From Streptantibioticus cattleyicolor NRRL 8057 = DSM 46488 (GTDB taxonomy: Bacteria > Actinomycetota > Actinomycetes > Streptomycetales > Streptomycetaceae): a DNA stretch of 64,000 nucleotides. Each line of letters opens with the position of its first letter. The stretch's first letter is position 1. Below, piece by piece: positions 1 to 64,000 of this stretch. A model generated the notes under the pieces. The model ran no database searches and was not told where the DNA came from. It saw only the letters and a program-made list of their open reading frames with translations. Position numbers and translations under genes: made by a program. The stretch spans positions 620,001-684,000 of the forward strand of contig NC_017586.1 in assembly GCF_000240165.1 (NCBI RefSeq), in the 5' to 3' direction.

Positions 1-617
1 TCGTCGGAGCTGGCCTTGCGCAGATGGTGGACGAGTACCACGGCCACGCCGTAGCGGTCGGCGATTCGCTTGGCGTGGCCGACTGCTGCGTAGTCAGCGT
101 CGTAGGCCGAGGCGCCGACGGGCGGGGCACCTCGCACTTTGGCGAACACGTCGATGATGACCAGGCGGGCTGTGGGGTGGTGGTCCAGCCATCCGGCGAT
201 CTGCGCGGCGCCGCCCTGGGGCAGCGGCGGGCAGTGGGTGGCCAGGGTCAGTTCGGACGGGGCCGGCTGTCCGCCGAGGAGCCTGCCCATCCGGGTCTGT
301 AGCCGTCGGGCGGTGTCTTCCAGCGCCAGGTACAGGGCCGCGCCGGGGGCCACGGGGACGGCGCCGAGTGCTGTGCCACCGGAAGCCACGGCCAGGGCCA
401 GTGAGAGGACGAGCCAGGATTTGCCGATCTTCGGCGGGCCGGCCAGGAGGTTGACCCCTTCCGACAGGATGTCCGGTACCGCCCAGCGGGGTTCGGGGAA
501 TCGGGTGGACATCAGCTGGTCGGCCGTCCAGGTGGAGTGGCCGTTCAGCAGTGGGTTCTCGGCTGGGTTGCTGAGAGTGGGGTACGGCGGTGGCGGGCCG
601 ACTGGTGCTGAGGTCAT
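1..617 (-). CDS. RepA-like AAA ATPase/helicase, C-terminus beyond the window
   Basis: The start is an ATG at 617 that overlaps the stop of the upstream primase as ATGA, so the two are translationally coupled. The visible 205 residues carry a Walker A motif (GPPKIGKSW, about residues 59-67), the pattern of plasmid and phage RepA-type AAA_25 ATPases. A hydrophobic strand ending in aspartate (LVIID) further on fits Walker B. Known members are hexameric replicative helicases or helicase loaders, and pairing with a prim-pol primase supports a role in element replication. Family assignment is by motif only; the C-terminus is off the window. Confidence 0.8.
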   Translation of the reverse strand, partial: MTSAPVGPPPPYPTLSNPAENPLLNGHSTWTADQLMSTRFPEPRWAVPDILSEGVNLLAGPPKIGKSWLVLSLALAVASGGTALGAVPVAPGAALYLALEDTARRLQTRMGRLLGGQPAPSELTLATHCPPLPQGGAAQIAGWLDHHPTARLVIIDVFAKVRGAPPVGASAYDADYAAVGHAKRIADRYGVAVVLVHHLRKASSD

Positions 618-1483
618 GCTGCCACCGTGCGGGGGCGCTTGGTGCCCGCGCGTAGTCCGGAAGCGATCGTAGCGTGGGCCTCCCGCGTGCCTTGGCCTAC
701 CTGGGCCGCGGCAGTAGCAAGCCACTCGGTGACGTCGGCGGCTCGCAGTGCCCCGCCGGCCACGAGTTGTCCGAGTGCCACGGCGGCGATGTACAGGGAG
801 TTGTTGTGGTTGCCGGGGTGGGAGCGGGTCACGCGCTCCAGTTCGGCGGCCACGGCCTGTCGTAGGTAGGCCCCATGCTGGCCGGGCATCACTGGAACGA
901 AGAAACGTTTCTGCGGAGGAGCGGCTGCCGGGCGCAGCAGCGCTGCCAGCCAACCGGGGAGGGGAGCAGGCTGGGTGTTGTGGACGATGGTGTACCAGCT
1001 GTGGTTGATGACACTGCCGGGGCCGACGACGTAGCCGCCGTTGGCCCTGCTGTCGATCTTCCAGCCTAGGCGCCCGGCTGTGTTGCGCAGTTCGAGCCCT
1101 GCGGGAGCTTCAAAGTACAGGTGGGTGCCGCCGCGCGTTGTCCGCACGGTGTAGGTGTCGGCGGGGTACGGCTGGCCGTGACGTTCGGCAAGGACCGCGA
1201 GGACGTCTTCACCACAGGTGATCCCGCGCTGTCGCCACGCTGGAGCCGGAGCGTCGTCTGGGTCTTTGGGCACATCCAGGTCGAGGACGACCAGTCGAGC
1301 CGGTCCCGTGGCGACGCCGATGTTGTACGGGCCAGCCTGCCAGCACTTCTGGATCCGGTCAGGGTCGGTGGTAGCGCGCTGCTCCCAGTTGCGGATGGCA
1401 GGCCGCTTGGTGCCGGGCCAGAGCGGGAAAACGGGCCAGCCTTGTGTGGCGGCGGTGAGTGCTGCGGCATGGAGAGGGGCCAT
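614..1483 (-). CDS. Bifunctional DNA primase/polymerase (prim-pol)
   Basis: The N-terminus (GWPVFPLWPGTKRP) matches the opening of prim-pol domains found in actinobacterial plasmids and phages. The acidic metal-binding motif LVVLDLDVPKD and a later conserved segment (TTRGGTHLYFEAP, then GGYVVGPGS) follow in the expected order. I chose the ATG at 1483 because AGGAG lies 10 nt upstream; an in-frame ATG at 1531 has no SD. It would prime and extend DNA at the element's origin and probably works with the overlapping downstream ATPase. Confidence 0.82.
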   Translation of the reverse strand: MAPLHAAALTAATQGWPVFPLWPGTKRPAIRNWEQRATTDPDRIQKCWQAGPYNIGVATGPARLVVLDLDVPKDPDDAPAPAWRQRGITCGEDVLAVLAERHGQPYPADTYTVRTTRGGTHLYFEAPAGLELRNTAGRLGWKIDSRANGGYVVGPGSVINHSWYTIVHNTQPAPLPGWLAALLRPAAAPPQKRFFVPVMPGQHGAYLRQAVAAELERVTRSHPGNHNNSLYIAAVALGQLVAGGALRAADVTEWLATAAAQVGQGTREAHATIASGLRAGTKRPRTVAA

Positions 1484-1587
1484 GCTGGCGTGCTCCTGGT
1501 CTCGTTGCTGACGGGAGGGGGGTGCAGACATGCAGCGGCCCGGTGTCCAGGGGAAGGACACCGGGCCGGCGAAGTGCTTGAGGGAGG

Positions 1588-1824
1588 TCAGGTTGTTGGG
1601 TGCCGTCCAGCGCAGAGGGCCATCATGGTCTGAAGCCACGGCAGTACTGCGGCCTCGGCGGCGGTGGGTGACCAGCCCCGCTTTTCCAGGTCGGCGCGGA
1701 GGCCGTCAGCGGCCTCGAACAGAGGGGTCATCTGGTCGCGCATCACCATCAGCGCGCGGGCGAATTGCTCGCGCAACTCGTCAGGGTCAGGCGGGTCGGG
1801 CGCGGATCTGTCGAACAGGGACAC
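1588..1824 (-). CDS. Small hypothetical protein in the replication operon
   Basis: This 78-residue acidic, helical protein starts at a GTG with GGAG 6 nt upstream. A longer in-frame extension overlaps the preceding gene and looks like its shadow. It lies between a zinc-ribbon gene (13 nt away) and the primase. No domain recognised; MRDQMTPLFEAADGLRADLEKRG suggests an amphipathic helix. Confidence 0.6.
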   Translation of the reverse strand: MSLFDRSAPDPPDPDELREQFARALMVMRDQMTPLFEAADGLRADLEKRGWSPTAAEAAVLPWLQTMMALCAGRHPTT

Positions 1825-1837
1825 GTGGTCTCCGTGC

Positions 1838-2566
1838 TTACGGGCTGGTGAAGTCGGGCAGGTGGGCGGCGTCATCCGGTGTGAGCAGGCCGGCGGCCAG
1901 GCTGATGTCGACCCACTGCTGGTGGCCGATGATCTGGCGGCAGGAACGGCAGCGGAGCCGGTTGTGGCGTGGCTCGAACCACAGGGTTCCGCCACAGACG
2001 GCCGGGGTGCCGTCGGGGTCGGTTCCCGTGGAGGCTGGGCAGGGCAGGCTGAGTGCGTGCGGTCGACGACGGTCGCCGGTGATCGCGCCGGTCATGTCCC
2101 ACAGCAGTTCGTACAGGTCGGTGCTCAGCATGTCGAGGTGGACGTCGTGCTCGTGGGCGTGGCAGGCCCAGTGCAGGTTGTCGCGGAGGAATCTCAGGAC
2201 CCCGGCGAGGGTTTCATCCTGGTCACCGCGCCAGGGTGTCAGCGTCCAGCCCAGTTGTCGGCGCCAGTCTTCCTCGTGGACGAGGAGTTTGCTGGTGACG
2301 CCTCCGGCCCGGAGGCTGATCACCGCAAGGTCGCCGGGGGCCTGTGAGCCGGTCGGGCCGGGGTGCCGCGGGAGGTCCGGGTCGGTGCGTACACCGGTGA
2401 GGCGTTCCAGGTGTTCGCCGAGCCGGACCCACAACTCGGCGACCTGCGCCAGGTCTGCGTCGAGCGCTGTCTGACACCGGCGGCACACCTGTCGCCCTGT
2501 GTTGCCGTCGCCGCGCAGGTGCCATCCGCAGCACTGGCACTGACCTGCCGGTGATGTTCCCGTCAT
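1838..2566 (-). CDS. Double zinc-ribbon hypothetical phage protein
   Basis: The protein is 242 residues long. It has an N-terminal CQCCGWH...CRRC knuckle and a C-terminal set (CPAS, then CGG, then CRSC), so it probably binds two zinc ions. Its ATG overlaps the upstream stop as ATGA, which fixes the start and rejects a longer ORF extending to 2758. The middle is helical. Similar proteins of unknown function are common in actinophage early operons; a nucleic-acid-binding role is only inferred. Confidence 0.65.
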   Translation of the reverse strand: MTGTSPAGQCQCCGWHLRGDGNTGRQVCRRCQTALDADLAQVAELWVRLGEHLERLTGVRTDPDLPRHPGPTGSQAPGDLAVISLRAGGVTSKLLVHEEDWRRQLGWTLTPWRGDQDETLAGVLRFLRDNLHWACHAHEHDVHLDMLSTDLYELLWDMTGAITGDRRRPHALSLPCPASTGTDPDGTPAVCGGTLWFEPRHNRLRCRSCRQIIGHQQWVDISLAAGLLTPDDAAHLPDFTSP

Positions 2567-2913
2567 GTGCTCGTCGCTCTTTTCCTCTTGGGGCGGTGGC
2601 TCTCGTTCCACGCAGCGAATCGGAAACACCAGGTGGTCAGGTCGATGGGCTCGGGTGGGGAGCTGGGGGCCTGGGTGATCCACAGTCCGGACTGGTGGGC
2701 CAGCAGGGAGGCGGTCGCCAGCGCGGGGCGCACCGAGTCGGTCGTGGCGAGTCCCCACCGGGCCCGACCGCTGCTGGTCATCAGCCGCCAGGTGTGGAAC
2801 TCAGCGTCCGCTTCCCACCGCACGTTCCAGGCGGCTTCACAGACTGCTGTGATGATGCGGAACAGGGCAGCGGGCGCACCGGTGAGGGGCGGTGCCGCAG
2901 GTGCGTGGTTCAT
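2563..2913 (-). CDS. Hypothetical protein, 116 aa
   Basis: The ATG at 2913 has AAGGAG 7 nt upstream, and the stop overlaps the next gene's start, so this is a genuine operon member. The sequence is rich in Trp, Ala and Thr (for example GLWITQAP near the C-terminus), without membrane segments or metal motifs. No family recognised. Confidence 0.6.
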   Translation of the reverse strand: MNHAPAAPPLTGAPAALFRIITAVCEAAWNVRWEADAEFHTWRLMTSSGRARWGLATTDSVRPALATASLLAHQSGLWITQAPSSPPEPIDLTTWCFRFAAWNESHRPKRKRATST

Positions 2914-2924
2914 GAGGTGGCTCC

Positions 2925-3245
2925 TTACGGCTGAGCGGTGGAGGAGCGCCGGCCCGGTCGGCTCCTTGCGGGGCCGGCGGCCGGATGGATCGGCGGCGGG
3001 CTCGTCGAGGGCGGCGCGCTCGTGTTGCGGCCCTGCGACATGTGGCATGTCGACATCGGAGGTTGGCGAAGCAGGACCCCTGTGCCGTGGCCCGGTCTCC
3101 GTGCTCCCCGCCGGGCGGCCTTGGCCTCTTTGAAGCGCCGCGCGAGTTCTTCGTTGCTCGTTGGGAGGTCGTAGACCGTGCTGCGGCTGCCTGGGTGCTG
3201 ACCAGCCTTGGCGACCGGCAGACCGGAGGTGACCAGCCGCAGCAG
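2925..3245 (-). other. Open frame lacking a standard start codon; possible decayed gene
   Basis: This frame stays open from a TAG at 3252-3254 down to a TAA at 2925 that sits in the SD of the next gene, the spacing expected of an operon member. It reads in part STVYDLPTSNEELARRFKEA with G/C-rich third positions. No ATG or GTG lies near its beginning; CTG codons at 3245 and 3242 follow a GGAAG. It may be a CTG-started gene or the tail of a broken one. Confidence 0.3.
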
Positions 3246-3280
3246 TTCTTCCTACGCCCTACCCGTGGTCCAGGGGGCCG

Positions 3281-3730
3281 TCACCCGGTCTCCGGCCGGT
3301 TGCCGAAGACCTTGGAGGCGCGGGCCATGAGTCGGCCCATGGCAACGAATCCGGCTGCCTCGCAGTCGGCGATGGCTGCGTTCAGGTCTTCGGTGGTCCA
3401 CCCCCCGGTGCGGCGGTTCCGGCGGAGTTCCACGGCCTGCCCGGTGATTGCGCCCGCGAGGAACAGGGCGCGATCCCTCTCGTCTCCTTGGGCGGTGGGG
3501 TACAGGACATCGACCAAGCCGACGGCGCTGCCAGCGTGTTCGAGCAGACCGAGGACCATCAGGCCGGCGAGGACGTGAGCGGTGCCGATCAGGAGCTGAC
3601 TGCCTGCGGCGTCAGCCTCGGGTATGGAGACGACGTCGGGGGCCTGGGTGCCGAAGAGGGTGTAGGGGTCGAAGGCGCGGTCGTCGCCCGGTGGTGCGGT
3701 GGGTACTTGGTCACTGGTTGGGGTGTCCAT
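3281..3730 (-). CDS. Hypothetical helical protein, 149 aa
   Basis: The ATG is preceded by AGGA at 7-8 nt, and its first 20 nt overlap the end of the upstream gene. A hydrophobic stretch (about residues 46-70, LLIGTAHVLAGLMVLGLLEHAG) could be a buried helix or one membrane pass. The C-terminal half is helical and charged. Function unknown. Confidence 0.6.
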   Translation of the reverse strand: MDTPTSDQVPTAPPGDDRAFDPYTLFGTQAPDVVSIPEADAAGSQLLIGTAHVLAGLMVLGLLEHAGSAVGLVDVLYPTAQGDERDRALFLAGAITGQAVELRRNRRTGGWTTEDLNAAIADCEAAGFVAMGRLMARASKVFGNRPETG

Positions 3731-3950
3731 GGTTGTCCTGGTTGTTCAGGGTGTGGTGCAGGGTGGTGGCGATCTGGTGTGCTGCGGCGGCGGCTGGGGT
3801 GGGCCACCGCAGTGCCGATTCGGTCTGGGTGCGGTACTGCTGCCGGGCGACGGCCTCTTGGGCACGGGCCAGGCGGCGACGTGCGTGTCGGTACCACTGG
3901 GTGAAGGCGATGATGGTCGCCAGGTCGGCGGCCAGGAGCAGCCACATCAC
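3711..3950 (-). CDS. Small membrane-anchored protein
   Basis: This 79-residue protein has one N-terminal hydrophobic segment (MWLLLAADLATIIAF), then a basic helical stretch (RHARRRLARAQEAVARQQ) and a polar tail. The start is GTG at 3950 or ATG at 3947; the GTG overlaps the upstream stop as GTGA. The topology suggests an N-terminal anchor with a cytoplasmic basic helix. Confidence 0.6.
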   Translation of the reverse strand: MMWLLLAADLATIIAFTQWYRHARRRLARAQEAVARQQYRTQTESALRWPTPAAAAAHQIATTLHHTLNNQDNHGHPNQ

Positions 3951-4420
3951 GCCGCGCCGCTTCGCACGGAGGCCAGCCGGTACACGGTGATGCCATGCCC
4001 CTTGGTGCGGGGGGAGGTCGAGGGGACCTTGCGGCCTGTGTTGATCAGCACTCCGCGTTGGTGACTCAGTGCATTGAACGTCGGCGCGATCAGCCAGTGC
4101 AGGTGGGGCTCCAGCAGGTCGCGCAGCGTGTTGGCGGAGACTTCCCCAGCGGGGTCTTGGCGGGCCGCCGCCAGCGTCACTGCCTTGACGCGGTCGACGT
4201 CCCAGGGGTTGGCGGAAGCCAGCAGGTCAGCGAGTGTGGCGTCTCGGACGGTGGCCGCGGCCCGTTCGGCCTCAGCGCCACTGAGTCTGGGTGTGGTATC
4301 AGAGACCCGGCCGAGGGGAGGACGGGAGGCGGCGCGGGGACGACGGCGGGGCGGGGTGCAGGGGTCTTCACCGCCGTCCAGCCGCAGTTGCCGCGGCTGG
4401 ACGGTTTCGGTGTCGGTCAT
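3947..4420 (-). CDS. Winged-helix-like hypothetical protein
   Basis: The ATG at 4420 overlaps the stop of the WhiB gene (ATGA). The basic N-terminal third is probably disordered. The C-terminal part (about residues 85-157) contains alternating helices, NALSHQRGVLINTGR and ITVYRLA, which resembles a winged helix ending in a beta wing. A DNA-binding role in replication control is plausible but unproven. Confidence 0.55.
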   Translation of the reverse strand: MTDTETVQPRQLRLDGGEDPCTPPRRRPRAASRPPLGRVSDTTPRLSGAEAERAAATVRDATLADLLASANPWDVDRVKAVTLAAARQDPAGEVSANTLRDLLEPHLHWLIAPTFNALSHQRGVLINTGRKVPSTSPRTKGHGITVYRLASVRSGAA

Positions 4421-4797
4421 GCCACTGCCTGGTCGGGCTGTGCCCGGGACGCACGCTGGCGGCGGCGCCGGAGCAAGCGCCGTTCGTCCGGTTCCAGTCC
4501 GCCCCAGACCCCATGCTGCTGTCCGGTGACCAGAGCGAAATCGAGGCATGCGTCCGTCACGGGGCAGCGCTCGCAGACCGCCTTGGCTTGTCTGAGCAGC
4601 AGCGTCTTGCCCGTGTTGTCCAGGCGGCCGTCGGGGAGGAAGAACAGCTCAGGGTCACTGTGGAGGCACGCGGCGTGCGTCCTCCAGTCGTCCTCGGCGG
4701 CTCCGGACTGGATGCCAAGTTCCGGGACGCGGACAGAGTTGTCGGCGGGCCACAGGGACGGCCACTTGCTGTGTGGGTGGTGGGGGGCCAGTGTCAC
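4417..4797 (-). CDS. WhiB-family iron-sulfur regulator
   Basis: The protein carries the four-cysteine WhiB pattern: one Cys in AACLHSD, then CERCPVTDAC, followed by the GVWGG turn and a basic C-terminus (RRLLRRRRQR). These are the 4Fe-4S ligands, the sigma-factor-facing turn and the DNA-contacting tail of Wbl proteins. The GTG start overlaps the upstream stop (GTGA). Phage-encoded WhiB proteins can alter host transcription, so this one may tune host or phage promoters. Confidence 0.92.
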   Translation of the reverse strand: MTLAPHHPHSKWPSLWPADNSVRVPELGIQSGAAEDDWRTHAACLHSDPELFFLPDGRLDNTGKTLLLRQAKAVCERCPVTDACLDFALVTGQQHGVWGGLEPDERRLLRRRRQRASRAQPDQAVA

Positions 4798-6038
4798 GAT
4801 GCTGCTCCTCGGTGCCTGCGGCGGCCGGTGGTGGCTGCCGTGCGTGCGGTGGTGGGCGGCATGTTGAGGTCGTCGATGAGCTGTTGTAGTGCCTGAGCGA
4901 TGGTCGGTCCGGTGGGTTGTCCGGTGTCGGCGGGGTAGCCGTCCACCTTGGCGCGTTGAGCTTCGCCGAGTAGGTGCGTCAAGGCGGCTACGTCGGTGGC
5001 CTTCTTCGGCGCGGTGTCGCGTATGCGCTCGGCCACCTGCTCCGGTGTCTCCCCAAGTCGTTCCTCGGAGGCCGGGCGGGAAGTGGGAGCGGAGACCACA
5101 GGCGGGATGGGAGACTGGCCTCGTCGCACGCCCTGCTCAGCCGCTACTTGCGCTGCCGCGGTGGCCTTGTCTGCCTCTGCTTGCGTTCGCCGTTCGGCGT
5201 ATGAGCGTTCCCGTTCGAGCAGCGCCTCGATACGCTCATCGATCATCTGGCCGATGGTCCAGTCGCCGCCGCCCGGGACCGGGCAGTCCATCAGGTCAGC
5301 GGCCTCGGCCTCGGCGCGTGCGCCGCGTAGCCACCCGACGGAGTTGTTGAAGCCCGTGCGCAGCCGGGCGACGAACTCCTCGACGGGGGAAGGTTCAGTG
5401 TCGTGCAGGTCGGTGGATGCCCACAGGTCCAGCGCAACACCGAACCGCATGCTGGCGTTACGGATGCCGTCGCCGATGATCTCCTTGACTGCTGTAGTGG
5501 TCATGTCCTTGCCGGTGGCGTCGCCGTAACCCAGGCGCGTCACCCCGCAGATGGTGACCTTCATCCACATGCCACCGCGCGCGTCGAGCTTGGGCAGCCC
5601 GTTCTCGTCGTACGCCAGCGGCTCCCAGTTCCACGTGGGGTCGACGTCCAACAGCCGGTCCGTGGCTTCAGCGTGCCCCACGTAGTCCAGGTGCACGTGC
5701 GCGTTGCTGATCTTCTGCTTGCACGCACTGCACCACGCCCGTTCGTGCCGGTCGCACACCTTGTACGTCGCCCTTCGGCAGTCAGGGCAGTTGAGCTGTG
5801 GGCGCTTACCGATCGCCGAGGCCGGGAACGGCTCACGCAGCTTCTCCAGGCCGGAGAGTTGCTGGGGGGTGACCTGCTGCGTGTGGCCGGTGCGTGGGTC
5901 GGTCAGCTCGGCGGCCTGCGTGATGGCGGCCAGTTCCTCGCTGCTCAGAAGTTCCCGGAGGCGGGCGGCGAGCTGTTCCGGGGCGTGCTTGGTCGAGCCG
6001 CTGGCGTTACGCGTGCCAGCAGCCTTAGGGGCTGCCAT
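4794..6038 (-). CDS. Rad52/Sak-like single-strand annealing protein
   Basis: The protein is 414 residues long. Residues about 115-215 follow the Rad52/Sak phage annealase layout: a YVGHAEATDRLLDVDPTWNW segment, a beta strand MKVTICGVTRLGYGDA, then KEIIGDGIRNASMRFGVAL. A cysteine-rich segment (CPDC...CDRH...CSAC, about residues 83-107) may bind zinc. The C-terminus is charged and low in complexity, as in annealases that recruit SSB. It would anneal single strands during phage recombination. AAGGAG lies upstream of the ATG. Confidence 0.75.
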   Translation of the reverse strand: MAAPKAAGTRNASGSTKHAPEQLAARLRELLSSEELAAITQAAELTDPRTGHTQQVTPQQLSGLEKLREPFPASAIGKRPQLNCPDCRRATYKVCDRHERAWCSACKQKISNAHVHLDYVGHAEATDRLLDVDPTWNWEPLAYDENGLPKLDARGGMWMKVTICGVTRLGYGDATGKDMTTTAVKEIIGDGIRNASMRFGVALDLWASTDLHDTEPSPVEEFVARLRTGFNNSVGWLRGARAEAEAADLMDCPVPGGGDWTIGQMIDERIEALLERERSYAERRTQAEADKATAAAQVAAEQGVRRGQSPIPPVVSAPTSRPASEERLGETPEQVAERIRDTAPKKATDVAALTHLLGEAQRAKVDGYPADTGQPTGPTIAQALQQLIDDLNMPPTTARTAATTGRRRHRGAAS

Positions 6039-6118
6039 ATGCGGTTTACTCCTTGGGGCTGATCAGCCCGGGGCGGGGCCGGCGTCGGCTGCGGCCACGC
6101 TCGCCCCGGGCCAGCGCG

Positions 6119-6667
6119 CTAGGTGCGCGATGGGGCGGGGTATTGGTGCTCCAGCCACGCGACGGCTACCTGGGCGGGTGATGGCTTCCACCCGAGGTCG
6201 TCCGCGTGTTCGTTCACGTAGTCGGCGACCTGGGCTTGACGGGTGGCGGAGAGCCTGATGCTGGTGGTGCCCTTCGGGTCGGCGGACCCGGCAGGGGCCT
6301 TGGGCTGCTTGGTGGGCTTGAACTGGCCGGCGAGCAGCGCGGTGAAACCAGCGTCCACGATGCCCGCGACGGTCTGGCCGCGCTCGCTGGCGTCCCGCTG
6401 GGCCGCCTGCATGGTGGACTTGCGGATCCACAGCGAGAGGACAGCGTCTCCGCCTGGGCCGTCCTCCTCGTAGGTGACCGGGGGGAGGACCTGCCGGACC
6501 GCTTCTGCAAGTTGCGCTTCGCCGACCTCGTTGAGCTTGTCCGCAGCGCGGACGAGCAGCGCTCGCAGTTTCGGATTCCTCTTCTGGCGGGCCACGCGGG
6601 TGGGTCCTCTCGGCGGGCGCCCACCCCGTGGACGCGCCGAGGGCGGACGCGAGCGGCTCGTGTCCAC
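6119..6667 (-). CDS. Hypothetical protein, first gene of the leftward early operon
   Basis: I chose the GTG at 6667 because GGAGGA lies 8 nt upstream; longer frames run through the operator. The basic N-terminus (residues 1-35) is followed by two helical repeats, each containing a strand of the type VLSLWIRKSTMQAAQRDA or SIRLSATRQAQVADY. This is reminiscent of ribbon-helix-helix arrangements. A partition or autoregulatory DNA-binding role is possible but unproven. Confidence 0.6.
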   Translation of the reverse strand: MDTSRSRPPSARPRGGRPPRGPTRVARQKRNPKLRALLVRAADKLNEVGEAQLAEAVRQVLPPVTYEEDGPGGDAVLSLWIRKSTMQAAQRDASERGQTVAGIVDAGFTALLAGQFKPTKQPKAPAGSADPKGTTSIRLSATRQAQVADYVNEHADDLGWKPSPAQVAVAWLEHQYPAPSRT

Positions 6668-6680
6668 GCCACGTTCCTCC

Positions 6681-6700
6681 ATTCCTATTGCACGTGCAAC
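6681..6700 (-). promoter_or_regulatory. Operator-like site O1
   Basis: The sequence ATTCCTATTGCACGTGCAAC contains the perfect palindrome TTGCACGTGCAA. A second, inverted copy of the same 20-mer lies at 6764-6783. It sits just upstream of the SD of the first early gene, downstream of the predicted promoter. Confidence 0.55.
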
Positions 6701-6746
6701 CGAACGCATGTCCGATCACCAGGCGGAGCGGTGATCCGATGCGGCG

Positions 6747-6776
6747 ATCATACCTCCACCCCTCTTGCAGTAGCAA
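6747..6776 (-). promoter_or_regulatory. Predicted leftward early promoter
   Basis: On the minus strand, TTGCTA (6776-6771) and TATGAT (6752-6747) are separated by 18 nt, a good vegetative sigma-factor match. The -35 box lies inside the operator-like site at 6764-6783, so a bound repressor would block it. It would drive the operon from 6667 to beyond position 1. Confidence 0.6.
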
Positions 6777-6783
6777 TAGGAAT
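6764..6783 (+). promoter_or_regulatory. Operator-like site O2, inverted relative to O1
   Basis: Read on the minus strand it is ATTCCTATTGCTACTGCAAG, matching O1 at 16 of 20 positions. The inner dyad is TTGC-N4-GCAA. The pair brackets the leftward promoter, a layout suited to cooperative binding or looping. Confidence 0.55.
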
Positions 6784-6817
6784 CAGGAGGCGTTGCGATC
6801 CGCCCCAAGACGCAGAA

Positions 6818-6847
6818 AGGGCACCACCCGACTTGGGATGGCGCCCT
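6818..6847. terminator. Imperfect hairpin
   Basis: AGGGC and GCCCT close a stem with two internal mismatches around the loop GACTTG. No clear U-run follows. It could end transcripts converging on the operator region. Confidence 0.35.
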
Positions 6848-7619
6848 GCACAGGGGCGATTGTAGGCACACTTTTCGGCAAACGTAAACCTCTCCCGGAG
6901 GAAGCGGCGCCCCCAACTCCCTCTCGCCCCAGGCAGTTCGACGTCATCGACCGCCCCTCCGCAACGGCGCCTGCGCCAGATGCAGCTCGGGTCAGTCCGG
7001 CACAGCGCTGTGGGGCGTGGTCACGCTTCCTCCGTGGCGGCGAATGTCGAAGACGATGGCGGTTCCGCCCTCTCAGGGCCGCTCAGACAAGCAGCCGCGT
7101 ATAAGGGAAATTACACGAAGCTACTACCGGGTAACCTCGTAGGGTGGGCGCCCTGACACCGCGTCGGCGGCCGGGGCGGAGCTGTACTCGGGTCGGACAC
7201 ACCTGTTCATCCCAGGTCACCACCGGTGGTCGGAAATCCACCGGCGGCTGAGCCGCTAGCGGGTGACCGCCCCCATAAGAAGATCAAGTTGAAGAAGACC
7301 AGAGAGGAAGAACACCCCCCCTTCCCCCTGGCAAGCCCCTCCGAGACAGCCCGCTGCGGGTAGAGCGGACCCCGGTGGCCAGCACCAGCCCTGCACTGGA
7401 GGGCTCCTTCCCCGAAGTCGGCGTCGCGGGCTCGCCGGCGGCCGGCCTCAGGCCGAGCGAGTGCGCCGCCGGTGCAAGTCGGCGGGGTGCATCTCCTCGC
7501 GCCGGGCCTTCCCCGCGGCGGCGTACCGGACTGCCCACGCATCACCCGACGCATGCAGTACCCTCCCCCAGGCGCCCGTCGGCCGCCATCCGTCCGTCAG
7601 CGCAGGAAAGGGGACCAAG
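6848..7619. other. Intergenic region without a supported gene
   Basis: About 770 bp with no frame that combines an SD with good codon usage. A 12-bp perfect palindrome (ACCACCGGTGGT) lies at 7219-7230 and a GCGGCT/AGCCGC dyad at 7244-7256. A purine-rich stretch (7277-7312) is followed by a C-run. No iterons were seen, so an origin cannot be claimed. It separates the leftward early operon from the plus-strand cargo. Confidence 0.4.
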
Positions 7620-8021
7620 GTGGGGGCTTGGGGGCCAGGTCCGTTCGACAACGACGAGGCCGCCGAATTCGCCGTCGCGCTCGACCGGGCGCCCGCCCAG
7701 GACCGCGCCGCGCTCGTGCGCCACGCCCTGACCCGGGTCATCCACACCCCGGACCGCATCCGCGAGGACACCTCGGTCGTCGCAGTCGCCGCCGCCGCCC
7801 TGGTCGCCGCACAGCGGCCGGACGCCCCGCCCGTCAGCGCCCTCCACGCTCCCGCACAGCCGATCCCAAGGCTCCCCGACGACCTTACCGATCTTGCCGT
7901 CCGCGCCCTCGACGCGGTACTCGCCGCACACGCCGACACCGCGGCGCAGTACGGGGAAACGGAGCTGGGGGCGCAGTGGCGAGAGCAGACCGCCGCCTTG
8001 TACAGCGTGCTGCTGGACTGA
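7620..8021 (+). CDS. DUF4259 family protein
   Basis: The 133-residue product opens with GAWGPGPFDNDEAAEFA, the signature of DUF4259, a family of small cytoplasmic proteins of unknown role common in Streptomyces. The GTG at 7620 is preceded by a GGAAAGGGG purine run; the longer in-frame extension lacks coding character. The protein is alanine-rich and helical. A hairpin at 8041-8069 follows. Confidence 0.85.
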   Translation: MGAWGPGPFDNDEAAEFAVALDRAPAQDRAALVRHALTRVIHTPDRIREDTSVVAVAAAALVAAQRPDAPPVSALHAPAQPIPRLPDDLTDLAVRALDAVLAAHADTAAQYGETELGAQWREQTAALYSVLLD

Positions 8022-8040
8022 CCCCGGACATGAAGATGGC

Positions 8041-8069
8041 CCCGTCATGCACGACCAAATGATGACGGG
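8041..8069 (+). terminator. Hairpin after the DUF4259 gene
   Basis: CCCGTCAT pairs perfectly with ATGACGGG across a 13-nt loop, 20 nt beyond the stop. It lacks a strong U-tract, as is common in Streptomyces. Confidence 0.5.
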
Positions 8070-8293
8070 ACCACCAAGCTACATTCTGCCTCATCCGCAG
8101 CGGTGATCTACGACAACCAGCGACGAGCGCGCGCCGGATAGGCCACTTCGCGCACATTTGCCGCAAAGATGGCCATCGGCCAGCAACGCGTCGGCCCCCA
8201 AGCACCGGAGCACCCGGTGCCGGGGGCCAACGTCGTTCCCCGAGCGCGGCCCGGGGGTACCGTTCTGGTGTCGAGTCAGAACGGGAGTTGATT

Positions 8294-9508
8294 ATGCCCG
8301 AATCACCGGAAGAACACATCGGCGCGCGGATCGCGTCCTACCGCAAGCTGGCTGGATACACGCAACGCGAACTCGCCGAAGCGGCCTTCATCTCACTGGG
8401 TTGGGTCCGGAAGGTCGAACGAGGAGAGCGCGTACCCAGCCACGGCTTCCTCACCGCAGCAGCACGTACGCTCCACGTGTCCGTAGAGGAGCTGACCGGC
8501 CAGCCGTACCGGGGCGAATCACGTTCAGACCAGAGGGTTCACGCACCTATCCCCGGTATCCGTGCCGCAGTACGCCACTACGACCTGCCGGCCGACTGGT
8601 ATCCACAGCCGAAGCCGCTGCGGGACCTGGAGAGGGACGTGCGGACGGCCGGGGACTACCGGGCAGCGGCCCGGTACTCGCGGCTGGGCCAGATGCTGCC
8701 CAAGCTGCTGGAAGAACTCACGGCCGCAGTGCATCTGTCCGCAGAGCAGGAGCGGCGCCGCGCTGCGGGGCTCCTGGCCTCGGCCTACTACATGGCGCAC
8801 AGCCTGACGATGAGGCTCGGGTACCCGGACCTGATCGGGCAGCTGGAGGATCGGATGCAGTGGGCAGCCGATCTCTCGGGCGACCCGCTGATGCGGGCTC
8901 TGGCCGGCTGGACGCGTTCCTACTCGTTCGACGCCTTCGGTGACTACTCGGGGGGCTTGAAGGTACTCGCATCCGCCCGGGAGGAACTGGAGTCCGACGA
9001 TTCGGTCCGGAACGTCGATCAGGTCGTCATGGTCGGCAGTCTGCATCTCCGCGAGTCCTCTCTCGCCGCGTTCGCCGAGGACGCGGATGCAACGGCACAC
9101 CACCTGGAGAAGGCCACCTACTGGGCGAAGAAGATGCCACGCGGTACGGACGAACTGCATTACCACATGACGTTCGGGCCGTCGAACGTCGGCGTCCACG
9201 AAGTCGCTGCCGCAGTGGAACTGAAACGGCCTGATGAGGCTGTCCGAGTCGCCAAGAAGCTCAACTTCCCCGCAGACATGGCACGCACGCGCCAAGGGCA
9301 CCACTACGTCGCCGTCGCCCGTGCTTACCTATCTCTCGACAACAAAGACAAAGCACTCAAGTACCTGCAAGATGCCCGCAGGGTGGCCCCAGAGCAGACC
9401 AAGTACCACCCGATCGCGCGAGAGACAGCCCGGGTACTCACCCACAAGTACCGCCGGACCACGGAGGAACTGCGCTCGATCAGCTCCTGGCTTGGCGTGA
9501 AGTCCTAG
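8294..9508 (+). CDS. XRE-family regulator with TPR-like C-terminal domain
   Basis: Residues 1-72 form an XRE helix-turn-helix (IASYRKLAGYTQRELAEAA, then LGWVRKVERGERVPS). The remaining 330 residues are repeated helical pairs of TPR type, the layout of Streptomyces signal-responsive XRE regulators. The ATG at 8294 has GGGAG 7 nt upstream; a TTG two codons earlier is rejected. It is the only clear regulator directly ahead of the plus-strand cargo and may control the small genes or the lanthipeptide cluster. A very strong terminator follows. Confidence 0.85.
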   Translation: MPESPEEHIGARIASYRKLAGYTQRELAEAAFISLGWVRKVERGERVPSHGFLTAAARTLHVSVEELTGQPYRGESRSDQRVHAPIPGIRAAVRHYDLPADWYPQPKPLRDLERDVRTAGDYRAAARYSRLGQMLPKLLEELTAAVHLSAEQERRRAAGLLASAYYMAHSLTMRLGYPDLIGQLEDRMQWAADLSGDPLMRALAGWTRSYSFDAFGDYSGGLKVLASAREELESDDSVRNVDQVVMVGSLHLRESSLAAFAEDADATAHHLEKATYWAKKMPRGTDELHYHMTFGPSNVGVHEVAAAVELKRPDEAVRVAKKLNFPADMARTRQGHHYVAVARAYLSLDNKDKALKYLQDARRVAPEQTKYHPIARETARVLTHKYRRTTEELRSISSWLGVKS

Positions 9509-9526
9509 ACGAGTCAAGCGGTTTGC

Positions 9527-9565
9527 AAGACCGGAAGTACCCCAGCCCGGGGTACTTCCGGTCTT
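9527..9565. terminator. Strong intrinsic terminator
   Basis: A perfect 17-bp stem (AAGACCGGAAGTACCCC and its complement) with loop AGCCC is followed by TT. It ends the XRE transcript and insulates the genes downstream. Confidence 0.9.
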
Positions 9566-9616
9566 TTCATGGCGGCAATCTGTGAGCGTAGCCACACGGA
9601 TCGCATGGAGCCGACC

Positions 9617-9754
9617 ATGACGAACGAGCACAGCGCCACGCCCGGCGACAAGGGCGTCTCACCGACCAGAACCACACCTCCTTCCCCTTCCCCCCGCGCC
9701 GAGCGCCCCTCCGAACTGCCGATGGGCATCTTCCGTCGTGGTGGCGTGCGGTGA
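9617..9754 (+). CDS. Small polar protein, 45 aa
   Basis: The ATG has GGAG 6 nt upstream, and the stop overlaps the next start as GTGA. The Pro/Ser/Thr-rich sequence is probably disordered. It is the first of four tightly coupled small genes. Function unknown. Confidence 0.5.
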   Translation: MTNEHSATPGDKGVSPTRTTPPSPSPRAERPSELPMGIFRRGGVR

Positions 9755-9975
9755 GCCCCGAAAAGCCGTCCTGGCTTCGTATGGGCAAGCCGGTAATCGA
9801 TGCCGCGACCGGCCGTGAGGGCACGGTGAGCGGTATCGGGGAGCCCTGGATGACCAACAGGCCGCCGGACGTGGTCTACGTGCGCCCGGTGGGCGGCGGG
9901 ATCGAGTGGCGCGTCCCCATCGACCGGGTCCGGCCTGGCCCGGTGCCGTCACATCCGGCGGGAGGCGGCCGGTGA
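9751..9975 (+). CDS. Small KOW-like protein, 74 aa
   Basis: The GTG start overlaps the upstream stop. The segment GKPVIDAATGREGTVSGIG followed by VVYVRPVGGGIEWRVPIDRV reads as a small beta barrel of KOW or SH3 type. Similar short proteins occur beside XRE regulators in Streptomyces. Role unknown. Confidence 0.6.
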   Translation: MSPEKPSWLRMGKPVIDAATGREGTVSGIGEPWMTNRPPDVVYVRPVGGGIEWRVPIDRVRPGPVPSHPAGGGR

Positions 9976-10250
9976 GCACCGTCTTACCTCAGCGTCTGAC
10001 CCGGGCAACCTCCGGCGTCCACGGCCGACCGAGCGTCGCGGCGGGGGCTCCCGACGAAGCGTTGCTGCGGCGGGTGCTGGCGGGCCTGCGTGCCTGGGAC
10101 CGGCCCGAGCAGCCCGTGCCCGCCACCGCCGAGGACCGTACCGCCGCGGTGTCCATCCTCGCGCCGCCCCGGCCTTCGGGCCGGGCACGCCGCGGGCGGC
10201 CGTACCTGTTGGCGGGACGCGGGCGCCACCGCAAGGGAGGCCGGCCGTGA
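9972..10250 (+). CDS. Small basic protein, 92 aa
   Basis: The GTG at 9972 overlaps the stop of the preceding gene (GTGA) and its own stop overlaps the next start, so four genes form one coupled run. A short helix (PDEALLRRVLAGLRAWD) lies mid-protein; the C-terminus is Arg/Gly-rich. No family recognised. Confidence 0.5.
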   Translation: MSTVLPQRLTRATSGVHGRPSVAAGAPDEALLRRVLAGLRAWDRPEQPVPATAEDRTAAVSILAPPRPSGRARRGRPYLLAGRGRHRKGGRP

Positions 10251-10381
10251 AGTTCCGCTGGCATGCCTCCGGCCGGTACACCGGGCTCCTGGTGATCCTC
10301 ACGCTCCTGGCTCTGGTCGTCCTCATTGTGGCCCTGGCCGTCGCGGGTGCCCCGCCGTCTGCGCGCCCCGCGTTTCCCTGA
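10247..10381 (+). CDS. Single-pass membrane microprotein, 44 aa
   Basis: The GTG at 10247 is preceded by AAGGGAGG and overlaps the upstream stop as GTGA. Residues about 12-33 form one clear transmembrane helix (LLVILTLLALVVLIVALAV) after a basic N-terminus, giving an N-in orientation. Confidence 0.6.
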   Translation: MKFRWHASGRYTGLLVILTLLALVVLIVALAVAGAPPSARPAFP

Positions 10382-10432
10382 CGCCCACACCACCCGGCAG
10401 CCGTCACCCCCTCCCTTTACGACGAAGAAGAG

Positions 10433-11071
10433 ATGACACCGACCAAGCGACCTCTCGTCGTCCCCTACATCGCGCCCTGGAGCGGCGAGCGCACCGCCGC
10501 CCACCTGCTGGTGCACGACGCCCGAGGCACGGGCATCGTCTACGCCGACGAGCACCCTTTCGACCGTGACTCCCATGGAGTGCTCTACAAGCGCACCTTG
10601 CACCGGCCGGGCGTCGGTGACCCGTTGCTCGGGGACGTGCACGGCCCCCGGCAGCGCCGCGCGATGCGCAAGCTGCTGTGCCAGGTGTGCGGCCGGGCGG
10701 CGGACCGGGACGCGCGCGGCTGGCTGTGGCTGCTGCGCGCCGACCCCCGGACGCCGGAGTGGCCGGAGGGCGAGATGACCACACACCCGCCGCTGTGCCG
10801 GCGGTGCGCCCGCATCTCGGTGCGGCAGTGCCCGCACCTGAACGACCAGGCGGTCGCCGCACGCGTCGGCCGGCCCGAGATCGACCACGTGCTGGCCGTC
10901 CGCTACCGCAAAGGCGGCACCGCGCCCGAGCCTGCCGGGCACGCGGACGTCGTGCCGATCGCCGATCCGGCCATCCGCTGGTACCTGGCCACCCAGCTCG
11001 TCGCCACCTTGACCGGCTGCACCGTCGTGGACCTGAAGACCGAACTGGGCGACCGATCGTCGGCGGTGTGA
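10433..11071 (+). CDS. Zinc-ribbon-like hypothetical protein
   Basis: This 212-residue protein contains CQVC at about residues 83-86 and CRRC at about 122-125, with a further Cys soon after (RQCPHL), suggesting one zinc site. The N-terminal part has a beta-rich look (LLVHDARGTGIVYADEHPFD). GAAGAG precedes the ATG. A perfect hairpin overlaps the stop, so it ends its transcription unit. Confidence 0.6.
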   Translation: MTPTKRPLVVPYIAPWSGERTAAHLLVHDARGTGIVYADEHPFDRDSHGVLYKRTLHRPGVGDPLLGDVHGPRQRRAMRKLLCQVCGRAADRDARGWLWLLRADPRTPEWPEGEMTTHPPLCRRCARISVRQCPHLNDQAVAARVGRPEIDHVLAVRYRKGGTAPEPAGHADVVPIADPAIRWYLATQLVATLTGCTVVDLKTELGDRSSAV

Positions 11072-11100
11072 GCGGCGCGCCGATGGTGCCGCTCACACCG
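11064..11100 (+). terminator. Hairpin overlapping the stop of the zinc-ribbon gene
   Basis: A perfect 13-bp stem (CGGTGTGAGCGGC and its complement) with an 11-nt loop. The stop codon lies in the left arm. Confidence 0.7.
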
Positions 11101-11206
11101 CCATCCCCCCGGGGGGCCTCACGACGACAGCGCACCCCAGGACCCCTGCCATTCGCAGCCACCTGCTGCTCGCCGTAACCAACCACCCCACCGACAAGGA
11201 CACCTC

Positions 11207-12109
11207 ATGAAATCCGTGGTGACGTTCGCGACCTTCAATCTTGAGCAGAACGGATTCGGCTGCCGTGAGCGCCGGGAGCAGGCGTACGCGCTGATCAACA
11301 AGGTCCGTCCCGACGTGCTGTTCCGGCAGGAGATGCCCGGTGCGGACGCCGACTACCACCAGCACGTGCGGGAGGCCGAGCAGGCCCTGGCCATGGTCGG
11401 CTACCTGGGAGAGGGAAGCCGCACCGCGCTGTTCGTGCGCCCTGGGCTGTTCGACGTGCTCAAGGGATGGCCGAGCCCGCAGCCGGTGACGATGTCGGCG
11501 CCGACGGCACTGACTGTCCAGCTACGCGCGGCCGGCCCCGCCTCCACGCCGCTGATCCTGGTCGCCGACCACCTCAGCTACAGCACGCCGACGCTGCGCC
11601 TGATCGGAGCCGGGGAGCTGACGCGGTTCAACGACAAGTGGGTGGTGCTGCCGGACGGGACACGTCGCCGGGGACTGGCCGTCGCCGGTCTGGACGCCAA
11701 CTCCTACCCGAGCGGGGAATTCCTGACCGCTGAGCCGCGGCTGCCCAGGGTGGAAGAGATCCAGGACCGGCCGCACCGCGCCCACCGCACCGTCCTGGCC
11801 GCCGACGGCCGGCGCGTGATGGACCAGGCGCCGCACGACTTCCTGGTCACCGCCGGGCTGGACGATGTCGCCCGCGTGTGCGCGGCACACTCCCCGGGCG
11901 CCGTCGCCGCGACGATGGGACCGAGCATCACCCACGGGCCGGCGACCCGGGTGGACTGGGTGATGGCCTCCCGGCACCTGCGGGACGCCTGGGTCGGCGG
12001 TGAGGTGATCGACGCCTCTACCGTCTCCGACCACAACATCTTCGTGGGCCGGGCCGATCTCCAGATCCTCGTGGACATCCTGTCCGGTCCCCTGCCGGAG
12101 TTCGGATGA
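11207..12109 (+). CDS. Endonuclease/exonuclease/phosphatase-fold protein
   Basis: All the landmarks of the EEP superfamily are present in order: the first-strand Asn in FATFNLEQNG, the metal-binding Glu in FRQEMPG, the catalytic Asp and Asn in LDANSYP, and the final SDH at about residues 275-277. Members hydrolyse phosphodiesters of nucleic acids or lipids; the substrate is not predictable here. It overlaps the next gene, a degenerate relative, by ATGA. No signal peptide is seen, so it is probably cytoplasmic. Confidence 0.8.
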   Translation: MKSVVTFATFNLEQNGFGCRERREQAYALINKVRPDVLFRQEMPGADADYHQHVREAEQALAMVGYLGEGSRTALFVRPGLFDVLKGWPSPQPVTMSAPTALTVQLRAAGPASTPLILVADHLSYSTPTLRLIGAGELTRFNDKWVVLPDGTRRRGLAVAGLDANSYPSGEFLTAEPRLPRVEEIQDRPHRAHRTVLAADGRRVMDQAPHDFLVTAGLDDVARVCAAHSPGAVAATMGPSITHGPATRVDWVMASRHLRDAWVGGEVIDASTVSDHNIFVGRADLQILVDILSGPLPEFG

Positions 12110-12957
12110 TGCCCGGCGTCTCGAACGGCCTGCCCCGGCGCAGAGTTCCCCATGCGCTTTTCGGCCCACGCCTGTCTCGTCCGCAAGGCAGTGCCCCGGC
12201 CCGCATCCGCTTCGGGGTATGGAACCTTCACGGTCAAGGGGACCCGGGCTGCCTGAAGCGGGCGGTGGACAGTGACGCCGATGTGTTCGTGCTGCATGAC
12301 GTGCCGAACTGGCCTCAGGAGGACCTGGACTGCCTGGCCCGCTCCGGCTACCGGCTGGAACGTGCGGTGATGACGGACCGGCCCGGTTACCACACGCTGC
12401 TGCTGTGCCGCCCGCCGTGGTACACGCGCGGCGTGTGGAACCTGGCCGGCCGCCACTTCCACCCGGGGCTGGTGCGCATGCGCCTGATCCACCTGCCCCC
12501 GGATCCGGGCCAGGACCTGTACGGGATCTCGGGCCTGCGCCCGGCCGAGGAGGGCGCCGAAGTGCTGCTGATGGCCCTCCACATGTCGGAGCGCGGCCGG
12601 CGTCTGATGCGTCGGGCGACCGCCGCGCCGGGCCTGGCCGGTGGAGAGCTGGTGGCCGCGGTCGAGCAGCTGAGCGTGCAGGCCGAGGCCGAGCACGGCC
12701 CGGACTGGGCCCGCTGGCCCGAGCCCCCGCACACCCGGCCCGCCGGCCAGCCGGTGGACCCCACGTTCGGCCTGCACGACCCCGCCGCCCCGCGCGTGCT
12801 GATCCTGTCCCACTGCACCACCGACGACGACACCGGTCCCGAGACCGCAGACCAGGTAGTGATCAGCGGCGCCGCCAGCAGCACCGTGCACTGCCCGCCC
12901 GCTCCCACATCCGCCGACGATCAGATGTGCCTGGTGGACCTGGAGATACCGCGATGA
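12106..12957 (+). CDS. Degenerate EEP-fold paralogue
   Basis: The 283-residue product keeps the EEP opening (FGVWNLHGQG). The metal Glu position reads VLHDVPN, the D-x-N motif is missing, and the end lacks SDH (ILSHCTTDDD instead). It is therefore probably a non-catalytic partner of the upstream EEP protein, to which it is coupled by an ATGA overlap. The helix-rich middle (AAPGLAGGELVAAVEQLSVQ) is not typical of the core fold. Confidence 0.6.
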   Translation: MMPGVSNGLPRRRVPHALFGPRLSRPQGSAPARIRFGVWNLHGQGDPGCLKRAVDSDADVFVLHDVPNWPQEDLDCLARSGYRLERAVMTDRPGYHTLLLCRPPWYTRGVWNLAGRHFHPGLVRMRLIHLPPDPGQDLYGISGLRPAEEGAEVLLMALHMSERGRRLMRRATAAPGLAGGELVAAVEQLSVQAEAEHGPDWARWPEPPHTRPAGQPVDPTFGLHDPAAPRVLILSHCTTDDDTGPETADQVVISGAASSTVHCPPAPTSADDQMCLVDLEIPR

Positions 12958-13802
12958 CGAGCACCCGTATGCCCACGACAACCGCCGTCCCCGACCACGA
13001 CTTCCGTGCGCTGATGAGCAAACGTGCCGCCGGGTGGTCCCGCCGCAAGCCGCCGTCCGCGTTCAGATACGGCTTCCCGTTTCACGCCGTCCCCCAGGTG
13101 CTCGCTCACTTCACAGCCAAGCAGCACTCCGAACCCTGGCTCGCCGGACGCCTGGTGCGCTCCCTGGCCGCAGACATCGCCCGCTGGCAGGGCGTCTGGT
13201 CTCTGCACCAGCCCAGCGGCCTGTACCGCCTGGACGACCGCGGCCCCGGTTCCCTGTGCCACGCCCTGCTGATTGATCCCGCCGGCGTCATCCTCGCCTA
13301 CACGACATCCCACTCCGACGCCGCCTGCCGCCGCACCGGCATCCCCGCACCGCCCGCCGGCCAGCCGTGGCTGGCCAGCACCACCGAGCGCATCCCCCCG
13401 GACGGGGCGGTCAACGTCTGGCGCCACATCCTGCGCGTCAGCACCAGCGCGCCCATCGCGGTCAGCGGGGCCGCCTACAACGGATACAAGGACTGCCGCA
13501 CCCACGACCCGGGGACCCATCCGCTGCCGCAGACCATGCCCAACTGGTACCTCGCCGCCCAGGCCAGCGCCACCCGCCTCGCCCCGCTCATACCCCACTC
13601 CCCGGGTCAGACGTACCGCATCCACGACGGCACCGGCCTGGCCTGGCTCATCCGCATCCCGACCCACCCCGGTCGCAAACCCACCGCGCTGCGCGTGCAG
13701 ATGTCACCGGCCGACGAGCCGAAGATCATCCCTCTTGCCCCGCGCGCCGCAGCACAAGCCATGACCGACCCGCAGGTGAGCCTTCAGGACGCAGACCGCT
13801 GA
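12954..13802 (+). CDS. Hypothetical protein, 282 aa
   Basis: It starts at an ATG coupled to the upstream stop (ATGA); a longer frame back to 12405 is a shadow of the EEP paralogue. No motif was recognised. The middle contains an alternating beta pattern (LCHALLIDPAGVILAYTTS) and the protein is Trp- and His-rich. The operon position suggests it acts with the two EEP proteins. Confidence 0.6.
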   Translation: MTSTRMPTTTAVPDHDFRALMSKRAAGWSRRKPPSAFRYGFPFHAVPQVLAHFTAKQHSEPWLAGRLVRSLAADIARWQGVWSLHQPSGLYRLDDRGPGSLCHALLIDPAGVILAYTTSHSDAACRRTGIPAPPAGQPWLASTTERIPPDGAVNVWRHILRVSTSAPIAVSGAAYNGYKDCRTHDPGTHPLPQTMPNWYLAAQASATRLAPLIPHSPGQTYRIHDGTGLAWLIRIPTHPGRKPTALRVQMSPADEPKIIPLAPRAAAQAMTDPQVSLQDADR

Positions 13803-13924
13803 CCGACTCCCCCTCTTCCCGCCCCGCCGGGCGGCGCCCGCCCGCCCGGCCTTCCCTCTTCCGCCTCTTCTGCCCCGCCCCCTCCGGGAGGCCGGCAACT
13901 CACAACTGGACGGACGGTGTACCG

Positions 13925-15070
13925 ATGACCTGGCGTGACCGCGCCCGTGACCTGGCTGCCACGCTGGAAAAGACCGGCGACCTGCACGACCACCGCTGGC
14001 GTGCCGCTGTCGAGGAAGTCCCCCGGCACGAGTTCGTGCCCGCCTTCTACCTGCCCGGGGACGACGACCCCGGCGTCTGGCACCGCGTCGGGGTCGACCA
14101 CGACGGCTACCTGGACGCGGTCTACACCGACCAGACCCTGGTCACCTACCTGGACCCGCACACCGCGGCGAACGCCGGCACCGGCCTGGCCGGCGTGCCC
14201 AGTTCCTCCAGCACCCGTCCGGGCCTGGTGGTCCGCATGCTCGAAACCCTCGGCGTCGAGGCGCATCACGCCGTGCTGGACATCGGCACGGCCACCGGGT
14301 ACCAGGCAGCGCTGATCGCCCACCGGCTCAACGCCTCCGGCCGGCTCACCACCGCCGACATCGACCCGTTGTTCACCACCCACGCCCAAGCCGCTCTCCA
14401 GCTACTCGGTTACACCCCCGAGGTGGTCACCTGCGACGCCACCACCTACCTGTGGTCAGAGATGTTCGACCGGATCATCAGCGGCTGTGCCCTGCCCCGC
14501 ATCACGGACACGCTGCGGGCCGCACTGCGGCCGGGCGGCCGGCTGATCGCCCCCTTGATGCCGCCGCTCGGCTGCGCGCTGGTCGTGCTCACTGCCGAGG
14601 ACCACGGCGTCCTGGAAGGCCGCTTCCTGCCCGGGCAGGTCGCGGTCATGCCCGCCCGCCAGCACCCCGCCAGCTACCCCGCACCCGCCGCCGGGCCCGG
14701 TGTGACGGCCGCCACGATCACCGGGACCAGCACCGTGCCCGTCGAGGCGTTCGACGACCCGTGCTTCCTGTTCCTGCTGGCCGGCCACCTGCCCGGTGTC
14801 GATCTCCAGACCGGCGACGGGGATACCGTGCCCGTCCGGCGGCTGGTGATGCCCGACGGCTCCTGGGCCGAAGGCCGCTTCGCGCCCCACCAGCCGGTCC
14901 TGTGGCGCGAGGTCGGCGACCACCGCATCCGCCGCACCCTCAACCGCTGCTGGACCTGGTACCTGCAACACGACCGCCCGGCCTTCGACCGCTTCGGCCT
15001 GACCATCACCTCCACCGGCACCCACCGCCTATGGTTCGACAGCCCCAACCACGTCCTCACCTCCTTCTGA
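13925..15070 (+). CDS. PIMT-type methyltransferase, ATP-grasp-system-like
   Basis: Residues about 96-200 hold the SAM-binding core of protein-L-isoaspartate methyltransferases: VLDIGTATGYQAALIA (motif I) and an acidic strand end (LTTADIDP), preceded by STRPGLVVRML. The total length of 381 residues and the C-terminal segment RFGLTITSTGTHRLWFDSP resemble the methyltransferases that accompany ATP-grasp peptide maturation systems. No ATP-grasp ligase lies in the window. Relatives methylate Asp side chains and drive aspartimide or isoAsp formation in peptides. It may act on the lanthipeptide precursor or be an orphan. Confidence 0.7.
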   Translation: MTWRDRARDLAATLEKTGDLHDHRWRAAVEEVPRHEFVPAFYLPGDDDPGVWHRVGVDHDGYLDAVYTDQTLVTYLDPHTAANAGTGLAGVPSSSSTRPGLVVRMLETLGVEAHHAVLDIGTATGYQAALIAHRLNASGRLTTADIDPLFTTHAQAALQLLGYTPEVVTCDATTYLWSEMFDRIISGCALPRITDTLRAALRPGGRLIAPLMPPLGCALVVLTAEDHGVLEGRFLPGQVAVMPARQHPASYPAPAAGPGVTAATITGTSTVPVEAFDDPCFLFLLAGHLPGVDLQTGDGDTVPVRRLVMPDGSWAEGRFAPHQPVLWREVGDHRIRRTLNRCWTWYLQHDRPAFDRFGLTITSTGTHRLWFDSPNHVLTSF

Positions 15071-15285
15071 ACGCCTCGAACGGTCGGCGTGGTATCAGAC
15101 GGAGCAGGCCAGGACCCCTCGTCAGGGTTGATTTCCGGCCGAACTCGGGCGCGCCGCAGCGGAAACACTCATAGTCGCCTCGAAGGCGAGACGCCCTGGC
15201 TAGCGTCGTGCCCACCGCCCCCCAAGTTCAAGTTCCGTCGCCAGACGGACAGTTCCCCGACGAAGCACGAAGGAAGACCCGCTCG

Positions 15286-16563
15286 ATGACTGATGTGACC
15301 TCTGACCACGAGCATGCTGCGCGACTGCGCGACGCGGTCGTGGACGAGCTTGTCGACCGCGGCGAGATCGTTTCAAAGGACGTCGAAGCCGTGATGCGCA
15401 AGGTCGCGCGGCACGCGTTCACCCCTGAGGCGAGCCTGGAGGACGCGTACCACACCTACAACGCAGTGGTCACCAAGAGGAACGAGCATGGCAGGGCTGT
15501 CAGCTCGGTGTCCGCCCCGCAGATCCAGGCGTTCATGCTGGAGCAGGCCGAGGTCCGACCGGGCATGCGGGTGCTGGAGATCGGCTCCGGCGGCCTGAAC
15601 GCGGCCTACCTGGCCGAGCTGGTCGGGAACACCGGCGAGGTCACCACCGTCGACATCGACCCGGAGGTGACGGAGCGTGCCGCGCGCCTGCTGGCGCAGG
15701 CCGGCTACCCGGACGTGCGCGTGCTGCTCGCCGATGCCACCGAGGGCGTTGCGGCTCACGCCCCCTACGACGTGATCATGGTGACGGTCGGGTCGTGGGA
15801 CATTCCGCCCGCATGGATCGAGCAGCTCACTGCAACCGGGCGCCTGGTCGTGCCGCTGAGGATCCGTGGTCTGGTGCGCTCGGTCGCCTTCCAGCGCCAG
15901 GGCAATCGACTAGTCAGCACCTCGGCGCGGATCTGCGGGTTCGTGTCCATGCAAGGTGCCGGAGCGCACGAGGCCGATCTGCTGCTGGTCAACGGCACTG
16001 AGGAGATCGTCCTGCGGTTCGATGACGGTCTGCCTGCTGATCCGGGCCAGTTGAACAACGCGGTGCGAAGCCCACGTGTCGAGATCTCGACCGGGGTCCT
16101 GGTCCGGCGGATGGAGCCGGTGGACACGCTCCAGCTGTACATGGCCACCGTCCTGCCCGGCTTTTGCACCATGTCCGTGGACGCGGGCCTGGACACCGGG
16201 CTGGTCGCTCCGCGCAACAAGGGCTTTTCGATGGCCTGCGTCGAGGGGGCGAACTTCGCCTACATCACCACGCGTATCGCGGAGGATGATGCCTTCGCGG
16301 AATTCGTGGTCCATGCCTTCGGTCCGGGCGGTCCCACGCTGGCCGAAGCGATCGCCGACCATGTGCGCACATGGGACAGGGAACACCGCGGCGGCCCGGG
16401 CCCGCGCATCACCCTTTACCCGGCCGGCACCCCCGATGACCAGATCCCTGAACTTCCCGGCGGACGGGTGATCGACAAGACCCACTGCCGGGTCACGCTC
16501 TCCTGGTCCCCGACCGCGACCGCCGCCGAGGACCGGGCAACCCAGCACCACACCACCGAGTAA
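15286..16563 (+). CDS. FxLD-system PIMT-like methyltransferase
   Basis: The 425-residue product has a PIMT-type SAM core: VSAPQIQAFMLEQAEVRPG, motif I VLEIGSGGLNAAYLAEL, then VTTVDIDPEV. A family-specific C-terminal domain of about 200 residues follows. It lies 14 nt upstream of an FxLD precursor gene, the arrangement of the FxLD-system methyltransferase family. Characterised relatives of this kind (LanSA) O-methylate a core Asp, which collapses to a succinimide or isoAsp. The ATG at 15286 has AAGGAAG upstream; a longer frame from 15208 is rejected. Confidence 0.88.
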   Translation: MTDVTSDHEHAARLRDAVVDELVDRGEIVSKDVEAVMRKVARHAFTPEASLEDAYHTYNAVVTKRNEHGRAVSSVSAPQIQAFMLEQAEVRPGMRVLEIGSGGLNAAYLAELVGNTGEVTTVDIDPEVTERAARLLAQAGYPDVRVLLADATEGVAAHAPYDVIMVTVGSWDIPPAWIEQLTATGRLVVPLRIRGLVRSVAFQRQGNRLVSTSARICGFVSMQGAGAHEADLLLVNGTEEIVLRFDDGLPADPGQLNNAVRSPRVEISTGVLVRRMEPVDTLQLYMATVLPGFCTMSVDAGLDTGLVAPRNKGFSMACVEGANFAYITTRIAEDDAFAEFVVHAFGPGGPTLAEAIADHVRTWDREHRGGPGPRITLYPAGTPDDQIPELPGGRVIDKTHCRVTLSWSPTATAAEDRATQHHTTE

Positions 16564-16577
16564 AGAGAGAGGTCACC

Positions 16578-16775
16578 ATGCCCGACGTCCTGCTGCCGGA
16601 CAACACCCGCTTAGCCGACGACCCGGCCGACGACGACTTCACGCTGGATGTCCGAATCGTCGTGGCCACCGGGCCCATGGCCGGCTACGCGGACTGCCCG
16701 ACCGACGACGGCTGCGGCAACACCTGCGCCAACGGCGCCAGTGCGTGCGACTCCTACATCGGCGACCCGGCCTGA
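16578..16775 (+). CDS. lanA: FxLD-family lanthipeptide precursor
   Basis: The 65-residue precursor carries the diagnostic FxLD box (FTLD, residues 21-24) in an acidic leader. Its C-terminal part holds four Cys (40, 46, 50, 57), Thr 42 and 49, Ser 55 and 59, and Asp 39, 43, 44 and 58. Thr/Ser and Cys supply (methyl)lanthionine rings, and the Asp residues are candidate methyltransferase targets. GAGAGG lies upstream of the ATG. Leu12 is encoded by TTA (16611-16613), so translation probably depends on bldA. The leader cleavage site cannot be set from sequence. Confidence 0.92.
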   Translation: MPDVLLPDNTRLADDPADDDFTLDVRIVVATGPMAGYADCPTDDGCGNTCANGASACDSYIGDPA

Positions 16776-16852
16776 CGGATCGGCGATGGTCCGGGGTGCC
16801 GGGTACCTCCCGGCGCCCCGCCACCCTCCTGTCACCGCTGCGGAGGCGACCT

Positions 16853-19800
16853 GTGACATCAGACGTCAGCTACCAGTGGCTTCCCTGTGCACTCCTGCGC
16901 GCCACCACAGCACCCGGCACACTGGACCTGCCACGCGACCTCGACCTCGCCAGCGACACAACGGCGGCCCGGGAATGGCTGGCCACGGTTTGGCAACGCC
17001 AAGAGGTTCGCGACACCCTCGCCGTGGCCAGTCCTGCGCTGTGCCGACGCATCAGCGAGGTACTGGCGGGGGAACGCTGCCAGCCGCGGCAGGTGCGCCG
17101 AGCCGCGATCTCCATGGCCAGCTACCTCCTGCGCTGGCAGCAGCGCCCCACACCATTCGGTCTTTTCGCGGGGGTCGCCGCGGTGCGCATCACCGACGCC
17201 GCGAAGGCGGCCTGGCGCGGTACGCACCGCACCGTCGCACGTGCTGACGCGTGTTGGCTCGCCGGCATCATCGAGCGCCTGAACGGCTGTCCCCCGCTTG
17301 TAGACCGTCTGACCGTAGTCGCCAGCAACGCCGGACAGGTCCGCGGAGACCGCTACGTGGTACCGGGCCTGCCGGGCGAGCAGCCGCAAGAGCTGGCCCC
17401 CGTCGAGGTCTCGGTGCGTCACACCCGGCCGGTGGCTGCCGCACTCGACGCCGCACGGATGCCCATCCGGTACGGGGAGTTGCGCGCGCTGCTGGCACAG
17501 CAGTTCCCCGCCGCGCCCGTCGGCCGGATCGACGCGATGCTGGGCGGCCTGGTCGCGCGGGACATCCTGATCTCCAGCCTACGGGCCCCGATGACCCGGC
17601 TGGACGCCCTCGGGCACGTATGTGATCTGCTCGAAGCGGCCGAGGCCCACACCATCCCTGACATCACCGACCTCGTCACCGAGTTGTACGCCCTACGGCA
17701 CGAACTCTCCCGCTCGGTCGTGATCGACGCGAGGCCCGCGCGGTCGGACCTGGCCGACCGGATGCAGGCACTCAGCGACGTGGCCTCCGTGCCGCTGGTG
17801 ATCGACACCGGCTTGGACTGTGACGTCGAGATACCCGAGCACGTGGCCGTGGAGGCCCAGGAAGCCGTCAACGTCCTGCACCGCGTCTCCGCCCACCCAT
17901 CCGGCTCTCCGGCGTGGCGGGACTACCACGCCCGGTACCGCACGCGGTACGGCCCGGACGCGGTCGTGCCCGTACTGGACCTGGTGGCCGACAGCGGGCT
18001 GGGCCTGCCGGCCGGATACCTGGGCTCCGCCTACAAGACCGCGGCCCGGCAGATGACCGAGCGCGACGAGAAACTCCTGGCGCTGGTCCAGCAGACCATC
18101 CTCGACGGCGCGCCCGAGATCATCCTGACCGAGTCCCTGATCACTGAGCTGTCCGACGCCGACACGCCAACCAGGTGCGCACCCTACGCCGAGGTGGCGG
18201 TCGAGGTTCACGCCGCCTCGCCGGAGGACCTGGCGCGCGGAGCGTTCCGGCTGCTGGTCACCGGCACCCCGAGACCCGCCAGCAGCATGGCCGGACGCTT
18301 CGCCCACCTGCTGCCCGCCCAGACCCGAGCCCAGCTGGCCGACGCCTACCGGGCCGCAGCACCCGGAGCCCTGGCGGCGCAGCTGTCGTTCGTACCGCGC
18401 AAGCGGCGCAACGAGAACGTCGCCCGCACCGAGCGGCTGCTCCCGCAGGTGATCTCCCTGTCCGAACACCCCATGCCCGACCAGAGCGTAATCCCCCTGT
18501 CGGACCTCGCCGTCACCGCGGACACCCGCCACCTGTTCCTGGTGCGGCTCTCCACCGGCATGCGCATCGAGCCGCGAGTCGCGCACGCTCTGGAAGCCGG
18601 CGTGCACACCCCGCCGCTCGCCCGGTTCCTCGGCGAGATCAGCACCGCCCGGTGCGCGGTGTACAGGTACTTCGACTTCGGAGCCGCCGCCCGTCTGCCC
18701 TACCTTCCCCGGGTGCGCCACAAACGCACCATCCTGGCGCCCGCAAGGTGGCTGCTGACCGGACCTGACCTGCCGGGACCCGGTGCCCCGGGGCACGCCT
18801 GGGACGCCGCCTTCGAGGCGTGGCGGACCAGGCGGCGCGTACCCGACCTGGTCACCCTGGCCGAACACGACCAGCGATTACGCATGGACCTGACCCACCC
18901 GGTGCACCGCCTCGTGCTGCGAACCCGCCTGAACGCCACCGGCCACCTCGAACTGCGCGAAGCCGCCACCGCGCGCGACCTCGCCTGGCTCGGCCGCGCC
19001 CACGAACTCCTCCTCCCCCTGGCCCTGGCCAACCCCACGCCCGCCCGCATCCCGGAACGCACCCTGGTGCCCACGGTCACTGCCGACGCCGGACACCTGC
19101 CCGGGCACTCCACCGTCCTGGCCGCCCACCTACACGCGCACCCGGACCGCTACGACGAAATCCTCACCGGCCACCTGCCCAGCCTCATCGACAGCCTCCA
19201 GGGCACACCGCTGTGGTGGTTCAACCGGCAGCGCACCACACCCCGACCGGACGCCGACCAGCACCTCGCCTTGTACCTGCGGCTGCCGGAACCGGACGAC
19301 TACAGCCGCACCGCTGAACAACTCCACGCCTGGACACGGCAACTGCGCCGGCAACGGCTGGTCGCCCAGCTCACGCTCGCCACCTACCAGCCCCCGACAG
19401 GACAGTACGGCCACGGCCCGGCGCTGGAAGCCGCGTACGAGGTGTTCGCGGCCGACTCCGCCGCGGCCCTCGCCCAGATCCGCATGACGACCCGGGGCGG
19501 AACCGACCCCCTGGCCCTCAGCGCGGCCAGCATGGTCGATCTGGCCGCCCGCCTCGCGCCATCCGCCGCCGACGGCCTCACCTGGCTCACCGAGCAACTC
19601 CCGCACGAGCCGGGACGGCTGGACCGGTCACTGCGTGAGCAAACGCTCGACATCGCCGACCCCTACGGACGCAGGACAACCCTGCGTGCCCGGCCCTGCG
19701 GTGACGAGGTAGCGGCGGCCTGGCAGGCGCGTGCCGCCACGCTGGCCGCCTACCGAGAGCACCTGGCCGGCCAACGCCAACCCTTCACGGTCCTTCGTCC

Positions 19801-19915
19801 GCTGCTCCGCCTTCACCAAACACGCACGCTCGGCCCCGACCCCACTCTCCGGCGGATCACCGCCCGCCTCGCACGAGCCTGCGCACTGCGCTACACCGCC
19901 GGGACGACCCAATGA
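16853..19915 (+). CDS. lanB: Full-length class I lanthipeptide dehydratase
   Basis: The 1020-residue protein has the lantibiotic dehydratase N-terminal domain (for example SMASYLLRWQQRPTPFGLFAG, residues about 84-104), which glutamylates Ser/Thr using Glu-tRNA. It also has a C-terminal elimination domain (WWFNRQRTTPRPDADQHLAL, then YEVFAADSAAAL) that releases glutamate to give Dha/Dhb. The GTG at 16853 has GGAGG 6 nt upstream; the longer frame overlaps the precursor gene. Leu676 is a TTA codon (18878-18880). It is coupled to the cyclase by an ATGA overlap. Confidence 0.92.
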   Translation: MTSDVSYQWLPCALLRATTAPGTLDLPRDLDLASDTTAAREWLATVWQRQEVRDTLAVASPALCRRISEVLAGERCQPRQVRRAAISMASYLLRWQQRPTPFGLFAGVAAVRITDAAKAAWRGTHRTVARADACWLAGIIERLNGCPPLVDRLTVVASNAGQVRGDRYVVPGLPGEQPQELAPVEVSVRHTRPVAAALDAARMPIRYGELRALLAQQFPAAPVGRIDAMLGGLVARDILISSLRAPMTRLDALGHVCDLLEAAEAHTIPDITDLVTELYALRHELSRSVVIDARPARSDLADRMQALSDVASVPLVIDTGLDCDVEIPEHVAVEAQEAVNVLHRVSAHPSGSPAWRDYHARYRTRYGPDAVVPVLDLVADSGLGLPAGYLGSAYKTAARQMTERDEKLLALVQQTILDGAPEIILTESLITELSDADTPTRCAPYAEVAVEVHAASPEDLARGAFRLLVTGTPRPASSMAGRFAHLLPAQTRAQLADAYRAAAPGALAAQLSFVPRKRRNENVARTERLLPQVISLSEHPMPDQSVIPLSDLAVTADTRHLFLVRLSTGMRIEPRVAHALEAGVHTPPLARFLGEISTARCAVYRYFDFGAAARLPYLPRVRHKRTILAPARWLLTGPDLPGPGAPGHAWDAAFEAWRTRRRVPDLVTLAEHDQRLRMDLTHPVHRLVLRTRLNATGHLELREAATARDLAWLGRAHELLLPLALANPTPARIPERTLVPTVTADAGHLPGHSTVLAAHLHAHPDRYDEILTGHLPSLIDSLQGTPLWWFNRQRTTPRPDADQHLALYLRLPEPDDYSRTAEQLHAWTRQLRRQRLVAQLTLATYQPPTGQYGHGPALEAAYEVFAADSAAALAQIRMTTRGGTDPLALSAASMVDLAARLAPSAADGLTWLTEQLPHEPGRLDRSLREQTLDIADPYGRRTTLRARPCGDEVAAAWQARAATLAAYREHLAGQRQPFTVLRPLLRLHQTRTLGPDPTLRRITARLARACALRYTAGTTQ

Positions 19916-21138
19916 CCACACCCGTGAGCCTGAGCACAGCCGAACACCTCGCCCGGTACCTGGCGCTCCCCGAACCGGCGAGCCTGGATAAGCCCGGAGA
20001 GGCGCAGTCCCTCGCCCGAGGCCCGGCGGGCATCGCTCTGCTCCACATCGAACGCGCCCACACCGGCGACGGCACCTGGCAACAGGCGCACGCCTGGATC
20101 ACCCGTGCGGTAGCCGGACCGATCAGCGCCGCCGAGAACACCGGCCTGTACCTCGGCGCGCCAGCCGTCGCCTACATGCTGCACACCGCCGCCATCGGCT
20201 CCACCACCCGCTACCGCGGCGCACTTCAGGACGTCGACAAGCACGTCACCGCCGCCGCCCACCAGCACACCGATGCGGCCATGGCCCGTCTGGGCGGCGG
20301 TCAACTCCCCACTTTCCGCGAGTACGACATCTTCTCGGGTCTGACGGGGACCGGCGCGCTGATCTTGCACCGTGCCCCGGGAAGCAGCGCCCTGGGACGC
20401 ATCCTGGACTACCTCGTCGCGCTCATCAGACCGGTGACCATCGACGGCCAGGAGCTGCCCGGCTGGTGGGCCTGCCACGACCCACGCTTGCGCACCTCCG
20501 CCCGCTACCCCGATGGGCACGGCAACTTCGGCGCCGCGCACGGCATCACCGGACCGCTGCTCCTGCTGAGCCAGGCCGCACGGCGCGGGATCACCGTCGA
20601 CGGCCACCACGAGGCCATCGGCACTATCCTAGCCTGGCTCGATACCTGGCGGCAGGACGGCGACGCCGGCCCGTGGTGGCCGGAGCACATCACCCTGGGC
20701 GAACTGCGCACCGGCCGCGCCCGGCAGGCCGGACCGGCGCGGCCGAGCTGGTGCTACGGCACCCCAGGTATCGCCCGCGCCGGGCAGCTCGCCGCGTTCG
20801 CCACCGGCGACCGGCGCCGCCAGCAGCTCTACGAGGACGCGCTCCACCAGTGCCTCGCCGACCCGGTACAGATGGGCCGCCTCACCGACGCCGGCCTGTG
20901 CCACGGATGGGCGGGCGTCTACCAGACCGTATGGCGCGCAGCCCGCGACGCCACCACCCCCGCACTCGCCACCCACCTGCCGCGCCTGGCCGAAGCCCTC
21001 GTCGAACACGCCGGATCCGGCGGCGAAGACGAGCCAGGTTTCCTCAACGGCGCCGCAGGAACCGCTCTCGCGCTGACCACCGCCGCGCGTGACGCCGCAC
21101 CGATCTCCGGATGGGACGCATGCCTGCTGATCAACTGA
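19912..21138 (+). CDS. lanC: LanC-like lanthionine cyclase
   Basis: The LanC landmarks are present: GAAHGITGPLLLL (catalytic His), the zinc Cys in SWCYGTPGIA, and the Cys-His pair in CHGWAG. It catalyses Michael addition of Cys thiols to Dha/Dhb to form lanthionine and methyllanthionine rings. At 408 residues it has the usual family size. It starts inside the dehydratase stop and its end overlaps the next gene by 28 nt. Confidence 0.93.
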   Translation: MTTPVSLSTAEHLARYLALPEPASLDKPGEAQSLARGPAGIALLHIERAHTGDGTWQQAHAWITRAVAGPISAAENTGLYLGAPAVAYMLHTAAIGSTTRYRGALQDVDKHVTAAAHQHTDAAMARLGGGQLPTFREYDIFSGLTGTGALILHRAPGSSALGRILDYLVALIRPVTIDGQELPGWWACHDPRLRTSARYPDGHGNFGAAHGITGPLLLLSQAARRGITVDGHHEAIGTILAWLDTWRQDGDAGPWWPEHITLGELRTGRARQAGPARPSWCYGTPGIARAGQLAAFATGDRRRQQLYEDALHQCLADPVQMGRLTDAGLCHGWAGVYQTVWRAARDATTPALATHLPRLAEALVEHAGSGGEDEPGFLNGAAGTALALTTAARDAAPISGWDACLLIN

Positions 21139-23168
21139 GCCCCGCCGGCACCCCTGCCGCCGGTCCCGACGCCGTACCGCAGGACGGTGACTGGTGGCAG
21201 CTGTACCTCCACTTCACCGACTGGGCCGAAGCCGAGAACGTCGCGGCCAGCCACCTCGCGCCGCTCCTGCACCAGGCCGAGGCGGACAACACCGTGACCG
21301 GCTGGTGGTACATCCGCAAACACCCCTGCTGGCGGGTGCGCGTGCGCATCCGCGCCCAGGAGCACAGCGTCAAAGCCCGCGTGTCTGCGGTCCTGGACGG
21401 CCTCACCGCCGCAGGACACCTGGACCGCTGGTGGACCGGCATCTACGAACCCGAAACCGCCGCGTTCGGCAACACCATCGGCATGAGCCTGGCCCACGCC
21501 CTGTTCCACGCGGACAGTCGCGCCATCCTCGACCTCCACCACCGCGGCGAGACCGCGCTCGGCCGACGCGAGCTGTCCATCCTGCTGTGCACCACCATGA
21601 TGCGCGCCGCCGCCCTGGAGTGGTACGAGCAAGGCGACGTGTGGCACCACGTCGCCCAGGAACGCCCGCTTCCCGCCGACGTACCGCCCGACCGGCTCCA
21701 GGCACTCACCGCTGACCTGCGGCAGATCATGGCCGCCGACACCGCCCCGGATGGCCCGCTGCTCGGGCCCGACGGCCCTGTGGCGTTCGCCGCCGACTGG
21801 GCGGACGCCTTCCGCCGGACCGGCCGGGACCTGGCAGCAACCGCTCGCAACGGATCCCTTGACCGCGGCTTGCGTCAGGTCCTCGCCTACCACGTGATCT
21901 TCCACTGGAACCGCCTCGGACTCCCGGCACGCACCCAGAGCATCCTCTCGTGGGCCGCCCGCGCATACATCCTCGGCCCTGCCGCCCAGCCCGCACGCTC
22001 CGCCATCCCCCACCAAACCCGGCCCCAAAGCCCGGCACCGACCTCCGCAGACCGCATCGCACGCCGGTTCCCGCTGGTCTACCGCCCCCACCTCACCTGC
22101 CCCGACCTGCCAACCCGGGTCGCCCAGGTCCGCCGGCACGCGGACGCCGGCCAGCACCAGCCGGACCCCGAAGCCGCGATCGACCGCGCCTGCGCGGCCT
22201 GGAACCTCGCTGCGCTGATCGCTGCGGACTGCGGCATGCCCGGCCTGGCCGCAGACCTGTGCACGCGGCAGTTCCGCGTCTTCCACGCCGCGTGGCCGGT
22301 GGCCGGCCGCACGGCCATCGCCTCACTCCAGCCACTTGCCAACCTCGCCCGCCTCACCCACCGGGCCGGCGACCCCGAAGGCGCCTTCCAGACGCTGCAC
22401 GCTCTCGACCACGCCGTGCACCACGGCGGGAGCACCGTCATCCACGGCATACCGATCTCCTTCGACCGCTTCACCGCCACCGGCACGGACAGGAAAGAGG
22501 TCTCCGCCTGGCTTCGCACGCTCCTCCTGGACGACGGCACACGCTTCCTGGCCGCAGCCGGCCAGTGGACCAGAGCAGCAGCACACGCCGCCATGCACGA
22601 CGACCACGCCGAACGCCTCCACGAAGCCCGGCAGACACAGGTCATCACCCAACTCCAACAGGGGCGAGCCGACTCGGCGCTCGAAACCCTCAAGACCGCG
22701 ACGCGCACCGAACCCTGGGAGCAGGCGGTCGCAGCCTGCCTGCGGACCTACCACGACGCGCTGAACCACCACCTCACCACCGACGGCGCCGCCGCGACCC
22801 TTAACGCAATCCAGCAGGCACACCGGTCCCTCGCACCCAGCGGCATGCTCTTCAGCATCCGGCTCGCCCTCATCGCGGCCGACCTCACCGCCGAACACGC
22901 CCCGCAACAGGCACAGACCTTACGCACCAACCTCATCCAAGCCGCCGCAGACTCCCAAGACGCCTACGCCGCCCGGGAAGTGCTCCACCACCCCAACGTC
23001 AGCAAGCAAGCCGACCCGGCGACCACCCAAGCGCTCAGGACACTCCTCGACAACGCCGGCCTCGAACAAGGACACATGCCTACACCGTTGCTCACCGACC
23101 TGATGGCATCGCTCGACACCGCTGAGCCCGCCCTCACCCGGGCCCTCAGCGCTAGAACAAGCGAGTAG
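21111..23168 (+). CDS. Thiopeptide-type elimination-domain protein with helical C-terminus
   Basis: Residues about 25-300 match the stand-alone LanB-C/thiopeptide-type biosynthesis domain: WWQLYLHFTDWAEAE, WYIRKHPCWRVRVR, then FGNTIGMSLAHALFHADS. The remaining 385 residues are Ala-rich helices of TPR type, perhaps for precursor or partner binding. Because the dehydratase already has its own elimination domain, this copy may be auxiliary or specialised. The start is ATG 21111 or 21120. Leu604 is a TTA codon (22920-22922). Confidence 0.82.
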   Translation: MGRMPADQLSPAGTPAAGPDAVPQDGDWWQLYLHFTDWAEAENVAASHLAPLLHQAEADNTVTGWWYIRKHPCWRVRVRIRAQEHSVKARVSAVLDGLTAAGHLDRWWTGIYEPETAAFGNTIGMSLAHALFHADSRAILDLHHRGETALGRRELSILLCTTMMRAAALEWYEQGDVWHHVAQERPLPADVPPDRLQALTADLRQIMAADTAPDGPLLGPDGPVAFAADWADAFRRTGRDLAATARNGSLDRGLRQVLAYHVIFHWNRLGLPARTQSILSWAARAYILGPAAQPARSAIPHQTRPQSPAPTSADRIARRFPLVYRPHLTCPDLPTRVAQVRRHADAGQHQPDPEAAIDRACAAWNLAALIAADCGMPGLAADLCTRQFRVFHAAWPVAGRTAIASLQPLANLARLTHRAGDPEGAFQTLHALDHAVHHGGSTVIHGIPISFDRFTATGTDRKEVSAWLRTLLLDDGTRFLAAAGQWTRAAAHAAMHDDHAERLHEARQTQVITQLQQGRADSALETLKTATRTEPWEQAVAACLRTYHDALNHHLTTDGAAATLNAIQQAHRSLAPSGMLFSIRLALIAADLTAEHAPQQAQTLRTNLIQAAADSQDAYAAREVLHHPNVSKQADPATTQALRTLLDNAGLEQGHMPTPLLTDLMASLDTAEPALTRALSARTSE

Positions 23169-23204
23169 CAATGAGGTTCGGCACCCGGGCCTGGAACGCG
23201 AAAA

Positions 23205-23230
23205 CCCCTCCCGACTTCGGCCGGACGGGG
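23205..23230 (-). terminator. Convergent terminator hairpin
   Basis: CCCC and GGGG close a stem with two central mismatches around ACTTCGGC. On the minus strand it is followed by TTTT. It ends the small minus-strand gene and probably also stops the lanthipeptide transcript. Confidence 0.6.
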
Positions 23231-23235
23231 CACTG

Positions 23236-23451
23236 TTACAACCGGTTCCGCTTGAGGGACCAGAAGATCACGCCAGCCGACTCGGGCGCCCCTACCGTAG
23301 TGCGGGTGTACTCCAGTACCTCGTGGAAGAGGTCCTGCCGAGTGGTACCGGGCCGCTGGACCGTGATGATCCCTTGTCGCCCCCTGAGTAGCGTTTGGTC
23401 CCCCTGCACCCACATCAGGGTGACCACCCAGTGATACTCGTCATGCTTCAT
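23236..23451 (-). CDS. Small hypothetical protein, 71 aa
   Basis: The ATG has GGGAGG 6 nt upstream. The protein mixes beta-strand-like segments (YHWVVTLMWVQ, QGIITVQRPG) with a short helix (RQDLFHEVLEYTR). It resembles small conserved actinomycete proteins of unknown role. It stands alone between the lanthipeptide cluster and the CRISPR array. Confidence 0.65.
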   Translation of the reverse strand: MKHDEYHWVVTLMWVQGDQTLLRGRQGIITVQRPGTTRQDLFHEVLEYTRTTVGAPESAGVIFWSLKRNRL

Positions 23452-23706
23452 CGCACCTCCCGTGCCTCACCGTAGCGGAGCGCCCCGAGTTGAGAGCCCG
23501 CCTCACTGGCTATGACGGCGTCCGGCAGCTGCGGCGAAGCAGCAACCACGTAGGGCAGTCAGCCCACATCCCAGAGGATGGCCCACCGGTCCTGCTGCCT
23601 CCGAATAGCCCCGCAGCCTTCATGGGCACTACACGGGGATGTCGATCCGATTTCCCAACTGAATGACGCTGGGCGACGCCCAGAGTAGAATCCAAGGTCA
23701 GCAAGT

Positions 23707-23917
23707 GTCGTCCCCGCCAGCGCGGGGGTAGCCCGTGGGGTATGTGTGTCCCACTCCGCCAGGTCGAGTCGTCCCCGCCAGCGCGGGGGTAGCCCGAACC
23801 GAGGGCGGCGCATGCCACCCGTGCGATCGTCGTCCCCGCCAGCGCGGGGGTAGCCCCATCGCCACCCGGCCCCGCACGCACGAGCGCGTGTCGTCCCCGC
23901 GAGCGCGGGGTTAGGTC
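23707..23917 (+). CRISPR. Four-repeat type I-E-like CRISPR array without cas genes
   Basis: Four 28-nt repeats start at 23707, 23768, 23829 and 23890, exactly 61 nt apart, leaving three 33-nt spacers. The repeat begins GTCGTCCCCGCCAGCGCGGG and ends GGTAGCCC; its CCCCGC/GCGGGG dyad is typical of type I-E. The last repeat is degenerate (GCGAGC and a changed end), which places the leader on the left and the oldest spacer on the right. The flank at 23640-23706 is a candidate leader. No cas gene is in the window, so processing would need host Cas proteins. Confidence 0.93.
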
Positions 23918-24022
23918 GCCATGCGTACGCACCCCGAGCCGGTCCCCAGTCGGTCCCACGAACGCAAGATCGCAACCCGGCAAGTCAGGGTTGGCTCGGG
24001 GCACAGCAACACCACCCTGCCC

Positions 24023-24046
24023 GCGTATGTCGTCCTCGACATACGC
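24023..24046 (+). promoter_or_regulatory. PadR-type operator
   Basis: A perfect 10-bp inverted repeat (GCGTATGTCG, TCCT, CGACATACGC) contains ATGT-N8-ACAT, the known PadR-family box. It lies 25 nt upstream of the PadR-like gene, so autorepression is expected. Confidence 0.75.
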
Positions 24047-24070
24047 TCACCCTAGTGCTTAACTGCCGCC

Positions 24071-24388
24071 ATGGCATCGATTCGCCTCACCAGACCGACA
24101 CTTGAAGTACTCCAGGTACTTCTGGCGTCGACCGACGACGACCCGGCCTGGGGCCTGCGCATCTGCGAGGAAGCCGCTCTCGGGTCTGGCACGGTCTACC
24201 CAATCCTCGACCGGCTGACAGAACGTGGCTGGATCGCCAGCCAAGAGGAAGTCGTCCCCCACCCCGGGCGCCCAGCCCGCCGCTTCTACACGTTGACGGG
24301 GACTGGCCGGAAACTGGCCGAAGAAGCAGTCCGAAGCCGTCTGGGTCAGCGCGGTACGCCGTCCCCCGCCTTGGGGGCAGACGCATAA
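24071..24388 (+). CDS. PadR-like winged-helix regulator
   Basis: Most of the 105 residues form one winged-helix domain: TLEVLQVLLAST, then AALGSGTVYPILDRLTERGWI, then a wing ending RRFYTLTGTGRKLAEEA. This order is that of PadR regulators, without the long C-terminal dimer helix of subfamily 1. The upstream ATGT-N8-ACAT box supports the call. The stop overlaps the next start (TAATG), so it probably controls itself and the partner gene. Confidence 0.82.
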   Translation: MASIRLTRPTLEVLQVLLASTDDDPAWGLRICEEAALGSGTVYPILDRLTERGWIASQEEVVPHPGRPARRFYTLTGTGRKLAEEAVRSRLGQRGTPSPALGADA

Positions 24389-25203
24389 TGGGACTGCGGA
24401 AGAAGGCGGAATTCCATAGCTCACCAGACCCAACCACCCCCCTGACCATCAATGTCTCGGTCGAGCCTCACGACACCGAATCTTTGCGGATTACCATGAG
24501 GGGCACAGTGGCCCGCATGGCCCGCGCCTTACCACCGGACGACTTCGTAGTCCTACTCTCAATGATGGCAGAATTTCGCCATCCGAATTGCACGATGCCC
24601 CTAAGCGGGATAGTCACAATCGTCCGCGCAATAGAAAATGGGCAAGGTCGCATCGAAGCACAGATTTGTGTCGCTGGCCTTTCAGCCGAAGTCACGAGAC
24701 TTGTGCGCTACCCCGAAAATCCCCTGCATGGCCGCGATTCCCTCCACAGCGGTGTGCCGCGCCCGACCATGTGTGCCGCCTCACTAGCTGCCCGTCTGGC
24801 AGGTTCCGGGCGGCCGAACCTCAGCGAAGAGTGGGCAGCGATCCTCGCTGGCGAACCGGAGAAGGGCGTGGTTCTCTCTACCCGCCGTCAATGGACGTAT
24901 GTCTGCGGGTTCCTCTGGGCGGCGCTTCGTATGCGCCTACACGATGTCCTTCAGCCAGCATGGGCACCGGTTGATTGGATACTGGCTACGCAGAGCCGAT
25001 CACACGGGTTCGTATGCAGCGGCGTAGGAGCACTCGCCATCTACATCGACTGGCACGACGGGCTACATTCCTTGTTGACCGATGGCTGGGAATGGTGTGG
25101 CGCGTGTGGCACGTCGCTCGCCCTCTTGGTCCGCTGGTTGCGTCGAACGCGAGGCATCGAATTGGCCACCGCCGCACAACACAATGACCCGGAGGCCCGA
25201 TAA
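24388..25203 (+). CDS. Hypothetical protein co-transcribed with the PadR-like regulator
   Basis: The 271-residue product starts at an ATG overlapping the upstream stop. No domain was recognised. Several weak hydrophobic stretches occur (WTYVCGFLWAALRMRL, SGVGALAIYI), and the C-terminal part has CGACGTSLALLVRWL. Third positions are less G/C-rich than in neighbouring genes, which hints at later acquisition. PadR partners are often effectors or transporters, but neither is evident. Confidence 0.6.
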   Translation: MGLRKKAEFHSSPDPTTPLTINVSVEPHDTESLRITMRGTVARMARALPPDDFVVLLSMMAEFRHPNCTMPLSGIVTIVRAIENGQGRIEAQICVAGLSAEVTRLVRYPENPLHGRDSLHSGVPRPTMCAASLAARLAGSGRPNLSEEWAAILAGEPEKGVVLSTRRQWTYVCGFLWAALRMRLHDVLQPAWAPVDWILATQSRSHGFVCSGVGALAIYIDWHDGLHSLLTDGWEWCGACGTSLALLVRWLRRTRGIELATAAQHNDPEAR

Positions 25204-25303
25204 GGTTCACCCGGCCGTTCTCCGTCATTCCGGTCCGCCGCCCGCGCGGGTCGGCCGGGAAGGGCCGACCTTCCGTCTCAGCTCAACGTCTAAACTCGAT
25301 CGC

Positions 25304-25615
25304 GTGAACAGCGCCACGCCACGCGAGCCTGATATCGCGCCGCCGTGGCGGCCGGAGATGGGTCCGGAGCCACGCGTGCGGACTTGGCCGCCCGGGCGCC
25401 GGCCAGCCATGCGGGTCTACGCCGAGGGTGCATGGCGACGGGCCTGGGTACTCCAGCGGCAGGACTGGCCGGACGGCCGCACGGCCTACATGCTCGATGT
25501 GCTGTTGCCGTCCCGGCCGCCCATCCCGGGCGACCCCCATAGCCAGGACTACTTCGTGCGCACCTACTGGTGGGGCACCGGGTCCATGACCCCCGTCAAG
25601 CGGTCGTCGTCGTGA
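25304..25615 (+). CDS. Hypothetical protein, 103 aa
   Basis: I chose the GTG at 25304; the longer frame overlaps the upstream gene. The C-terminal two thirds read as a small beta-rich fold (MRVYAEGAWRRAWVLQRQDW, then YMLDVLLPSRPP). It runs 20 nt into the 3' end of the convergent phosphatase gene. No family was recognised. Confidence 0.55.
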   Translation: MNSATPREPDIAPPWRPEMGPEPRVRTWPPGRRPAMRVYAEGAWRRAWVLQRQDWPDGRTAYMLDVLLPSRPPIPGDPHSQDYFVRTYWWGTGSMTPVKRSSS

Positions 25616-26327
25616 CCAGGACCACCGCTGTCGCGTCATCGCGGTAGCCGGTCTCATCAGGCTCGGCTACTTCCACTACCGCCTCCACGAGAGCCTGCGC
25701 GTTCTCGGCATGCTCGCGGACCAGTGCCTCCAGCACCTTATGCGGGATGTGATCATGGACGCCGTCGCTCGTCAGGAGCACCAGGCGAGCATCGGTGCCG
25801 ACGGTGTGCACGGTGGAGATGGAGCTGCGGCCCAGCGAGGCTCTGAGCCAGTTGTCGTGAGCCTGAGCCAGCAGCTCCACCGGCCCGCCCCCACCGCTGT
25901 TGGCCCGCAGGTACTCGCCGACGGTCTGGTCTGTGGTGAGCTGGGTGAGCGTGGTCCCGTCCCAGCCGTAGGCGCGGGCGTCTCCGGTCCACGCGATGCC
26001 CGTGCGGCGGCCGGGCTCGGCGACCGCGGCCACGGCGACCGCGTCGGGGTCGATCGGATTACGGTCGGCCGGCGCCGCGACCAGTTCAGCAGCCGCGAGG
26101 ATGCCGAGGACCGGTGTCTTTCGCGGGGCGACCCGGGCGATCACCTCGGCCGCGATCTCGGCGAGGCGTGCTACGGCTGGGTTGCTGCCGATTCCGTCCA
26201 CGACGGCGGCCCCGATGAGGCGGGTTCCCGGCACGCGGTGCACGGCGGCGGCGTCCGCGTTGCACGGGCGGCTGCCCTGGCGCGTGGCTGTGGCCGTGGT
26301 GACCGTCTGAGCTCTGGCAGTGGTCAT
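25596..26327 (-). CDS. PP2C-like protein phosphatase
   Basis: The 243-residue protein keeps the main PP2C metal motifs in order: VVDGIGSN (DGxG type), IAWTGDARAYGW, LLTSDGVHD and YRDDATAVVL. The N-terminal strand motif is short, so the domain is compact. It would remove phosphate from Ser/Thr of proteins. It stands apart from the lysis genes behind a terminator, as expected of an accessory (moron) gene with its own promoter. Confidence 0.78.
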   Translation of the reverse strand: MTTARAQTVTTATATRQGSRPCNADAAAVHRVPGTRLIGAAVVDGIGSNPAVARLAEIAAEVIARVAPRKTPVLGILAAAELVAAPADRNPIDPDAVAVAAVAEPGRRTGIAWTGDARAYGWDGTTLTQLTTDQTVGEYLRANSGGGGPVELLAQAHDNWLRASLGRSSISTVHTVGTDARLVLLTSDGVHDHIPHKVLEALVREHAENAQALVEAVVEVAEPDETGYRDDATAVVLVTTTTA

Positions 26328-26379
26328 GGCGAGCACAGTAGGTGCGCTCGCTGCCCGGCGTCTGCGAATCACGAAAAGG

Positions 26380-26411
26380 CCCCCGCCCGGTCCGCAGGGA
26401 CCAGGCGGGGG
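26380..26411 (-). terminator. Terminator of the lysis operon
   Basis: CCCCCGCC and GGTCC pair with GGACC and GGCGGGGG across the loop GCAG; on the minus strand TTTT follows. It lies 40 nt beyond the stop of the last lysis-region gene. Confidence 0.85.
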
Positions 26412-26449
26412 CGGTACGGCTCTTCGGGCAGAGCAGGAGCGGTGCGCGG

Positions 26450-26755
26450 TCAGGTCTTGAGGAGTGAGGCGACGGTGGCGGCTGCGAGGATGAGCGTGGC
26501 CAGGGTCGGGATCAGCCACCGGCGCCAGTCTGCGCGCTTCTCCTCCAGCTCTCGGTGGTGAGTCTGGGTGGCGATGTGCTCCTCGACCCTGTCCATGCGT
26601 ACTTCCAGTGCCTTGACCGTGACCGAGTCGGCCTTGCCGTGCAGCAGGGTCATGAGGCTGTCCAGCTTCCGGTGGAGGCCCTCGATCAGCTCCTTGACGC
26701 TGTACTGGATGGTGACGCCAGCCTCGGTCTCGCCGTGCGGGTTCTCCGGGGTCAC
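26450..26755 (-). CDS. Holin-like coiled-coil membrane protein
   Basis: The 101-residue protein has a heptad-rich coiled coil (about residues 20-65) and one C-terminal membrane helix (WLIPTLATLILAAATVASLL). This C-anchored design is common for small lysis-region proteins next to endolysins in actinophages. The GTG start overlaps the stop of a 30-residue ORF. It could be a holin or a spanin-like or antiholin protein. Confidence 0.6.
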   Translation of the reverse strand: MTPENPHGETEAGVTIQYSVKELIEGLHRKLDSLMTLLHGKADSVTVKALEVRMDRVEEHIATQTHHRELEEKRADWRRWLIPTLATLILAAATVASLLKT

Positions 26756-26844
26756 TGGCTCCCCTCCTCCGGTACAGCGGTTGATGCGTAGCGGGTGAGA
26801 GCGCTGCGCTCGGCGAGGGTGAGCCAGCGGACAAGCGCGAGCAT
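26752..26844 (-). CDS. Microprotein upstream of the holin-like gene
   Basis: A 30-codon ORF (MLALVRWLTLAERSALTRYA and ten more residues) lies between the endolysin and the holin-like gene. Its stop overlaps the next start as GTGA and the holin SD lies within it. It may serve mainly as a translational coupler. Confidence 0.4.
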   Translation of the reverse strand: MLALVRWLTLAERSALTRYASTAVPEEGSQ

Positions 26845-26877
26845 GGCGGGTCCGTTCTACGGGCGCGGGTCAGGAGT

Positions 26878-28275
26878 TCACCAGGTCTCGACGGCGTACG
26901 CGAGCCCGGTCGTGGTGGTCTGGAGCGATACCTTGACGGCGCCGGTCACATCGACGTCTACCGTGGACCCGGCTGCGGTGACCTTGACGGTGGACACGGC
27001 TCCCCAGCGGATGCCGTTGTGGACGGCGACGCGGACGGTGGCGGTCGCCGCGGGGGCGCCGAGTTGATCCATGCCCAGGTGCAGGGTCCGCTTCGGTGCG
27101 GCTTGCCAGGCGTTGCCGTGCGGCACGAGGACCACGGTCGGCTCGGAGCCGGCGGTGATGGGACCGGTGTGCCACTGGGGCATGTCGTCCTCCAGGACAG
27201 GGGTGTTGGACAGGATGGCGGCGATGGGGAAGACACCCGGGTCGCCGTGGTCGTTTTGGGGTACGTGCATGTGACCTGCGTGTCCCCGGAACGCCGACCA
27301 CGCGGCGGCGTCCATGCGCACTCCGTTGTTGGCGCCGAAGGAGGCGGGGTACGGCAGCCAGCGCAGCCCGGAGGTGAGCGGAACACCGTGGGTGGTGTGG
27401 GCCCAGCGAGCGCAAGCAGCCAGATCGCGCACGGCCCAGCCGGGCAGGGCAGGCATGTACAGGTGCTGGATGCCGGCTTGGGTCCATGCCGCGTGCGTGG
27501 CGGGGTCGCAGGTACCCACGATCTCGATCTGTGCGACGTTGAGGGTGTTGGTGCCGATCAGGGCACGGTCGTGGACCAGGGCCCGGGCGCTGGTGTCGAA
27601 GGGGAAGTGCTGCCACCAGTCGAGTCGCTGTTCGCGCCAGTTGGGGACCGCGGTCAGTGTTGGCGCGATGCTGCCGCCACCGTAGTCCGGCAGCACCGTG
27701 GTCTCCGTGGAGTGCCAGATGATCGTGTTGACGCGCATCGGGTCGCCGGGGTACGCCTGCTCATACCAGTGGGAGCGGTTGGCGCCCGGGTAGAACTCGC
27801 CGCCGGGGGGCGGGCTGGTGTCCACGCCGGGCCAGTAGTCGACGACGGCGCTCTTGTCGTAGCCGTGGTAGTCGCCCAGGTACTGCTTGGCGATCGCCCC
27901 GGCCGGGATGGTCGGGTCGCCGTCGTAGGCGGCGACCCAGTAGTTCGGCTCGGTTATCCCGGCAGCCTGGAACGCCGCCCGAACGGACGGCCACTGAGAG
28001 GTGTTGCAGTAGACGGTCAGCTCGTGGTTGGGCGTGTCGGCCATGGTCTGGGTGCACCACTGCACGGCCTGCTCAGGGGTGGCGTCGCCGCTTTCCACGT
28101 CCAGCACCTGGGCCCTGGTGGTCCACCGCACCGCGATGCTGATGATGGTCGCTGCCGGGAAACGGGCCCGCAGCTCGTCGAGGTTGGCGTACCGGCCGTC
28201 CGCGTAACCGGCGACCATCGTCGCGTTGGCGGGGATGTTCGCGGGCGTCACCGCGTCGTACATGGTCCGCGGCAT
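26878..28275 (-). CDS. Endolysin: GH25-like domain plus amidase domain
   Basis: The 465-residue protein has an N-terminal TIM-barrel-like domain of the DUF1906/GH25-like type (MVAGYADGRYANLDELRAR, then YCNTSQWPS and YWVAAYDGDP). An amidase/PGRP-type domain follows, with zinc-ligand-like IIWHSTETT and the segment NVAQIEIVGTCD. A C-terminal beta domain (from about 375) may bind cell wall. It would cut peptidoglycan at lysis. The ATG at 28275 has AGGAG upstream; the longer frame is rejected. Confidence 0.8.
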   Translation of the reverse strand: MPRTMYDAVTPANIPANATMVAGYADGRYANLDELRARFPAATIISIAVRWTTRAQVLDVESGDATPEQAVQWCTQTMADTPNHELTVYCNTSQWPSVRAAFQAAGITEPNYWVAAYDGDPTIPAGAIAKQYLGDYHGYDKSAVVDYWPGVDTSPPPGGEFYPGANRSHWYEQAYPGDPMRVNTIIWHSTETTVLPDYGGGSIAPTLTAVPNWREQRLDWWQHFPFDTSARALVHDRALIGTNTLNVAQIEIVGTCDPATHAAWTQAGIQHLYMPALPGWAVRDLAACARWAHTTHGVPLTSGLRWLPYPASFGANNGVRMDAAAWSAFRGHAGHMHVPQNDHGDPGVFPIAAILSNTPVLEDDMPQWHTGPITAGSEPTVVLVPHGNAWQAAPKRTLHLGMDQLGAPAATATVRVAVHNGIRWGAVSTVKVTAAGSTVDVDVTGAVKVSLQTTTTGLAYAVETW

Positions 28276-28286
28276 TGCAGGCTCTC

Positions 28287-28730
28287 CTAGCTGATGAGGT
28301 GGGGGACGTACAGTTGCGCGGACCAGTCGGCGTGTGAGGCAGTGTGGGCCCCGCCGGCTCCTCGGTGGTGGTACGCGCAGAGCCAGCGGAACTGGCCCGG
28401 TGAGGATTCGGCCCACTGGGCTATCTCCTCAGCGGTCGCGTCTTCGCGTACCTCGGGGAAATCCTTGTGGAGTGCTGCCGCGTCGACGGCGTTGACGACC
28501 GCGAACTCCAAGACAGAGTGGTGGAGCTCCAGGTCGCCTGCGCACTGGTCGTGCCCGGCGCGCTCGCCGACGTAGCACACTGCCCCCTGGCGGTGGTGGC
28601 GCCGGTACAGCTCGAAGGCGCGGTAGTGGGGGTCTCCTTCGCGGGGTGCATGGGCTGGGTAGTGCATGACGTACCGGTGGGTGACGGACTGGTCGTGTGC
28701 GGCGACCTGGCGGTGGGGATGGGTGGGCAC
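28287..28730 (-). CDS. HNH-like protein
   Basis: The 147-residue product has LELHHSVLEFAVVN and a later WLCAYHHRGAGGAHTASHADW. This spacing of LHH, then C-x2-HH-x-G, recalls the metal-binding core of phage HNH endonucleases, although the second Cys pair is incomplete. The GTG start has GGAG 7 nt upstream. It lies among lysis genes, where actinophages often carry free-standing HNH proteins. Confidence 0.55.
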   Translation of the reverse strand: MPTHPHRQVAAHDQSVTHRYVMHYPAHAPREGDPHYRAFELYRRHHRQGAVCYVGERAGHDQCAGDLELHHSVLEFAVVNAVDAAALHKDFPEVREDATAEEIAQWAESSPGQFRWLCAYHHRGAGGAHTASHADWSAQLYVPHLIS

Positions 28731-28792
28731 GCGTCTTCTCCGACGGGCGAGGGCCCCGGTCAGCGATGCCGTCCGGGGCGGGTGCGGTGGGG

Positions 28793-28966
28793 TTACGGCT
28801 CGGGGTGGTCTCGCATCGACACGGCCCGGCCCAGGCGTGTGACGTCGCGCTGGAGGCGCGTCAGGCGGTTCTCGACCGAGGTGATCCAGCGGCCTGCCTT
28901 GATGGCGGCAGCCAGTACGCCGATTACGGCTGCGGTGATCGACAGACCGGTGACCACGGTCGTCAT
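28793..28966 (-). CDS. Small membrane protein, holin candidate
   Basis: This 57-residue protein has one N-terminal membrane helix (VTGLSITAAVIGVLAAAIKAG) and a basic helical tail with heptad spacing (NRLTRLQRDVTRLGRAV). It overlaps the stop of the preceding membrane-protein gene (ATGA), forming a two-gene holin-like pair. Confidence 0.6.
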   Translation of the reverse strand: MTTVVTGLSITAAVIGVLAAAIKAGRWITSVENRLTRLQRDVTRLGRAVSMRDHPEP

Positions 28967-29304
28967 GACGGCTCCGGGCTGTGCACGGCGTCGTGCTTGG
29001 CGTGCAGGGCGGCAACCAGTTCGGTGACGCCTTCCAGTTGCTGGAGCACCGCGTCGTGGGTTTCGCGGAGGGTGGCGGCCCATCTGCGGGTCTGCTTGTC
29101 CTGCCCGGCGCCGAGGACGGCGAGGGCCACGAGCTGGATGAAGGTCTGCGCGGTCCATGTCACCGTGGGGGCGATGCCTCCGGCGAGGGCCTGCGGCAGC
29201 GAGACCAGAGCGAGCCCTGTGAACAGGTAGGCGGCCCACATGGACGACAGCGCGGCGGTGATCCAGTCGGCCAAGCGCTCGTTGAAGGCGCGGATTCGGT
29301 CCAT
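28963..29304 (-). CDS. Holin-like membrane protein
   Basis: The 113-residue product has two hydrophobic segments (about 16-40 and 46-66) followed by a cytoplasmic amphipathic helix (RETHDAVLQQLEGVTELVAAL). GGGGAGG precedes the ATG. Size, topology and position before the endolysin match actinophage holins of the two-helix class. Confidence 0.65.
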   Translation of the reverse strand: MDRIRAFNERLADWITAALSSMWAAYLFTGLALVSLPQALAGGIAPTVTWTAQTFIQLVALAVLGAGQDKQTRRWAATLRETHDAVLQQLEGVTELVAALHAKHDAVHSPEPS

Positions 29305-29326
29305 GGCCCTCCCCGGGCATGAAGAT

Positions 29327-29350
29327 GCCCCGTGCCGTTCGGCACGGGGC
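29327..29350. terminator. Hairpin between the RapZ-C-like gene and the lysis genes
   Basis: GCCCCGTGCC pairs perfectly with GGCACGGGGC around a GTTC tetraloop. It separates the tail/accessory genes from the lysis set. Confidence 0.75.
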
Positions 29351-29377
29351 GAGAGTGATGAGGACGGAGGAACGGTG

Positions 29378-29803
29378 CTATTCGATGACGGAGGCGTGGA
29401 TGTGCAGGTGCTCTACTGCGGCGGGAACGTCGTCTATGTCCAGGTACTCAGCTACCTGCTCAGCCATGACCACGGAGCGGTGACGGCCTCCGCTGCACGC
29501 TAGGGTCACGGTCACGGGGTCCTGGTTGCGGTTGGCGAAGCTGTACAGCTGTGCCTTGGCGGCTTCCGCGATCTGCACAGCGAGATGCGTGGCGCCCGGA
29601 GTGCTGAGGACGTGTGCGCGAACGTCCTCGGACAAACCCGTCTTGTAGCGCATGATGCGGTCGGCGTGCGGGTTGCGCAGGTGTCCGAGGTCGAAGTACA
29701 GACCGGACCGAAGCAGGCCGATCGCGTCGGGATGGCGCGTGCCGATGGACCGGACGACGACCTTCGCCGACGCGGTGTGGTGAGGGGTCATGGGTTTGAG
29801 CAT
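29378..29803 (-). CDS. RapZ C-terminal-domain-like protein
   Basis: The 141-residue protein contains ACSGGRHRSVVMAEQVAEYL, close to the GCTGGQHRSV signature of the RapZ C-terminal domain. It also has YFDLGHLRNPHADRIMRYKTG, matching the D-x-R-x-L-x-NP segment of that domain. The RapZ kinase-like N-terminal domain is absent. In bacteria this domain binds small RNAs or signalling nucleotides. As a free-standing phage protein its role is unknown; regulation of host RNA is a guess. The SD is weak. Confidence 0.75.
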   Translation of the reverse strand: MLKPMTPHHTASAKVVVRSIGTRHPDAIGLLRSGLYFDLGHLRNPHADRIMRYKTGLSEDVRAHVLSTPGATHLAVQIAEAAKAQLYSFANRNQDPVTVTLACSGGRHRSVVMAEQVAEYLDIDDVPAAVEHLHIHASVIE

Positions 29804-29860
29804 TTCGGGTGCCGGGCGCGCGCGGTAGAGGGTCTTCGAAGTTTCCTGTTTCCTCTTTGC

Positions 29861-29893
29861 CGCGCCCCCTTTTTACGGGCCGGACGGGGCGCG
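29861..29893 (-). other. Inverted repeat across the stop of the zinc-finger gene
   Basis: CGCGCCCC and GGGGCGCG form a perfect 8-bp stem around a 17-nt loop containing the TAA stop of the upstream gene. It may attenuate transcription before the RapZ-C-like gene. Confidence 0.4.
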
Positions 29894-30286
29894 CTCCGCA
29901 GGGGCGGGGACGACCCATCCGGTGGGCAGGGTAACCATGGTCCCGGGGTCGCCTGGTCGCGGTTGCGGCTTGGGGGGTGGCTCGGGTGTGCAGTCGCACT
30001 GCGGCAGATCACTCTCGTGCGGGGCGGTGCAGGTGCTTGCGTGGATCCGGGTGGCCAGGTCGAGGGTGATGGTGTGGGTCGAGCACGCGTAGACGGCCAC
30101 GGTGTGGTCGGTGGCCTCGGTAAGCCCGGGGCCGATCGGCGGGGGCCGGTCGGGGTCGGCGAGTTCCAGTATCTCGGCGCGGCGCTGCGCTGCGGTGGCG
30201 TTGATCGCGGTGTGCTCCCCGGGAGTGGGGCGGCGCAGCCACTGCACCGCGGAGGGGGCGCCGCAGCGTGCGCAGGTGTGAGTCAT
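29873..30286 (-). CDS. Hypothetical protein with an N-terminal Cys knuckle
   Basis: The ATG at 30286 has GAGGAG upstream. The 137 residues begin THTCARCGAPSAVQWLRRP, a half zinc finger. Further Cys and His residues (YACSTHT, TCTAPHESDLPQCDC) could complete a metal site. The proline-rich C-terminus is probably disordered. Function unknown. Confidence 0.6.
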   Translation of the reverse strand: MTHTCARCGAPSAVQWLRRPTPGEHTAINATAAQRRAEILELADPDRPPPIGPGLTEATDHTVAVYACSTHTITLDLATRIHASTCTAPHESDLPQCDCTPEPPPKPQPRPGDPGTMVTLPTGWVVPAPAERAPSGP

Positions 30287-30296
30287 GGGCGGCTCC

Positions 30297-30839
30297 TCAG
30301 CTGTGGGAGAAACGCAGGTAGAGCATGCTGGCCTGGTCGGCGGCATACTGGGTGGACAGGGTGCCGCCGGAGGACTGCCAGCCGTAGATTTCCACGTAGT
30401 CGCCCTGGTTGAGGTAGACGTCTCGCGCGGGCAGTGCCACGGCGGTGTTGTAGGTGGGGCCGGCGGGGACCTGTGCGGCGCAGCCCTGGATGGGGTTGCT
30501 GGCTCCGTTGACGCACGCGTGGGCGCCGCGCATGCCGGTGGCGTTGGCGGTGTAGACGACCGTTCCGGAAACGGTGTAGTACCCGGGTTGCTGGCAGACG
30601 TAACGGGAGGTGGAGAAGCTGGTGCTGTGGCCGCCGTAGAAGTCGATCACGTTGGTGTCCAGGTTGATGGCCGTGGTGGCGGTGTTGGCCAGGCTTTGTG
30701 TCGCTGCGCCCTGGACTCCGACGAACACCGGCGGGCCGAGGAGGAACGTGAGTCCGTTGGCGACTTGGCTGTTCCACAGGGCCCCGGTGATGAAGTTGCC
30801 CGGGGCTTGGGTGGCGATGACTGGCGGGGCGAGTCCCAC
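30297..30839 (-). CDS. C1q-like tail protein
   Basis: The 180-residue product has a C-terminal beta-sandwich pattern close to phage C1q/TNF-like domains: GYYTVSGTVVYTANATG, then DYVEIYGWQSSGG and LYLRF at the end. I chose the GTG at 30839 for the GGAGGACCT just upstream. Placed directly after the tail tip gene, it is probably a receptor-binding or decoration protein at the tail end. Confidence 0.65.
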   Translation of the reverse strand: MGLAPPVIATQAPGNFITGALWNSQVANGLTFLLGPPVFVGVQGAATQSLANTATTAINLDTNVIDFYGGHSTSFSTSRYVCQQPGYYTVSGTVVYTANATGMRGAHACVNGASNPIQGCAAQVPAGPTYNTAVALPARDVYLNQGDYVEIYGWQSSGGTLSTQYAADQASMLYLRFSHS

Positions 30840-30878
30840 AGGTCCTCCTTCCCTGTCGTTGGGCACGGGGTGTCCGGG

Positions 30879-33800
30879 TCAGTAGCAGAAGACCGCGGTG
30901 TCGAACCGGGCCACCTTGTCCCATGTGGCGGGGTCGTTGACGCCGGCGGGCAGCGGCTCGCACACCGTGTCACCGGCTGCGTGTGCCTTGCTCGTGGGGC
31001 CGGTCAGGACGATGGCGGCCGTGGTCCATCCGGGGCTGGTGGCGCCAACGGCTTTGACGGTGACGGTCTCGGCGGTGGGTGTGCCCAGCCCGAGGACGAG
31101 TTGCTGGCCGGCGCCCAGTTGGGCGGCGGCCGGGTTGGTGGTGTCCGTGGTGGCTGTGATCGTGATGGTGCTGGTTGGTGCGGTGGTTGCCGTGGCCAGG
31201 GTGGTGTGGAGCGATGCGAACAGGGCGTAGGGCGCCGGGTCCGCGGGTGAGCACTGGAGCCTCCAGGTGGCTTCGCCGTCGTCGCGCATGTCCACCTGGA
31301 TGCGTTCGATGAAGACATCCAGGGTGATGGGGGCAGCGCCGGGTGGTCGACGGTTGATGCGGATCCGCATGCCCAGTTCCAGGCTGAGGCACACCGGCCA
31401 CAGGGCGGGGTTCGCCGATGGATCGAGAACCAGCGTGCTGACGCGTGTCAGGGGGGTCTTGTAGCGGGACAGAAGGTAGTTGGCCGCGTCGAGGCATTCC
31501 AGTGGCGAGGTGGGGTCGATGCTGCGCGTCAGGGTGCGCGGGAAGTACGCGGCCTGGCTGGTGGTGTCCTGGACGGCGCAGACCTGTCCCGTGCTGGTCT
31601 GGGTGACGGTGACGAGGTTCGCCAGGTGGGTCGGGTCGTAGTCGAGCTGGCAGTCGGTGTACGGCCACTCCCCCATCTCCGCTCGTTCCCCGAACGTGTA
31701 GGCAGGGTTGATCGAGTTGTACCGGGCGGAACGGGCGCGGAACGTGATGGTTCCGGCTCGGTCAGCGAAGTGCTCACCGTTCTCCGTATCAACGACGCTC
31801 TGGAGGCACGACAGGGCGTCCTCCCCGGCGAGCCGGGCGGGGCCGATCGATGTAGTGAGCCCCGTCTGCACCTGTGCCAGGCCCTGGTAGCCGGCGTAGC
31901 TCAGGATGCGCTGGTACCGCACTCCGCTCGGTTCTCCGGCGAACGCTGTCCGCCACGCTGTGTAAATGGTGTTCATGTCGGAGGTTGACAGCGCGGTGGG
32001 GAACTCCCCGGCGAAGGCAAGGTCTCCTTGCCAGTTACCGGAGGAAAGGTAACCGTTCCCGGGGTCGGCGAACGCTCCGATGGTGTCGCTGACCAGTAGT
32101 CCGGCCGGGTTGCTGTTCGACAGCAACCCACCGGTCCAAACGGTTGTCTGACCATCGAGGTTGATGGCGAGCTGAGGTGTGGCGTTGTCCCAGGAAACAA
32201 TGGCCAGGTGCCAGTTGCCGTCGGCTGCGTTCCCCGGCACGGCGTAAGCGCCTTGGGAGGTGATGCCGTTGACGTTGAGCTGGAATGCTCCGGAGGCATT
32301 GATCTGGAATGCCAGATAGGTGTGCAGGCGGGTGACGTAGACCTTGCCGATGCAGCCCCACATCGTGGATACGGACGACGGGTTGTTCGCGGCCGTGAAC
32401 CGGAACGCGATCATGCGGGTCCACGAGAGGGTAGCCGGTCCGGTGATGCCGGCCTGGCCCAAGTCCAGGAAGCTGGCTCCGGCGTTGATGCTGCTCCCAG
32501 GACTCAGGTTGCTGATGTTCACGACGGTGCCGGTGGCACCGGCGAAGGTGCCCTGGGGAGACAACGCGGTGATCGAGGTACCGAAGGCCACGGTGCCGCC
32601 GCCCAGGGCTCCCTCCGCGACCGGGGCACTCGGGTTGCCGCCGAGGGCGTCGGCAGCCGCCGTTGAGGTCTGCGGGTCTCCTAGGGTGTACAGGAACCGC
32701 GCGTGGTGCTGCTGTACCTCCTCGGTGATGGTCTCCTGGAGAACGACCTGCGACAGCAACGCCATCGCATCGACGCCCGCGGGGCTGACGATGCCGTAGG
32801 TACCGGACAGCTCCCACTGCGTCGACCACCGTTCCATGTACCCGGCGTAGATCGGTTCCCAGTTGCCGGGGCACTCCCAGGGGCACACTGTCGCACCGGT
32901 GTTGAGCATCCAGTCGTCCATCTGCACGAAGCATGCGGCTGATGGTGCGGCGGCTGCCTGTACGCCTACGGACATGTAGGCCGCGTTGGCCGGTGCGGTG
33001 ACGGTAGCCGACAGTGGCGTCCACCCGGCAGTTGAGGCGCCGGTCAGGGTGGTTGGGGCAACGGAGTAGGTGGTGCCAGATCCTGCGGTGACGTCCCAGA
33101 AGAAGTAGGCCGGCTGCACTGCGACAGTGGTGCCGGCTGTGATGTTCCGGACCTGGATGGTGGTGGTGTACGTCTGCCCAGGCTCGACCGCGGTCTGGCA
33201 GGTCCACATGATCCACTGGCCGGTCTTCGCTGCGGAGGTCACGCTGAACTGCATGACGGTCCCACCGCGCCAAGCCGAGGCGGTGGCGACGAAACTGCCG
33301 CCGCTGGCGTCAGTCTGGGTGAGGATCGCCGGGCCTGTCCTGCTGGAGTCGATCGGGCCGAGCTGTTGCCCGCCGAGGTCGCCTCCAGTGGCCTGCGTCT
33401 GGGTGAGGAGGTTCCGCGTCGGCGGCCACGCGGCCCGCTTCCGGTACGGCTGGTAGGGGGCGATGTGGCCGGAGTAGGGCCCGGTGCGGTTGGTTGGGTC
33501 GAGGCCCCCGTCGGGGTCGGCCAGCTCCAGCGACGCTTCGCCCGCGCGGATCTGGTCCAGCTCGTACTGGCGGCCCCGGGCGGTGGAGGTGGCGCGGCGG
33601 GTGCGGTCTGATAGGTCCACGTACCGGTCTTGCGGCAGGTCGCCACCGCGGCAGTTCCAGTACGGGCCCCACGCTTCCTCGACTCGGGGCCAGGCGGCGT
33701 TGTAGGGGGCGCCGAGGGGGGTGTTGACGTGGGAGATGACCGCGGCCATACCGGGCGGCTCGGTGTCGGTGGCCGTGACTTGGAAGTACACGCCGACGGC

Positions 33801-34292
33801 GGTCGCTGTCCAGGCGTAGGAGACGGTCGCCACGGAGGTCCAGGTGTAGCCGTCTGCGCTGGTGGAGAAGGTGAAGGTGCCGCTGTCCTCGGCGAGGCGC
33901 CAGTACCGGTGGGTGTCCGGGTTGTAGGTCGGCAGCGTGGCGCTGGCGGTGATGATGCCACTGCTGAGCACCTGCACGGTGAACGCACCACCGGAGGCGA
34001 CCTGGGCCAGGACAGCGTTGCCGCTGCCGGCGTCCAGGCGTAGTGCGGTCTGTACGCCGCCGTTGCCGTTGGGAGCGGCAGTGAGCCGTGCCGTCACCGC
34101 GGAGTTGGTGGCGTTGTACGGGCCTGCGGCTCCCAGGTTGTTGGTGGCGCCTGCCGTGGTGGGAACGGTGACGGCCACGCAGCCCTCGGTGGGGTAGGCG
34201 GTGTACTGGCCCGGGGTGGAGGCGTTCCACACCGCAGTGTCGACAGGCACGGTGAACGGGTCTCGCAGCGTCGAGAGCAGTGGATTCGCCAC
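30879..34292 (-). CDS. Minor tail (tail tip) protein with a LamG-like module
   Basis: At 1137 residues, this is the large protein after the tape measure gene. It contains a laminin-G/concanavalin-like module (SGTFTFSTSADGYTWTSV), a segment starting GRQYELDQIRAGEASLELAD that is typical of siphovirus tail-tip proteins, and a second lectin-like beta module (WHLAIVSWDNATPQLAIN). The C-terminal 300 residues are the base-plate-like part. It would link tail tube and fibres and may bind the cell surface. GTG start, AAGGGA upstream. Confidence 0.8.
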   Translation of the reverse strand: MANPLLSTLRDPFTVPVDTAVWNASTPGQYTAYPTEGCVAVTVPTTAGATNNLGAAGPYNATNSAVTARLTAAPNGNGGVQTALRLDAGSGNAVLAQVASGGAFTVQVLSSGIITASATLPTYNPDTHRYWRLAEDSGTFTFSTSADGYTWTSVATVSYAWTATAVGVYFQVTATDTEPPGMAAVISHVNTPLGAPYNAAWPRVEEAWGPYWNCRGGDLPQDRYVDLSDRTRRATSTARGRQYELDQIRAGEASLELADPDGGLDPTNRTGPYSGHIAPYQPYRKRAAWPPTRNLLTQTQATGGDLGGQQLGPIDSSRTGPAILTQTDASGGSFVATASAWRGGTVMQFSVTSAAKTGQWIMWTCQTAVEPGQTYTTTIQVRNITAGTTVAVQPAYFFWDVTAGSGTTYSVAPTTLTGASTAGWTPLSATVTAPANAAYMSVGVQAAAAPSAACFVQMDDWMLNTGATVCPWECPGNWEPIYAGYMERWSTQWELSGTYGIVSPAGVDAMALLSQVVLQETITEEVQQHHARFLYTLGDPQTSTAAADALGGNPSAPVAEGALGGGTVAFGTSITALSPQGTFAGATGTVVNISNLSPGSSINAGASFLDLGQAGITGPATLSWTRMIAFRFTAANNPSSVSTMWGCIGKVYVTRLHTYLAFQINASGAFQLNVNGITSQGAYAVPGNAADGNWHLAIVSWDNATPQLAINLDGQTTVWTGGLLSNSNPAGLLVSDTIGAFADPGNGYLSSGNWQGDLAFAGEFPTALSTSDMNTIYTAWRTAFAGEPSGVRYQRILSYAGYQGLAQVQTGLTTSIGPARLAGEDALSCLQSVVDTENGEHFADRAGTITFRARSARYNSINPAYTFGERAEMGEWPYTDCQLDYDPTHLANLVTVTQTSTGQVCAVQDTTSQAAYFPRTLTRSIDPTSPLECLDAANYLLSRYKTPLTRVSTLVLDPSANPALWPVCLSLELGMRIRINRRPPGAAPITLDVFIERIQVDMRDDGEATWRLQCSPADPAPYALFASLHTTLATATTAPTSTITITATTDTTNPAAAQLGAGQQLVLGLGTPTAETVTVKAVGATSPGWTTAAIVLTGPTSKAHAAGDTVCEPLPAGVNDPATWDKVARFDTAVFCY

Positions 34293-34306
34293 CTGACCGT
34301 CCCTTC

Positions 34307-34549
34307 TCAGGCATCGAGTAGGTGTGGTTCGGGGTCGTCCCAGACGATGCGGGTGTACCCGCCGTGGCCGTGGACGGACTCGGCATCGGCGATGCCCCCG
34401 CCCCAGAAGACGACGGAGGGACGGGGGCCTCGCCAGCGGACGGACGCGGTTCCATCGGGCCAGAGGACGCCGTCGGCGACGCGGCCGGTGCCTGATGCTC
34501 CGGTGATGTCGGTGTCGCGTTGAAGATGGAACCGGCGGGGCTGGGTCAC
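34307..34549 (-). CDS. Small conserved tail-region protein, 80 aa
   Basis: The GTG at 34549 has AGGAGG 7 nt upstream; the longer ORF upstream is not coding. The sequence forms short beta strands (GVLWPDGTASVRWRG, SVVFWGGG) and ends acidic. Similar small proteins lie between tape measure and tail tip genes in other Streptomyces phages. Function unknown. Confidence 0.6.
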   Translation of the reverse strand: MTQPRRFHLQRDTDITGASGTGRVADGVLWPDGTASVRWRGPRPSVVFWGGGIADAESVHGHGGYTRIVWDDPEPHLLDA

Positions 34550-34649
34550 TTCGGGCCTCCTGAAGGTCGGGTCGCCCCGTTGCGGCGGGGGGATGGGCAG
34601 GCTTGCTGCGCTCGTGCTCGCGGTCGCTGCTCGCTGCGGAGACTGGGGA

Positions 34650-37600
34650 CTACCGCCTGTAGGCGGGCCAGGTCTGGGAGTTCCGCGCACCCAGCCGCAG
34701 TAGCTCTGTCTGCACGGTGTCCCGCAGGTCCCGCTCGGCCAACACCGACCCACGGACGTGGATGTGGACGATGGGCTGGTTGGGGTATTCCGGCATCAGG
34801 TTGACCTGCCCGAAGCTGGCGCCGAGGGCGGGGCCGGCGTACCCGGCCGAGGTAGCCATGGCCGCCGGGCCGCCGAACGCAGCGGCGTTGCCGGCTTGCA
34901 GGGTGGCCACGGCCATGCGCCGGACCGCGTGTATCGCTGCCTGGGTGTTCTGGGTGACGCCCATGCCGACACCGGCCGGGATCCACTGGCCGACGTCCTG
35001 AGCGAAGGCACGCGACGGTGAACTGATGCCGAGGAAGTCCTTGGCTGCCTTCAAAGCATCACCGGCGAGGTTCTTCAAAGAGCGAAAAAGAGAACCGGCG
35101 GCATTCTCAACACCCTGAACAATTCCGTCTATGATGTTCGCGCCGATACTCAGGAATTTCGATCCTATATTGGATACAGCGTTCCAGGCCGACTGGAGGC
35201 CATGGCCGATGGTGTCAGCGATCCGCCCGACCGTGCCGGTGATGGTGTGCCAGGCGCTTTCGAGCGGGTTGATGATTGCGGACTTGATGCCGTTCCACAC
35301 TGTGGAGGCCACCGATTTGATGCCCTGCCACTGGCCGCCGAGCCAGTGTGAAACGGAGTTCCACACCTGCTGGAGGACGTGCCAGGTGGCCTGGATCGGC
35401 TCGACGATCACGGCCTTGATCGCAGCCCACACCACAGAGGCGACGGCTTTGATCCCATCCCACAGCACCTTGAGGAATGACGACACCGCGTTCCACACCG
35501 CATGAACGACGGCCATGATCTCGGTATGGAAATGGTTCCAGATGGCCAGCAGTGCGGCGATCGGCGGCGCGAAAATCACCAGCAGCAATGGCCACCATTT
35601 TTTGAAAAATCCAACGATGGCGTTCCAGACAGTGCTGGTAACTCTGGCAACGGCGTTCCAAGCAGTCTCGATCGCATGCCAGACGGCTTCTACGGCACCG
35701 ATGACGCCGTTCCAGGCAGTCACCATGGTGTGCCATACAGCCAGTGCTGCCTGTCCAACCGCGTGGAAGACCGTGTCGACGATGTTGCGGAACCAGGAGA
35801 AGTGGTTGTAGGCGTAGATCAGCCCGGCGACCAGCGCGGCGATGGCCACCACGACCAGCACGATCGGGTTGGCGTCCATGACCGCGTTGAGGACGGCCTG
35901 CGCGCCGGCCATGACTCGTGAGGCGACGGCGGCCAGTTGCTCTGAGGTGGCGAGCGCCTTGATGGCGCGGCCTGCCTCCATCAGGCCCGTTCCTGCTTCC
36001 TTCAAGCCCTTGAACGCACCGGCCACAGCGTCGATCTGCTTGACCGGGAACCTCACGATGTTCGTGGCCAGGCTCGTGATACCGGTCGCGGCCTTGATGC
36101 CGCCGATCACCGTCAGCTTGGCCGCCAGGCCGCCGAGGATGACCTCGCCGAAGGTCTTGACCAAGCCCTGGTTCTTGGCCAGGAACTCGGAGAAGCCCTT
36201 CAGAGCCGGTCCGACGACATTGGCGAGGATCCCGCCGAGTACCCGTAGCGCACCGAGCAGCGCGCCACCGACTACCGCCAGCACCGGAGCAGCTGCGGAT
36301 GCTACGTTCCGCATGGCCTGCGCCGCCTGGCGGCCGAAAGCGGTGAAGTCGTTTGCAACCGCGCGAAGCTGCTGGCCGACGCGCTCCCAGCCGCTCACTT
36401 GCGGTGCCTGCTGCCCCTCCTGCCCGCCGCGCTTGCCCTGCTGTCTGGGGGCCTGGCCCGAGAACCCGGAGGTGATACCGGAGATGGCCTTCGAGAACCC
36501 CTCGACCACTGGCTTGCCGCGGGATTCCAGCAGGGTGATGAAGCGGGACACCTGTGGGATCAGCGCAGTACCGAGGCGGATCATCAGCGCGTCGAAGCCG
36601 GCGCGAAGCTGCTTGACTTGCTGCCCAAGGGACTGCTGCACGAGCGCGAACCCGAGGACCTTGTTGCCGGCCTCGGTGGTGCTCTTCCCGACGGCGGATA
36701 TCGTTTCCGCAGTGGCCTTGTAGTTCTCGCCGACCGTGGCCAGCGCCGCGTTGGCACCGGGGGCAGTGCCCATCAGGCGCTTGAGCGCGGCGGCGAACTC
36801 GGTGGTGCCTTCCTTCCCGCCCTTTGCCGCTGCCTGCGACAGGTACTCCATCGCGTCCGTCAGGCCGTTGGGGCCGTGCAGCTTCTCCTTGAGGACGTCA
36901 GCGTCGACGCCGAACTGCTTGAAGGCGTCCAACATCGGGCGTGTGGGGTTCAGCAGGCTCCGTAGGGCCTGTGCCAGGTTCTGGCTGGCGCGAGTCGCCG
37001 TGAACCCGTGGTTGGTCATCTGCGCGAGCGCCGACAGCACGTCCTGGAACGAGATTCCGGCCGCGCTCGCGGCAGGCACGATGCTGGCGAAGGCGCCGGA
37101 GAACTCCTGCAGGTTCGTTTTGCCGTGAGCGACGGCGGTGATCATCTTTGAGGTGACGTCCGCTGCGGCCGACGCCTTCAGGTGGTAGTCGACCAGCACG
37201 TCCGTCAGGGCCTTGGCGACGGTCGTGGTGTCGGCGCCTTCGGCTGCCGCACCCTGGGCTGCGGCTTTGACGACGGTCAAGCCGTCAGCGGCGTGGTAGC
37301 CGGCGGCCTCGATGTAGTACATGGCCTTGGCCAGGTCGGTGGCGGAAACACCGACCTGGCCAGACATCTTCAGAAGCCCCGAGCGGACCAGATCGAGGTT
37401 CTGTTCCAGCTCACCGGCGGAGGTGACGAGCTGGGTCGTGGCGGTCTGGAACTTGCTGGCCATCCGCACCGACTCGATGCCCACACCGGCCAGGCCGATG
37501 CTGCCCCACTTGGCGACCTTCTCGAACACTGGCGCCAGGCCGAGCCACTTGGCGCCCAGCACGTCAGCGCTGGCCGCCGACTCCCCAGCGGTCGTCTTGG

Positions 37601-38099
37601 AGGTAGCGGCGACCTTCTCCATCGAGGCCGCTGCCACCTTGGCCGCCTCGGTGAGCCGGGCCAGTGCCGCCGCGGCTTCGTCACTGCCGGCCACGAATGC
37701 GGCTCCCACCGCGGTGGCGTCTTCGTCCAGCGACGCCATCGCCGTGGCGGTGGCCTCAGCGGAGGTGGTGACGGTCTCGGCCATGCGCTCGGCGGCGGCG
37801 GTGATCGTGGTCATCGCCTCGTCGGTGGCGACGGCCGCGGTGTCGGCTGCCTGCCCCACCGTGCGGGTCGCGCGAGCGAACCCCTGCATGCCGGTCTTGG
37901 CTGCTTGCGAAGCGTCCGCGACGGCGGACAGCGGCTCCGCTGCCGCCTGTAGGGATGCGGTGGCGGTATCCAGTCCCTCGGTGGCGAGGAGCGCAGCTTC
38001 TCCGACGGTCGTCAGCGTCTTGGCAAGCTGCTGGAGCGTCTTGAGTGCCTCGGCGGCGTTGGCGGTGAACTCGATCCCGATGGGGGGAAGCTGCGGCAT
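34650..38099 (-). CDS. Tail tape measure protein
   Basis: At 1149 residues, it has the classic layout: a helical N-terminus of Ala/Thr-rich heptads, a TP901-type core (VSATDLAKAMYYIEAAGYHA, then ITAVAHGKTNLQEFSGAFA and NHGFTATRASQNLAQALRSL), hydrophobic helices mid-protein, and Trp-rich repeats (AWHTMVTAWNGVIGAVEAVW and similar) near 850-1000. Its length implies a long flexible tail, so a siphovirus. GGAGG precedes the ATG. It follows the frameshifted chaperone pair, the conserved siphovirus order. Confidence 0.93.
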   Translation of the reverse strand: MPQLPPIGIEFTANAAEALKTLQQLAKTLTTVGEAALLATEGLDTATASLQAAAEPLSAVADASQAAKTGMQGFARATRTVGQAADTAAVATDEAMTTITAAAERMAETVTTSAEATATAMASLDEDATAVGAAFVAGSDEAAAALARLTEAAKVAAASMEKVAATSKTTAGESAASADVLGAKWLGLAPVFEKVAKWGSIGLAGVGIESVRMASKFQTATTQLVTSAGELEQNLDLVRSGLLKMSGQVGVSATDLAKAMYYIEAAGYHAADGLTVVKAAAQGAAAEGADTTTVAKALTDVLVDYHLKASAAADVTSKMITAVAHGKTNLQEFSGAFASIVPAASAAGISFQDVLSALAQMTNHGFTATRASQNLAQALRSLLNPTRPMLDAFKQFGVDADVLKEKLHGPNGLTDAMEYLSQAAAKGGKEGTTEFAAALKRLMGTAPGANAALATVGENYKATAETISAVGKSTTEAGNKVLGFALVQQSLGQQVKQLRAGFDALMIRLGTALIPQVSRFITLLESRGKPVVEGFSKAISGITSGFSGQAPRQQGKRGGQEGQQAPQVSGWERVGQQLRAVANDFTAFGRQAAQAMRNVASAAAPVLAVVGGALLGALRVLGGILANVVGPALKGFSEFLAKNQGLVKTFGEVILGGLAAKLTVIGGIKAATGITSLATNIVRFPVKQIDAVAGAFKGLKEAGTGLMEAGRAIKALATSEQLAAVASRVMAGAQAVLNAVMDANPIVLVVVAIAALVAGLIYAYNHFSWFRNIVDTVFHAVGQAALAVWHTMVTAWNGVIGAVEAVWHAIETAWNAVARVTSTVWNAIVGFFKKWWPLLLVIFAPPIAALLAIWNHFHTEIMAVVHAVWNAVSSFLKVLWDGIKAVASVVWAAIKAVIVEPIQATWHVLQQVWNSVSHWLGGQWQGIKSVASTVWNGIKSAIINPLESAWHTITGTVGRIADTIGHGLQSAWNAVSNIGSKFLSIGANIIDGIVQGVENAAGSLFRSLKNLAGDALKAAKDFLGISSPSRAFAQDVGQWIPAGVGMGVTQNTQAAIHAVRRMAVATLQAGNAAAFGGPAAMATSAGYAGPALGASFGQVNLMPEYPNQPIVHIHVRGSVLAERDLRDTVQTELLRLGARNSQTWPAYRR

Positions 38100-38160
38100 G
38101 GCACACCCCCTCCGTCAGCAGGCCGGGGGCGTTCCCCAGAGGGTGTGATCAGTGCTGGTG

Positions 38161-38604
38161 TCACAGACCGAGAGCCGCACTCCAGGCGCGTGCGAAGATC
38201 CCGGTGATGTGGGGGTCGTGCATGGCCTCATCGGCGGTCGGCCGCAGGTAGGGCCGGGCGGGCAGGACCGCACCGTGGCCAGCAGTACCGCCGAGTTCCT
38301 GGATACGGGCGTACGCGGTGTTCGGGCCCATCACCGACGTCCAGACGCCGGTTCCCTCGCTGGTGGGCCCGGCCAGGTCGAACGAGCCGCGCAGGCGCCC
38401 GGTGACGAGCGCCGGGGGCTGCCCTGGTGGCGAGGGAGTTGGGGTGTCGGGCTGGTGGGAGTAGCGGGAGAGGTGGGCTCGGGCCCGGCCGGCGACAACG
38501 GACTGCGCCGTGCTCAGCGCTTCGCCGGTGGCCTCGTCGAGTCGGGCGGCCATCGCCGTAAGTCCGGCGATGGCCTCGGACAGGCCCGTGAACGATGACG
38601 GCAC
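38161..38604 (-). CDS. Gp10-like tail component
   Basis: The 147-residue protein has an N-terminal helical half, a segment SVVAGRARAHLSRYSH, and the later AYARIQELGGTAGHGAVLPARPYLRP. The last matches the I-Q-x-GG...PARPFL signature of HK97 gp10-like head-tail/tail proteins. It lies between chaperone and tape measure genes, which is unusual for that family, but the motif is clear. GTG start. Confidence 0.65.
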   Translation of the reverse strand: MPSSFTGLSEAIAGLTAMAARLDEATGEALSTAQSVVAGRARAHLSRYSHQPDTPTPSPPGQPPALVTGRLRGSFDLAGPTSEGTGVWTSVMGPNTAYARIQELGGTAGHGAVLPARPYLRPTADEAMHDPHITGIFARAWSAALGL

Positions 38605-38608
38605 CCGG

Positions 38609-38855
38609 TCACCTCTGGGCCTGTTTCATCTGCTGCTCCTGGACGTAGGCTTCCACCTCGTCGTGGAGGCGGGCCAGGGCTGGCAGGCGGGCCTCCAGCC
38701 ACCACGGCAGGGCGTCTACCTGCTCAGGAGTCCAGTGGTACCGCTCGGCGTACCACAGGTAGCCAGCAGCCTCCTCCTCCAGCGTCCACGGGTGAGCGCC
38801 GGGAATCGGTTCACCCCTCCACCGCGCGGCTATGCGGCGGAAGGCACGGAAGGGG
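38609..38855 (-). CDS. Tail assembly chaperone, -1 frame extension
   Basis: This frame has no good start codon but reads as a continuous protein: FRAFRRIAARWRGEPIPG, then PWTLEEEAAGYLWYAERYHW and an acidic helical end. It overlaps the end of the upstream gene in the -1 frame. This is the usual siphovirus arrangement in which a fraction of ribosomes shift to make a longer chaperone. The candidate slip point is CCCCTTCC (38855-38848), where CCT to CCC re-pairing is possible. Confidence 0.7.
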
Positions 38856-39177
38856 ATGCCGGATCGGCGTCCTCGGTGTCGACGGACGTCGGCACCAGCC
38901 CCTGGATGGCGGGCAGAACAAGGTCCATCAGCGGCTGGTCGTCCTCGATGGGCAACAGGTCCAGGGACTCCGGCGATGCGGAAGGCAAGGGGAGTTGGTA
39001 GGACCAGGCGGTGATGAGAATCGTCAGGAGCGCGTCGGCGAGTTCGTAGCCCGCCGCGACCGGTCTCGTGGTGTCGGTGACGTCGGACAGCGCGCGCTTC
39101 TTGTCGCCACGGCGCAGTTCGCGCCAGTCACGCAGTTCCACCCACGCGCCGGATGGCAGGGTGTGACGCTCAGCCAT
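38830..39177 (-). CDS. Tail assembly chaperone, short form
   Basis: The 115-residue product (ERHTLPSGAWVELRDWRELR...) lies between the tail tube and tape measure genes, the invariant position of the G/GT-type chaperone. AGGAAGG precedes the ATG. Its last 20 residues are low in complexity, and a -1 frame starting inside them encodes the extension. Both forms would coat the tape measure protein during tail assembly. Confidence 0.8.
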   Translation of the reverse strand: MAERHTLPSGAWVELRDWRELRRGDKKRALSDVTDTTRPVAAGYELADALLTILITAWSYQLPLPSASPESLDLLPIEDDQPLMDLVLPAIQGLVPTSVDTEDADPASPSVPSAA

Positions 39178-39193
39178 GAAGGGGCCTTCCTGG

Positions 39194-40438
39194 TCAGTAG
39201 GTGTTCGGCGGGACGTTGTTGGTGACGGAGACCCGGATCGGGGACATGCCGCCAGAGCCGCCCGCGTTGCTGGTGTTGAACAGGGCCTTGAACTCGTCCT
39301 GGTAGCCGACAGCGGTCTTGCTCGTTTCCGCTTCCGCCGTGGTGAACGCGGCGATTTGCATGTCGAGCTGGACCACGCAGAGGCTGGCCCCGGACAGGCC
39401 GTTGGAACTGATGATCTGCACCTGCGGCTGGGTGTTGTTCAGCATGTACAGCAGAGCTGACTCATCCGAGACCGCCCCGAAGTTCAGCTTGCCCTCGACG
39501 GACAAGCCGCCCCGCTGGATGACGTAGGGCGTCGGGACGCCGGTGGTGGTGTAGTACACCCCCAGCTCGCGCTTGATCGTCACTTCGCCGTCGGTGACGG
39601 TGTTCACCAGCGTGCCGCCGGCCGCTGGCCCGCCGATGCCGACGGTGGTTCGCCATGAGGCGATCGGCAAAGTGCTGGTCGGGTTCGCAGGCGGAAGGGT
39701 GGTCGCCGGGACCGAGGGCCAGGCGGAGCCCTTGCCGGTCCACTTGAGCAGCTCGGACTCGGCGTTGAACTGGAGGACGAGCTCGGACAGGCTGGCGCCG
39801 GGGTACTGGCGTGCGCCAGTCGTGGCCGTGGGGCCGAGGTAGTGCGTCAGAGTGTGGCTGACGGGTTGCCCGCTGCCGGAGTTCAGCAGAGACCAGGCGT
39901 AGGTGTACGGGCCGGTGACGGGCGTGACGGCCTGTGCGGAAGCGTGCTGGTACGCCAGTCCCCCGGCTGGTGAGGTGATGGGGATGGTGTAGGGGCCGGA
40001 GCCGGCCGGGGTACCGGTCGTGACGCACTCTGCTGTCGGCCCGGTACCGATCTGCACGAGCGTGCCCGCGGGGATGCTGGCGGCGGTCTGGATGCTGGTC
40101 GCCCCGGCGGCTGCTGCGGTAGCGAGTGTGGTGGCGCCGGATCCTGTCGGGGTGCCGGTGACCGCGAGGTCTCCGAGGATGTTACGGAGGAAGAACGGGA
40201 GGCTGTCGGCGTAGACGGGCCCGCCGACGTCGAACTCGGACGCCTTGACGCCTTGGATCTCGGCGAAGGCTTCGGTACCCATGGAGCCGCGCCAGGACTT
40301 GTCCTCCAGCCACTTGGGGGTGTCCTTGGGCTTGAGGCTGTCGACCAGCACGGTGAATGCGCCGGTGACGGGCTGGCCTTGGGTTGTCTCCGGCCCGATC
40401 AGCAGGTACTGCTTCGCCGGAGCGTAGGTCATGACCAC
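39194..40438 (-). CDS. Major tail tube protein
   Basis: The 414-residue protein contains beta-rich segments (EVTIKRELGVYYTTTGVPTP, FDVGGPVYADSLPFFLRNIL) and ends RVSVTNNVPPN, as in actinophage tail tube proteins. A Ser/Thr/Gly-rich insert (about 90-180) may be a surface-exposed Ig-like module. Several nearby starts are possible (40447, 40438, 40432); I prefer the GTG at 40438 for SD spacing. It is followed directly by the chaperone gene. Confidence 0.75.
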   Translation of the reverse strand: MVMTYAPAKQYLLIGPETTQGQPVTGAFTVLVDSLKPKDTPKWLEDKSWRGSMGTEAFAEIQGVKASEFDVGGPVYADSLPFFLRNILGDLAVTGTPTGSGATTLATAAAAGATSIQTAASIPAGTLVQIGTGPTAECVTTGTPAGSGPYTIPITSPAGGLAYQHASAQAVTPVTGPYTYAWSLLNSGSGQPVSHTLTHYLGPTATTGARQYPGASLSELVLQFNAESELLKWTGKGSAWPSVPATTLPPANPTSTLPIASWRTTVGIGGPAAGGTLVNTVTDGEVTIKRELGVYYTTTGVPTPYVIQRGGLSVEGKLNFGAVSDESALLYMLNNTQPQVQIISSNGLSGASLCVVQLDMQIAAFTTAEAETSKTAVGYQDEFKALFNTSNAGGSGGMSPIRVSVTNNVPPNTY

Positions 40439-40443
40439 GGCTG

Positions 40444-40785
40444 TCACTCCTCTCCGGGCAGCACGTTGTCGGCCTGCTGGTTCGGTGGGCTGGCGGTGGG
40501 TTCCCACCTGCCGTCGTCCGGGGCGCCGGCGGCCCAGTTGAAGACCGTCGCTGGAGTGGTACCGGTGGCCGGGTGAGCGGTCAGGGGGACGTCGAGGTAC
40601 ACGGTGGTGTAGGGGGCGGTGTAGGCGTACACCCCGGGTGCGAGCCGTCCCGGCGGCGTGGGCTTCGGGGCCGGTGGTTCGGTGGCTGGGACGGGTTCGG
40701 GCACGTCGGTGGCGGTGATGGTGGCTTCGGGGGCGGTATCCGGCGGTGACGTGTTCGCCGGCTTGGCGTCCTTCGCGGTGGGCAT
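40444..40785 (-). CDS. Small proline-rich structural-region protein
   Basis: The first half of the 113 residues is Pro/Glu/Thr-rich and disordered. The second half (GVYAYTAPYTTVYLDVPLTA) is beta-strand-like. GGGAGG precedes the ATG. Its position between connector and tail tube suggests a head-tail joining accessory. Confidence 0.55.
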   Translation of the reverse strand: MPTAKDAKPANTSPPDTAPEATITATDVPEPVPATEPPAPKPTPPGRLAPGVYAYTAPYTTVYLDVPLTAHPATGTTPATVFNWAAGAPDDGRWEPTASPPNQQADNVLPGEE

Positions 40786-40824
40786 GGGTACCTCCCGGGA
40801 GCTGGCAGGCCGGGCAGTGCCCGG

Positions 40825-41358
40825 CTACGCCTGGGGAACGATTTCGCAGGCGCTGAACTGGACGGACATGAAGCTCTTGGTCAGCTCGGCGCGCGACTCC
40901 GGTTGGCCGTATTCGATACGGATGGCGGCGTTGCCGTGGGTCATGTGCTCGCCGGCCTGGAATACCGCGCTGCCGAGGGTGCGGTCTGCTCGCAGGTGCT
41001 CCAGGAGCGCGTCTTGCAGGGCGTACACGTCGTCTTGGGCGTCCTCGGCATGAGGTGTGCGGGAGCGGATGTAGCAGGCCAGTTCCACCTCGAAGTTCCG
41101 TTGCTTCTGGCCGGAGTGCTCGCCGCCGAGGGCGATGCGGAACTCCTCTTGGTGGTAGATGGTGACGATCAGCTGGCAGCCGGTACGCGTAGCGGTCGGC
41201 ATGCCGTGGAAGTAGTCGGCGTGGTCGTCTCGCTTGGCGAACGCCCGGCGGACGACGCCAACCCCTTTCACCTGCGCTGTCCGGTAGGTGCGGGTAGCGG
41301 GGTCGTATGGCCCGCCGAGGTATCGGCAGATGCCGTCGAGGGCGGTTTGTACGCTCAC
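40825..41358 (-). CDS. Head-tail connector / tail terminator-like protein
   Basis: The 177-residue protein opens with an amphipathic helix (SVQTALDGICRYLG) and has a central beta region (CQLIVTIYHQEEFRIAL). It ends KSFMSVQFSACEIVPQA, a pattern of neck and tail terminator proteins. The GTG overlaps the stop of the upstream connector gene. Confidence 0.6.
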   Translation of the reverse strand: MSVQTALDGICRYLGGPYDPATRTYRTAQVKGVGVVRRAFAKRDDHADYFHGMPTATRTGCQLIVTIYHQEEFRIALGGEHSGQKQRNFEVELACYIRSRTPHAEDAQDDVYALQDALLEHLRADRTLGSAVFQAGEHMTHGNAAIRIEYGQPESRAELTKSFMSVQFSACEIVPQA

Positions 41359-42248
41359 CGGACCCGCCGGTACTTCTCGATGATGCGCTCGGCTTCGGTG
41401 ACCAGGCCGGAACCGTCCTGCCGGGTGTCGCCTTGCCGGGTGCCGACGGCCATGTGGGTGTCGGGGTAGGAGTCCTCAGCCGCGGTGTCGGGGCGCAGCA
41501 GCTGGGACACGGCGTAGTTGATGACGGCCAGCCGCAGGTCGGCAGGCATGTTGGTGACGTCCTGTGCAGCGGTGTGAGCCCACTGGGTGGGGGCGGTCAG
41601 GGGCACGGCGGTGGCCACCGGCGTGGTGGGGGTGGCGCTGATCGGCGGCGGCGTCCAGCTCGGGGAGACGGTGACGTTCTCCTCGGCACCGGGCTCCCAG
41701 ATCCGGTAGGTGCCCCCGGGCTGGATTCCGGTTGGGTCGGACAGCGTCAAGGTGGTGGCACCGGCCGGTGTGGTCCCGGTGGTCTGGGTGGCTACCCACC
41801 CTGCGGCGTAGGCGGCCTCCACGAATACCTCCTGCCCTGCGGCCGGGTACCCGATCTGGAGAGTGCCGGCCCAGGGGCCGGATGCACCGGCGATGGGTAC
41901 GAGCAGGTTGTTGTTCTCTTCCCACACCTGTTGCCCGGCCACGGTGGTCAGTGCGGTGGGCGTGTATCCGTAGGCGATGGTCCCGGCCGCGATGTACGGC
42001 CGGTCTTGCAGGTGGATGTGCAGCCGGCCGTACCGGTCGGTGCGGGAACGGCCGCGCTGCACCACGATGTGGGCGCCCAATGGCTGCTCTGCGTAGTTGT
42101 CGGCCCATTCGGTGGCCATGAGCAGGATGTTGTACAGCTCTGCGGTCTGGTCCCCTGGGGTGGAGTCGCCGACGCGTAGGTCGTCCAGGTCCAGGTACGT
42201 CGGGTGGGCGGTGAACGCCGCGGTGGACACGTAGGGGGCCAGCGCCAC
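41355..42248 (-). CDS. Gp6-like head-tail connector
   Basis: I chose the GTG at 42248 because AGGAGG lies 7 nt upstream; an ATG at 42275 overlaps the preceding stop but lacks an SD. The 297 residues include TAELYNILLMATEWADNYAE and a C-terminal helix (VTEAERIIEKYRRVR), framing a beta-rich insert. This fits the helical connector proteins that sit under the portal. Confidence 0.65.
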   Translation of the reverse strand: MALAPYVSTAAFTAHPTYLDLDDLRVGDSTPGDQTAELYNILLMATEWADNYAEQPLGAHIVVQRGRSRTDRYGRLHIHLQDRPYIAAGTIAYGYTPTALTTVAGQQVWEENNNLLVPIAGASGPWAGTLQIGYPAAGQEVFVEAAYAAGWVATQTTGTTPAGATTLTLSDPTGIQPGGTYRIWEPGAEENVTVSPSWTPPPISATPTTPVATAVPLTAPTQWAHTAAQDVTNMPADLRLAVINYAVSQLLRPDTAAEDSYPDTHMAVGTRQGDTRQDGSGLVTEAERIIEKYRRVR

Positions 42249-42271
42249 CGGCGCACCTCCTCTCTGCTCGG

Positions 42272-42766
42272 TCATCGGTGGCGGCGGTGGTGAGGCGCCC
42301 GGGCGCGGTGGACGCGGTAGCGCGGCCCGAAGCGGCTGTTGTGCTGGCGACGACGCGGTCCGAACCTCAGCTTGAGTTGGTGGTGTCGTGGTCCGAAGTG
42401 CGTGCCGAGACGGCCGTGTCGGACGGCGCGGTGCTGATGACGGCCATGCTCCCGAGGGCTGCGGGTGGCCGTGCGGCGGCGTTGGATACTGCCGTGGCCG
42501 TGCCGTAGGTGTCGGTGCTTGGTATGGCGTTCGTTGTGCTGCTTGTGCCTCAAGTGGTGGCGACGACGCCAGTTGTGTCGACTACGGGGCTTTATGCGGG
42601 GTTTGTGCCTCGGGTGGTGGTGGCGGCGCGTGTGCCTGGCGTGGATGTGCTTCGACCGCTTACGGTGCTGAGGGCGGCGGAGGCGGGCACGCCGCTGTGC
42701 ATGGCGTTTGTGCTTGAGGTGGTAGTGGCGGTGGTCATGGCTGCCGCGTCGGTGGTGCCACGACAC
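42272..42766 (-). CDS. Extremely His/Arg-rich basic protein
   Basis: This is the only fully open minus-strand frame across about 500 bp of an otherwise gap-free late operon. Its stop lies 23 nt before the next start, within 3 nt of that gene's SD region. The 164 residues are mostly His, Arg and Lys with three or so acidic residues. They show loose repeats (RHHLRHKQHN, RHYHLKHKRH, RHHHPRHKPR) and three FGPR motifs near the end. The composition recalls protamine-like DNA-condensing proteins. The start is uncertain (GTG 42766 used). Confidence 0.5.
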   Translation of the reverse strand: MSWHHRRGSHDHRHYHLKHKRHAQRRARLRRPQHRKRSKHIHARHTRRHHHPRHKPRIKPRSRHNWRRRHHLRHKQHNERHTKHRHLRHGHGSIQRRRTATRSPREHGRHQHRAVRHGRLGTHFGPRHHQLKLRFGPRRRQHNSRFGPRYRVHRARAPHHRRHR

Positions 42767-42770
42767 CTGA

Positions 42771-42944
42771 TCACGTCCGCTCGGCGGCCAGCCAAGCTCC
42801 GGGGGCAAAGAGCGCGATCGTCTGCTCGTCGCGGCCGTCACCACGGGACAGCACGAGGGTGCCCGAGTCGTCTACGTCCAGGTCATCGGCGGCGTACTCA
42901 CGCCGCGGCTCACGGGCGTTGGGGGTCTGCACGATGACCGGCAT
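42771..42944 (-). CDS. Small acidic protein, 57 aa
   Basis: The ATG has GGGGAGG upstream and overlaps the previous stop (TAATG). The sequence (ADDLDVDDSGTLVLSRGDG) is acidic and beta-prone. Such short proteins are common after capsid genes in actinophages; role unknown. Confidence 0.6.
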   Translation of the reverse strand: MPVIVQTPNAREPRREYAADDLDVDDSGTLVLSRGDGRDEQTIALFAPGAWLAAERT

Positions 42945-43225
42945 TACGCCTCCCCTCGCACGCGTACCCACTGGGAATGGGCGCAGCCGATGACGCCGAC
43001 GCCTTCTGGGGGCCCAGCGGGAAGGCAGATCTGGCAGAAGGAGTGGGTGGGCTCCCCGCCGACCTGCACCCATCGGTCGGGCGCCGGTGCGGCAAGGGTC
43101 TGCTCAGCAGCAGCGGGCTCGGAAGCGGCTGGGTCGATCGTGGCAGCGAGGGGGGTCGTCGTCTCGGGTTCGTTCGGGTTGGCGGATTCAAGGATGGGGG
43201 TCTTGCGTGTGCGCGGCGGCATCAT
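42944..43225 (-). CDS. Small protein with a Cys motif, 93 aa
   Basis: It begins at the second of two overlapping ATG codons with the upstream stop inside them. The N-terminal half is Ala/Pro/Glu-rich. The C-terminal half has HSFCQICLPAGPPEGVGVIGC, a possible metal site, and ends QWVRVRGEA. Confidence 0.55.
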   Translation of the reverse strand: MMPPRTRKTPILESANPNEPETTTPLAATIDPAASEPAAAEQTLAAPAPDRWVQVGGEPTHSFCQICLPAGPPEGVGVIGCAHSQWVRVRGEA

Positions 43226-43485
43226 GCCTCCCGGGTGCAGGTACCGCCGCAGCGGCTACAGGTCTTCAGGTAGGCGGCAAACCCGCATTCGGGGCAGCGG
43301 TAGCCGCCTGAGCGGGTCCGGCCGCCGATGTTCACCGTGAAGGCGCCCATCGCGCGCAGTGCACGTGCGTGGCGCGGGTTGTCCACATCCACGATGCGAC
43401 CCGTGTAGCGGGTGACGCGGCCGGTCCGGGCGCCTGCGACTTCGATACCGGTCACCGCGCCGTCGGGCATGGCCAGGCGTGCCAC
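43222..43485 (-). CDS. Zinc-ribbon protein, 87 aa
   Basis: The GTG at 43485 has GGAGGACCT immediately upstream. The C-terminal CPECGFAAYLKTCSRCGGTC is a clean zinc ribbon. Before it lies TGRIVDVDNPRHARALRAMG, typical of small capsid-adjacent actinophage proteins. Confidence 0.65.
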   Translation of the reverse strand: MARLAMPDGAVTGIEVAGARTGRVTRYTGRIVDVDNPRHARALRAMGAFTVNIGGRTRSGGYRCPECGFAAYLKTCSRCGGTCTREA

Positions 43486-43564
43486 AGGTCCTCCTTCCGG
43501 AGTGAGGGGGCAGAGGGAACTGCGTGGGCCCCGGCGCTGGCCGGGCCCGGGGCCCACCAGCCGG

Positions 43565-45310
43565 TCAGGGCTGGCCCGCGTAGCTGATGCCGGAGATGCA
43601 GCCGTTCCAGGCTGGGGCGTAGCACACGAAGGTGCCGTACCAGTAGCTCGACGACTCGTAGGCGAACTGCGTGACGGGCCAGTCGATCCCCATGAAGTCC
43701 TGGACGTTGAAGACCTGCCAGACGTTGCTGACCTGGGTGTCGGGGATGGGCAGGGTGTCCGACAGGATCGGCGCGACGCCCTGCGGCATCCACGGGTGCA
43801 CTTCCATCTCGACGCGCTTGCCGGTGACCTCGTTGATCACGGCTACGGCCACGTCGCCGAGGGTGACCCCGGTGATCTCGTCCTGGGTGATGCGCATCTG
43901 GTAGTTGGTGTTGGACCCGGACTTCAAGGTGTCCGACAAGGTCTTGCGGTCGGCGCCGTTGAACAGGACCCGGTCGGGGTCGGCCTTCACGGAGTTGTAC
44001 AGCGACACGAAGGCGTTCTGGAGCTCGATGCCCGGGTTGGTGCTGCTCCAGGCTCCGTTGATCTTGGCGTTGTAGCCGGACTGCGGGCCCATGCACCACG
44101 GGAGGATGCCGTCATACCCGGCCTGGTAGGCGGAGGTGTCGCCGGTCGGAACGAGCTTGCCGGAGGTGGGCAGAGCCCCTTGGAGGACAATCTGCCCGGC
44201 GGCGTTGAGCCCGGGCACGCGCAGCATGAAATGCCGTGCGGTGTCACCGGGGTCGGTGGTGCCGGTGGACACGTACACGTTGTAGCCGAGGGCCTGCGCT
44301 GAGTCGGTGAGCTGGAGGATCACGTTCTGTCCGGCCGCCACCGCCACCGACACCGCGGCGGTCGGCGCGGATTCACCGAAGGCGCCCGCGTCCGCGGTTA
44401 CCTTGACGTAGATGGTGGGCGTGGAGCCCTGGGCGCCGGTCAGTGCGGTCTGGCCGGCAGCCGGAGTCTGCGCAGTCGCGGTCAGGCCGGTGGGGGCGGG
44501 CATGGCGCCGGCGAATCCCGTCTGGGTGCCGCGGCCCATCAGCAGCATGCGCTCCTCCATCAGCATGGAGGCGTACAGCAGGCTGGTGCGGGACAGTTGG
44601 CGGATGTCCTGGTACCCCTGGCCGGCGTACTGGGCGGACCAGGTCACCTCGTCCGACATGCTGAACTGGCTGTAGGCGAAGGTCTGGTCGTACCCGGCGT
44701 AGGAAATCTTCGGGCCACGGGCGTAGTACAGGGCGTTGCTCGACCCGGACGGGGCGAAGTTGTTCTGGGTGGTGTCCTGGATGCCGGGGTGGATGTTACC
44801 GACGCCGCCGGTACCGGTACCGGTGTACCCGGAGATCACCTTGATCCGGTGCGAGGTGCCGATGCCCCTGCCGCGCGGGATGCGGTTACGCAGCGGCGTC
44901 GGCCGGGGCGCGAGGAGCTTGGCCGGGGCCTCAAGGTCGAAGGCGACCAGACCGGTGGGCAGGGGGCTGGTCAGGTTGAGGTCCTTGACCAGATCCGGGG
45001 TCTGTGCCTTGAGGGCGTCCAGGGTCTCCTGTACGGAAGCCAGGGCGTCCGGTGACAGGTTCTTGGCGATGTCCGGGGTGATGGCCTTGGTCAGTGCCTC
45101 GTACGCGGTGGTCGGCTGGCTGCCCTGGAAGTTGATCGCCTGGCCTGCGCCGAAGCTGGTGACGATCTCTTCCTTGCTCAAGGCTCTGGTCGGGGCCGCG
45201 TCGATCGACTTCATCAGCTCGTCGAAGCGGATCGATACCTCGGCGTCCGACAGGCGCGCGGCATCGGGAGTGCCGCCGAACATGATCTCGGTGTTCGAAG
45301 GCAGAGCCAC
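43565..45310 (-). CDS. Major capsid protein with an Ig/FnIII-like insertion
   Basis: Its position after the protease and the C-terminal segment VAVAVINEVTGKRVEMEVHP to the end (QFAYESSSYWYGTFVCYAPA) fit an HK97-type capsid protein. Residues about 271-385 form an inserted beta module (PAPTGLTATAQTPAAG, then YVKVTADAGAFGESAPTAA), like fibronectin-III domains that decorate virions. The helical N-terminus (1-130) could be the scaffold-like delta region. The GTG start is preceded by AAAGGAG. It would form the icosahedral shell. Confidence 0.85.
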   Translation of the reverse strand: MALPSNTEIMFGGTPDAARLSDAEVSIRFDELMKSIDAAPTRALSKEEIVTSFGAGQAINFQGSQPTTAYEALTKAITPDIAKNLSPDALASVQETLDALKAQTPDLVKDLNLTSPLPTGLVAFDLEAPAKLLAPRPTPLRNRIPRGRGIGTSHRIKVISGYTGTGTGGVGNIHPGIQDTTQNNFAPSGSSNALYYARGPKISYAGYDQTFAYSQFSMSDEVTWSAQYAGQGYQDIRQLSRTSLLYASMLMEERMLLMGRGTQTGFAGAMPAPTGLTATAQTPAAGQTALTGAQGSTPTIYVKVTADAGAFGESAPTAAVSVAVAAGQNVILQLTDSAQALGYNVYVSTGTTDPGDTARHFMLRVPGLNAAGQIVLQGALPTSGKLVPTGDTSAYQAGYDGILPWCMGPQSGYNAKINGAWSSTNPGIELQNAFVSLYNSVKADPDRVLFNGADRKTLSDTLKSGSNTNYQMRITQDEITGVTLGDVAVAVINEVTGKRVEMEVHPWMPQGVAPILSDTLPIPDTQVSNVWQVFNVQDFMGIDWPVTQFAYESSSYWYGTFVCYAPAWNGCISGISYAGQP

Positions 45311-45385
45311 AGCTCTGCTCCTTTCAGCAGGCCGCCCCGCCGCAGCGGGGCGAAGAGGGAAGGTCTGGGCGGATGGGCCGACGGC

Positions 45386-47194
45386 TCAGGCAGCGGCCTT
45401 GTTCAGCAGGTCCCGAGCGCGGGCGCGGTAACCGTTGGCGAGAACGGAGTTGGGCGGCATGGAGTCGGCCTTGCGCAGCAGTTCCTCGGCCTGGGTGCGT
45501 AGCGCCGCGGCGTCGCTGGCTACCGCTGCGGCCTGCTGTCCCGCGGTGCGGGTCAGCACGGGGCCGCCGGGCATCGGCAGCTGCTTGATGGCTTCCAGGT
45601 CGCCGGTGGCCTTCGCCAGGTCCGCCTCCAGCGCCTGTGCGCTCTGTCGGGCGGCCTTGGCCTCTGCCAGGGCGGTCTTGACCATGTCGGTGATGTCGGC
45701 TTTGGTGACGGGCTCCGGCTCGGAGGCCGGAGCAGGAGGAGTGTCGGGGAGCAGCTCGGCCAGGGCGGCGTTGACCGCCTCGCGGATGCCGGCCTCGATG
45801 TCAGCGCGTGTCATCAGCGTGCGATCTGCGGCGGGCTCCGGGTCCGGGGCGCCCTCGGTGGTTTCGTCCGGAGGTTCGGTGGCAGACGGCTCGACTGGTG
45901 TGGTGGTCGGCTCGTCTGCCTTGGGAGTATGCGGCTGATCGGTCAGGTTCATGGTCTCGCCGGTCTGCTCGGATTCCTCCGAGCATTTGAACCACCGGAG
46001 GGCCCGTACCGCGTCGAGGAGGGTGGCGATGTCGTACGCCTCGTTGAGGTTGCCCATGGCCAGGCTCTCGGCCTCGCTGACGATGAGCTTGGCGATCAGG
46101 GCGATCGCCTGCTCGGCGCCGGAGATGTCGCCGGACTCCTCCTCGCCGCCCTCGGACTCGTCACCGTCGTCGGCCTTGGCCAATTCGGGGACGAGACTGC
46201 GCACGTCTCGCAAGATCGTCTCTGCTGTCTCCGCGAGCTGTTCGTGTGGGCTGGTGTCGGCCTTCGTGGTATCGGGGTCGGCCTTGAGGCTGCCGTCGGG
46301 GTTCCAGTTCTCGGGCACCATGCCCTCCAGTCCAAGGGCCTTGGCCCGGGTGATGATGTGCTTCCTGATGGCGTCGTGGTCGCTTCCACCCCGGCCGACC
46401 GCGCGGATCGCCTTGCGCAGCTCGGCCTTGGAGCGGATGGGGTAGGAGCCGTCGGACATGGCTGCGCCGGACGCGGCTGCTTGGCGGCGCCCAGCGGCGG
46501 ACAGGTCGGCTTTGGCCGCCTCAGGGTGCACGGAGACGTTGACGATCAGCGGCGTCGCGGACTCGTCGGTCTTGACCACCTCTGCACCGATGCGGGCGCC
46601 TGTGCCCGCCAGCGTCGCCAGCGCGTCCTTGACGGGCGCAGCGAGCCGGTTGTACAGCTCCGCCGGGATCCCGTAGGTGTCCGACCGGGTGATGACCTGG
46701 GCGTCCTCCACCGGGGCCAGGCCACCGCCGGCTTCGTCGGCCTTGGCCAGCTCGAACAGACACTCCGGATTGGCCGGCCGGTCAACGACGGACACCTCGA
46801 TGACTTCGCCGCCGGTGATCAGACCGTTGGGTGCATCGGTTTTGCCCATCTCCACGACGGGGTTCTTGATACCGACGCTGAAGCCCCGCAGCACCTTGGC
46901 TTCCACTTTCTTGACCGCCACCGGGTCCACGATGTGCGCGGCGATGTGGTGGGCGCCGTCGTCGCCTTTCGACAGGCCCACACCGACGCCTACCGCGCGT
47001 TTGGCGTCGTGCTGTTCGCGGACGGCGCCGCCTTCGGCCATCCAGCGGGGCATCGCGGTGTCGAGCCATGCGCTGTCGAGGCGCTGCTGGTCGCGGTCGA
47101 GGGCGCTGGTGGCGGCCGGTCCGTAGACGATGAGCGTCCCGTCATCGCGTCTCTCGGCCTTGGTGATGGGTGCCCAGACGTAGCTGACGGACAT
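45386..47194 (-). CDS. XkdF-like prohead protease fused to scaffold-like region
   Basis: Residues 1-150 match the XkdF-like serine protease: GGAVREQHDAKRAVGVGVGL with His62, and VLRGFSVGIKNP with Ser106. The remaining 450 residues are acidic, with Lys-Ala-Asp repeats and a C-terminal coiled coil, as in scaffolding domains fused to prohead proteases. It would cleave itself and capsid precursors during maturation. The ATG at 47194 has AGGAGGG upstream. Confidence 0.82.
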   Translation of the reverse strand: MSVSYVWAPITKAERRDDGTLIVYGPAATSALDRDQQRLDSAWLDTAMPRWMAEGGAVREQHDAKRAVGVGVGLSKGDDGAHHIAAHIVDPVAVKKVEAKVLRGFSVGIKNPVVEMGKTDAPNGLITGGEVIEVSVVDRPANPECLFELAKADEAGGGLAPVEDAQVITRSDTYGIPAELYNRLAAPVKDALATLAGTGARIGAEVVKTDESATPLIVNVSVHPEAAKADLSAAGRRQAAASGAAMSDGSYPIRSKAELRKAIRAVGRGGSDHDAIRKHIITRAKALGLEGMVPENWNPDGSLKADPDTTKADTSPHEQLAETAETILRDVRSLVPELAKADDGDESEGGEEESGDISGAEQAIALIAKLIVSEAESLAMGNLNEAYDIATLLDAVRALRWFKCSEESEQTGETMNLTDQPHTPKADEPTTTPVEPSATEPPDETTEGAPDPEPAADRTLMTRADIEAGIREAVNAALAELLPDTPPAPASEPEPVTKADITDMVKTALAEAKAARQSAQALEADLAKATGDLEAIKQLPMPGGPVLTRTAGQQAAAVASDAAALRTQAEELLRKADSMPPNSVLANGYRARARDLLNKAAA

Positions 47195-47226
47195 ACCGAA
47201 GACCCTCCTTCCATCGGGGTGCAGTG

Positions 47227-49929
47227 TCAGGCCGGGACGAGAGCGCACCTGCACCTGGGGTGCGCGGGCGGCTGGGTGTCGCCCGTGGGCCAGACAGCGC
47301 CGAGCGGCAGCGGACCGGCTTGGTGGTTGGCGACGCAGGCTGGGCAGGCGCCGGGTTCGATGGCCCAGTCGCAGGCGTTGACCTGGCCGGTGCGATAGGC
47401 GTCCACGGCAGCGGCGAGCACGGCTCGGGCCACCTCGGTCATGGCGGTCATGGCGGCCCAGGAACGGTCACGCAGCAGGTCGCGCAGAGCCTCGGCGAGT
47501 TGGGCTGCCGTCTGGTGCCCCGCTCGCGCGCCGCCAAGGACACGGCCGAGCGCGGCGAGACGGCCGGCGGCGATGCTGCGGACGAGGGGTGCGGACTGCT
47601 GCCGGAACACGGCCAGAGCCATACGTGTGGCTGCTGTGAGGCCACGGGCAGCGTCGGCGGCATCACCGACGGCCCAACCGTAGAGGGCCTTGGCGCGTCC
47701 GGACATGATGGCTCGGGCTGCCGCATGCCCAATCGCCCACCCTTCCGTCCACAGGTCGTTGAGCAGGGGCGCGAGGATCCCGGTGAGATCGATGCCCTCA
47801 CTGGTGAGGAATGCGGCGGCGAGCGTGGCGGCCCACTCGTCGCTGTCAGCCCCGTCCTGGCCGGGGTCGGTCCGGTCGGTCGTGTCAGTCTTGACCAGCT
47901 CACGAGCGAGCCACCGCTCCGCCAGCGCATCGGCGGGCACCGCGGCCATCAGGTGGCGGACGATCCTGGGCTGCCACACTGCGGCGGTGGCCTCGTCGCG
48001 GTCCCAGCCCGGCCACACCGGGCTGGGGTCACCGGCTTTTGGGCGGTCATCACCTCCAGGAGCGGCGAAGATGACCGGGGCGCCGTCAAGTTCCGGAGCG
48101 TCGGCTTTCGTGAGGTACGCGAAGCGGAAGGGCCGGGCAGGGGTGGCGTTGCGGCGGATCCAGCGGCGGTACGCCGCCAGTTCCTGGCTCTTCTTGGCCG
48201 CGGTTTGTTCGCTGTCGTCGTCGCTGCCACTTGTGGCCGGGTTGCTGATATCGGTGTCGGGGCCGTAGGGGGCGTCCAGCTCCCCGTCGGCGTCGGCGTC
48301 GTCCTGGGGTGGTGCCTGAACCGGTCCGATGAGTTCGCCCGGTTCGGCGACTTCGGAAGCGCCCTCGAGGAAGACCACGCCGCGGGTGGTCATCAGCATC
48401 GGCATGTCGGCCTCGGGGAAGGCGTAGCGGGGCAGCCCGAGCCGGTCTCGGTCTTCGTTGAGCGTCATCCGGCCCCACTGCACGCGGCTCTGGGCGACCA
48501 TGTCCGCCGCTGCCTCGTCCTCGCTCTCCAGTCCGAGGATCCGGAATTCCAGCTCCGGCGCCATGCCGAGGTGCCGGCGGCTGATCTGGGTGACCAAGTT
48601 CTGGATCCACCGGTAGGTCGGCATGGTTGCCGACCGCTCCTTGATGTCTGCCTGGCCCTCGTGGTAGCCGGACGAACCGAGGCCGCCCGGTTCGGTGAAG
48701 TTCAGCTCCGCGATGGTTGTGGCGAAGTGGCTGGCCAGCTGCTTGAGGAGGAACAGGTCGTACTCAGGGCGGTACTTCTCGGCGACGTCGGCCATGGACT
48801 CCAGCTCGAAGCCCGGGGGCAGGATCCGTAGGCGGTGCCGCTCCAGCGTCTGTCCACTCCAGGCATCGTTGAGTGCGGTTTCGTACTCAAGGACCTGCTG
48901 TGGGGTCCAGCCGTTCGCCGCTGTGTTCCGCAGCACTCCGGCCGGGATCGCACCATCGGTGAACTCGGCGCGGATCCACTGGCGTCGTCGCAGCCAAACA
49001 TCCAGGTCCTCAAGGGCCTGCTCGACTGCGCTGTACCCGTAGGGTGTGAACGCGCGGACGTTGCGCCGCTTGTAGATCAGCTGGTCGGCGCTGTACCCGT
49101 CGGGTACGGCCCCGTCTGGGTCCACGTCCGCCACATATTCCCCTCGGGGGAACCCCCACAGGTGCTGTTGGAAGGCAGGCTGCGGTGGTACGGGCCGGCC
49201 CCCACGGTAGTCCCGGAGTACCTTGATGGTGGAGCCGTCCAGGATTTCCAGCGCGTACAGGTCGCCGCCGTAGGTCCGGCGTGGGTAGATCGCCACAGCG
49301 TCGAGGACCAGGTGCTCTTCCAGCAGCTTGCCGATCCAGTCCGGCCACTCTTCGTCCTGCCCGGGGTCCGGCTGCTCCCAGAACGCGGTGCACCGTGCGA
49401 TCTCCGGGGACAGGCGCTTACGCAGGTCTGCCTCGATGTCTGCGCGGGCCATTGACGGGTGGTCGGCCTCGGCTTGGGCGATGGCCGACTTGGTGATGGT
49501 GATGGCCCACTCAAGGGTGGCGATGTCGGCCTTGCGGATCTCGATGCACCGCCGTGCGATGCCCCCTGCTGCGGCGGCGTCACGCAGCACCTTCCAGGGC
49601 ACCAGTCGATCGGTGATGCCCGGCAGGTTGGCGCTGACCGGATACTCGTTGAAGCGGGGCTCAGGCCGGCCAGTGTCCTGGCGTACCGGGTCGATCTGCG
49701 CCGGGATCAGAGGCAGGCCGGGTCCGAAGGCCACCTGCGGGTCGGTGCGTGGCAGCGGGTTGAAGCCACCGGGGATCTGTGGTGAGGCGCTGATGGAGTT
49801 CAGCATCGCCGCTACTTGGGCGGCGGTGTAGACCTGGGCGCCCGCGCCGACGCCGGGCACCTGGGTTTTCGTCATGTCCGCCGGGGTACGCCGGGGGCGG
49901 TGACGGTTGCGGTTACGGCGGGGCACCAT
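47227..49929 (-). CDS. Portal protein fused to MuF-like head morphogenesis domain
   Basis: At 900 residues it is about twice portal size. Residues 1-520 are portal-like (LLEEHLVLDAVAIYPRRTYG, then FTPYGYSAVEQALEDLDVWL and ELNFTEPGGLGSSGYHEGQA). The last 250 residues end CPACVANHQAGPLPLGAVWP then HPRCRCALVP, the metal-binding motif of phage Mu gpF/SPP1 gp7 minor head proteins. The fused module would sit inside the procapsid near the DNA entry vertex. Start ATG 49929 or GTG 49926. Confidence 0.9.
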   Translation of the reverse strand: MVPRRNRNRHRPRRTPADMTKTQVPGVGAGAQVYTAAQVAAMLNSISASPQIPGGFNPLPRTDPQVAFGPGLPLIPAQIDPVRQDTGRPEPRFNEYPVSANLPGITDRLVPWKVLRDAAAAGGIARRCIEIRKADIATLEWAITITKSAIAQAEADHPSMARADIEADLRKRLSPEIARCTAFWEQPDPGQDEEWPDWIGKLLEEHLVLDAVAIYPRRTYGGDLYALEILDGSTIKVLRDYRGGRPVPPQPAFQQHLWGFPRGEYVADVDPDGAVPDGYSADQLIYKRRNVRAFTPYGYSAVEQALEDLDVWLRRRQWIRAEFTDGAIPAGVLRNTAANGWTPQQVLEYETALNDAWSGQTLERHRLRILPPGFELESMADVAEKYRPEYDLFLLKQLASHFATTIAELNFTEPGGLGSSGYHEGQADIKERSATMPTYRWIQNLVTQISRRHLGMAPELEFRILGLESEDEAAADMVAQSRVQWGRMTLNEDRDRLGLPRYAFPEADMPMLMTTRGVVFLEGASEVAEPGELIGPVQAPPQDDADADGELDAPYGPDTDISNPATSGSDDDSEQTAAKKSQELAAYRRWIRRNATPARPFRFAYLTKADAPELDGAPVIFAAPGGDDRPKAGDPSPVWPGWDRDEATAAVWQPRIVRHLMAAVPADALAERWLARELVKTDTTDRTDPGQDGADSDEWAATLAAAFLTSEGIDLTGILAPLLNDLWTEGWAIGHAAARAIMSGRAKALYGWAVGDAADAARGLTAATRMALAVFRQQSAPLVRSIAAGRLAALGRVLGGARAGHQTAAQLAEALRDLLRDRSWAAMTAMTEVARAVLAAAVDAYRTGQVNACDWAIEPGACPACVANHQAGPLPLGAVWPTGDTQPPAHPRCRCALVPA

Positions 49930-49971
49930 GTCTCCTTCCCGTCGATGACAGCCCGGTGGTAGGCGGGGAGA

Positions 49972-50229
49972 TCAGGCACGGACCGCCCGTCTGGTACGGC
50001 GCTGTGCCTCGGCGACAGCGGTGCGCAGGTACGCGGCCGTACCAGGTCCCATGCACAGGGCTTCGTGAGCGTCACGGACAGTCCAGTGCTCGGCCAGCTC
50101 TTGAGCGCTGTTGGCGACCCAGCCACGGCCACACCAACCGCCGGCCTCGGGACAGGCCCGGCACAGCAGCGCCCGGAACGTCGGGCGGTTACGGCGGTGG
50201 CTACAGCGAGGCGCCAGAAAGTAGATCAC
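49972..50229 (-). CDS. Small Cys-containing protein before portal
   Basis: The 85-residue product begins at a GTG with GGAG 6 nt upstream. It has CSHRRNRPTFRALLCRACPEAGG, a possible zinc site, and a helical C-terminus (GTAAYLRTAVAEAQRRTRRA). Function unknown; the position suggests a packaging accessory. Confidence 0.6.
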   Translation of the reverse strand: MIYFLAPRCSHRRNRPTFRALLCRACPEAGGWCGRGWVANSAQELAEHWTVRDAHEALCMGPGTAAYLRTAVAEAQRRTRRAVRA

Positions 50230-50246
50230 TTGAGCTCCTTGGCAGG

Positions 50247-51707
50247 TCAGGTACCGGGCCGGTAGTCGCGCAGCCAGTCCATGGCCTGCGCGGCGCCGTT
50301 CTGGCTACCCAGGAGGTACAGCAGCGCCTGGCTGGTGGCGTCCACCTGGTCGTCGTGGGGGGCGTTCGGGAAGGAGGCGGTCTCCTCGACGTACTCCGCG
50401 ATCCACGGGGCGAGGTCGGGGGCCGGCAGGTGGACGTTCCCAGCTTCCACGAAGGGGGCGACGGCGGAGGCGCGCGCGTACTTGCTGCCTGCCGGGTTCA
50501 CCGGGATCAGGCCGGGCACGGTGGCGCGCAATTGAGCGACGATGGCGGGCCCGTTGGCTTTGTCTTCGACGAGCTTGGCGTGGCTCTGGGGCCACTTCGC
50601 CGAGAGAGCTTCCACGGCGCGACATGCGGCGGGGAAGTCGAGGCGGTCGCGGACCTGGTCCAGCAAGAACACCTGCGCGCCGATCTTCGCCCACACTTGT
50701 CCGACTACGAAGTCGGCTTTCGCGGAGTCCTTGAAGGTCATGTCCCACGACTGGATGACCTGGTGGGCCGCGGGTACCCACCAGGTGCCGTCCGGGCGGC
50801 GCTCTGCCCGTAGCGCGGTGTACCACTGCCAGTGTGCGCGCTTGAACAGCCCCCCTTCGGCCGGCGCCGGGCGCCCTTGGTACAAGGCATTCCACGTGCG
50901 GGCGCCAACGTCCTGCTTGGTGTCCTCCCAGTCCTTGATGGTCCGGCCCCGCGCTGACAGCAGGTACTCACCGGGGGCGCGGCCGAGCGGGTCGTCGTCG
51001 CTCTCAGCCTGTGCCGGGATGTTGATGTGCCGCCAGTCACCGCGGGTGTCCTGGGCGAGCAGTCTCCCGGCGAGGTCGTCTTCGTGCCAGCGGGTGAGGA
51101 CGACGATCACCACCGCCTCGGGGGCAAGGCGTGTGCGAGCGGTATCGGTCCAGAAGTCCCACACCCGCTCGCGGAACACTGCGGACTCGGCCTGGGCGCG
51201 GTCCTTGATCGGGTCGTCGATGATCAGTACGTCGACCGGGCGGCTCGTCAGCGCACCGGCCACGCCGACGCTGTACACGCCACCGATGTGGTCCCGGAGC
51301 TGCCATTCCTGCGCGCTGGAGGTGTCGCCTCGGATGTACAACCCGAGGGCATCGGGGTGGGACCTGATGTCGTTGCGGATCGCGCGTCCCCAGCGCATCG
51401 CGGTGCGCTGCTCGTAGCTCGCGATGGCGACGCGTAGGTCCGGGTTCCGCGACAACATCCACGCCGGAAAGGCCCGGGAGACACGCTGTGACTTGCCTTC
51501 CTGGGGAGGCATCGTCCAGATCAGCCGCCGGCAGCGACCGGCGGCGACGTCCATCAAGTTGGCGTCCAGGAGTTCAAGGGCGGGCGTGGCCACGATCCGT
51601 GGGTCGAGGGCCTTGGCCAGGTGGTGGGGGGCGGGGTATCGGTCGGCGGCTGCATTGCGGCCTTCGAGCCGGTCGGCCGCGCGCACGAGCGCGTTCAGGT
51701 CGGACAT
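50247..51707 (-). CDS. terL: Terminase large subunit
   Basis: The 486-residue protein has the packaging ATPase motifs: Walker A variant MPPQEGKSQR (66-75), Walker B VDVLIIDDPI (158-167) and coupling motif VLTRWHEDD (203-211). The nuclease domain contains QSWDMTFKDSAKADFVVGQV, with its metal Asp in SWD, and a later PHDDQVDATSQALL. It cuts concatemeric DNA and pumps it through the portal. The length is normal for the family. Confidence 0.95.
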   Translation of the reverse strand: MSDLNALVRAADRLEGRNAAADRYPAPHHLAKALDPRIVATPALELLDANLMDVAAGRCRRLIWTMPPQEGKSQRVSRAFPAWMLSRNPDLRVAIASYEQRTAMRWGRAIRNDIRSHPDALGLYIRGDTSSAQEWQLRDHIGGVYSVGVAGALTSRPVDVLIIDDPIKDRAQAESAVFRERVWDFWTDTARTRLAPEAVVIVVLTRWHEDDLAGRLLAQDTRGDWRHINIPAQAESDDDPLGRAPGEYLLSARGRTIKDWEDTKQDVGARTWNALYQGRPAPAEGGLFKRAHWQWYTALRAERRPDGTWWVPAAHQVIQSWDMTFKDSAKADFVVGQVWAKIGAQVFLLDQVRDRLDFPAACRAVEALSAKWPQSHAKLVEDKANGPAIVAQLRATVPGLIPVNPAGSKYARASAVAPFVEAGNVHLPAPDLAPWIAEYVEETASFPNAPHDDQVDATSQALLYLLGSQNGAAQAMDWLRDYRPGT

Positions 51708-51770
51708 GTGCAGGTGCCTCTGGCCGAGGGTGCAGGGGCTTGTGAGAGGGGGTGAGCGCGGGACCGAGGG

Positions 51771-52235
51771 TCACGGGGCGGTGGGTAGGGCGATATGGAG
51801 GCTGTCGAGGACCATCACGGCGTCCGGGACGCTGATGTAGGCGAACTCCCAGTCGGTGCGGCCGTCTCGGTCAACGGTGGCGGTCCACTCGGCGGTGGTG
51901 GCCTCGTCGTACCAGTAGTACTCGCCGGGGCCGGACTGAGCGATCCCTCGGGGCGCGTCTTCGAACAGGCCCGGCAGCAGCCTGTCCAAGACGACGCCGG
52001 CGACGTGTGGGAGGCCGGTGAACTCAATGGTGGCGCGGGTGTGATCGTCTACGCACACGGTCCCGGATCCGACGCCTGCCCGTTCCCAGCGCAGGCGTGT
52101 GGGGCAGCAACCGGTCGGCGGCGGCACGTCCACGAGCAAGGGGAAGGCGGTGCGAAGCGCGGTAGCAGCACTCTGGTGCTGGCGGGTGAACGCCTCTCGC
52201 CAAATGGCGAGTGCTCGTGCGGCGTCGGGCTGCAC
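51771..52235 (-). CDS. Hypothetical protein, 154 aa
   Basis: The GTG is preceded by GAGGGAGG. The N-terminus is helical (REAFTRQHQSAATALRTAFP) and the rest beta-rich with many Trp/Tyr (EYYWYDEATTAEWTATVDRD). No family recognised. It lies between the two terminase genes. Confidence 0.6.
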   Translation of the reverse strand: MQPDAARALAIWREAFTRQHQSAATALRTAFPLLVDVPPPTGCCPTRLRWERAGVGSGTVCVDDHTRATIEFTGLPHVAGVVLDRLLPGLFEDAPRGIAQSGPGEYYWYDEATTAEWTATVDRDGRTDWEFAYISVPDAVMVLDSLHIALPTAP

Positions 52236-52266
52236 AACACCTCCCTCCCACTCGGAGCACCCGTCT

Positions 52267-52857
52267 TCACGCCACAGAACGCAGGTGCCGGGCAGCGGCT
52301 TGGCGAGCCGCCACGGCGGCGGCTCCGGTGATCCCCGCAGCCGCGAGGCCGGCTTCGAGCGCCGACACCAGCGCTTCGGCCTGGCGCTCGGTGACGCGTG
52401 CCATACGGTCTTCGATGTTCAGCCGGGCGATCATGCCGAGGATCTGTCCGGCCCGGTCCATGGCCCGCTCGTACAGGGCGATCTCGGCCCGGAGTTGCTC
52501 GGTGCCTGCCGCTCCCTCGTACCGGATGCGGTCGCCGAGGCGCTGCACCATGCCGCTGATGGCTTCCTGCCAGGCGACGGCCTGGCCGGCGAGCCGGGCC
52601 AGCGCTGCGAAGGGGTCAGCGACTGCCTCGACATTCAGGTCGGCGAGAACGGCGCGGGCCTCGGCTTCGGCCTGCTCGGTGCGTGCTGCGGCGCGCTGGT
52701 TGCGGGTGTTCCCACCGTGGAGGCGACACCGGCCGAACCCCACGTGATCGGTACCCCAGCCCGCCACCAGGCTGCAGACGTCACCGGGAGCGCCCTGCCG
52801 CTTCTGGGCGCCGCACTGGGGTGTGCCGTCCGCGGCCTGTTCCGGCTTCAGGCTCAC
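52267..52857 (-). CDS. Terminase small subunit-like protein
   Basis: The 196 residues include a Cys/His-rich N-terminus with CRLHGGNTRNQRAAARTEQA, the HGG motif frequent in small terminase-type phage proteins, followed by long coiled helices. Together with the upstream HTH protein it probably recognises the packaging site. GTG start, overlapping the upstream stop. Confidence 0.65.
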   Translation of the reverse strand: MSLKPEQAADGTPQCGAQKRQGAPGDVCSLVAGWGTDHVGFGRCRLHGGNTRNQRAAARTEQAEAEARAVLADLNVEAVADPFAALARLAGQAVAWQEAISGMVQRLGDRIRYEGAAGTEQLRAEIALYERAMDRAGQILGMIARLNIEDRMARVTERQAEALVSALEAGLAAAGITGAAAVAARQAAARHLRSVA

Positions 52858-53174
52858 TCGTCACTCCGGCGGTGCAGGCGTTTGATGCGCTGCCGGCGGT
52901 CGGCGATAGTCAGTACCCGGTCGACCGCAGCCAGGTCTCCCTTCATCGCCGGGCCCCACAGGGCCGCTTGCAGTCGGTCATACCGCAGGGCTTCCAGCAT
53001 GCGCTCCGGGTCGAGCGGCGGCCCGTCGTACTGCTCGTCAGCGATCTCCCCTGCGGCGAGCACGGCGTCGGCCACATCCGGGTACCCAAGCTTGGTGGCG
53101 ATGGTCTGCCAGTCCACTCCGGCCAGCTTCAGCGCGAGGGCTTGACTGGCGCGTTCACGGTCGCGGGCATCCAT
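52854..53174 (-). CDS. HTH protein, possible small terminase component
   Basis: The 106-residue product has a homeodomain-like HTH near the start (RASQALALKLAGVDWQTIAT, then LGYPDVADAVLAAGE), the DNA-binding form seen in small terminase subunits. The C-terminus is basic (RRQRIKRLHRRSDE). GGGAG precedes the ATG. Confidence 0.6.
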   Translation of the reverse strand: MDARDRERASQALALKLAGVDWQTIATKLGYPDVADAVLAAGEIADEQYDGPPLDPERMLEALRYDRLQAALWGPAMKGDLAAVDRVLTIADRRQRIKRLHRRSDE

Positions 53175-53185
53175 CGGCGGGCTCC

Positions 53186-53776
53186 CTATCGGGTCAGGAG
53201 GGTATGGAGGTCAGCACGCGCCTGCGGGTCGGTCAGGAATCGACCGGTGTAGGAGGCGGTGACCATGGACGCCCCCGGCTTGCGGGCGCCGCGGTGCGCC
53301 AGGCAGCCGTGTTCGGAGCGGATGATGCAGGCCGCGCCAAGGGTGTCCAGATGCTCGTCCAATGCGGCGGTGACCTGCCGGGTCAGCTGTTCTTGGGTCT
53401 GCAAGCGGCGGGCGTACACGTCCAGTACCCGCGGCAGCTTGGACAGGCCGGCGACCGACGCGCCGGGCTTGGGCTGGTACGCGATGTCCGCAGTGCCGCT
53501 GAACGGGAGCAGGTGGTGTTCGCACAGCGAGGTGAACGGCACGCCGGTGACGGCGATGGGCTGCCCGGCATGGTCGGCCGGGAAGGTCCGCGACAGGTGG
53601 AATGCCGGGTCGTCGCGGTACCCGGCGGTGAATTCGCCGAGCGCTCGCAGCACTCGCGTGGGGGTCTCGGCCAGAGCCGGGCTGTCGGGGTCCAGGCCGA
53701 TCGAGGCGAACCATGCGGTCAGGCCGGCGGTGAACCGGCGGGCGGCGACGCGGAGGGAGGGGTCGGGGTTGGTCAT
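53186..53776 (-). CDS. folE: GTP cyclohydrolase I
   Basis: The 196-residue enzyme has the type I zinc and catalytic motifs: SLCEHHLLPFSG (Cys85, His88) and SEHGCLAHRGARKPG (Cys158). It turns GTP into dihydroneopterin triphosphate, the first step of 7-deazaguanine synthesis. The ATG at 53776 overlaps the stop of queE (ATGA). Phage copies lift precursor supply for DNA base modification. Confidence 0.93.
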   Translation of the reverse strand: MTNPDPSLRVAARRFTAGLTAWFASIGLDPDSPALAETPTRVLRALGEFTAGYRDDPAFHLSRTFPADHAGQPIAVTGVPFTSLCEHHLLPFSGTADIAYQPKPGASVAGLSKLPRVLDVYARRLQTQEQLTRQVTAALDEHLDTLGAACIIRSEHGCLAHRGARKPGASMVTASYTGRFLTDPQARADLHTLLTR

Positions 53777-54480
53777 CGTGCCCTTTCGTTGCCCCAGGTG
53801 AGGACGTGGAGCCGGGTGGTCAGGTTGTAGCCCGCGCGAATGGCGGGGTCGGCGATGACGGCCAGGTGGCGGCCGATGGTGGCGGCGTCGGTACCGCGCG
53901 GCATGATCCACACCTGCTCCGGGGGAATGCCCAGCGCCTGCACCCACTTCTCGGTCTCGGTGACGTCCTCGGCCGAGGCGCAGACGTACTTGAAGGTGGC
54001 TTGGCCGGTGTCGCGTAGCGCGTGGATGGCGTCTTCGCGGATGCGTCTGCTCTCGCGGTCACCGGCGCTGGCGAGTTTCGGCGAGACGTTGAACCGCGTG
54101 GCCCATGCGGTGGTGAGCGGCGTCGGCGCGATCGTGCCGTTGGTCTCGATCTCGATGTCCACCCCGGCGTCGGCGAGACGGTCCAAAAGATCCAGCCAGC
54201 CCGGCTGGTGCTGGTGCAGCAGTGGTTCGCCGCCGGTGATGACGACCACAGCGGGAGCGCCTTCCAAGGCGCGGGCGGCGATGTCGGCGGTGGGCTGGCG
54301 GGTGAGCTGGGTGCGCAGGTCGTAGCGCGTCGCGTCCCACGTGTAGGGAGTGTCACACCAGGAGCAGGTCAGGTTGCACCCGCCGAGCCGTATGAAGGCG
54401 GCGCGCCGGCCGGTGGAGGGACCTTCCCCCTGCACGGTCGGCCCGAAGACCTCCGCGACGACGAGGGTCGGGCCGCTCAT
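53773..54480 (-). CDS. queE: 7-carboxy-7-deazaguanine synthase
   Basis: The 235-residue radical SAM enzyme has CNLTCSWC (Cys35, 39, 42) for the 4Fe-4S cluster, GEGPSTGRRAAFIRLGGC before it, and the SAM-binding VVITGGEPLLH. It converts carboxytetrahydropterin to CDG. The start overlaps the queD stop (ATGA); a longer ORF upstream is a shadow. Confidence 0.95.
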   Translation of the reverse strand: MSGPTLVVAEVFGPTVQGEGPSTGRRAAFIRLGGCNLTCSWCDTPYTWDATRYDLRTQLTRQPTADIAARALEGAPAVVVITGGEPLLHQHQPGWLDLLDRLADAGVDIEIETNGTIAPTPLTTAWATRFNVSPKLASAGDRESRRIREDAIHALRDTGQATFKYVCASAEDVTETEKWVQALGIPPEQVWIMPRGTDAATIGRHLAVIADPAIRAGYNLTTRLHVLTWGNERAR

Positions 54481-54905
54481 GATGCAATCCAGGTAGCGGC
54501 GTTGACGTGGGTCTCGGCCAGGTGGACGCGGGTGACGCGGGCGCCGGGCGCTCGGACCAGGTCCCGGAGTACGCCGGCGGCCATGTCGGCGAGCAGGGCG
54601 GCGACGTTCTCCACGGTCGGCCATCCGGTCACCTCGTAAGCCTTGCAGTCGAAGGAACGCAGAACGGGCAACAGCGGGTCGTTAGGACCGAGCATGACCC
54701 CGTGGTCGAGGTGGGTGTCGATCCACTGGCGCAAGGCCCGCTTGAATGGCCCGAACTCGACGACGAGGCCGGCGGCGAGCTTGGGCGCTTCGACGGTGAC
54801 TTCGGTCCACCAGGAGTGGCCGTGCAGGGAGGTGCACTTGCCCGGCAAGTGGGGCAGTCGGTGGGCCGTCTCGAAGTTGTGGCGGACGGTCACGCTGTGG
54901 GTCAT
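54477..54905 (-). CDS. queD: 6-carboxytetrahydropterin synthase
   Basis: The 142-residue enzyme has the zinc-binding histidines in NFETAHRLPHL (His15) and CTSLHGHSW (His28, His30), with catalytic Cys24. It makes 6-carboxytetrahydropterin from dihydroneopterin triphosphate. The ATG at 54905 is preceded by AGAGGA and overlaps a short upstream frame. Confidence 0.93.
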   Translation of the reverse strand: MTHSVTVRHNFETAHRLPHLPGKCTSLHGHSWWTEVTVEAPKLAAGLVVEFGPFKRALRQWIDTHLDHGVMLGPNDPLLPVLRSFDCKAYEVTGWPTVENVAALLADMAAGVLRDLVRAPGARVTRVHLAETHVNAATWIAS

Positions 54906-55000
54906 TCCAGGCGTCCTCTCATGATGATGCGGGCCAGGATGACGCTCTGGTCTCCCGAGCCTCGGGTATCGGCGAGGGGGTAGGCCGCTTGCGGCCTCAC
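54902..55000 (-). CDS. Short open frame coupled to queD
   Basis: A frame ending RGSGDQSVILARIIMRGRLE stops in the queD ATG as ATGA, with G/C-rich third positions extending back to about 55080, where it meets a stop. Only a weak GTG start is available. Another frame upstream reads VVIACSRRKS, resembling the start of DUF6884-like proteins, so this may be a decayed gene. Confidence 0.3.
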   Translation of the reverse strand: MRPQAAYPLADTRGSGDQSVILARIIMRGRLE

Positions 55001-55127
55001 GATCCGGGCAAGGGCGGAGTACCTGTTCGGCGCCGGAACCGCGGCGTGTTCGTGGTCGGCGCACCCGAGGGCGCGGCCTGGGGCGACTTACGTCGACTAC
55101 AGGCGATGACCACCAGGTCAGGGGAGG

Positions 55128-55799
55128 TCACACCGCATAGTCGGTGGGGTCGGGTACGCCAGCGTCAGCGAAGGCTTCGCGGCGTTCGGTGCACGTACCG
55201 CACGTGCCGCAGTGCTGCTTTTGGCCCTTGTAGCAGCTCCACGACAGGCCCAGTGGGGCACCGAGTAGATGTGCGTGCTCGGCGATCTGCGCCTTGGTCC
55301 ACGTGATGAACGGCGCCTCGATGCGGGGGGTGTGGTGGCCCTCAAGTGCCCGGGTGACGCAGGCCCTCAGGGCGTCGAGGAACGCCGGGCGGCAGTCGGG
55401 GTAGATAGCGTGGTCACCGGCGTGGATACCGAGGCCGACGAGCTGTGCTCGGCGAGCGGCGGCGATCCCGACCGCGATGTTCGCCATGATCGCGTTGCGG
55501 TTGGGCACGACGGTGACGCGCATGGATTCGGCCTCGTAATGCCCGTCCGGTACCTCGATCGCTGGATCGGTGAGGGCGCTTCCGGGCATCAGTGCGCCGA
55601 CGGCCGTCAAGTCCACGACCTGGTGTTCCGCGTCGAAGTGCTGGGCGACCCGCCGAGCGGCGAGAAGTTCGCGGCTGTGCCGCTGGCCGTAGTCGAAGCT
55701 CAGCAGCATCATCTCGTAGCCGCTGTCGTGGTAGTGCGCGGCGAGAGTGGTGGAGTCCATGCCGCCGGAGAAGGAGAGCACGGCGAGGGGGCGACTCAT
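55128..55799 (-). CDS. queC: 7-cyano-7-deazaguanine (preQ0) synthase
   Basis: The 223-residue enzyme has the PP-loop ATPase motif SFSGGMDST (9-17) and the C-terminal zinc site CYKGQKQHCGTCGTC (Cys189, 197, 200, 203). It uses ATP and ammonia to turn CDG into preQ0. It is coupled to the transglycosylase genes by ATGA overlap, which ties base synthesis to DNA insertion. Confidence 0.95.
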   Translation of the reverse strand: MSRPLAVLSFSGGMDSTTLAAHYHDSGYEMMLLSFDYGQRHSRELLAARRVAQHFDAEHQVVDLTAVGALMPGSALTDPAIEVPDGHYEAESMRVTVVPNRNAIMANIAVGIAAARRAQLVGLGIHAGDHAIYPDCRPAFLDALRACVTRALEGHHTPRIEAPFITWTKAQIAEHAHLLGAPLGLSWSCYKGQKQHCGTCGTCTERREAFADAGVPDPTDYAV

Positions 55800-56701
55800 G
55801 AGGTGTTGTCCTTCCGGGCGTCAGCGGCCAGCGCGCGGGCGGCCACGGTGAAGTTCTTGGTATCGGTGTCGGCGAGGAACAGGCCGGTGCCGGTGCTGGT
55901 CCACCCCGGCGGCGGGGCCACGTGGTGACGGCGTTCGAGCCAGCGGCCAAGGCGCCCGTAAGCCACTGCGGGGGTGGCGCGGATCATGGTGTCCTCGGCC
56001 TGGAACTGCTCCGGCGGCTTGCCTGCCTTGGTAGCGAAGCCCCGTCGGCCGACGACTGCGGGGTCTGCGCCGTGGGTGCGCAGGAGCCCGGCGTGCTTGC
56101 GGGCTTCGGCTGGCCGGCCCACGGTCAGCTGCACGATGCGGGAGTGCTGGCTGTCCCACAGCGACATCACTCCGAAGCGTGCGCCGGACGCCCAGCTGGA
56201 GGAGTCCACTGTGTAGAACGGCAGCGCGGCGATGGTGGCGAACCGGGTCTGGCCGAAGCCGTGGTAGACCGCGCCGTGGTGGCGTGCGATGCGGAAGGCT
56301 CGGATCAGCCAGCGCATCACGTCGTCGGTGCGTCGGGCGTAGGGCACCATTCCGCCCAGCGCGATGTACCGGTAGGAGGCGCACAGTGCTTCGAGGCGCC
56401 GCCAGGGGGATCCGATGTGGAATACCGGCAGGACCCGGATGCCCTGGTCTTCGAGGGCGAGGGTGTTGCGGTGGGTGGCGTCGGGGTCGCCGATCACGTC
56501 AAGGGTCGCGGCGGTGGTGATCACGTGGCGCCACTGGTGCAGCCAGGCCGCGTAGTCGGCCAGCTTGATGGTCGAGCCAGTCGTCGCGGCGGAGAATGCC
56601 CCGGAGTCAGCGAAGACCTCGTAGGGGCCGCCGTAGGCGGCGCCTATCGCGGCGAGGTCGGTCTCGCGGTGGTAGTGGAAGCTGGTCAGGTAGCGGAACA
56701 C
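55796..56701 (-). CDS. dpdA: DpdA-like 7-deazaguanine DNA transglycosylase, copy 3
   Basis: The 301-residue protein follows the short phage DpdA layout of tRNA-guanine transglycosylase-like barrels: FADSGAFSAATTGSTIKLAD with Asp32 (general base position), ALGGMVP, HGFGQTRFATIAALPFY, and TVDSSSW with Asp166 (nucleophile position). DpdA swaps guanine in DNA for a 7-deazaguanine. The GTG at 56701 has AGGAG 4 nt upstream. It is very close to copy 2 and differs mainly in the N-terminus and C-terminal third. Confidence 0.85.
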   Translation of the reverse strand: MFRYLTSFHYHRETDLAAIGAAYGGPYEVFADSGAFSAATTGSTIKLADYAAWLHQWRHVITTAATLDVIGDPDATHRNTLALEDQGIRVLPVFHIGSPWRRLEALCASYRYIALGGMVPYARRTDDVMRWLIRAFRIARHHGAVYHGFGQTRFATIAALPFYTVDSSSWASGARFGVMSLWDSQHSRIVQLTVGRPAEARKHAGLLRTHGADPAVVGRRGFATKAGKPPEQFQAEDTMIRATPAVAYGRLGRWLERRHHVAPPPGWTSTGTGLFLADTDTKNFTVAARALAADARKDNTS

Positions 56702-57603
56702 GGGGCTCCTGGTGCGAGGGTCCGGGCGGCGAGGCGCATCTGCTCGTCGTCGGTGCAGGCGAGGAACAGGCAGGTGCCGGTATCCGACCAGCCAGCCGGT
56801 GGAGGAACACGGTGGCGTCGCGCGAGCCATGTCTCCAGGCGGTGGAACGCGGTCATCGGGGCGGCGCGCATCATGTCGTACTCGCGAGCGTGCTCAGCCG
56901 CAGTGCGATGAGCGGTGTGGGCGAACCCTGGTCGGCCGACGACTGCGGGGTCTGCACCGTGGGTGCGCAGGAGCGCGGCGTGCTTGCGGGCTTCGGTTGG
57001 TCGGCCGACCGGCACGGTGACCAGGCGGCAGCGCCGATCGTCCCACAGCGTGATGTTGCCGTACCGGGCGCCGGATACCCACGCGGAAGAGTCCACGGAG
57101 TAGAACGGCAACGCGGCGATGGTGGCGAACCGGGTCTGGCCGAAGCCGTGGTAAACCGCGCCGTGGTGGCGTGCGATGCGGAAGGCTCGGATCAGCCACC
57201 GCATCACGTCGTCGGGGCGCTTGGAGTGCGGGACCATGCCGCCGAGGGCGAGGTAGGCGTGGCGGCTGCACAGGTCCTCCAGCATCGGCCAGGGGGTGCC
57301 GACGTGGAAGGCGGGCAGGACGTTCAGTCCGGCATTCAGCAGCGTGGCGGTGTTGCGGTGGGTGGCCTCGGGGTCGCCGATCACGTCCAGGGTCGCGGCC
57401 GTGGTGATCACGTGGCGCCACTGGTGCAGCCAGGCCGCGTAGTCGGCCAACTTGATCGTCGAGCCAGTCGTCGCGACGGAGAACGCCCCGGAGTCAGCGA
57501 AGATTTCCACCCGGCCGCCGTGAAGGGCTTGGAGATCACCGACGAGTTCCCCCATATCGGTGTCGCGCCAGTACGCGTACGACGTCAGGCAGCGCAGCGT
57601 CAT
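56686..57603 (-). CDS. dpdA: DpdA-like 7-deazaguanine DNA transglycosylase, copy 2
   Basis: The 305-residue protein has FADSGAFSVATTGSTIKLAD with Asp37, TLDVIGDPEATHRNT, ALGGMVP, HGFGQTRFATIAALPFY and SVDSSAW with Asp171. It shares long nearly identical DNA stretches with copy 3, so the two arose by a fairly recent duplication. It overlaps copy 3 by 16 nt and follows copy 1 after one base. GGAGGGGG precedes the ATG. Confidence 0.85.
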   Translation of the reverse strand: MTLRCLTSYAYWRDTDMGELVGDLQALHGGRVEIFADSGAFSVATTGSTIKLADYAAWLHQWRHVITTAATLDVIGDPEATHRNTATLLNAGLNVLPAFHVGTPWPMLEDLCSRHAYLALGGMVPHSKRPDDVMRWLIRAFRIARHHGAVYHGFGQTRFATIAALPFYSVDSSAWVSGARYGNITLWDDRRCRLVTVPVGRPTEARKHAALLRTHGADPAVVGRPGFAHTAHRTAAEHAREYDMMRAAPMTAFHRLETWLARRHRVPPPAGWSDTGTCLFLACTDDEQMRLAARTLAPGAPCSAT

Positions 57604-57604
57604 C

Positions 57605-58510
57605 TCACCGCACCCCCTCCTCCAGCAACATCCGCAGTGGTGCGATGTCCTGGTCCCGCGCTCCGGAAAGAGCGAGGTACACCTTGGTGCCCTGGTCGGC
57701 GGCGCGGGGCAGCGGCGGCGCAGGTACACGGTGGCGGGTGGTCAGGGACCCCTCCATGAACTGGTAGGCGCGGGCACAACCGGCTGTGAGCAGATCCCGG
57801 TCGGCTCCGGTGGATCCGGCGGCGGGCCGCATGAAGTTGCGGTCCAGCAGCCGGTGTGGCGGCAGGCCGTGTGCGCGGACCAGCGCAGCGTTCGGCAGTA
57901 CGTCGGCGGGGTTGCGGAAGAACAGGCTGCGCATACGGAGAGTGCGGGCGTCCCACAGGTAGACCAGACCGAAGCGTTGTCCCATCGTGTAGGAGCTGCT
58001 GTCGATCGAGTAGAACGGCAGGTGGCGGACGAGATTGGCGGAGGTCAGCCCGAAGCCGTGGAGCGCGGTGCCGTAGGGCCGAGCGACTTTGAAGGCGCGG
58101 ATCAGCCAGGCCATGAGCGCCTTCTGCTTGGCGGCGCCTGCGGCGTGGAGCGCCAGCCCGCCGAGGGCGATGTACCGGTGCTGGGCGCACAGCCCTTCCA
58201 GCACGTCCCAAGGCTCACCTGTGTGAAACACCGGCAACACGCTGCAGCCAGCCTCGGTGAGGCGATCCAGGTTCGCGGCGGTGGCCCGGTGGTCACCGAT
58301 CACGTCAAGGGTCGCGGCGACGGTAATCAACGGCTGCCAGTGTCGTAGCCAGGCAGCGTAGTCGCCCAACTTTATCGTCACGCCGGTCGTCGCAGCGGAG
58401 AACGCCCCGGAGTCGGCGAACAGGTCCACGTTCCCGCCGAGATCGTGCACCAGGGCGGCCAGGTCGGTATCGCGGTGGTAGTGGTAGCTGGCCAGGACCC
58501 GCAGCGTCAC
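57605..58510 (-). CDS. dpdA: DpdA-like 7-deazaguanine DNA transglycosylase, copy 1
   Basis: The 301-residue, more divergent paralogue has FADSGAFSAATTGVTIKLGD with Asp33, ATLDVIGD, ALGGLAL, HGFGLTSANLVRHLPFY and SIDSSSY with Asp170. The active-site pattern is intact. The C-terminal third differs most from copies 2 and 3, so substrate or DNA context may differ. The GTG start overlaps the stop of the ParB-like gene (GTGA). Confidence 0.85.
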   Translation of the reverse strand: MTLRVLASYHYHRDTDLAALVHDLGGNVDLFADSGAFSAATTGVTIKLGDYAAWLRHWQPLITVAATLDVIGDHRATAANLDRLTEAGCSVLPVFHTGEPWDVLEGLCAQHRYIALGGLALHAAGAAKQKALMAWLIRAFKVARPYGTALHGFGLTSANLVRHLPFYSIDSSSYTMGQRFGLVYLWDARTLRMRSLFFRNPADVLPNAALVRAHGLPPHRLLDRNFMRPAAGSTGADRDLLTAGCARAYQFMEGSLTTRHRVPAPPLPRAADQGTKVYLALSGARDQDIAPLRMLLEEGVR

Positions 58511-59100
58511 GCCATCGACCGCAGCTTGTTCATGAGGTGGATGAACCGTGCCGCGTCGTCGTCCGGTGTCTCGCACCCGGACGACAGGTCGTAGAAATCG
58601 TCGCGTACGTTGGGCGGGACCTTGAACCGCAGTACGGGCCACAGGTCGTCGTCCTCAGGCTCGCCGAACTCGGCGGCGAGTGCGTCCAGGTCCGGCGGTG
58701 GTGTGATCAGCATCTCGACGTCGGTCTCGGTGTAGCCGGTGCCGGTGTAGTCCCCGTCGAGGTAACTCAGCAGCTCCGCCAAGGCGTCGTTGTCGTATGT
58801 GCCCAGCTCCGCCAAGCGGTTGTCCGCCAGGTTGATGCGCCGGGCCTCGGCGTCATCGCACCTGACAATCTCGCACCGCGCGGTCTGCGCGCCTTCGGCG
58901 GCGAGAGCCTGCAAGGTGTGGTTTCCCGCGAGGACGATCAGCGGTCCGCTTGGTATCTCCCGGACGATCAGCGACCGGTACTGTCCGTTCCGGCGCAGGC
59001 TCTGGCGGATCGCCTCGACGTCCCCCCTCTTGGCGTTGCCGGGGAACAGCATGAGTTCGTCCAGGGGAACGTCGCGGGTGGTGACGTACTCGGCAGGCAT
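58507..59100 (-). CDS. ParB/Srx-domain protein, possible DpdB analogue
   Basis: The 197-residue protein has a ParB-N/sulfiredoxin-like domain: VPLDELMLFPGNAKRGDVEA, then SLIVREIPSGPLIVLAGNHT and RINLADNRLAELGTYD. GGGAG precedes the ATG. It heads the dpdA run and is coupled to it. In bacterial Dpd systems a ParB-domain ATPase (DpdB) is needed with DpdA; here only the ParB-like part exists, so the analogy is by context. Confidence 0.78.
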   Translation of the reverse strand: MPAEYVTTRDVPLDELMLFPGNAKRGDVEAIRQSLRRNGQYRSLIVREIPSGPLIVLAGNHTLQALAAEGAQTARCEIVRCDDAEARRINLADNRLAELGTYDNDALAELLSYLDGDYTGTGYTETDVEMLITPPPDLDALAAEFGEPEDDDLWPVLRFKVPPNVRDDFYDLSSGCETPDDDAARFIHLMNKLRSMA

Positions 59101-59177
59101 GAAGGGCTCCCGGGGGACGGGGACGGTGCACTACGTGAGGGTGGCGCCCAGGCGGGTGGACCTCGGCGAGGGCCGCG

Positions 59178-59212
59178 CCACGGCCTTCTCCTGGGGGCCG
59201 GCCCGGCCGTGG
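59178..59212 (-). terminator. Hairpin ahead of the ParB-dpdA genes
   Basis: CCACGGCC pairs with GGCCGTGG across a 19-nt GC-rich loop in the 138-nt gap between the 131-aa gene and the ParB-like gene. It lies beyond the ParB start and may act as an attenuator. Confidence 0.35.
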
Positions 59213-59238
59213 AGTCGGCGGCTGGGCCGACGTGCGGG

Positions 59239-59634
59239 TCAGTCCGTCGGACGGACCGGGCCTGCGGACGCGGGCTTCTGTCCCAGGGCCAGGGGCGTGT
59301 CGAAGAGTCCGCGCACGGCCTTGATGGCGTCGGCGAGAGCCTGCTTGGCGTCGGTGCCCGGGCCAGCGAAGACCGGTTCCACCGCGTTGAGGACGGTAGC
59401 CAGCAGGCGCCCCACTTCGCTGACGGCTTCCGTCTTCAGACGATCGAACTCGGGTCGCACCGCTTCCGTCAGAGACTCCACAAGGGTCTCCAGAGCAGTC
59501 TCGCTGCCAGCGCTGACGTGATCGATGTCCGCCCGGAGCCGGGCGGCAACGGCGCGGAGCCGGCCGGCCAAGGCGTGGCCCTCGTCCTCCAGGTGCGCGA
59601 TGACGGTGTGCAGCTCGTCCAGGATGTGGCTCAT
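59239..59634 (-). CDS. Hypothetical coiled helical protein, 131 aa
   Basis: The ATG overlaps the upstream stop (ATGA). Almost the whole chain is amphipathic helix (HTVIAHLEDEGHALAGRLRA, then FDRLKTEAVSEVGRLLATVL), suggesting a coiled bundle. No family recognised. It precedes the modification genes and may belong to the same transcript. Confidence 0.6.
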   Translation of the reverse strand: MSHILDELHTVIAHLEDEGHALAGRLRAVAARLRADIDHVSAGSETALETLVESLTEAVRPEFDRLKTEAVSEVGRLLATVLNAVEPVFAGPGTDAKQALADAIKAVRGLFDTPLALGQKPASAGPVRPTD

Positions 59635-59948
59635 GCGGTGTCCTTCTGGGCTCGGGCGGCGCGCAGCGCCTGGGTGAGGGTTTCGGGGAAGTCGTCGCTG
59701 GACGCGTTGACTACCTGGATCACCACGGATCCCCGGGACGCTCGTTCCTGATCGGGCGCCGGATGCGCGAGGACCGCGGTGAACTCCATGCGCACGGTGA
59801 CCGGGCCAAGGGAACCATCGGTGTGACCGCCGCGCGGGGAGGTGTACTCCAGGGTCCAGTTGTCGGGGCGCAGGACCTGGCCGTCGATCTCGATCCCGTC
59901 GGCGACGGGATGGACCCGCGGGAATGTCGGTGGGGGATGCAGGGACAA
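59631..59948 (-). CDS. Hypothetical protein, 105 aa
   Basis: I infer a TTG start at 59948 with GGAG 5 nt upstream, because the longer frame runs through two terminator-like hairpins. The sequence is beta-rich (GIEIDGQVLRPDNWTLEYTS, then VTVRMEFTAVLAHP) with a helical end. Function unknown. Confidence 0.5.
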   Translation of the reverse strand: MSLHPPPTFPRVHPVADGIEIDGQVLRPDNWTLEYTSPRGGHTDGSLGPVTVRMEFTAVLAHPAPDQERASRGSVVIQVVNASSDDFPETLTQALRAARAQKDTA

Positions 59949-59976
59949 AGGCAGCTCCGAGGGGTGGGGGCTGCCC

Positions 59977-60048
59977 GCCGCCGCGCACCCCTCAACACGC
60001 GGCGGCAGGCAGCATGAGGCCCCGCCGCAAATCAGTGCGCGCGGGGCC
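59977..60048 (-). terminator. Tandem hairpins after the excisionase-like gene
   Basis: GCCGCCGCG/CGCGGCGGC (59977-60006, extended by TGCC/GGCA) and GGCCCCGC/GCGGGGCC (60018-60048) follow the stop of the HTH gene. They should end its transcript. Confidence 0.65.
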
Positions 60049-60061
60049 GGCCTTGGGTTGG

Positions 60062-60274
60062 TCAGCTCCGGGATGGCCTGCCGCTTCGAGGAGTTGGCAG
60101 CCGTGGAGGGCACGTGATCCGGCCAGCGGCTACATCGCGGAGTTCCATCCAGTCGTATCGGCCGTCATGGCTCGTGAGTCGGCCTTCGTGCGCCCAGCGC
60201 TTCACCGTGCCGATAGGGCGGCCGAGGAGGTGAGCGGTGTCCGCCGGGCTGAGGAGTACGGGGCGGGTAGTCAT
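60062..60274 (-). CDS. Excisionase-like helix-turn-helix protein
   Basis: The 70-residue protein has a MerR/Xis-type winged HTH: LLSPADTAHLLGRPIGTVKR, then WAHEGRLTSHDGRYDWMELR. The wing ends with the usual basic residue before the second helix. GGAGG lies upstream of the ATG. It may be an excisionase or a small early regulator; no integrase was found nearby. Confidence 0.75.
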   Translation of the reverse strand: MTTRPVLLSPADTAHLLGRPIGTVKRWAHEGRLTSHDGRYDWMELRDVAAGRITCPPRLPTPRSGRPSRS

Positions 60275-60300
60275 GGCACGCGCCCTCCGGAGACGCGGAA

Positions 60301-60323
60301 GGCCGTCCCATCAGGGGACGGCC
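60301..60323. terminator. Hairpin between HTH and secreted-protein genes
   Basis: GGCCGTCC pairs with GGACGGCC around a short loop; TT follows on the plus strand and TTCC on the minus strand, so it may work in both directions. Confidence 0.7.
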
Positions 60324-60399
60324 TTGGTGCACGAGTTCCAGCAGACCAGATGATCGGTTCGCTTCCCTGCGGAAGTCAAGTCGGGCGTGCGGTCCGGGG

Positions 60400-60639
60400 T
60401 CAGCGGCGCTTGGTGATGCTGACGGTTGATCGGCGAATCACGGTGGTTGTGTGCCGGGTCGCGGGAGCCCGGCGGGGTACCGGACTGACGACGTGCACAT
60501 GGGTGTCGTGGTGGACGACGACCACAGTCGAGTGGTGGGGACCGGTGGCTGTGCTGTCGCATGCGACGGCAGCACCCATGACCGCGGCTAGCCCGACGGT
60601 CCCTACGGTTACGGCGAGTAGAGGCTTCACTGTTCTCAT
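60400..60639 (-). CDS. Small exported or lipoprotein-like protein
   Basis: The 79-residue chain begins MRTVKPLLAVTVGTVGLAAV and reaches AACDSTATG, a basic start and hydrophobic stretch ending in a Cys, so a signal peptide or loose lipobox is likely. The mature part is His/Thr/Val-rich. The start overlaps the upstream stop (ATGA). Possibly a superinfection-exclusion type surface protein, but this is a guess. Confidence 0.55.
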   Translation of the reverse strand: MRTVKPLLAVTVGTVGLAAVMGAAVACDSTATGPHHSTVVVVHHDTHVHVVSPVPRRAPATRHTTTVIRRSTVSITKRR

Positions 60640-60827
60640 TCTCTGGACGGGTCTGACACTGCTCGCCAGACGCGTTTGCGGATTCCGGGGCGGTAGACGG
60701 TGATGGGATCGGGGATGCAGCGCCAGGGCGGGGTACGGCCCTCCCGTGCACGAGTTGCGTTCATCACCGCGTCCGTGGGGACGATGGAGCCGGAGTCGTA
60801 GACTTCACTGGCGAAGCACCGCAGCAT
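60636..60827 (-). CDS. Small hypothetical protein, 63 aa
   Basis: This ORF is coupled to the next gene by ATGA. The SD is weak. The sequence (RTPPWRCIPDPITVYRPGIR) shows no known motif. Confidence 0.45.
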   Translation of the reverse strand: MLRCFASEVYDSGSIVPTDAVMNATRAREGRTPPWRCIPDPITVYRPGIRKRVWRAVSDPSRE

Positions 60828-60854
60828 GTCGCGGCGTACCCCCGGCTGGACCGG

Positions 60855-61116
60855 TCAGCCACGGTCGTACTCGGTGCGCCATGCCCTCCACGGCTCGGTG
60901 GGGATGTCAAGGCGCCATTGCATCCGCAGCATGATGCGGTCTTCCACGATGGAGGCTGGTAGACCCAGCCACCGGTCTCCTCGTGCCGGCGATGTCGGTC
61001 ACGAGCGCCGACAGGTAGTAGCTCAGCTCGACGGGGCCTCGCTCGACAGCGCAGCCGATGGAGTCCACCCACGAGTCCATGCCGACCGACCAGTGGGTGA
61101 ACAACGAGGCGATCAC
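60855..61116 (-). pseudogene. Apparently frameshifted small gene
   Basis: From the GTG at 61116 (GTGA overlap) the frame reads IASLFTHWSVGMDSWVDSIG and ends at 60907 with a low-quality tail. From about 60990 the neighbouring frame reads LGLPASIVEDRIMLRMQWRL to a stop at 60855, with better codon use. Removing one C in the GACCGG near 60992 joins them into one 86-residue protein. Either a real frameshift, a sequence error, or two genes. Confidence 0.45.
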
Positions 61117-61706
61117 TGGCCGGGCTCCGGGGCCCCGCTGATCGTGATCCCGTAGCGGGCCGCGCGGTCCCGGCAGACGCGGCAGGTCACGGCCGCGTCC
61201 GGAGTAAGTGCCAGGTCCGAGAACCGGTCTCGCGGCTTGCACAAGGCCTCTCCGGTGTCACGGCGGAACCGGTCGACCGTGACGGGCTGGTTGAGCACGA
61301 GGTGGTACCCGCCACTGAATACGTCACCTTGGCGGGGCTTGGAGGCATGACGGACATGCGCGGTGAGGGGAGCGGCCGGTGCCGCCGGTGTTGCGAGGAG
61401 GATCGGCCCGGTGGAGGCCGTCTTGCGCACCACGATCCAGTCGGCGGCCTCCAGTGTGGCGGCGTACTTGGCCACCATGTCGCGGCGTTCGGCGGCTCGT
61501 TCGGCGCTGGTGGGCCGGTCGGGGTCGCACAGGTCGATGCCCGGTTGCTGATGGTGCACACGGGCCTGTCTGGGGAGTGGGCCGAGGCCGACGCTGTACC
61601 CCGCGGTGGTACAGCGGCCGTACTGGTTGAGACCAGCAGGGCTGTGTTGGCGGGACAAGACGCTGGCAGCTTGGCTGACGATCGGGTCAGTGATGAGGGG
61701 CTTCAC
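61113..61706 (-). CDS. Hypothetical protein, 197 aa
   Basis: I chose the GTG at 61706 because an upstream TTG lies beyond a terminator hairpin; GGTAGGT precedes it. The protein has a mixed alpha/beta pattern (EAADWIVVRKTASTGPILLA) and a late Cys pair (TCRVCRDRAARYG). Function unknown. Confidence 0.55.
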   Translation of the reverse strand: MKPLITDPIVSQAASVLSRQHSPAGLNQYGRCTTAGYSVGLGPLPRQARVHHQQPGIDLCDPDRPTSAERAAERRDMVAKYAATLEAADWIVVRKTASTGPILLATPAAPAAPLTAHVRHASKPRQGDVFSGGYHLVLNQPVTVDRFRRDTGEALCKPRDRFSDLALTPDAAVTCRVCRDRAARYGITISGAPEPGQ

Positions 61707-61724
61707 AGTACCTACCGGGGTGAG

Positions 61725-61749
61725 CCCGGCCGTCGTGATGACGGCCGGG
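61725..61749 (-). terminator. Terminator after the 537-aa gene
   Basis: CCCGGCCGTC pairs perfectly with GACGGCCGGG around GTGAT. It lies between two minus-strand genes. Confidence 0.7.
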
Positions 61750-61804
61750 GACAACTGAGGAAGGCGGGGCGGCTGGGTCGTGCGCAGTCCCCGTCCTGGT
61801 TGGG

Positions 61805-63418
61805 TCAGCGAGGGCCGCGCACCGGGCGCCCATGGCGGTCGACGGCTGGCCCGCGCCAGGCGAGCCGGACCTCTTCGTCGTTGTCGAGGAACAACGCCGT
61901 GTCCTCGTCTACCGTGTAGATCGCACGGCCGTGTGTGGCGGGAGTGTTGAGCCAGACCGTGCGCAGAGTGCCACGCAGGTGTGCCCGGTCGCCGGAGCGC
62001 AGATCACGAGCCGGGACAGGTTCGGGGTGGGCGTAGGCCGCCAGCCGCGGGGTGAGACGCGGCAGCACGGTACGGGTGCGGCGGGTGCGGATCACGCGGT
62101 ATGCCCACTCAGGTGAGAGGGCTTCCCGCTCTTGGGCCTCCCGCTGGGCGTGGGTTTCACCGTCCAGCGGCGGGTGGCCGACGCGCTCCCACGTCTGTCC
62201 GTTGTCGGCGCTGACCTCGAGGACGTACGTGTCCTTGCGGTAGATCTCCTCTTCGGTTGGTTCTGCTGGTGTGCGCTCGGGAGCAGGGGGTGGCGGGGAA
62301 GTGACGAGTGCCACACGGCTGGCAGGCCAGGTGACGCCGTTGACGACAGCTCGCGGGTAAGGGCCGACCATGCGGAGGTGTACCGTGCCGAGGTCTCCGC
62401 GCGGGGTGCGGACGGTGGCGCCGCTGTCGATGACGGCCGGTGTATCGGTCGTGGTGGTTCGCCGGGCGGTGAGGTACGTCGAGCCGGTGTTGGCCACGGA
62501 CCACCCCCATCGCTCCAAGTGCGCCCCGACGATGTCGAGTTGGGAATCCCAAGACTTTCGCTCGGGTGTGAGGTGCTGGCCGCCTTCGAGCCAGTAGACA
62601 CGCACTGCGCCGTCTTCCTCGGGGATGACCACGACCCCCCGGGTGTCGGGAGCGTCGTACTCGTCGTAGTAGTCGCCGGTCAGTTCAGCGTGAGCGAGAC
62701 CGACGAGGGCGGTGAGTGCCGCGCGGACATCGGGGTGGTCTGCGTGCTTGGGCAGGCTCCCGACAGCAAAGCCAGCATGAGTGACGATGACGCCTTCCAT
62801 CGGCTGGCCCCCGCTCGTGGGGGCTGCCTCAGTTGGCACGCTCGGAGTGCCCGCCTGCGTCTGGGCGTACGGGGAGTCATCGTCGTGGTAGTCGCAGCGT
62901 CCGGCTGCCAGTTGGATGACGCTGGTGTTCTGGAGCCTCGCCGTCACGTCATCCTTGATCTGCTGGATGCCAGCTCGTTTGGTTCCGAACTCGGCGTCGG
63001 CGGCCCGCTCGCCGGGCCAGGTCAGCATCCAGCGCGGACCCGAGGGAAAGCCAGCGCGTACCGCGTCGGGGTCGGCTGGACAGTTGTCGAGACTGTAGGT
63101 GCCGTAAGGGGTGTGGACCCGGTAGCAGCCGGAGGCCACGGGCCGGATGTCCAGCAGGTCGGTGACATCTGAGGCTTCCCCTGCGGCAGCGGACTGCAAC
63201 GCGGCGTGGACTTGCTCGCCTTTGCTGGTCAAGACCCACCCGTCCCCGAGGCGCAGCATGCCGCGCTCGAACAGAGCGCGCAGGGTGCCGCTGTCACCGC
63301 GGACTTCTCGGCCTTCCCCTCCGGTGGAGATCGCGCGGCCCATGCGCTCGCTGATGCAGTACCGCGTCATGAGGTTCTTGCGAATGAGCGTGCTGATCGG
63401 ACCTGCGTCGACTTCCAT
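61805..63418 (-). CDS. Large hypothetical protein, 537 aa
   Basis: GGGAG lies 6 nt upstream of the ATG. The N-terminal 80 residues look like a winged helix (LMTRYCISERMGRAISTGG, then LFERGMLRLGDGWVLTSKGE). The rest is beta-rich and contains three similar modules with Trp/Gly (for example GYYDEYDAP-like and WPASRVALVTSPPPP). It resembles large hypothetical proteins of Streptomyces phages and plasmids. Role unknown. Confidence 0.6.
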   Translation of the reverse strand: MEVDAGPISTLIRKNLMTRYCISERMGRAISTGGEGREVRGDSGTLRALFERGMLRLGDGWVLTSKGEQVHAALQSAAAGEASDVTDLLDIRPVASGCYRVHTPYGTYSLDNCPADPDAVRAGFPSGPRWMLTWPGERAADAEFGTKRAGIQQIKDDVTARLQNTSVIQLAAGRCDYHDDDSPYAQTQAGTPSVPTEAAPTSGGQPMEGVIVTHAGFAVGSLPKHADHPDVRAALTALVGLAHAELTGDYYDEYDAPDTRGVVVIPEEDGAVRVYWLEGGQHLTPERKSWDSQLDIVGAHLERWGWSVANTGSTYLTARRTTTTDTPAVIDSGATVRTPRGDLGTVHLRMVGPYPRAVVNGVTWPASRVALVTSPPPPAPERTPAEPTEEEIYRKDTYVLEVSADNGQTWERVGHPPLDGETHAQREAQEREALSPEWAYRVIRTRRTRTVLPRLTPRLAAYAHPEPVPARDLRSGDRAHLRGTLRTVWLNTPATHGRAIYTVDEDTALFLDNDEEVRLAWRGPAVDRHGRPVRGPR

Positions 63419-63623
63419 GATGGCTCCCTTCGGTGGCGGTGAACGATCCCATCGTATTGCCTGCCGACTCTAATTACAAGCCGGTACCGGCTACATGTGA
63501 AATCTGATTCAAAGTCAAACGAATCTCCGCTCGATCATGAAATGGGAGGTACCGTCGCCCATGAAGTCTCGGCACTCGTGCCGGATTTCCCCTCCGGCGG
63601 TGGTCGCTACAACCACCGCCCGC
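63419..63623 (-). promoter_or_regulatory. Promoter region with palindromic operator
   Basis: On the minus strand TTGACT (63518-63513) and TGTAGC (63495-63490), 17 nt apart, form a possible promoter for the 537-aa gene. A perfect 14-bp palindrome AGCCGGTACCGGCT (63479-63492) overlaps the -10 box and is a likely operator. This stretch is more A/T-rich than the surroundings. Confidence 0.5.
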
Positions 63624-63658
63624 CCCCGCCTCACGAGCGAGGAACCCGTGAGGCGGGG
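63624..63658 (-). terminator. Hairpin after the right-edge gene
   Basis: CCCCGCCTCACG pairs perfectly with CGTGAGGCGGGG across an 11-nt loop, 45 nt beyond the stop of the gene at the right edge. Confidence 0.75.
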
Positions 63659-63702
63659 CGCCTACGCCCCGGGCTGGTCGCGCGACCCCGGGACTGCGGC
63701 GG

Positions 63703-63999
63703 TCAGCTGCGGGCGTCGAGGGTCACCCAAGCCCGTTGGGTGCCGACGCTCAGCCGGTAGCGCACCCGGTCACCGGTGACGGGAACCCGCTCAACGCACA
63801 CGGTGAAGGCAGCCGTCCAGGTGCGCACCTCAGGCGAGATACAGTCCCCGCTGTAGTGAGCGGATTCCCAGTGCCGGGCGTAGTCGACGATGGTGCCGCA
63901 GGCCAGGTTCCCATCAACGAGGAACACGAACTGGGTCAGCTCGTCAGGGGTGTTGTCCGGCTGCCAGTCCCCGGCCGGCAAACGCCATACGGCGGTCAT
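63703..63999 (-). CDS. Hypothetical protein, 98 aa
   Basis: The ATG lies one base from the window edge, so its SD cannot be seen and a longer start is possible. The chain is beta-rich with several Trp and three Cys (NLACGTIVDYARHWESAHYS, then TWTAAFTVCVERVP). No family recognised. Confidence 0.55.
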   Translation of the reverse strand: MTAVWRLPAGDWQPDNTPDELTQFVFLVDGNLACGTIVDYARHWESAHYSGDCISPEVRTWTAAFTVCVERVPVTGDRVRYRLSVGTQRAWVTLDARS

Positions 64000-64000
64000 G

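What the first reader, a model, noticed from the sequence alone, without database searches (positions are those of the whole stretch)
53186..59100. Phage 7-deazaguanine DNA-modification operon with three tandem DpdA paralogues
The sequence shows complete FolE, QueD, QueE and QueC with intact catalytic motifs, coupled to three DpdA-like proteins that each retain FADSGAFS and xDSS. From known biology, these four enzymes make preQ0 and DpdA exchanges it for guanine in DNA, protecting phage DNA from restriction. From memory, phages usually carry one such enzyme, so three in a row suggests distinct DNA contexts, different bases, or a heteromer. No QueF- or amidotransferase-like gene was seen, so dPreQ0 is the predicted mark.
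Basis: partly seen in the sequence, partly recalled or inferred. Interest (0 to 1): 0.87.

Follow-up and report, generated by a model that had tools for sequence, protein, structure and literature searches.

The report
Prophage DNA-guanine modification operon, three DpdAs
A virus lying in a bacterial chromosome carries a full gene set for swapping guanine in DNA for a look-alike base, with three related swapping enzymes in a row instead of the usual one, which would let biologists test whether phages combine such enzymes to mark different DNA sites.

Summary
On the minus strand, 53186-59100 holds intact FolE, QueE, QueD and QueC, three DpdA-family genes and a ParB-like gene, beside the terminase genes of a siphovirus-like prophage. 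Fold is tested: the D3 model aligns with archaeal TGT (Z 16.9) and solved DpdA 7ui4 (Z 15.9). The host genome has no TGT, no QueF and no other QueC, so the cassette looks self-sufficient; dPreQ0 is the likely mark. Three DpdAs is an extreme, not a freak: 12 further cassettes and two GenBank Microbacterium phages carry two. The copies are old types in fixed order (A-B-C from the ParB side); relatives keep A+C, B+C, A alone or C alone. Here B and C are old paralogues with parts of the barrel core overwritten by gene conversion, the rest left divergent. The ParB core is shared with phage DNA-methylase fusions and carries a tail seen only in DpdA loci. A DUF6884 (possibly DpdC-like) gene is broken here, intact in a sister cassette. 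Best reading: non-redundant DpdAs with different target contexts; activity and motifs are untested. New variant of a known kind.

The parts
58507..59100 (-). ParB/Srx-like protein (197 aa), first gene of the cassette; its stop overlaps the D3 start
   Evidence: phrog_723 1.2e-44; model residues 6-135 align to Noc 7ng0, Z 14.1, rmsd 2.7 over 128 aa
57605..58510 (-). D3, DpdA type A (301 aa)
   Evidence: phrog_887 1.1e-47; model pLDDT 93; TGT/DpdA fold Z 15.9-16.9; type A clade 96/91
56686..57603 (-). D2, DpdA type B (305 aa)
   Evidence: phrog_887 6.6e-40; groups with the first copies of L010 and L013, 95/95
55796..56701 (-). D1, DpdA type C (301 aa); overlaps D2's end and QueC's start
   Evidence: phrog_887 3.5e-47; outside the tracts it groups with second copies of L006, L010, L011, L013 (SH-aLRT 92)
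57361..57489 (-). D2 conversion tract 1, pairs with D1 56474-56602
   Evidence: all tracts together 95.7% nt and 91.5% at third positions; elsewhere 62.8% and 53.4%
56474..56602 (-). D1 conversion tract 1 (residues 34-76: GAFS to DVIGD)
57106..57204 (-). D2 conversion tract 2, pairs with D1 56219-56317
56219..56317 (-). D1 conversion tract 2 (residues 129-161, with HGFGQT; ends just before the DSS nucleophile motif)
56944..56994 (-). D2 conversion tract 3, pairs with D1 56057-56107
56057..56107 (-). D1 conversion tract 3 (residues 199-215)
55128..55799 (-). QueC (223 aa), no amidotransferase domain
   Evidence: PF06508 7.3e-61; TIGR00364 187.4 bits, cut-off 150.3; only PF06508 match in the genome
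54905..55131 (-). Remnant of a DUF6884 gene: start and last ~50 codons kept in different frames, roughly 190-210 bp between them missing
   Evidence: 3' part in frame, E 1.3e-22; frames shown; blastn 88.7% over 151 nt to L008; L008 copy PF21818 6.9e-20
54477..54905 (-). QueD (142 aa)
   Evidence: PF01242 1.2e-23, phrog_2389 1.2e-36
53773..54480 (-). QueE (235 aa), CxxxCxxC radical SAM
   Evidence: PF04055 1e-09, phrog_2076 2e-64
53186..53773 (-). FolE (195 aa)
   Evidence: PF01227 1.2e-53
52854..53174 (-). Small gene after FolE, also there in several relatives
   Evidence: phrog_645 6.4e-15; synteny
50247..51707 (-). Terminase large subunit: phage context
   Evidence: phrog_38 4.9e-98

Best explanation
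A phage 7-deazaguanine DNA-modification cassette in a prophage. FolE, QueD, QueE and QueC turn GTP into preQ0. Three DpdA-family transglycosylases, each with its catalytic residues, then exchange guanines in phage DNA for preQ0, giving dPreQ0, which hinders restriction enzymes. The three are not redundant: types A, B and C recognise different sequence contexts, so that more sites are covered. Gene conversion renews parts of the shared barrel core while the flanking parts stay different. The ParB-like protein, a nucleotide-binding fold whose core is also fused to phage DNA methylases, serves as DNA-loading or targeting partner, as DpdB is said to do in bacterial Dpd systems. Computed here: gene content, fold, catalytic residues, old paralogy, gene conversion, purifying selection on the DpdAs, ParB linkage, broken DUF6884 gene, no host TGT or QueF. 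Inferred: chemistry on DNA (about 0.85), protection from restriction (0.8), ParB as partner (0.65), different target contexts (0.5).
For: Family and fold matches, with solved DpdA 7ui4 at Z 15.9, rmsd 3.1 over 238 aa. D3 is tblastn-homologous to phage CAjan DpdA (31.4% over residues 5-183, E 1e-12; H132), whose deletion removed modification and restriction resistance; the same gene set without amidotransferase gave dPreQ0 in Rosebush and CAjan (PMC6884629 passages). Catalytic Asp columns invariant in 32 of 32 rows and 28 of 28 rows that include three GenBank phages. Host: no TGT (controls ring in 14 of 14), no QueF (controls 8 of 14), no second QueC (controls 12 of 14). Clades A and B/C at 96/91 and 99/98; D2 with type B of L010/L013 at 95/95. 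Order kept: A upstream in 7 of 7 A-containing pairs, B before C in 2 of 2. D1-D2 conversion: 3 of 10000 shuffles reach the sum-of-squares statistic. dN/dS 0.15-0.51 in 13 of 13 pairs. L014 and L016, 92-98% identical over most of the compared 7 kb, differ by a whole C-type DpdA. ParB within 500 bp of DpdA in 33 of 52 distinct loci; ParB core fused to a DNA methylase domain in 7 of 9 ORFs scanned (9 of the 37 ParB-seeded loci); ParB tail in 21 of 49 distinct ParB-core ORFs of DpdA loci, 0 of 34 elsewhere.
Against: No experiment on this phage. A single DpdA (CAjan) modifies two motifs, GA and GGC (cited in PMC8306585), so three enzymes are not needed for several motifs. Pfam TGT gave no match and the NCBIfam DpdA model stayed far below its cut-off; membership rests on PHROGs, tblastn and fold. 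19 of 52 distinct loci lack a ParB within 500 bp, and DpdB is said to be dispensable in certain bacterial Dpd clusters (PMC12839542 passage). Most GenBank phages manage with one DpdA. The longest-run statistic for conversion is weak (464 of 10000), and the tract tree uses columns chosen for identity. A host DUF6884 protein 1.1 Mb away could act on dPreQ0. No integrase of the two families searched lies in the phage region, so the prophage may be defective.
Confidence: 0.55

Rival explanations
1. The DpdAs form a heteromer: the active transglycosylase is a mixed dimer of different DpdAs, like eukaryotic TGT with two unlike subunits (recalled).
For: Neighbouring, overlapping genes; two copies in 12 further cassettes; order kept.
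Against: All three keep both catalytic Asp residues, so none looks like an inactive subunit; relatives hold only A (L016) or only a C-like copy (L174) in the stretches fetched.
Confidence: 0.18
2. Dosage or drift: extra copies raise enzyme amount or are passing duplicates without separate roles.
For: Copy number differs between close phages (L014/L016); D1 and D2 still exchange DNA.
Against: The types are old and ordered; dN/dS below 0.52 in 13 of 13 pairs, though this speaks of long-term, not recent, constraint; outside the tracts D1-D2 are 51.9% identical in protein.
Confidence: 0.2
3. The paralogues insert different bases or act on different nucleic acids (for example tRNA for one of them).
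For: Ten columns fixed differently in type A and types B/C, some beside the catalytic motifs.
Against: Only a preQ0 pathway is seen; QueF absent, DUF6884 gene broken; the host has no TGT.
Confidence: 0.07
4. The cassette is a relic in a defective prophage and makes no mark.
For: DUF6884 gene broken; no PF00589 or PF00239 match inside the phage region.
Against: The eight other cassette genes have open, near full-length frames; 11 of 12 relatives with a measurable QueC-QueD gap have no room for the DUF6884 gene there. Only the DpdAs were tested for selection.
Confidence: 0.1

Closest known systems
[quoted passage not shown]
   Same: FolE, QueD, QueE, QueC plus DpdA, no amidotransferase; dPreQ0 measured there, predicted here
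   Different: The paper's passages speak of one DpdA per phage; three here, in a prophage, with a ParB-like gene at the head of the operon and a broken DUF6884 gene
Microbacterium phages Megan and Nicole72 (NC_073368, OR159674)
   Same: ParB-like gene, two DpdAs, QueC, QueD, QueE in the same order, FolE next in Megan
   Different: Two DpdAs; Megan's QueC carries a glutamine amidotransferase domain, so dG+ is expected there; Nicole72 is described as lytic (PMC12352058 passage)
Two-copy cassettes in Streptomyces and Kutzneria genomes and viral contigs (L004, L005, L006, L008-L011, L013-L015, L165, L182)
   Same: Same kind of operon; A+C or B+C where typed
   Different: Window has A+B+C and the D1-D2 conversion mosaic; in L005 a ParB gene and in L182 a DUF6884 gene lies between the two DpdAs
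Bacterial Dpd islands (passages in PMC12839542, PMC11888242)
   Same: DpdA-family enzyme, ParB-superfamily partner gene, DUF6884 gene (remnant here)
   Different: The restriction genes dpdD-K were not searched for by family; bacterial DpdA model not reached; the ParB-like protein is not shown to be a DpdB
CBASS Cap10 (PDB 9ntn), TGT-family enzyme
   Same: Distant shared fold (Foldseek E 1.9e-4)
   Different: Acts in protein modification (PMC11996544, abstract start in a listing)

Membership tests
TGT/DpdA superfamily | TGT barrel fold | tested here: met
   D3 model pLDDT 93; 1iq8 Z 16.9 rmsd 2.9/237, 7ui4 DpdA Z 15.9 rmsd 3.1/238. D1 and D2 not modelled; 46-66% identical to each other and D3
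TGT/DpdA superfamily | Two catalytic Asp residues (roles recalled from TGT) | tested here: met
   Invariant in 32 of 32 and 28 of 28 rows
TGT/DpdA superfamily | Pfam TGT PF01702 match | tested here: not met
   No PF01702 match up to E 0.1; none genome-wide. The model seems too narrow for phage DpdAs of this family
Phage DpdA (phrog_887 / phrog_7068) | Sequence family of phage queuine tRNA-ribosyltransferase-like proteins | tested here: met
   E 6.6e-40 to 1.1e-47 for phrog_887; tblastn to CAjan
Bacterial DpdA equivalog (NF041059) | Score above 200 bits | tested here: not met
   D1 16.2 bits, D2 and D3 no match; PADLOC DpdA likewise weak, D1 only
Phage dPreQ0 group | FolE, QueD, QueE, QueC complete, with DpdA | tested here: met
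Phage dPreQ0 group | No ArcS, QueF/QueF-L or Gat-QueC | tested here: inconclusive
   QueF none genome-wide; QueC has no GATase; no GATase_6 match in the phage region; ArcS not searched and not every prophage ORF scanned
Phage dPreQ0 group | dPreQ0 in virion DNA | not testable with these tools
   Needs LC-MS/MS
ParB/Srx superfamily | ParB N-domain fold | tested here: met
   Noc 7ng0 Z 14.1, rmsd 2.7/128 aa, model residues 6-135; phrog_723; Pfam ParB_N below cut-off, 14 of 26.3 bits
DpdB of bacterial Dpd | ATPase used for preQ0 insertion | not testable with these tools
   Analogy only: passages in PMC12839542 and PMC6392294
DUF6884 / DpdC-like | Intact DUF6884 frame in the cassette | tested here: not met
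   Remnant only; intact in L008 (PF21818 6.9e-20). Papers differ on DpdC's domain: DUF6884 (PMC11888242) or PF03883 (PMC12839542); L008 scores 19.5 bits for PF03883, cut-off 29.6

The most novel reading that the evidence does not exclude
A combinatorial DNA-marking system: actinophages draw DpdA types A, B and C, each with its own target context, into one operon behind a shared ParB-type DNA-loading module that is also traded with DNA methylases. Gene conversion renews the common barrel core while leaving the target-reading parts different, so phages change their modification pattern by gaining or losing one gene, as restriction systems change specificity subunits.
Probability: 0.33. Interest if true: 0.75.

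Novelty: new variant of a known kind. Interest (0 to 1): 0.52.

Why it matters
How phage DpdAs choose which guanines to replace is open as far as the passages I saw go, and close cassettes that differ by one DpdA (L014/L016) plus a three-type cassette are natural swap sets for answering it. If the types read different sites, they become a toolkit for placing 7-deazaguanines and an explanation of how phages out-run restriction. The ParB link and the broken or intact DUF6884 gene give concrete candidates for a loading factor and for the step to dADG, which the MED16 authors call poorly explained in phages (PMC8306585 passages).

Tried and rejected
D2 as a fresh duplicate of D1: rejected; outside three tracts they are 62.8% nt / 51.9% aa identical and D2 pairs with type B of other phages. 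Inactive partner subunit: rejected, catalytic residues kept. tRNA queuosine role: disfavoured, no TGT, QueF or second QueC in the host. PDB sequence search with the DpdA profile: two chance-level hits. Plain Foldseek against PDB: 4 matches with E below 0.001, led by Cap10, no TGT among the 50 rows shown; VIA-align then ranked TGTs first. Rfam on 46000-64000: none. Promoter/terminator scan: 1 promoter-like site (0.3 expected), 2 terminator-like (2.0 expected), not used. Conversion test: longest-run statistic weak (464 of 10000), sum of squares strong (3 of 10000); of the other 13 pairs tested L013's own pair is next (410 and 210 of 10000). L094's two DpdA fragments were dropped from the pair count. 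The identity line's alignment (0 of 281) is a letter-case fault of my script and was not used. ParB-tail result is partly circular: 16 of the 20 rows of A3, all from DpdA loci, seeded the tail model. 33 of 52 includes contig ends: L008 starts at its DpdA, and L020's near-identical twins L021-L023 do have a ParB. Which GenBank records hold the 3 extra places was not seen; Megan and Nicole72 came by Foldseek. Fusion of ParB domains with DNA methyltransferases is already in print (PMC12783734 passage). Two DpdAs in one phage: search listings and passages of PMC6884629 and PMC12352058 showed no description, but Gedara 2023, Cui 2023, Kot 2020 and the 2024 review are not held and may have one.
Full report
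What is there. The window is part of a 6.28 Mb contig of an unnamed 8.1 Mb genome; its phage relatives point to an actinobacterial host (inference). Phage families match on the minus strand from 25.6 kb (phrog_5650, unknown function) over tape measure, portal and terminase to the ParB-like gene at 59.1 kb, and a replication-initiation-like protein lies at 64.3-65.1 kb; three ORFs in between gave no PHROG match, so the right border is not fixed. FolE, QueE, QueD and QueC match their families over nearly their whole length, though QueE and QueD stay below NCBIfam's equivalog cut-offs. The three 301-305 aa proteins match the phage families phrog_887 and phrog_7068, named queuine tRNA-ribosyltransferase; Pfam TGT is not matched and the bacterial DpdA model is far below its cut-off.

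Are they DpdA? An AlphaFold2 model of D3 from 32 homologues has pLDDT 93. VIA-align puts archaeal TGT 1iq8 first (Z 16.9, rmsd 2.9 over 237 aa), with solved DpdA 7ui4 tied within one unit (Z 15.9, rmsd 3.1 over 238 aa). tblastn reaches phage CAjan DpdA (31.4% over residues 5-183, E 1e-12), whose deletion removed modification and restriction resistance (PMC6884629, passages seen). Both catalytic Asp columns are invariant in 32 of 32 aligned homologues. Fold and residues fit; activity is inferred. D1 and D2 were not modelled.

The mark. The same gene set without an amidotransferase gave dPreQ0 in Rosebush (about 28% of G) and CAjan (about 32%) (PMC6884629 passages). Here QueC has no amidotransferase domain, unlike Gat-QueC of phage Megan, and QueF is not found in the genome (the search rings in 8 of 14 control genomes). 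The host has no TGT (controls 14 of 14) and no other QueC (controls 12 of 14). ArcS was not searched. Between QueC and QueD lies a remnant of a DUF6884 gene: its start and its last ~50 codons are in different frames and roughly 190-210 bp between them are gone. The sister cassette L008 keeps the gene at this place (PF21818 6.9e-20); in 11 of 12 relatives with a measurable QueC-QueD gap there is no room for it. One paper gives DUF6884 as the domain of dpdC, the dADG enzyme (PMC11888242 passage), another gives PF03883 (PMC12839542 passage); L008's protein matches the latter only weakly (19.5 bits, cut-off 29.6). A host DUF6884 protein 1.1 Mb away could still act. dPreQ0 remains the likely mark.

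How unusual are three? Among GenBank phages, 217 records match D3 at 220 places at E up to 1e-5, so nearly all show one. The closest relatives differ. Of 52 distinct DpdA loci gathered up to then, 11 gave two hits, one of them (L094) only fragments; 41 gave one. Later searches added two-copy L165 and L182; Megan and Nicole72 are two-copy GenBank phages. That makes 12 further two-copy cassettes plus two GenBank phages; the window is the only three-copy one seen. In genome surveys with the DpdA profile 2 of 199 relatives, 6 of 394 of the class and 3 of 391 of the order matched, the window's genome included each time; of the rest only G409 had a pair, and G386, G435, G450 and G618 gave weak partial matches. 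Loci were fetched with these proteins as queries, so these are not prevalence figures.

What the three are. A tree of 33 DpdAs separates type A (with D3, 96/91) from a B/C clade (99/98); D2 falls with the first copies of L010 and L013 (95/95); many forks inside B/C are open. Seven pairs are A then C-like (L004, L006, L008, L009, L011, L014, L165) and two are B then C (L010, L013), in that order from the ParB side; L005, L015, L182 and the Microbacterium pairs were not typed. The window is A-B-C. L014 and L016 are 98%, 97% and 92% identical over three stretches of the compared 7 kb (and 76% over one short stretch at QueC's start), yet only L014 has the second DpdA. L174 shows a single C-like copy. 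So A alone or C alone occurs, and types come and go as units.

Gene conversion. D1 and D2 share three tracts with 95.7% nt identity (91.5% at third positions); elsewhere 62.8% (53.4%). In 10000 shuffles of polymorphic third positions, 3 reach the observed sum of squared runs and 464 the longest run; of the other 13 pairs tested the nearest is L013's own (410 and 210). On the tract columns D1 and D2 are sisters (SH-aLRT 96). On the other 206 columns D1 groups with second copies of L006, L010, L011 and L013 (92), and D2 lies apart, nearest L010's and L013's first copies by path, with an unresolved fork. Tracts were chosen by identity, so the first tree is partly circular. They cover GAFS to DVIGD, the HGFG stretch up to just before the DSS motif, and a short third piece; the N-terminus, residues 77-128, the part from the DSS motif on and the C-terminus stay divergent. 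dN/dS is 0.15-0.51 in 13 of 13 pairs examined.

The ParB-like gene. Model residues 6-135 match ParB/Noc folds (Z 14.1). A ParB core lies within 500 bp of DpdA in 33 of 52 distinct loci; of the other 19, 16 show none in the fetched stretch (some are contig ends) and 3 lie 739-917 bp away. Close ParB cores (up to 81% identical) belong to longer proteins in other phages: of 9 such ORFs scanned, from 9 of 37 ParB-seeded loci, 7 had DNA methylase PF01555, one DUF6610, one nothing. Such fusions are known (PMC12783734 passage). A C-terminal tail occurs in 21 of 49 distinct ParB-core ORFs of DpdA loci (36 of 68 before removing duplicates) and in 0 of 34 (39) in loci without DpdA (16 seed rows came from DpdA loci). 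Published text calls DpdB a ParB-like ATPase used for insertion, dispensable in certain clusters (PMC12839542 passage), and generally present with DpdA (PMC6392294 passage). I infer a loading or targeting partner.

Verdict. Best explanation: a dPreQ0 cassette whose DpdAs have different target contexts. Against it: a single CAjan DpdA already modifies GA and GGC (PMC8306585 passage). The decisive experiment is one-by-one expression with motif mapping.

Noticed in passing
window 54905-55131; L008 2646-3089; L182 6825-7220: DUF6884 gene broken in the window, intact in L008, and lying between two DpdAs in L182.
   Followed up: partly
L042, L047, L052, L057, L064, L067, L072: ParB cores close to the window's, fused to N6/N4 DNA methylase domains: suggests module exchange between methylase genes and DpdA operons.
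   Followed up: partly
L045 5109-9412; L011 7327-9099: Several ParB-like genes before DpdA: three before one DpdA in L045, two before two DpdAs in L011.
   Followed up: no
window 21111-24388: Left of the prophage: a protein with a lantibiotic-dehydratase C-terminal domain (PF14028) and a PadR-like regulator, perhaps part of a peptide natural-product cluster.
   Followed up: no
G000:C2:618021-618590, left of the window: Nearest PF00589 recombinase, about 27 kb from the leftmost phage-type gene; no PF00589 or PF00239 match from there to 1.77 Mb, so how the prophage integrates is unclear.
   Followed up: partly
window 25596-26519: Protein with a PP2C-phosphatase match and a phrog_5650 match at the left edge of the phage region.
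   Followed up: no
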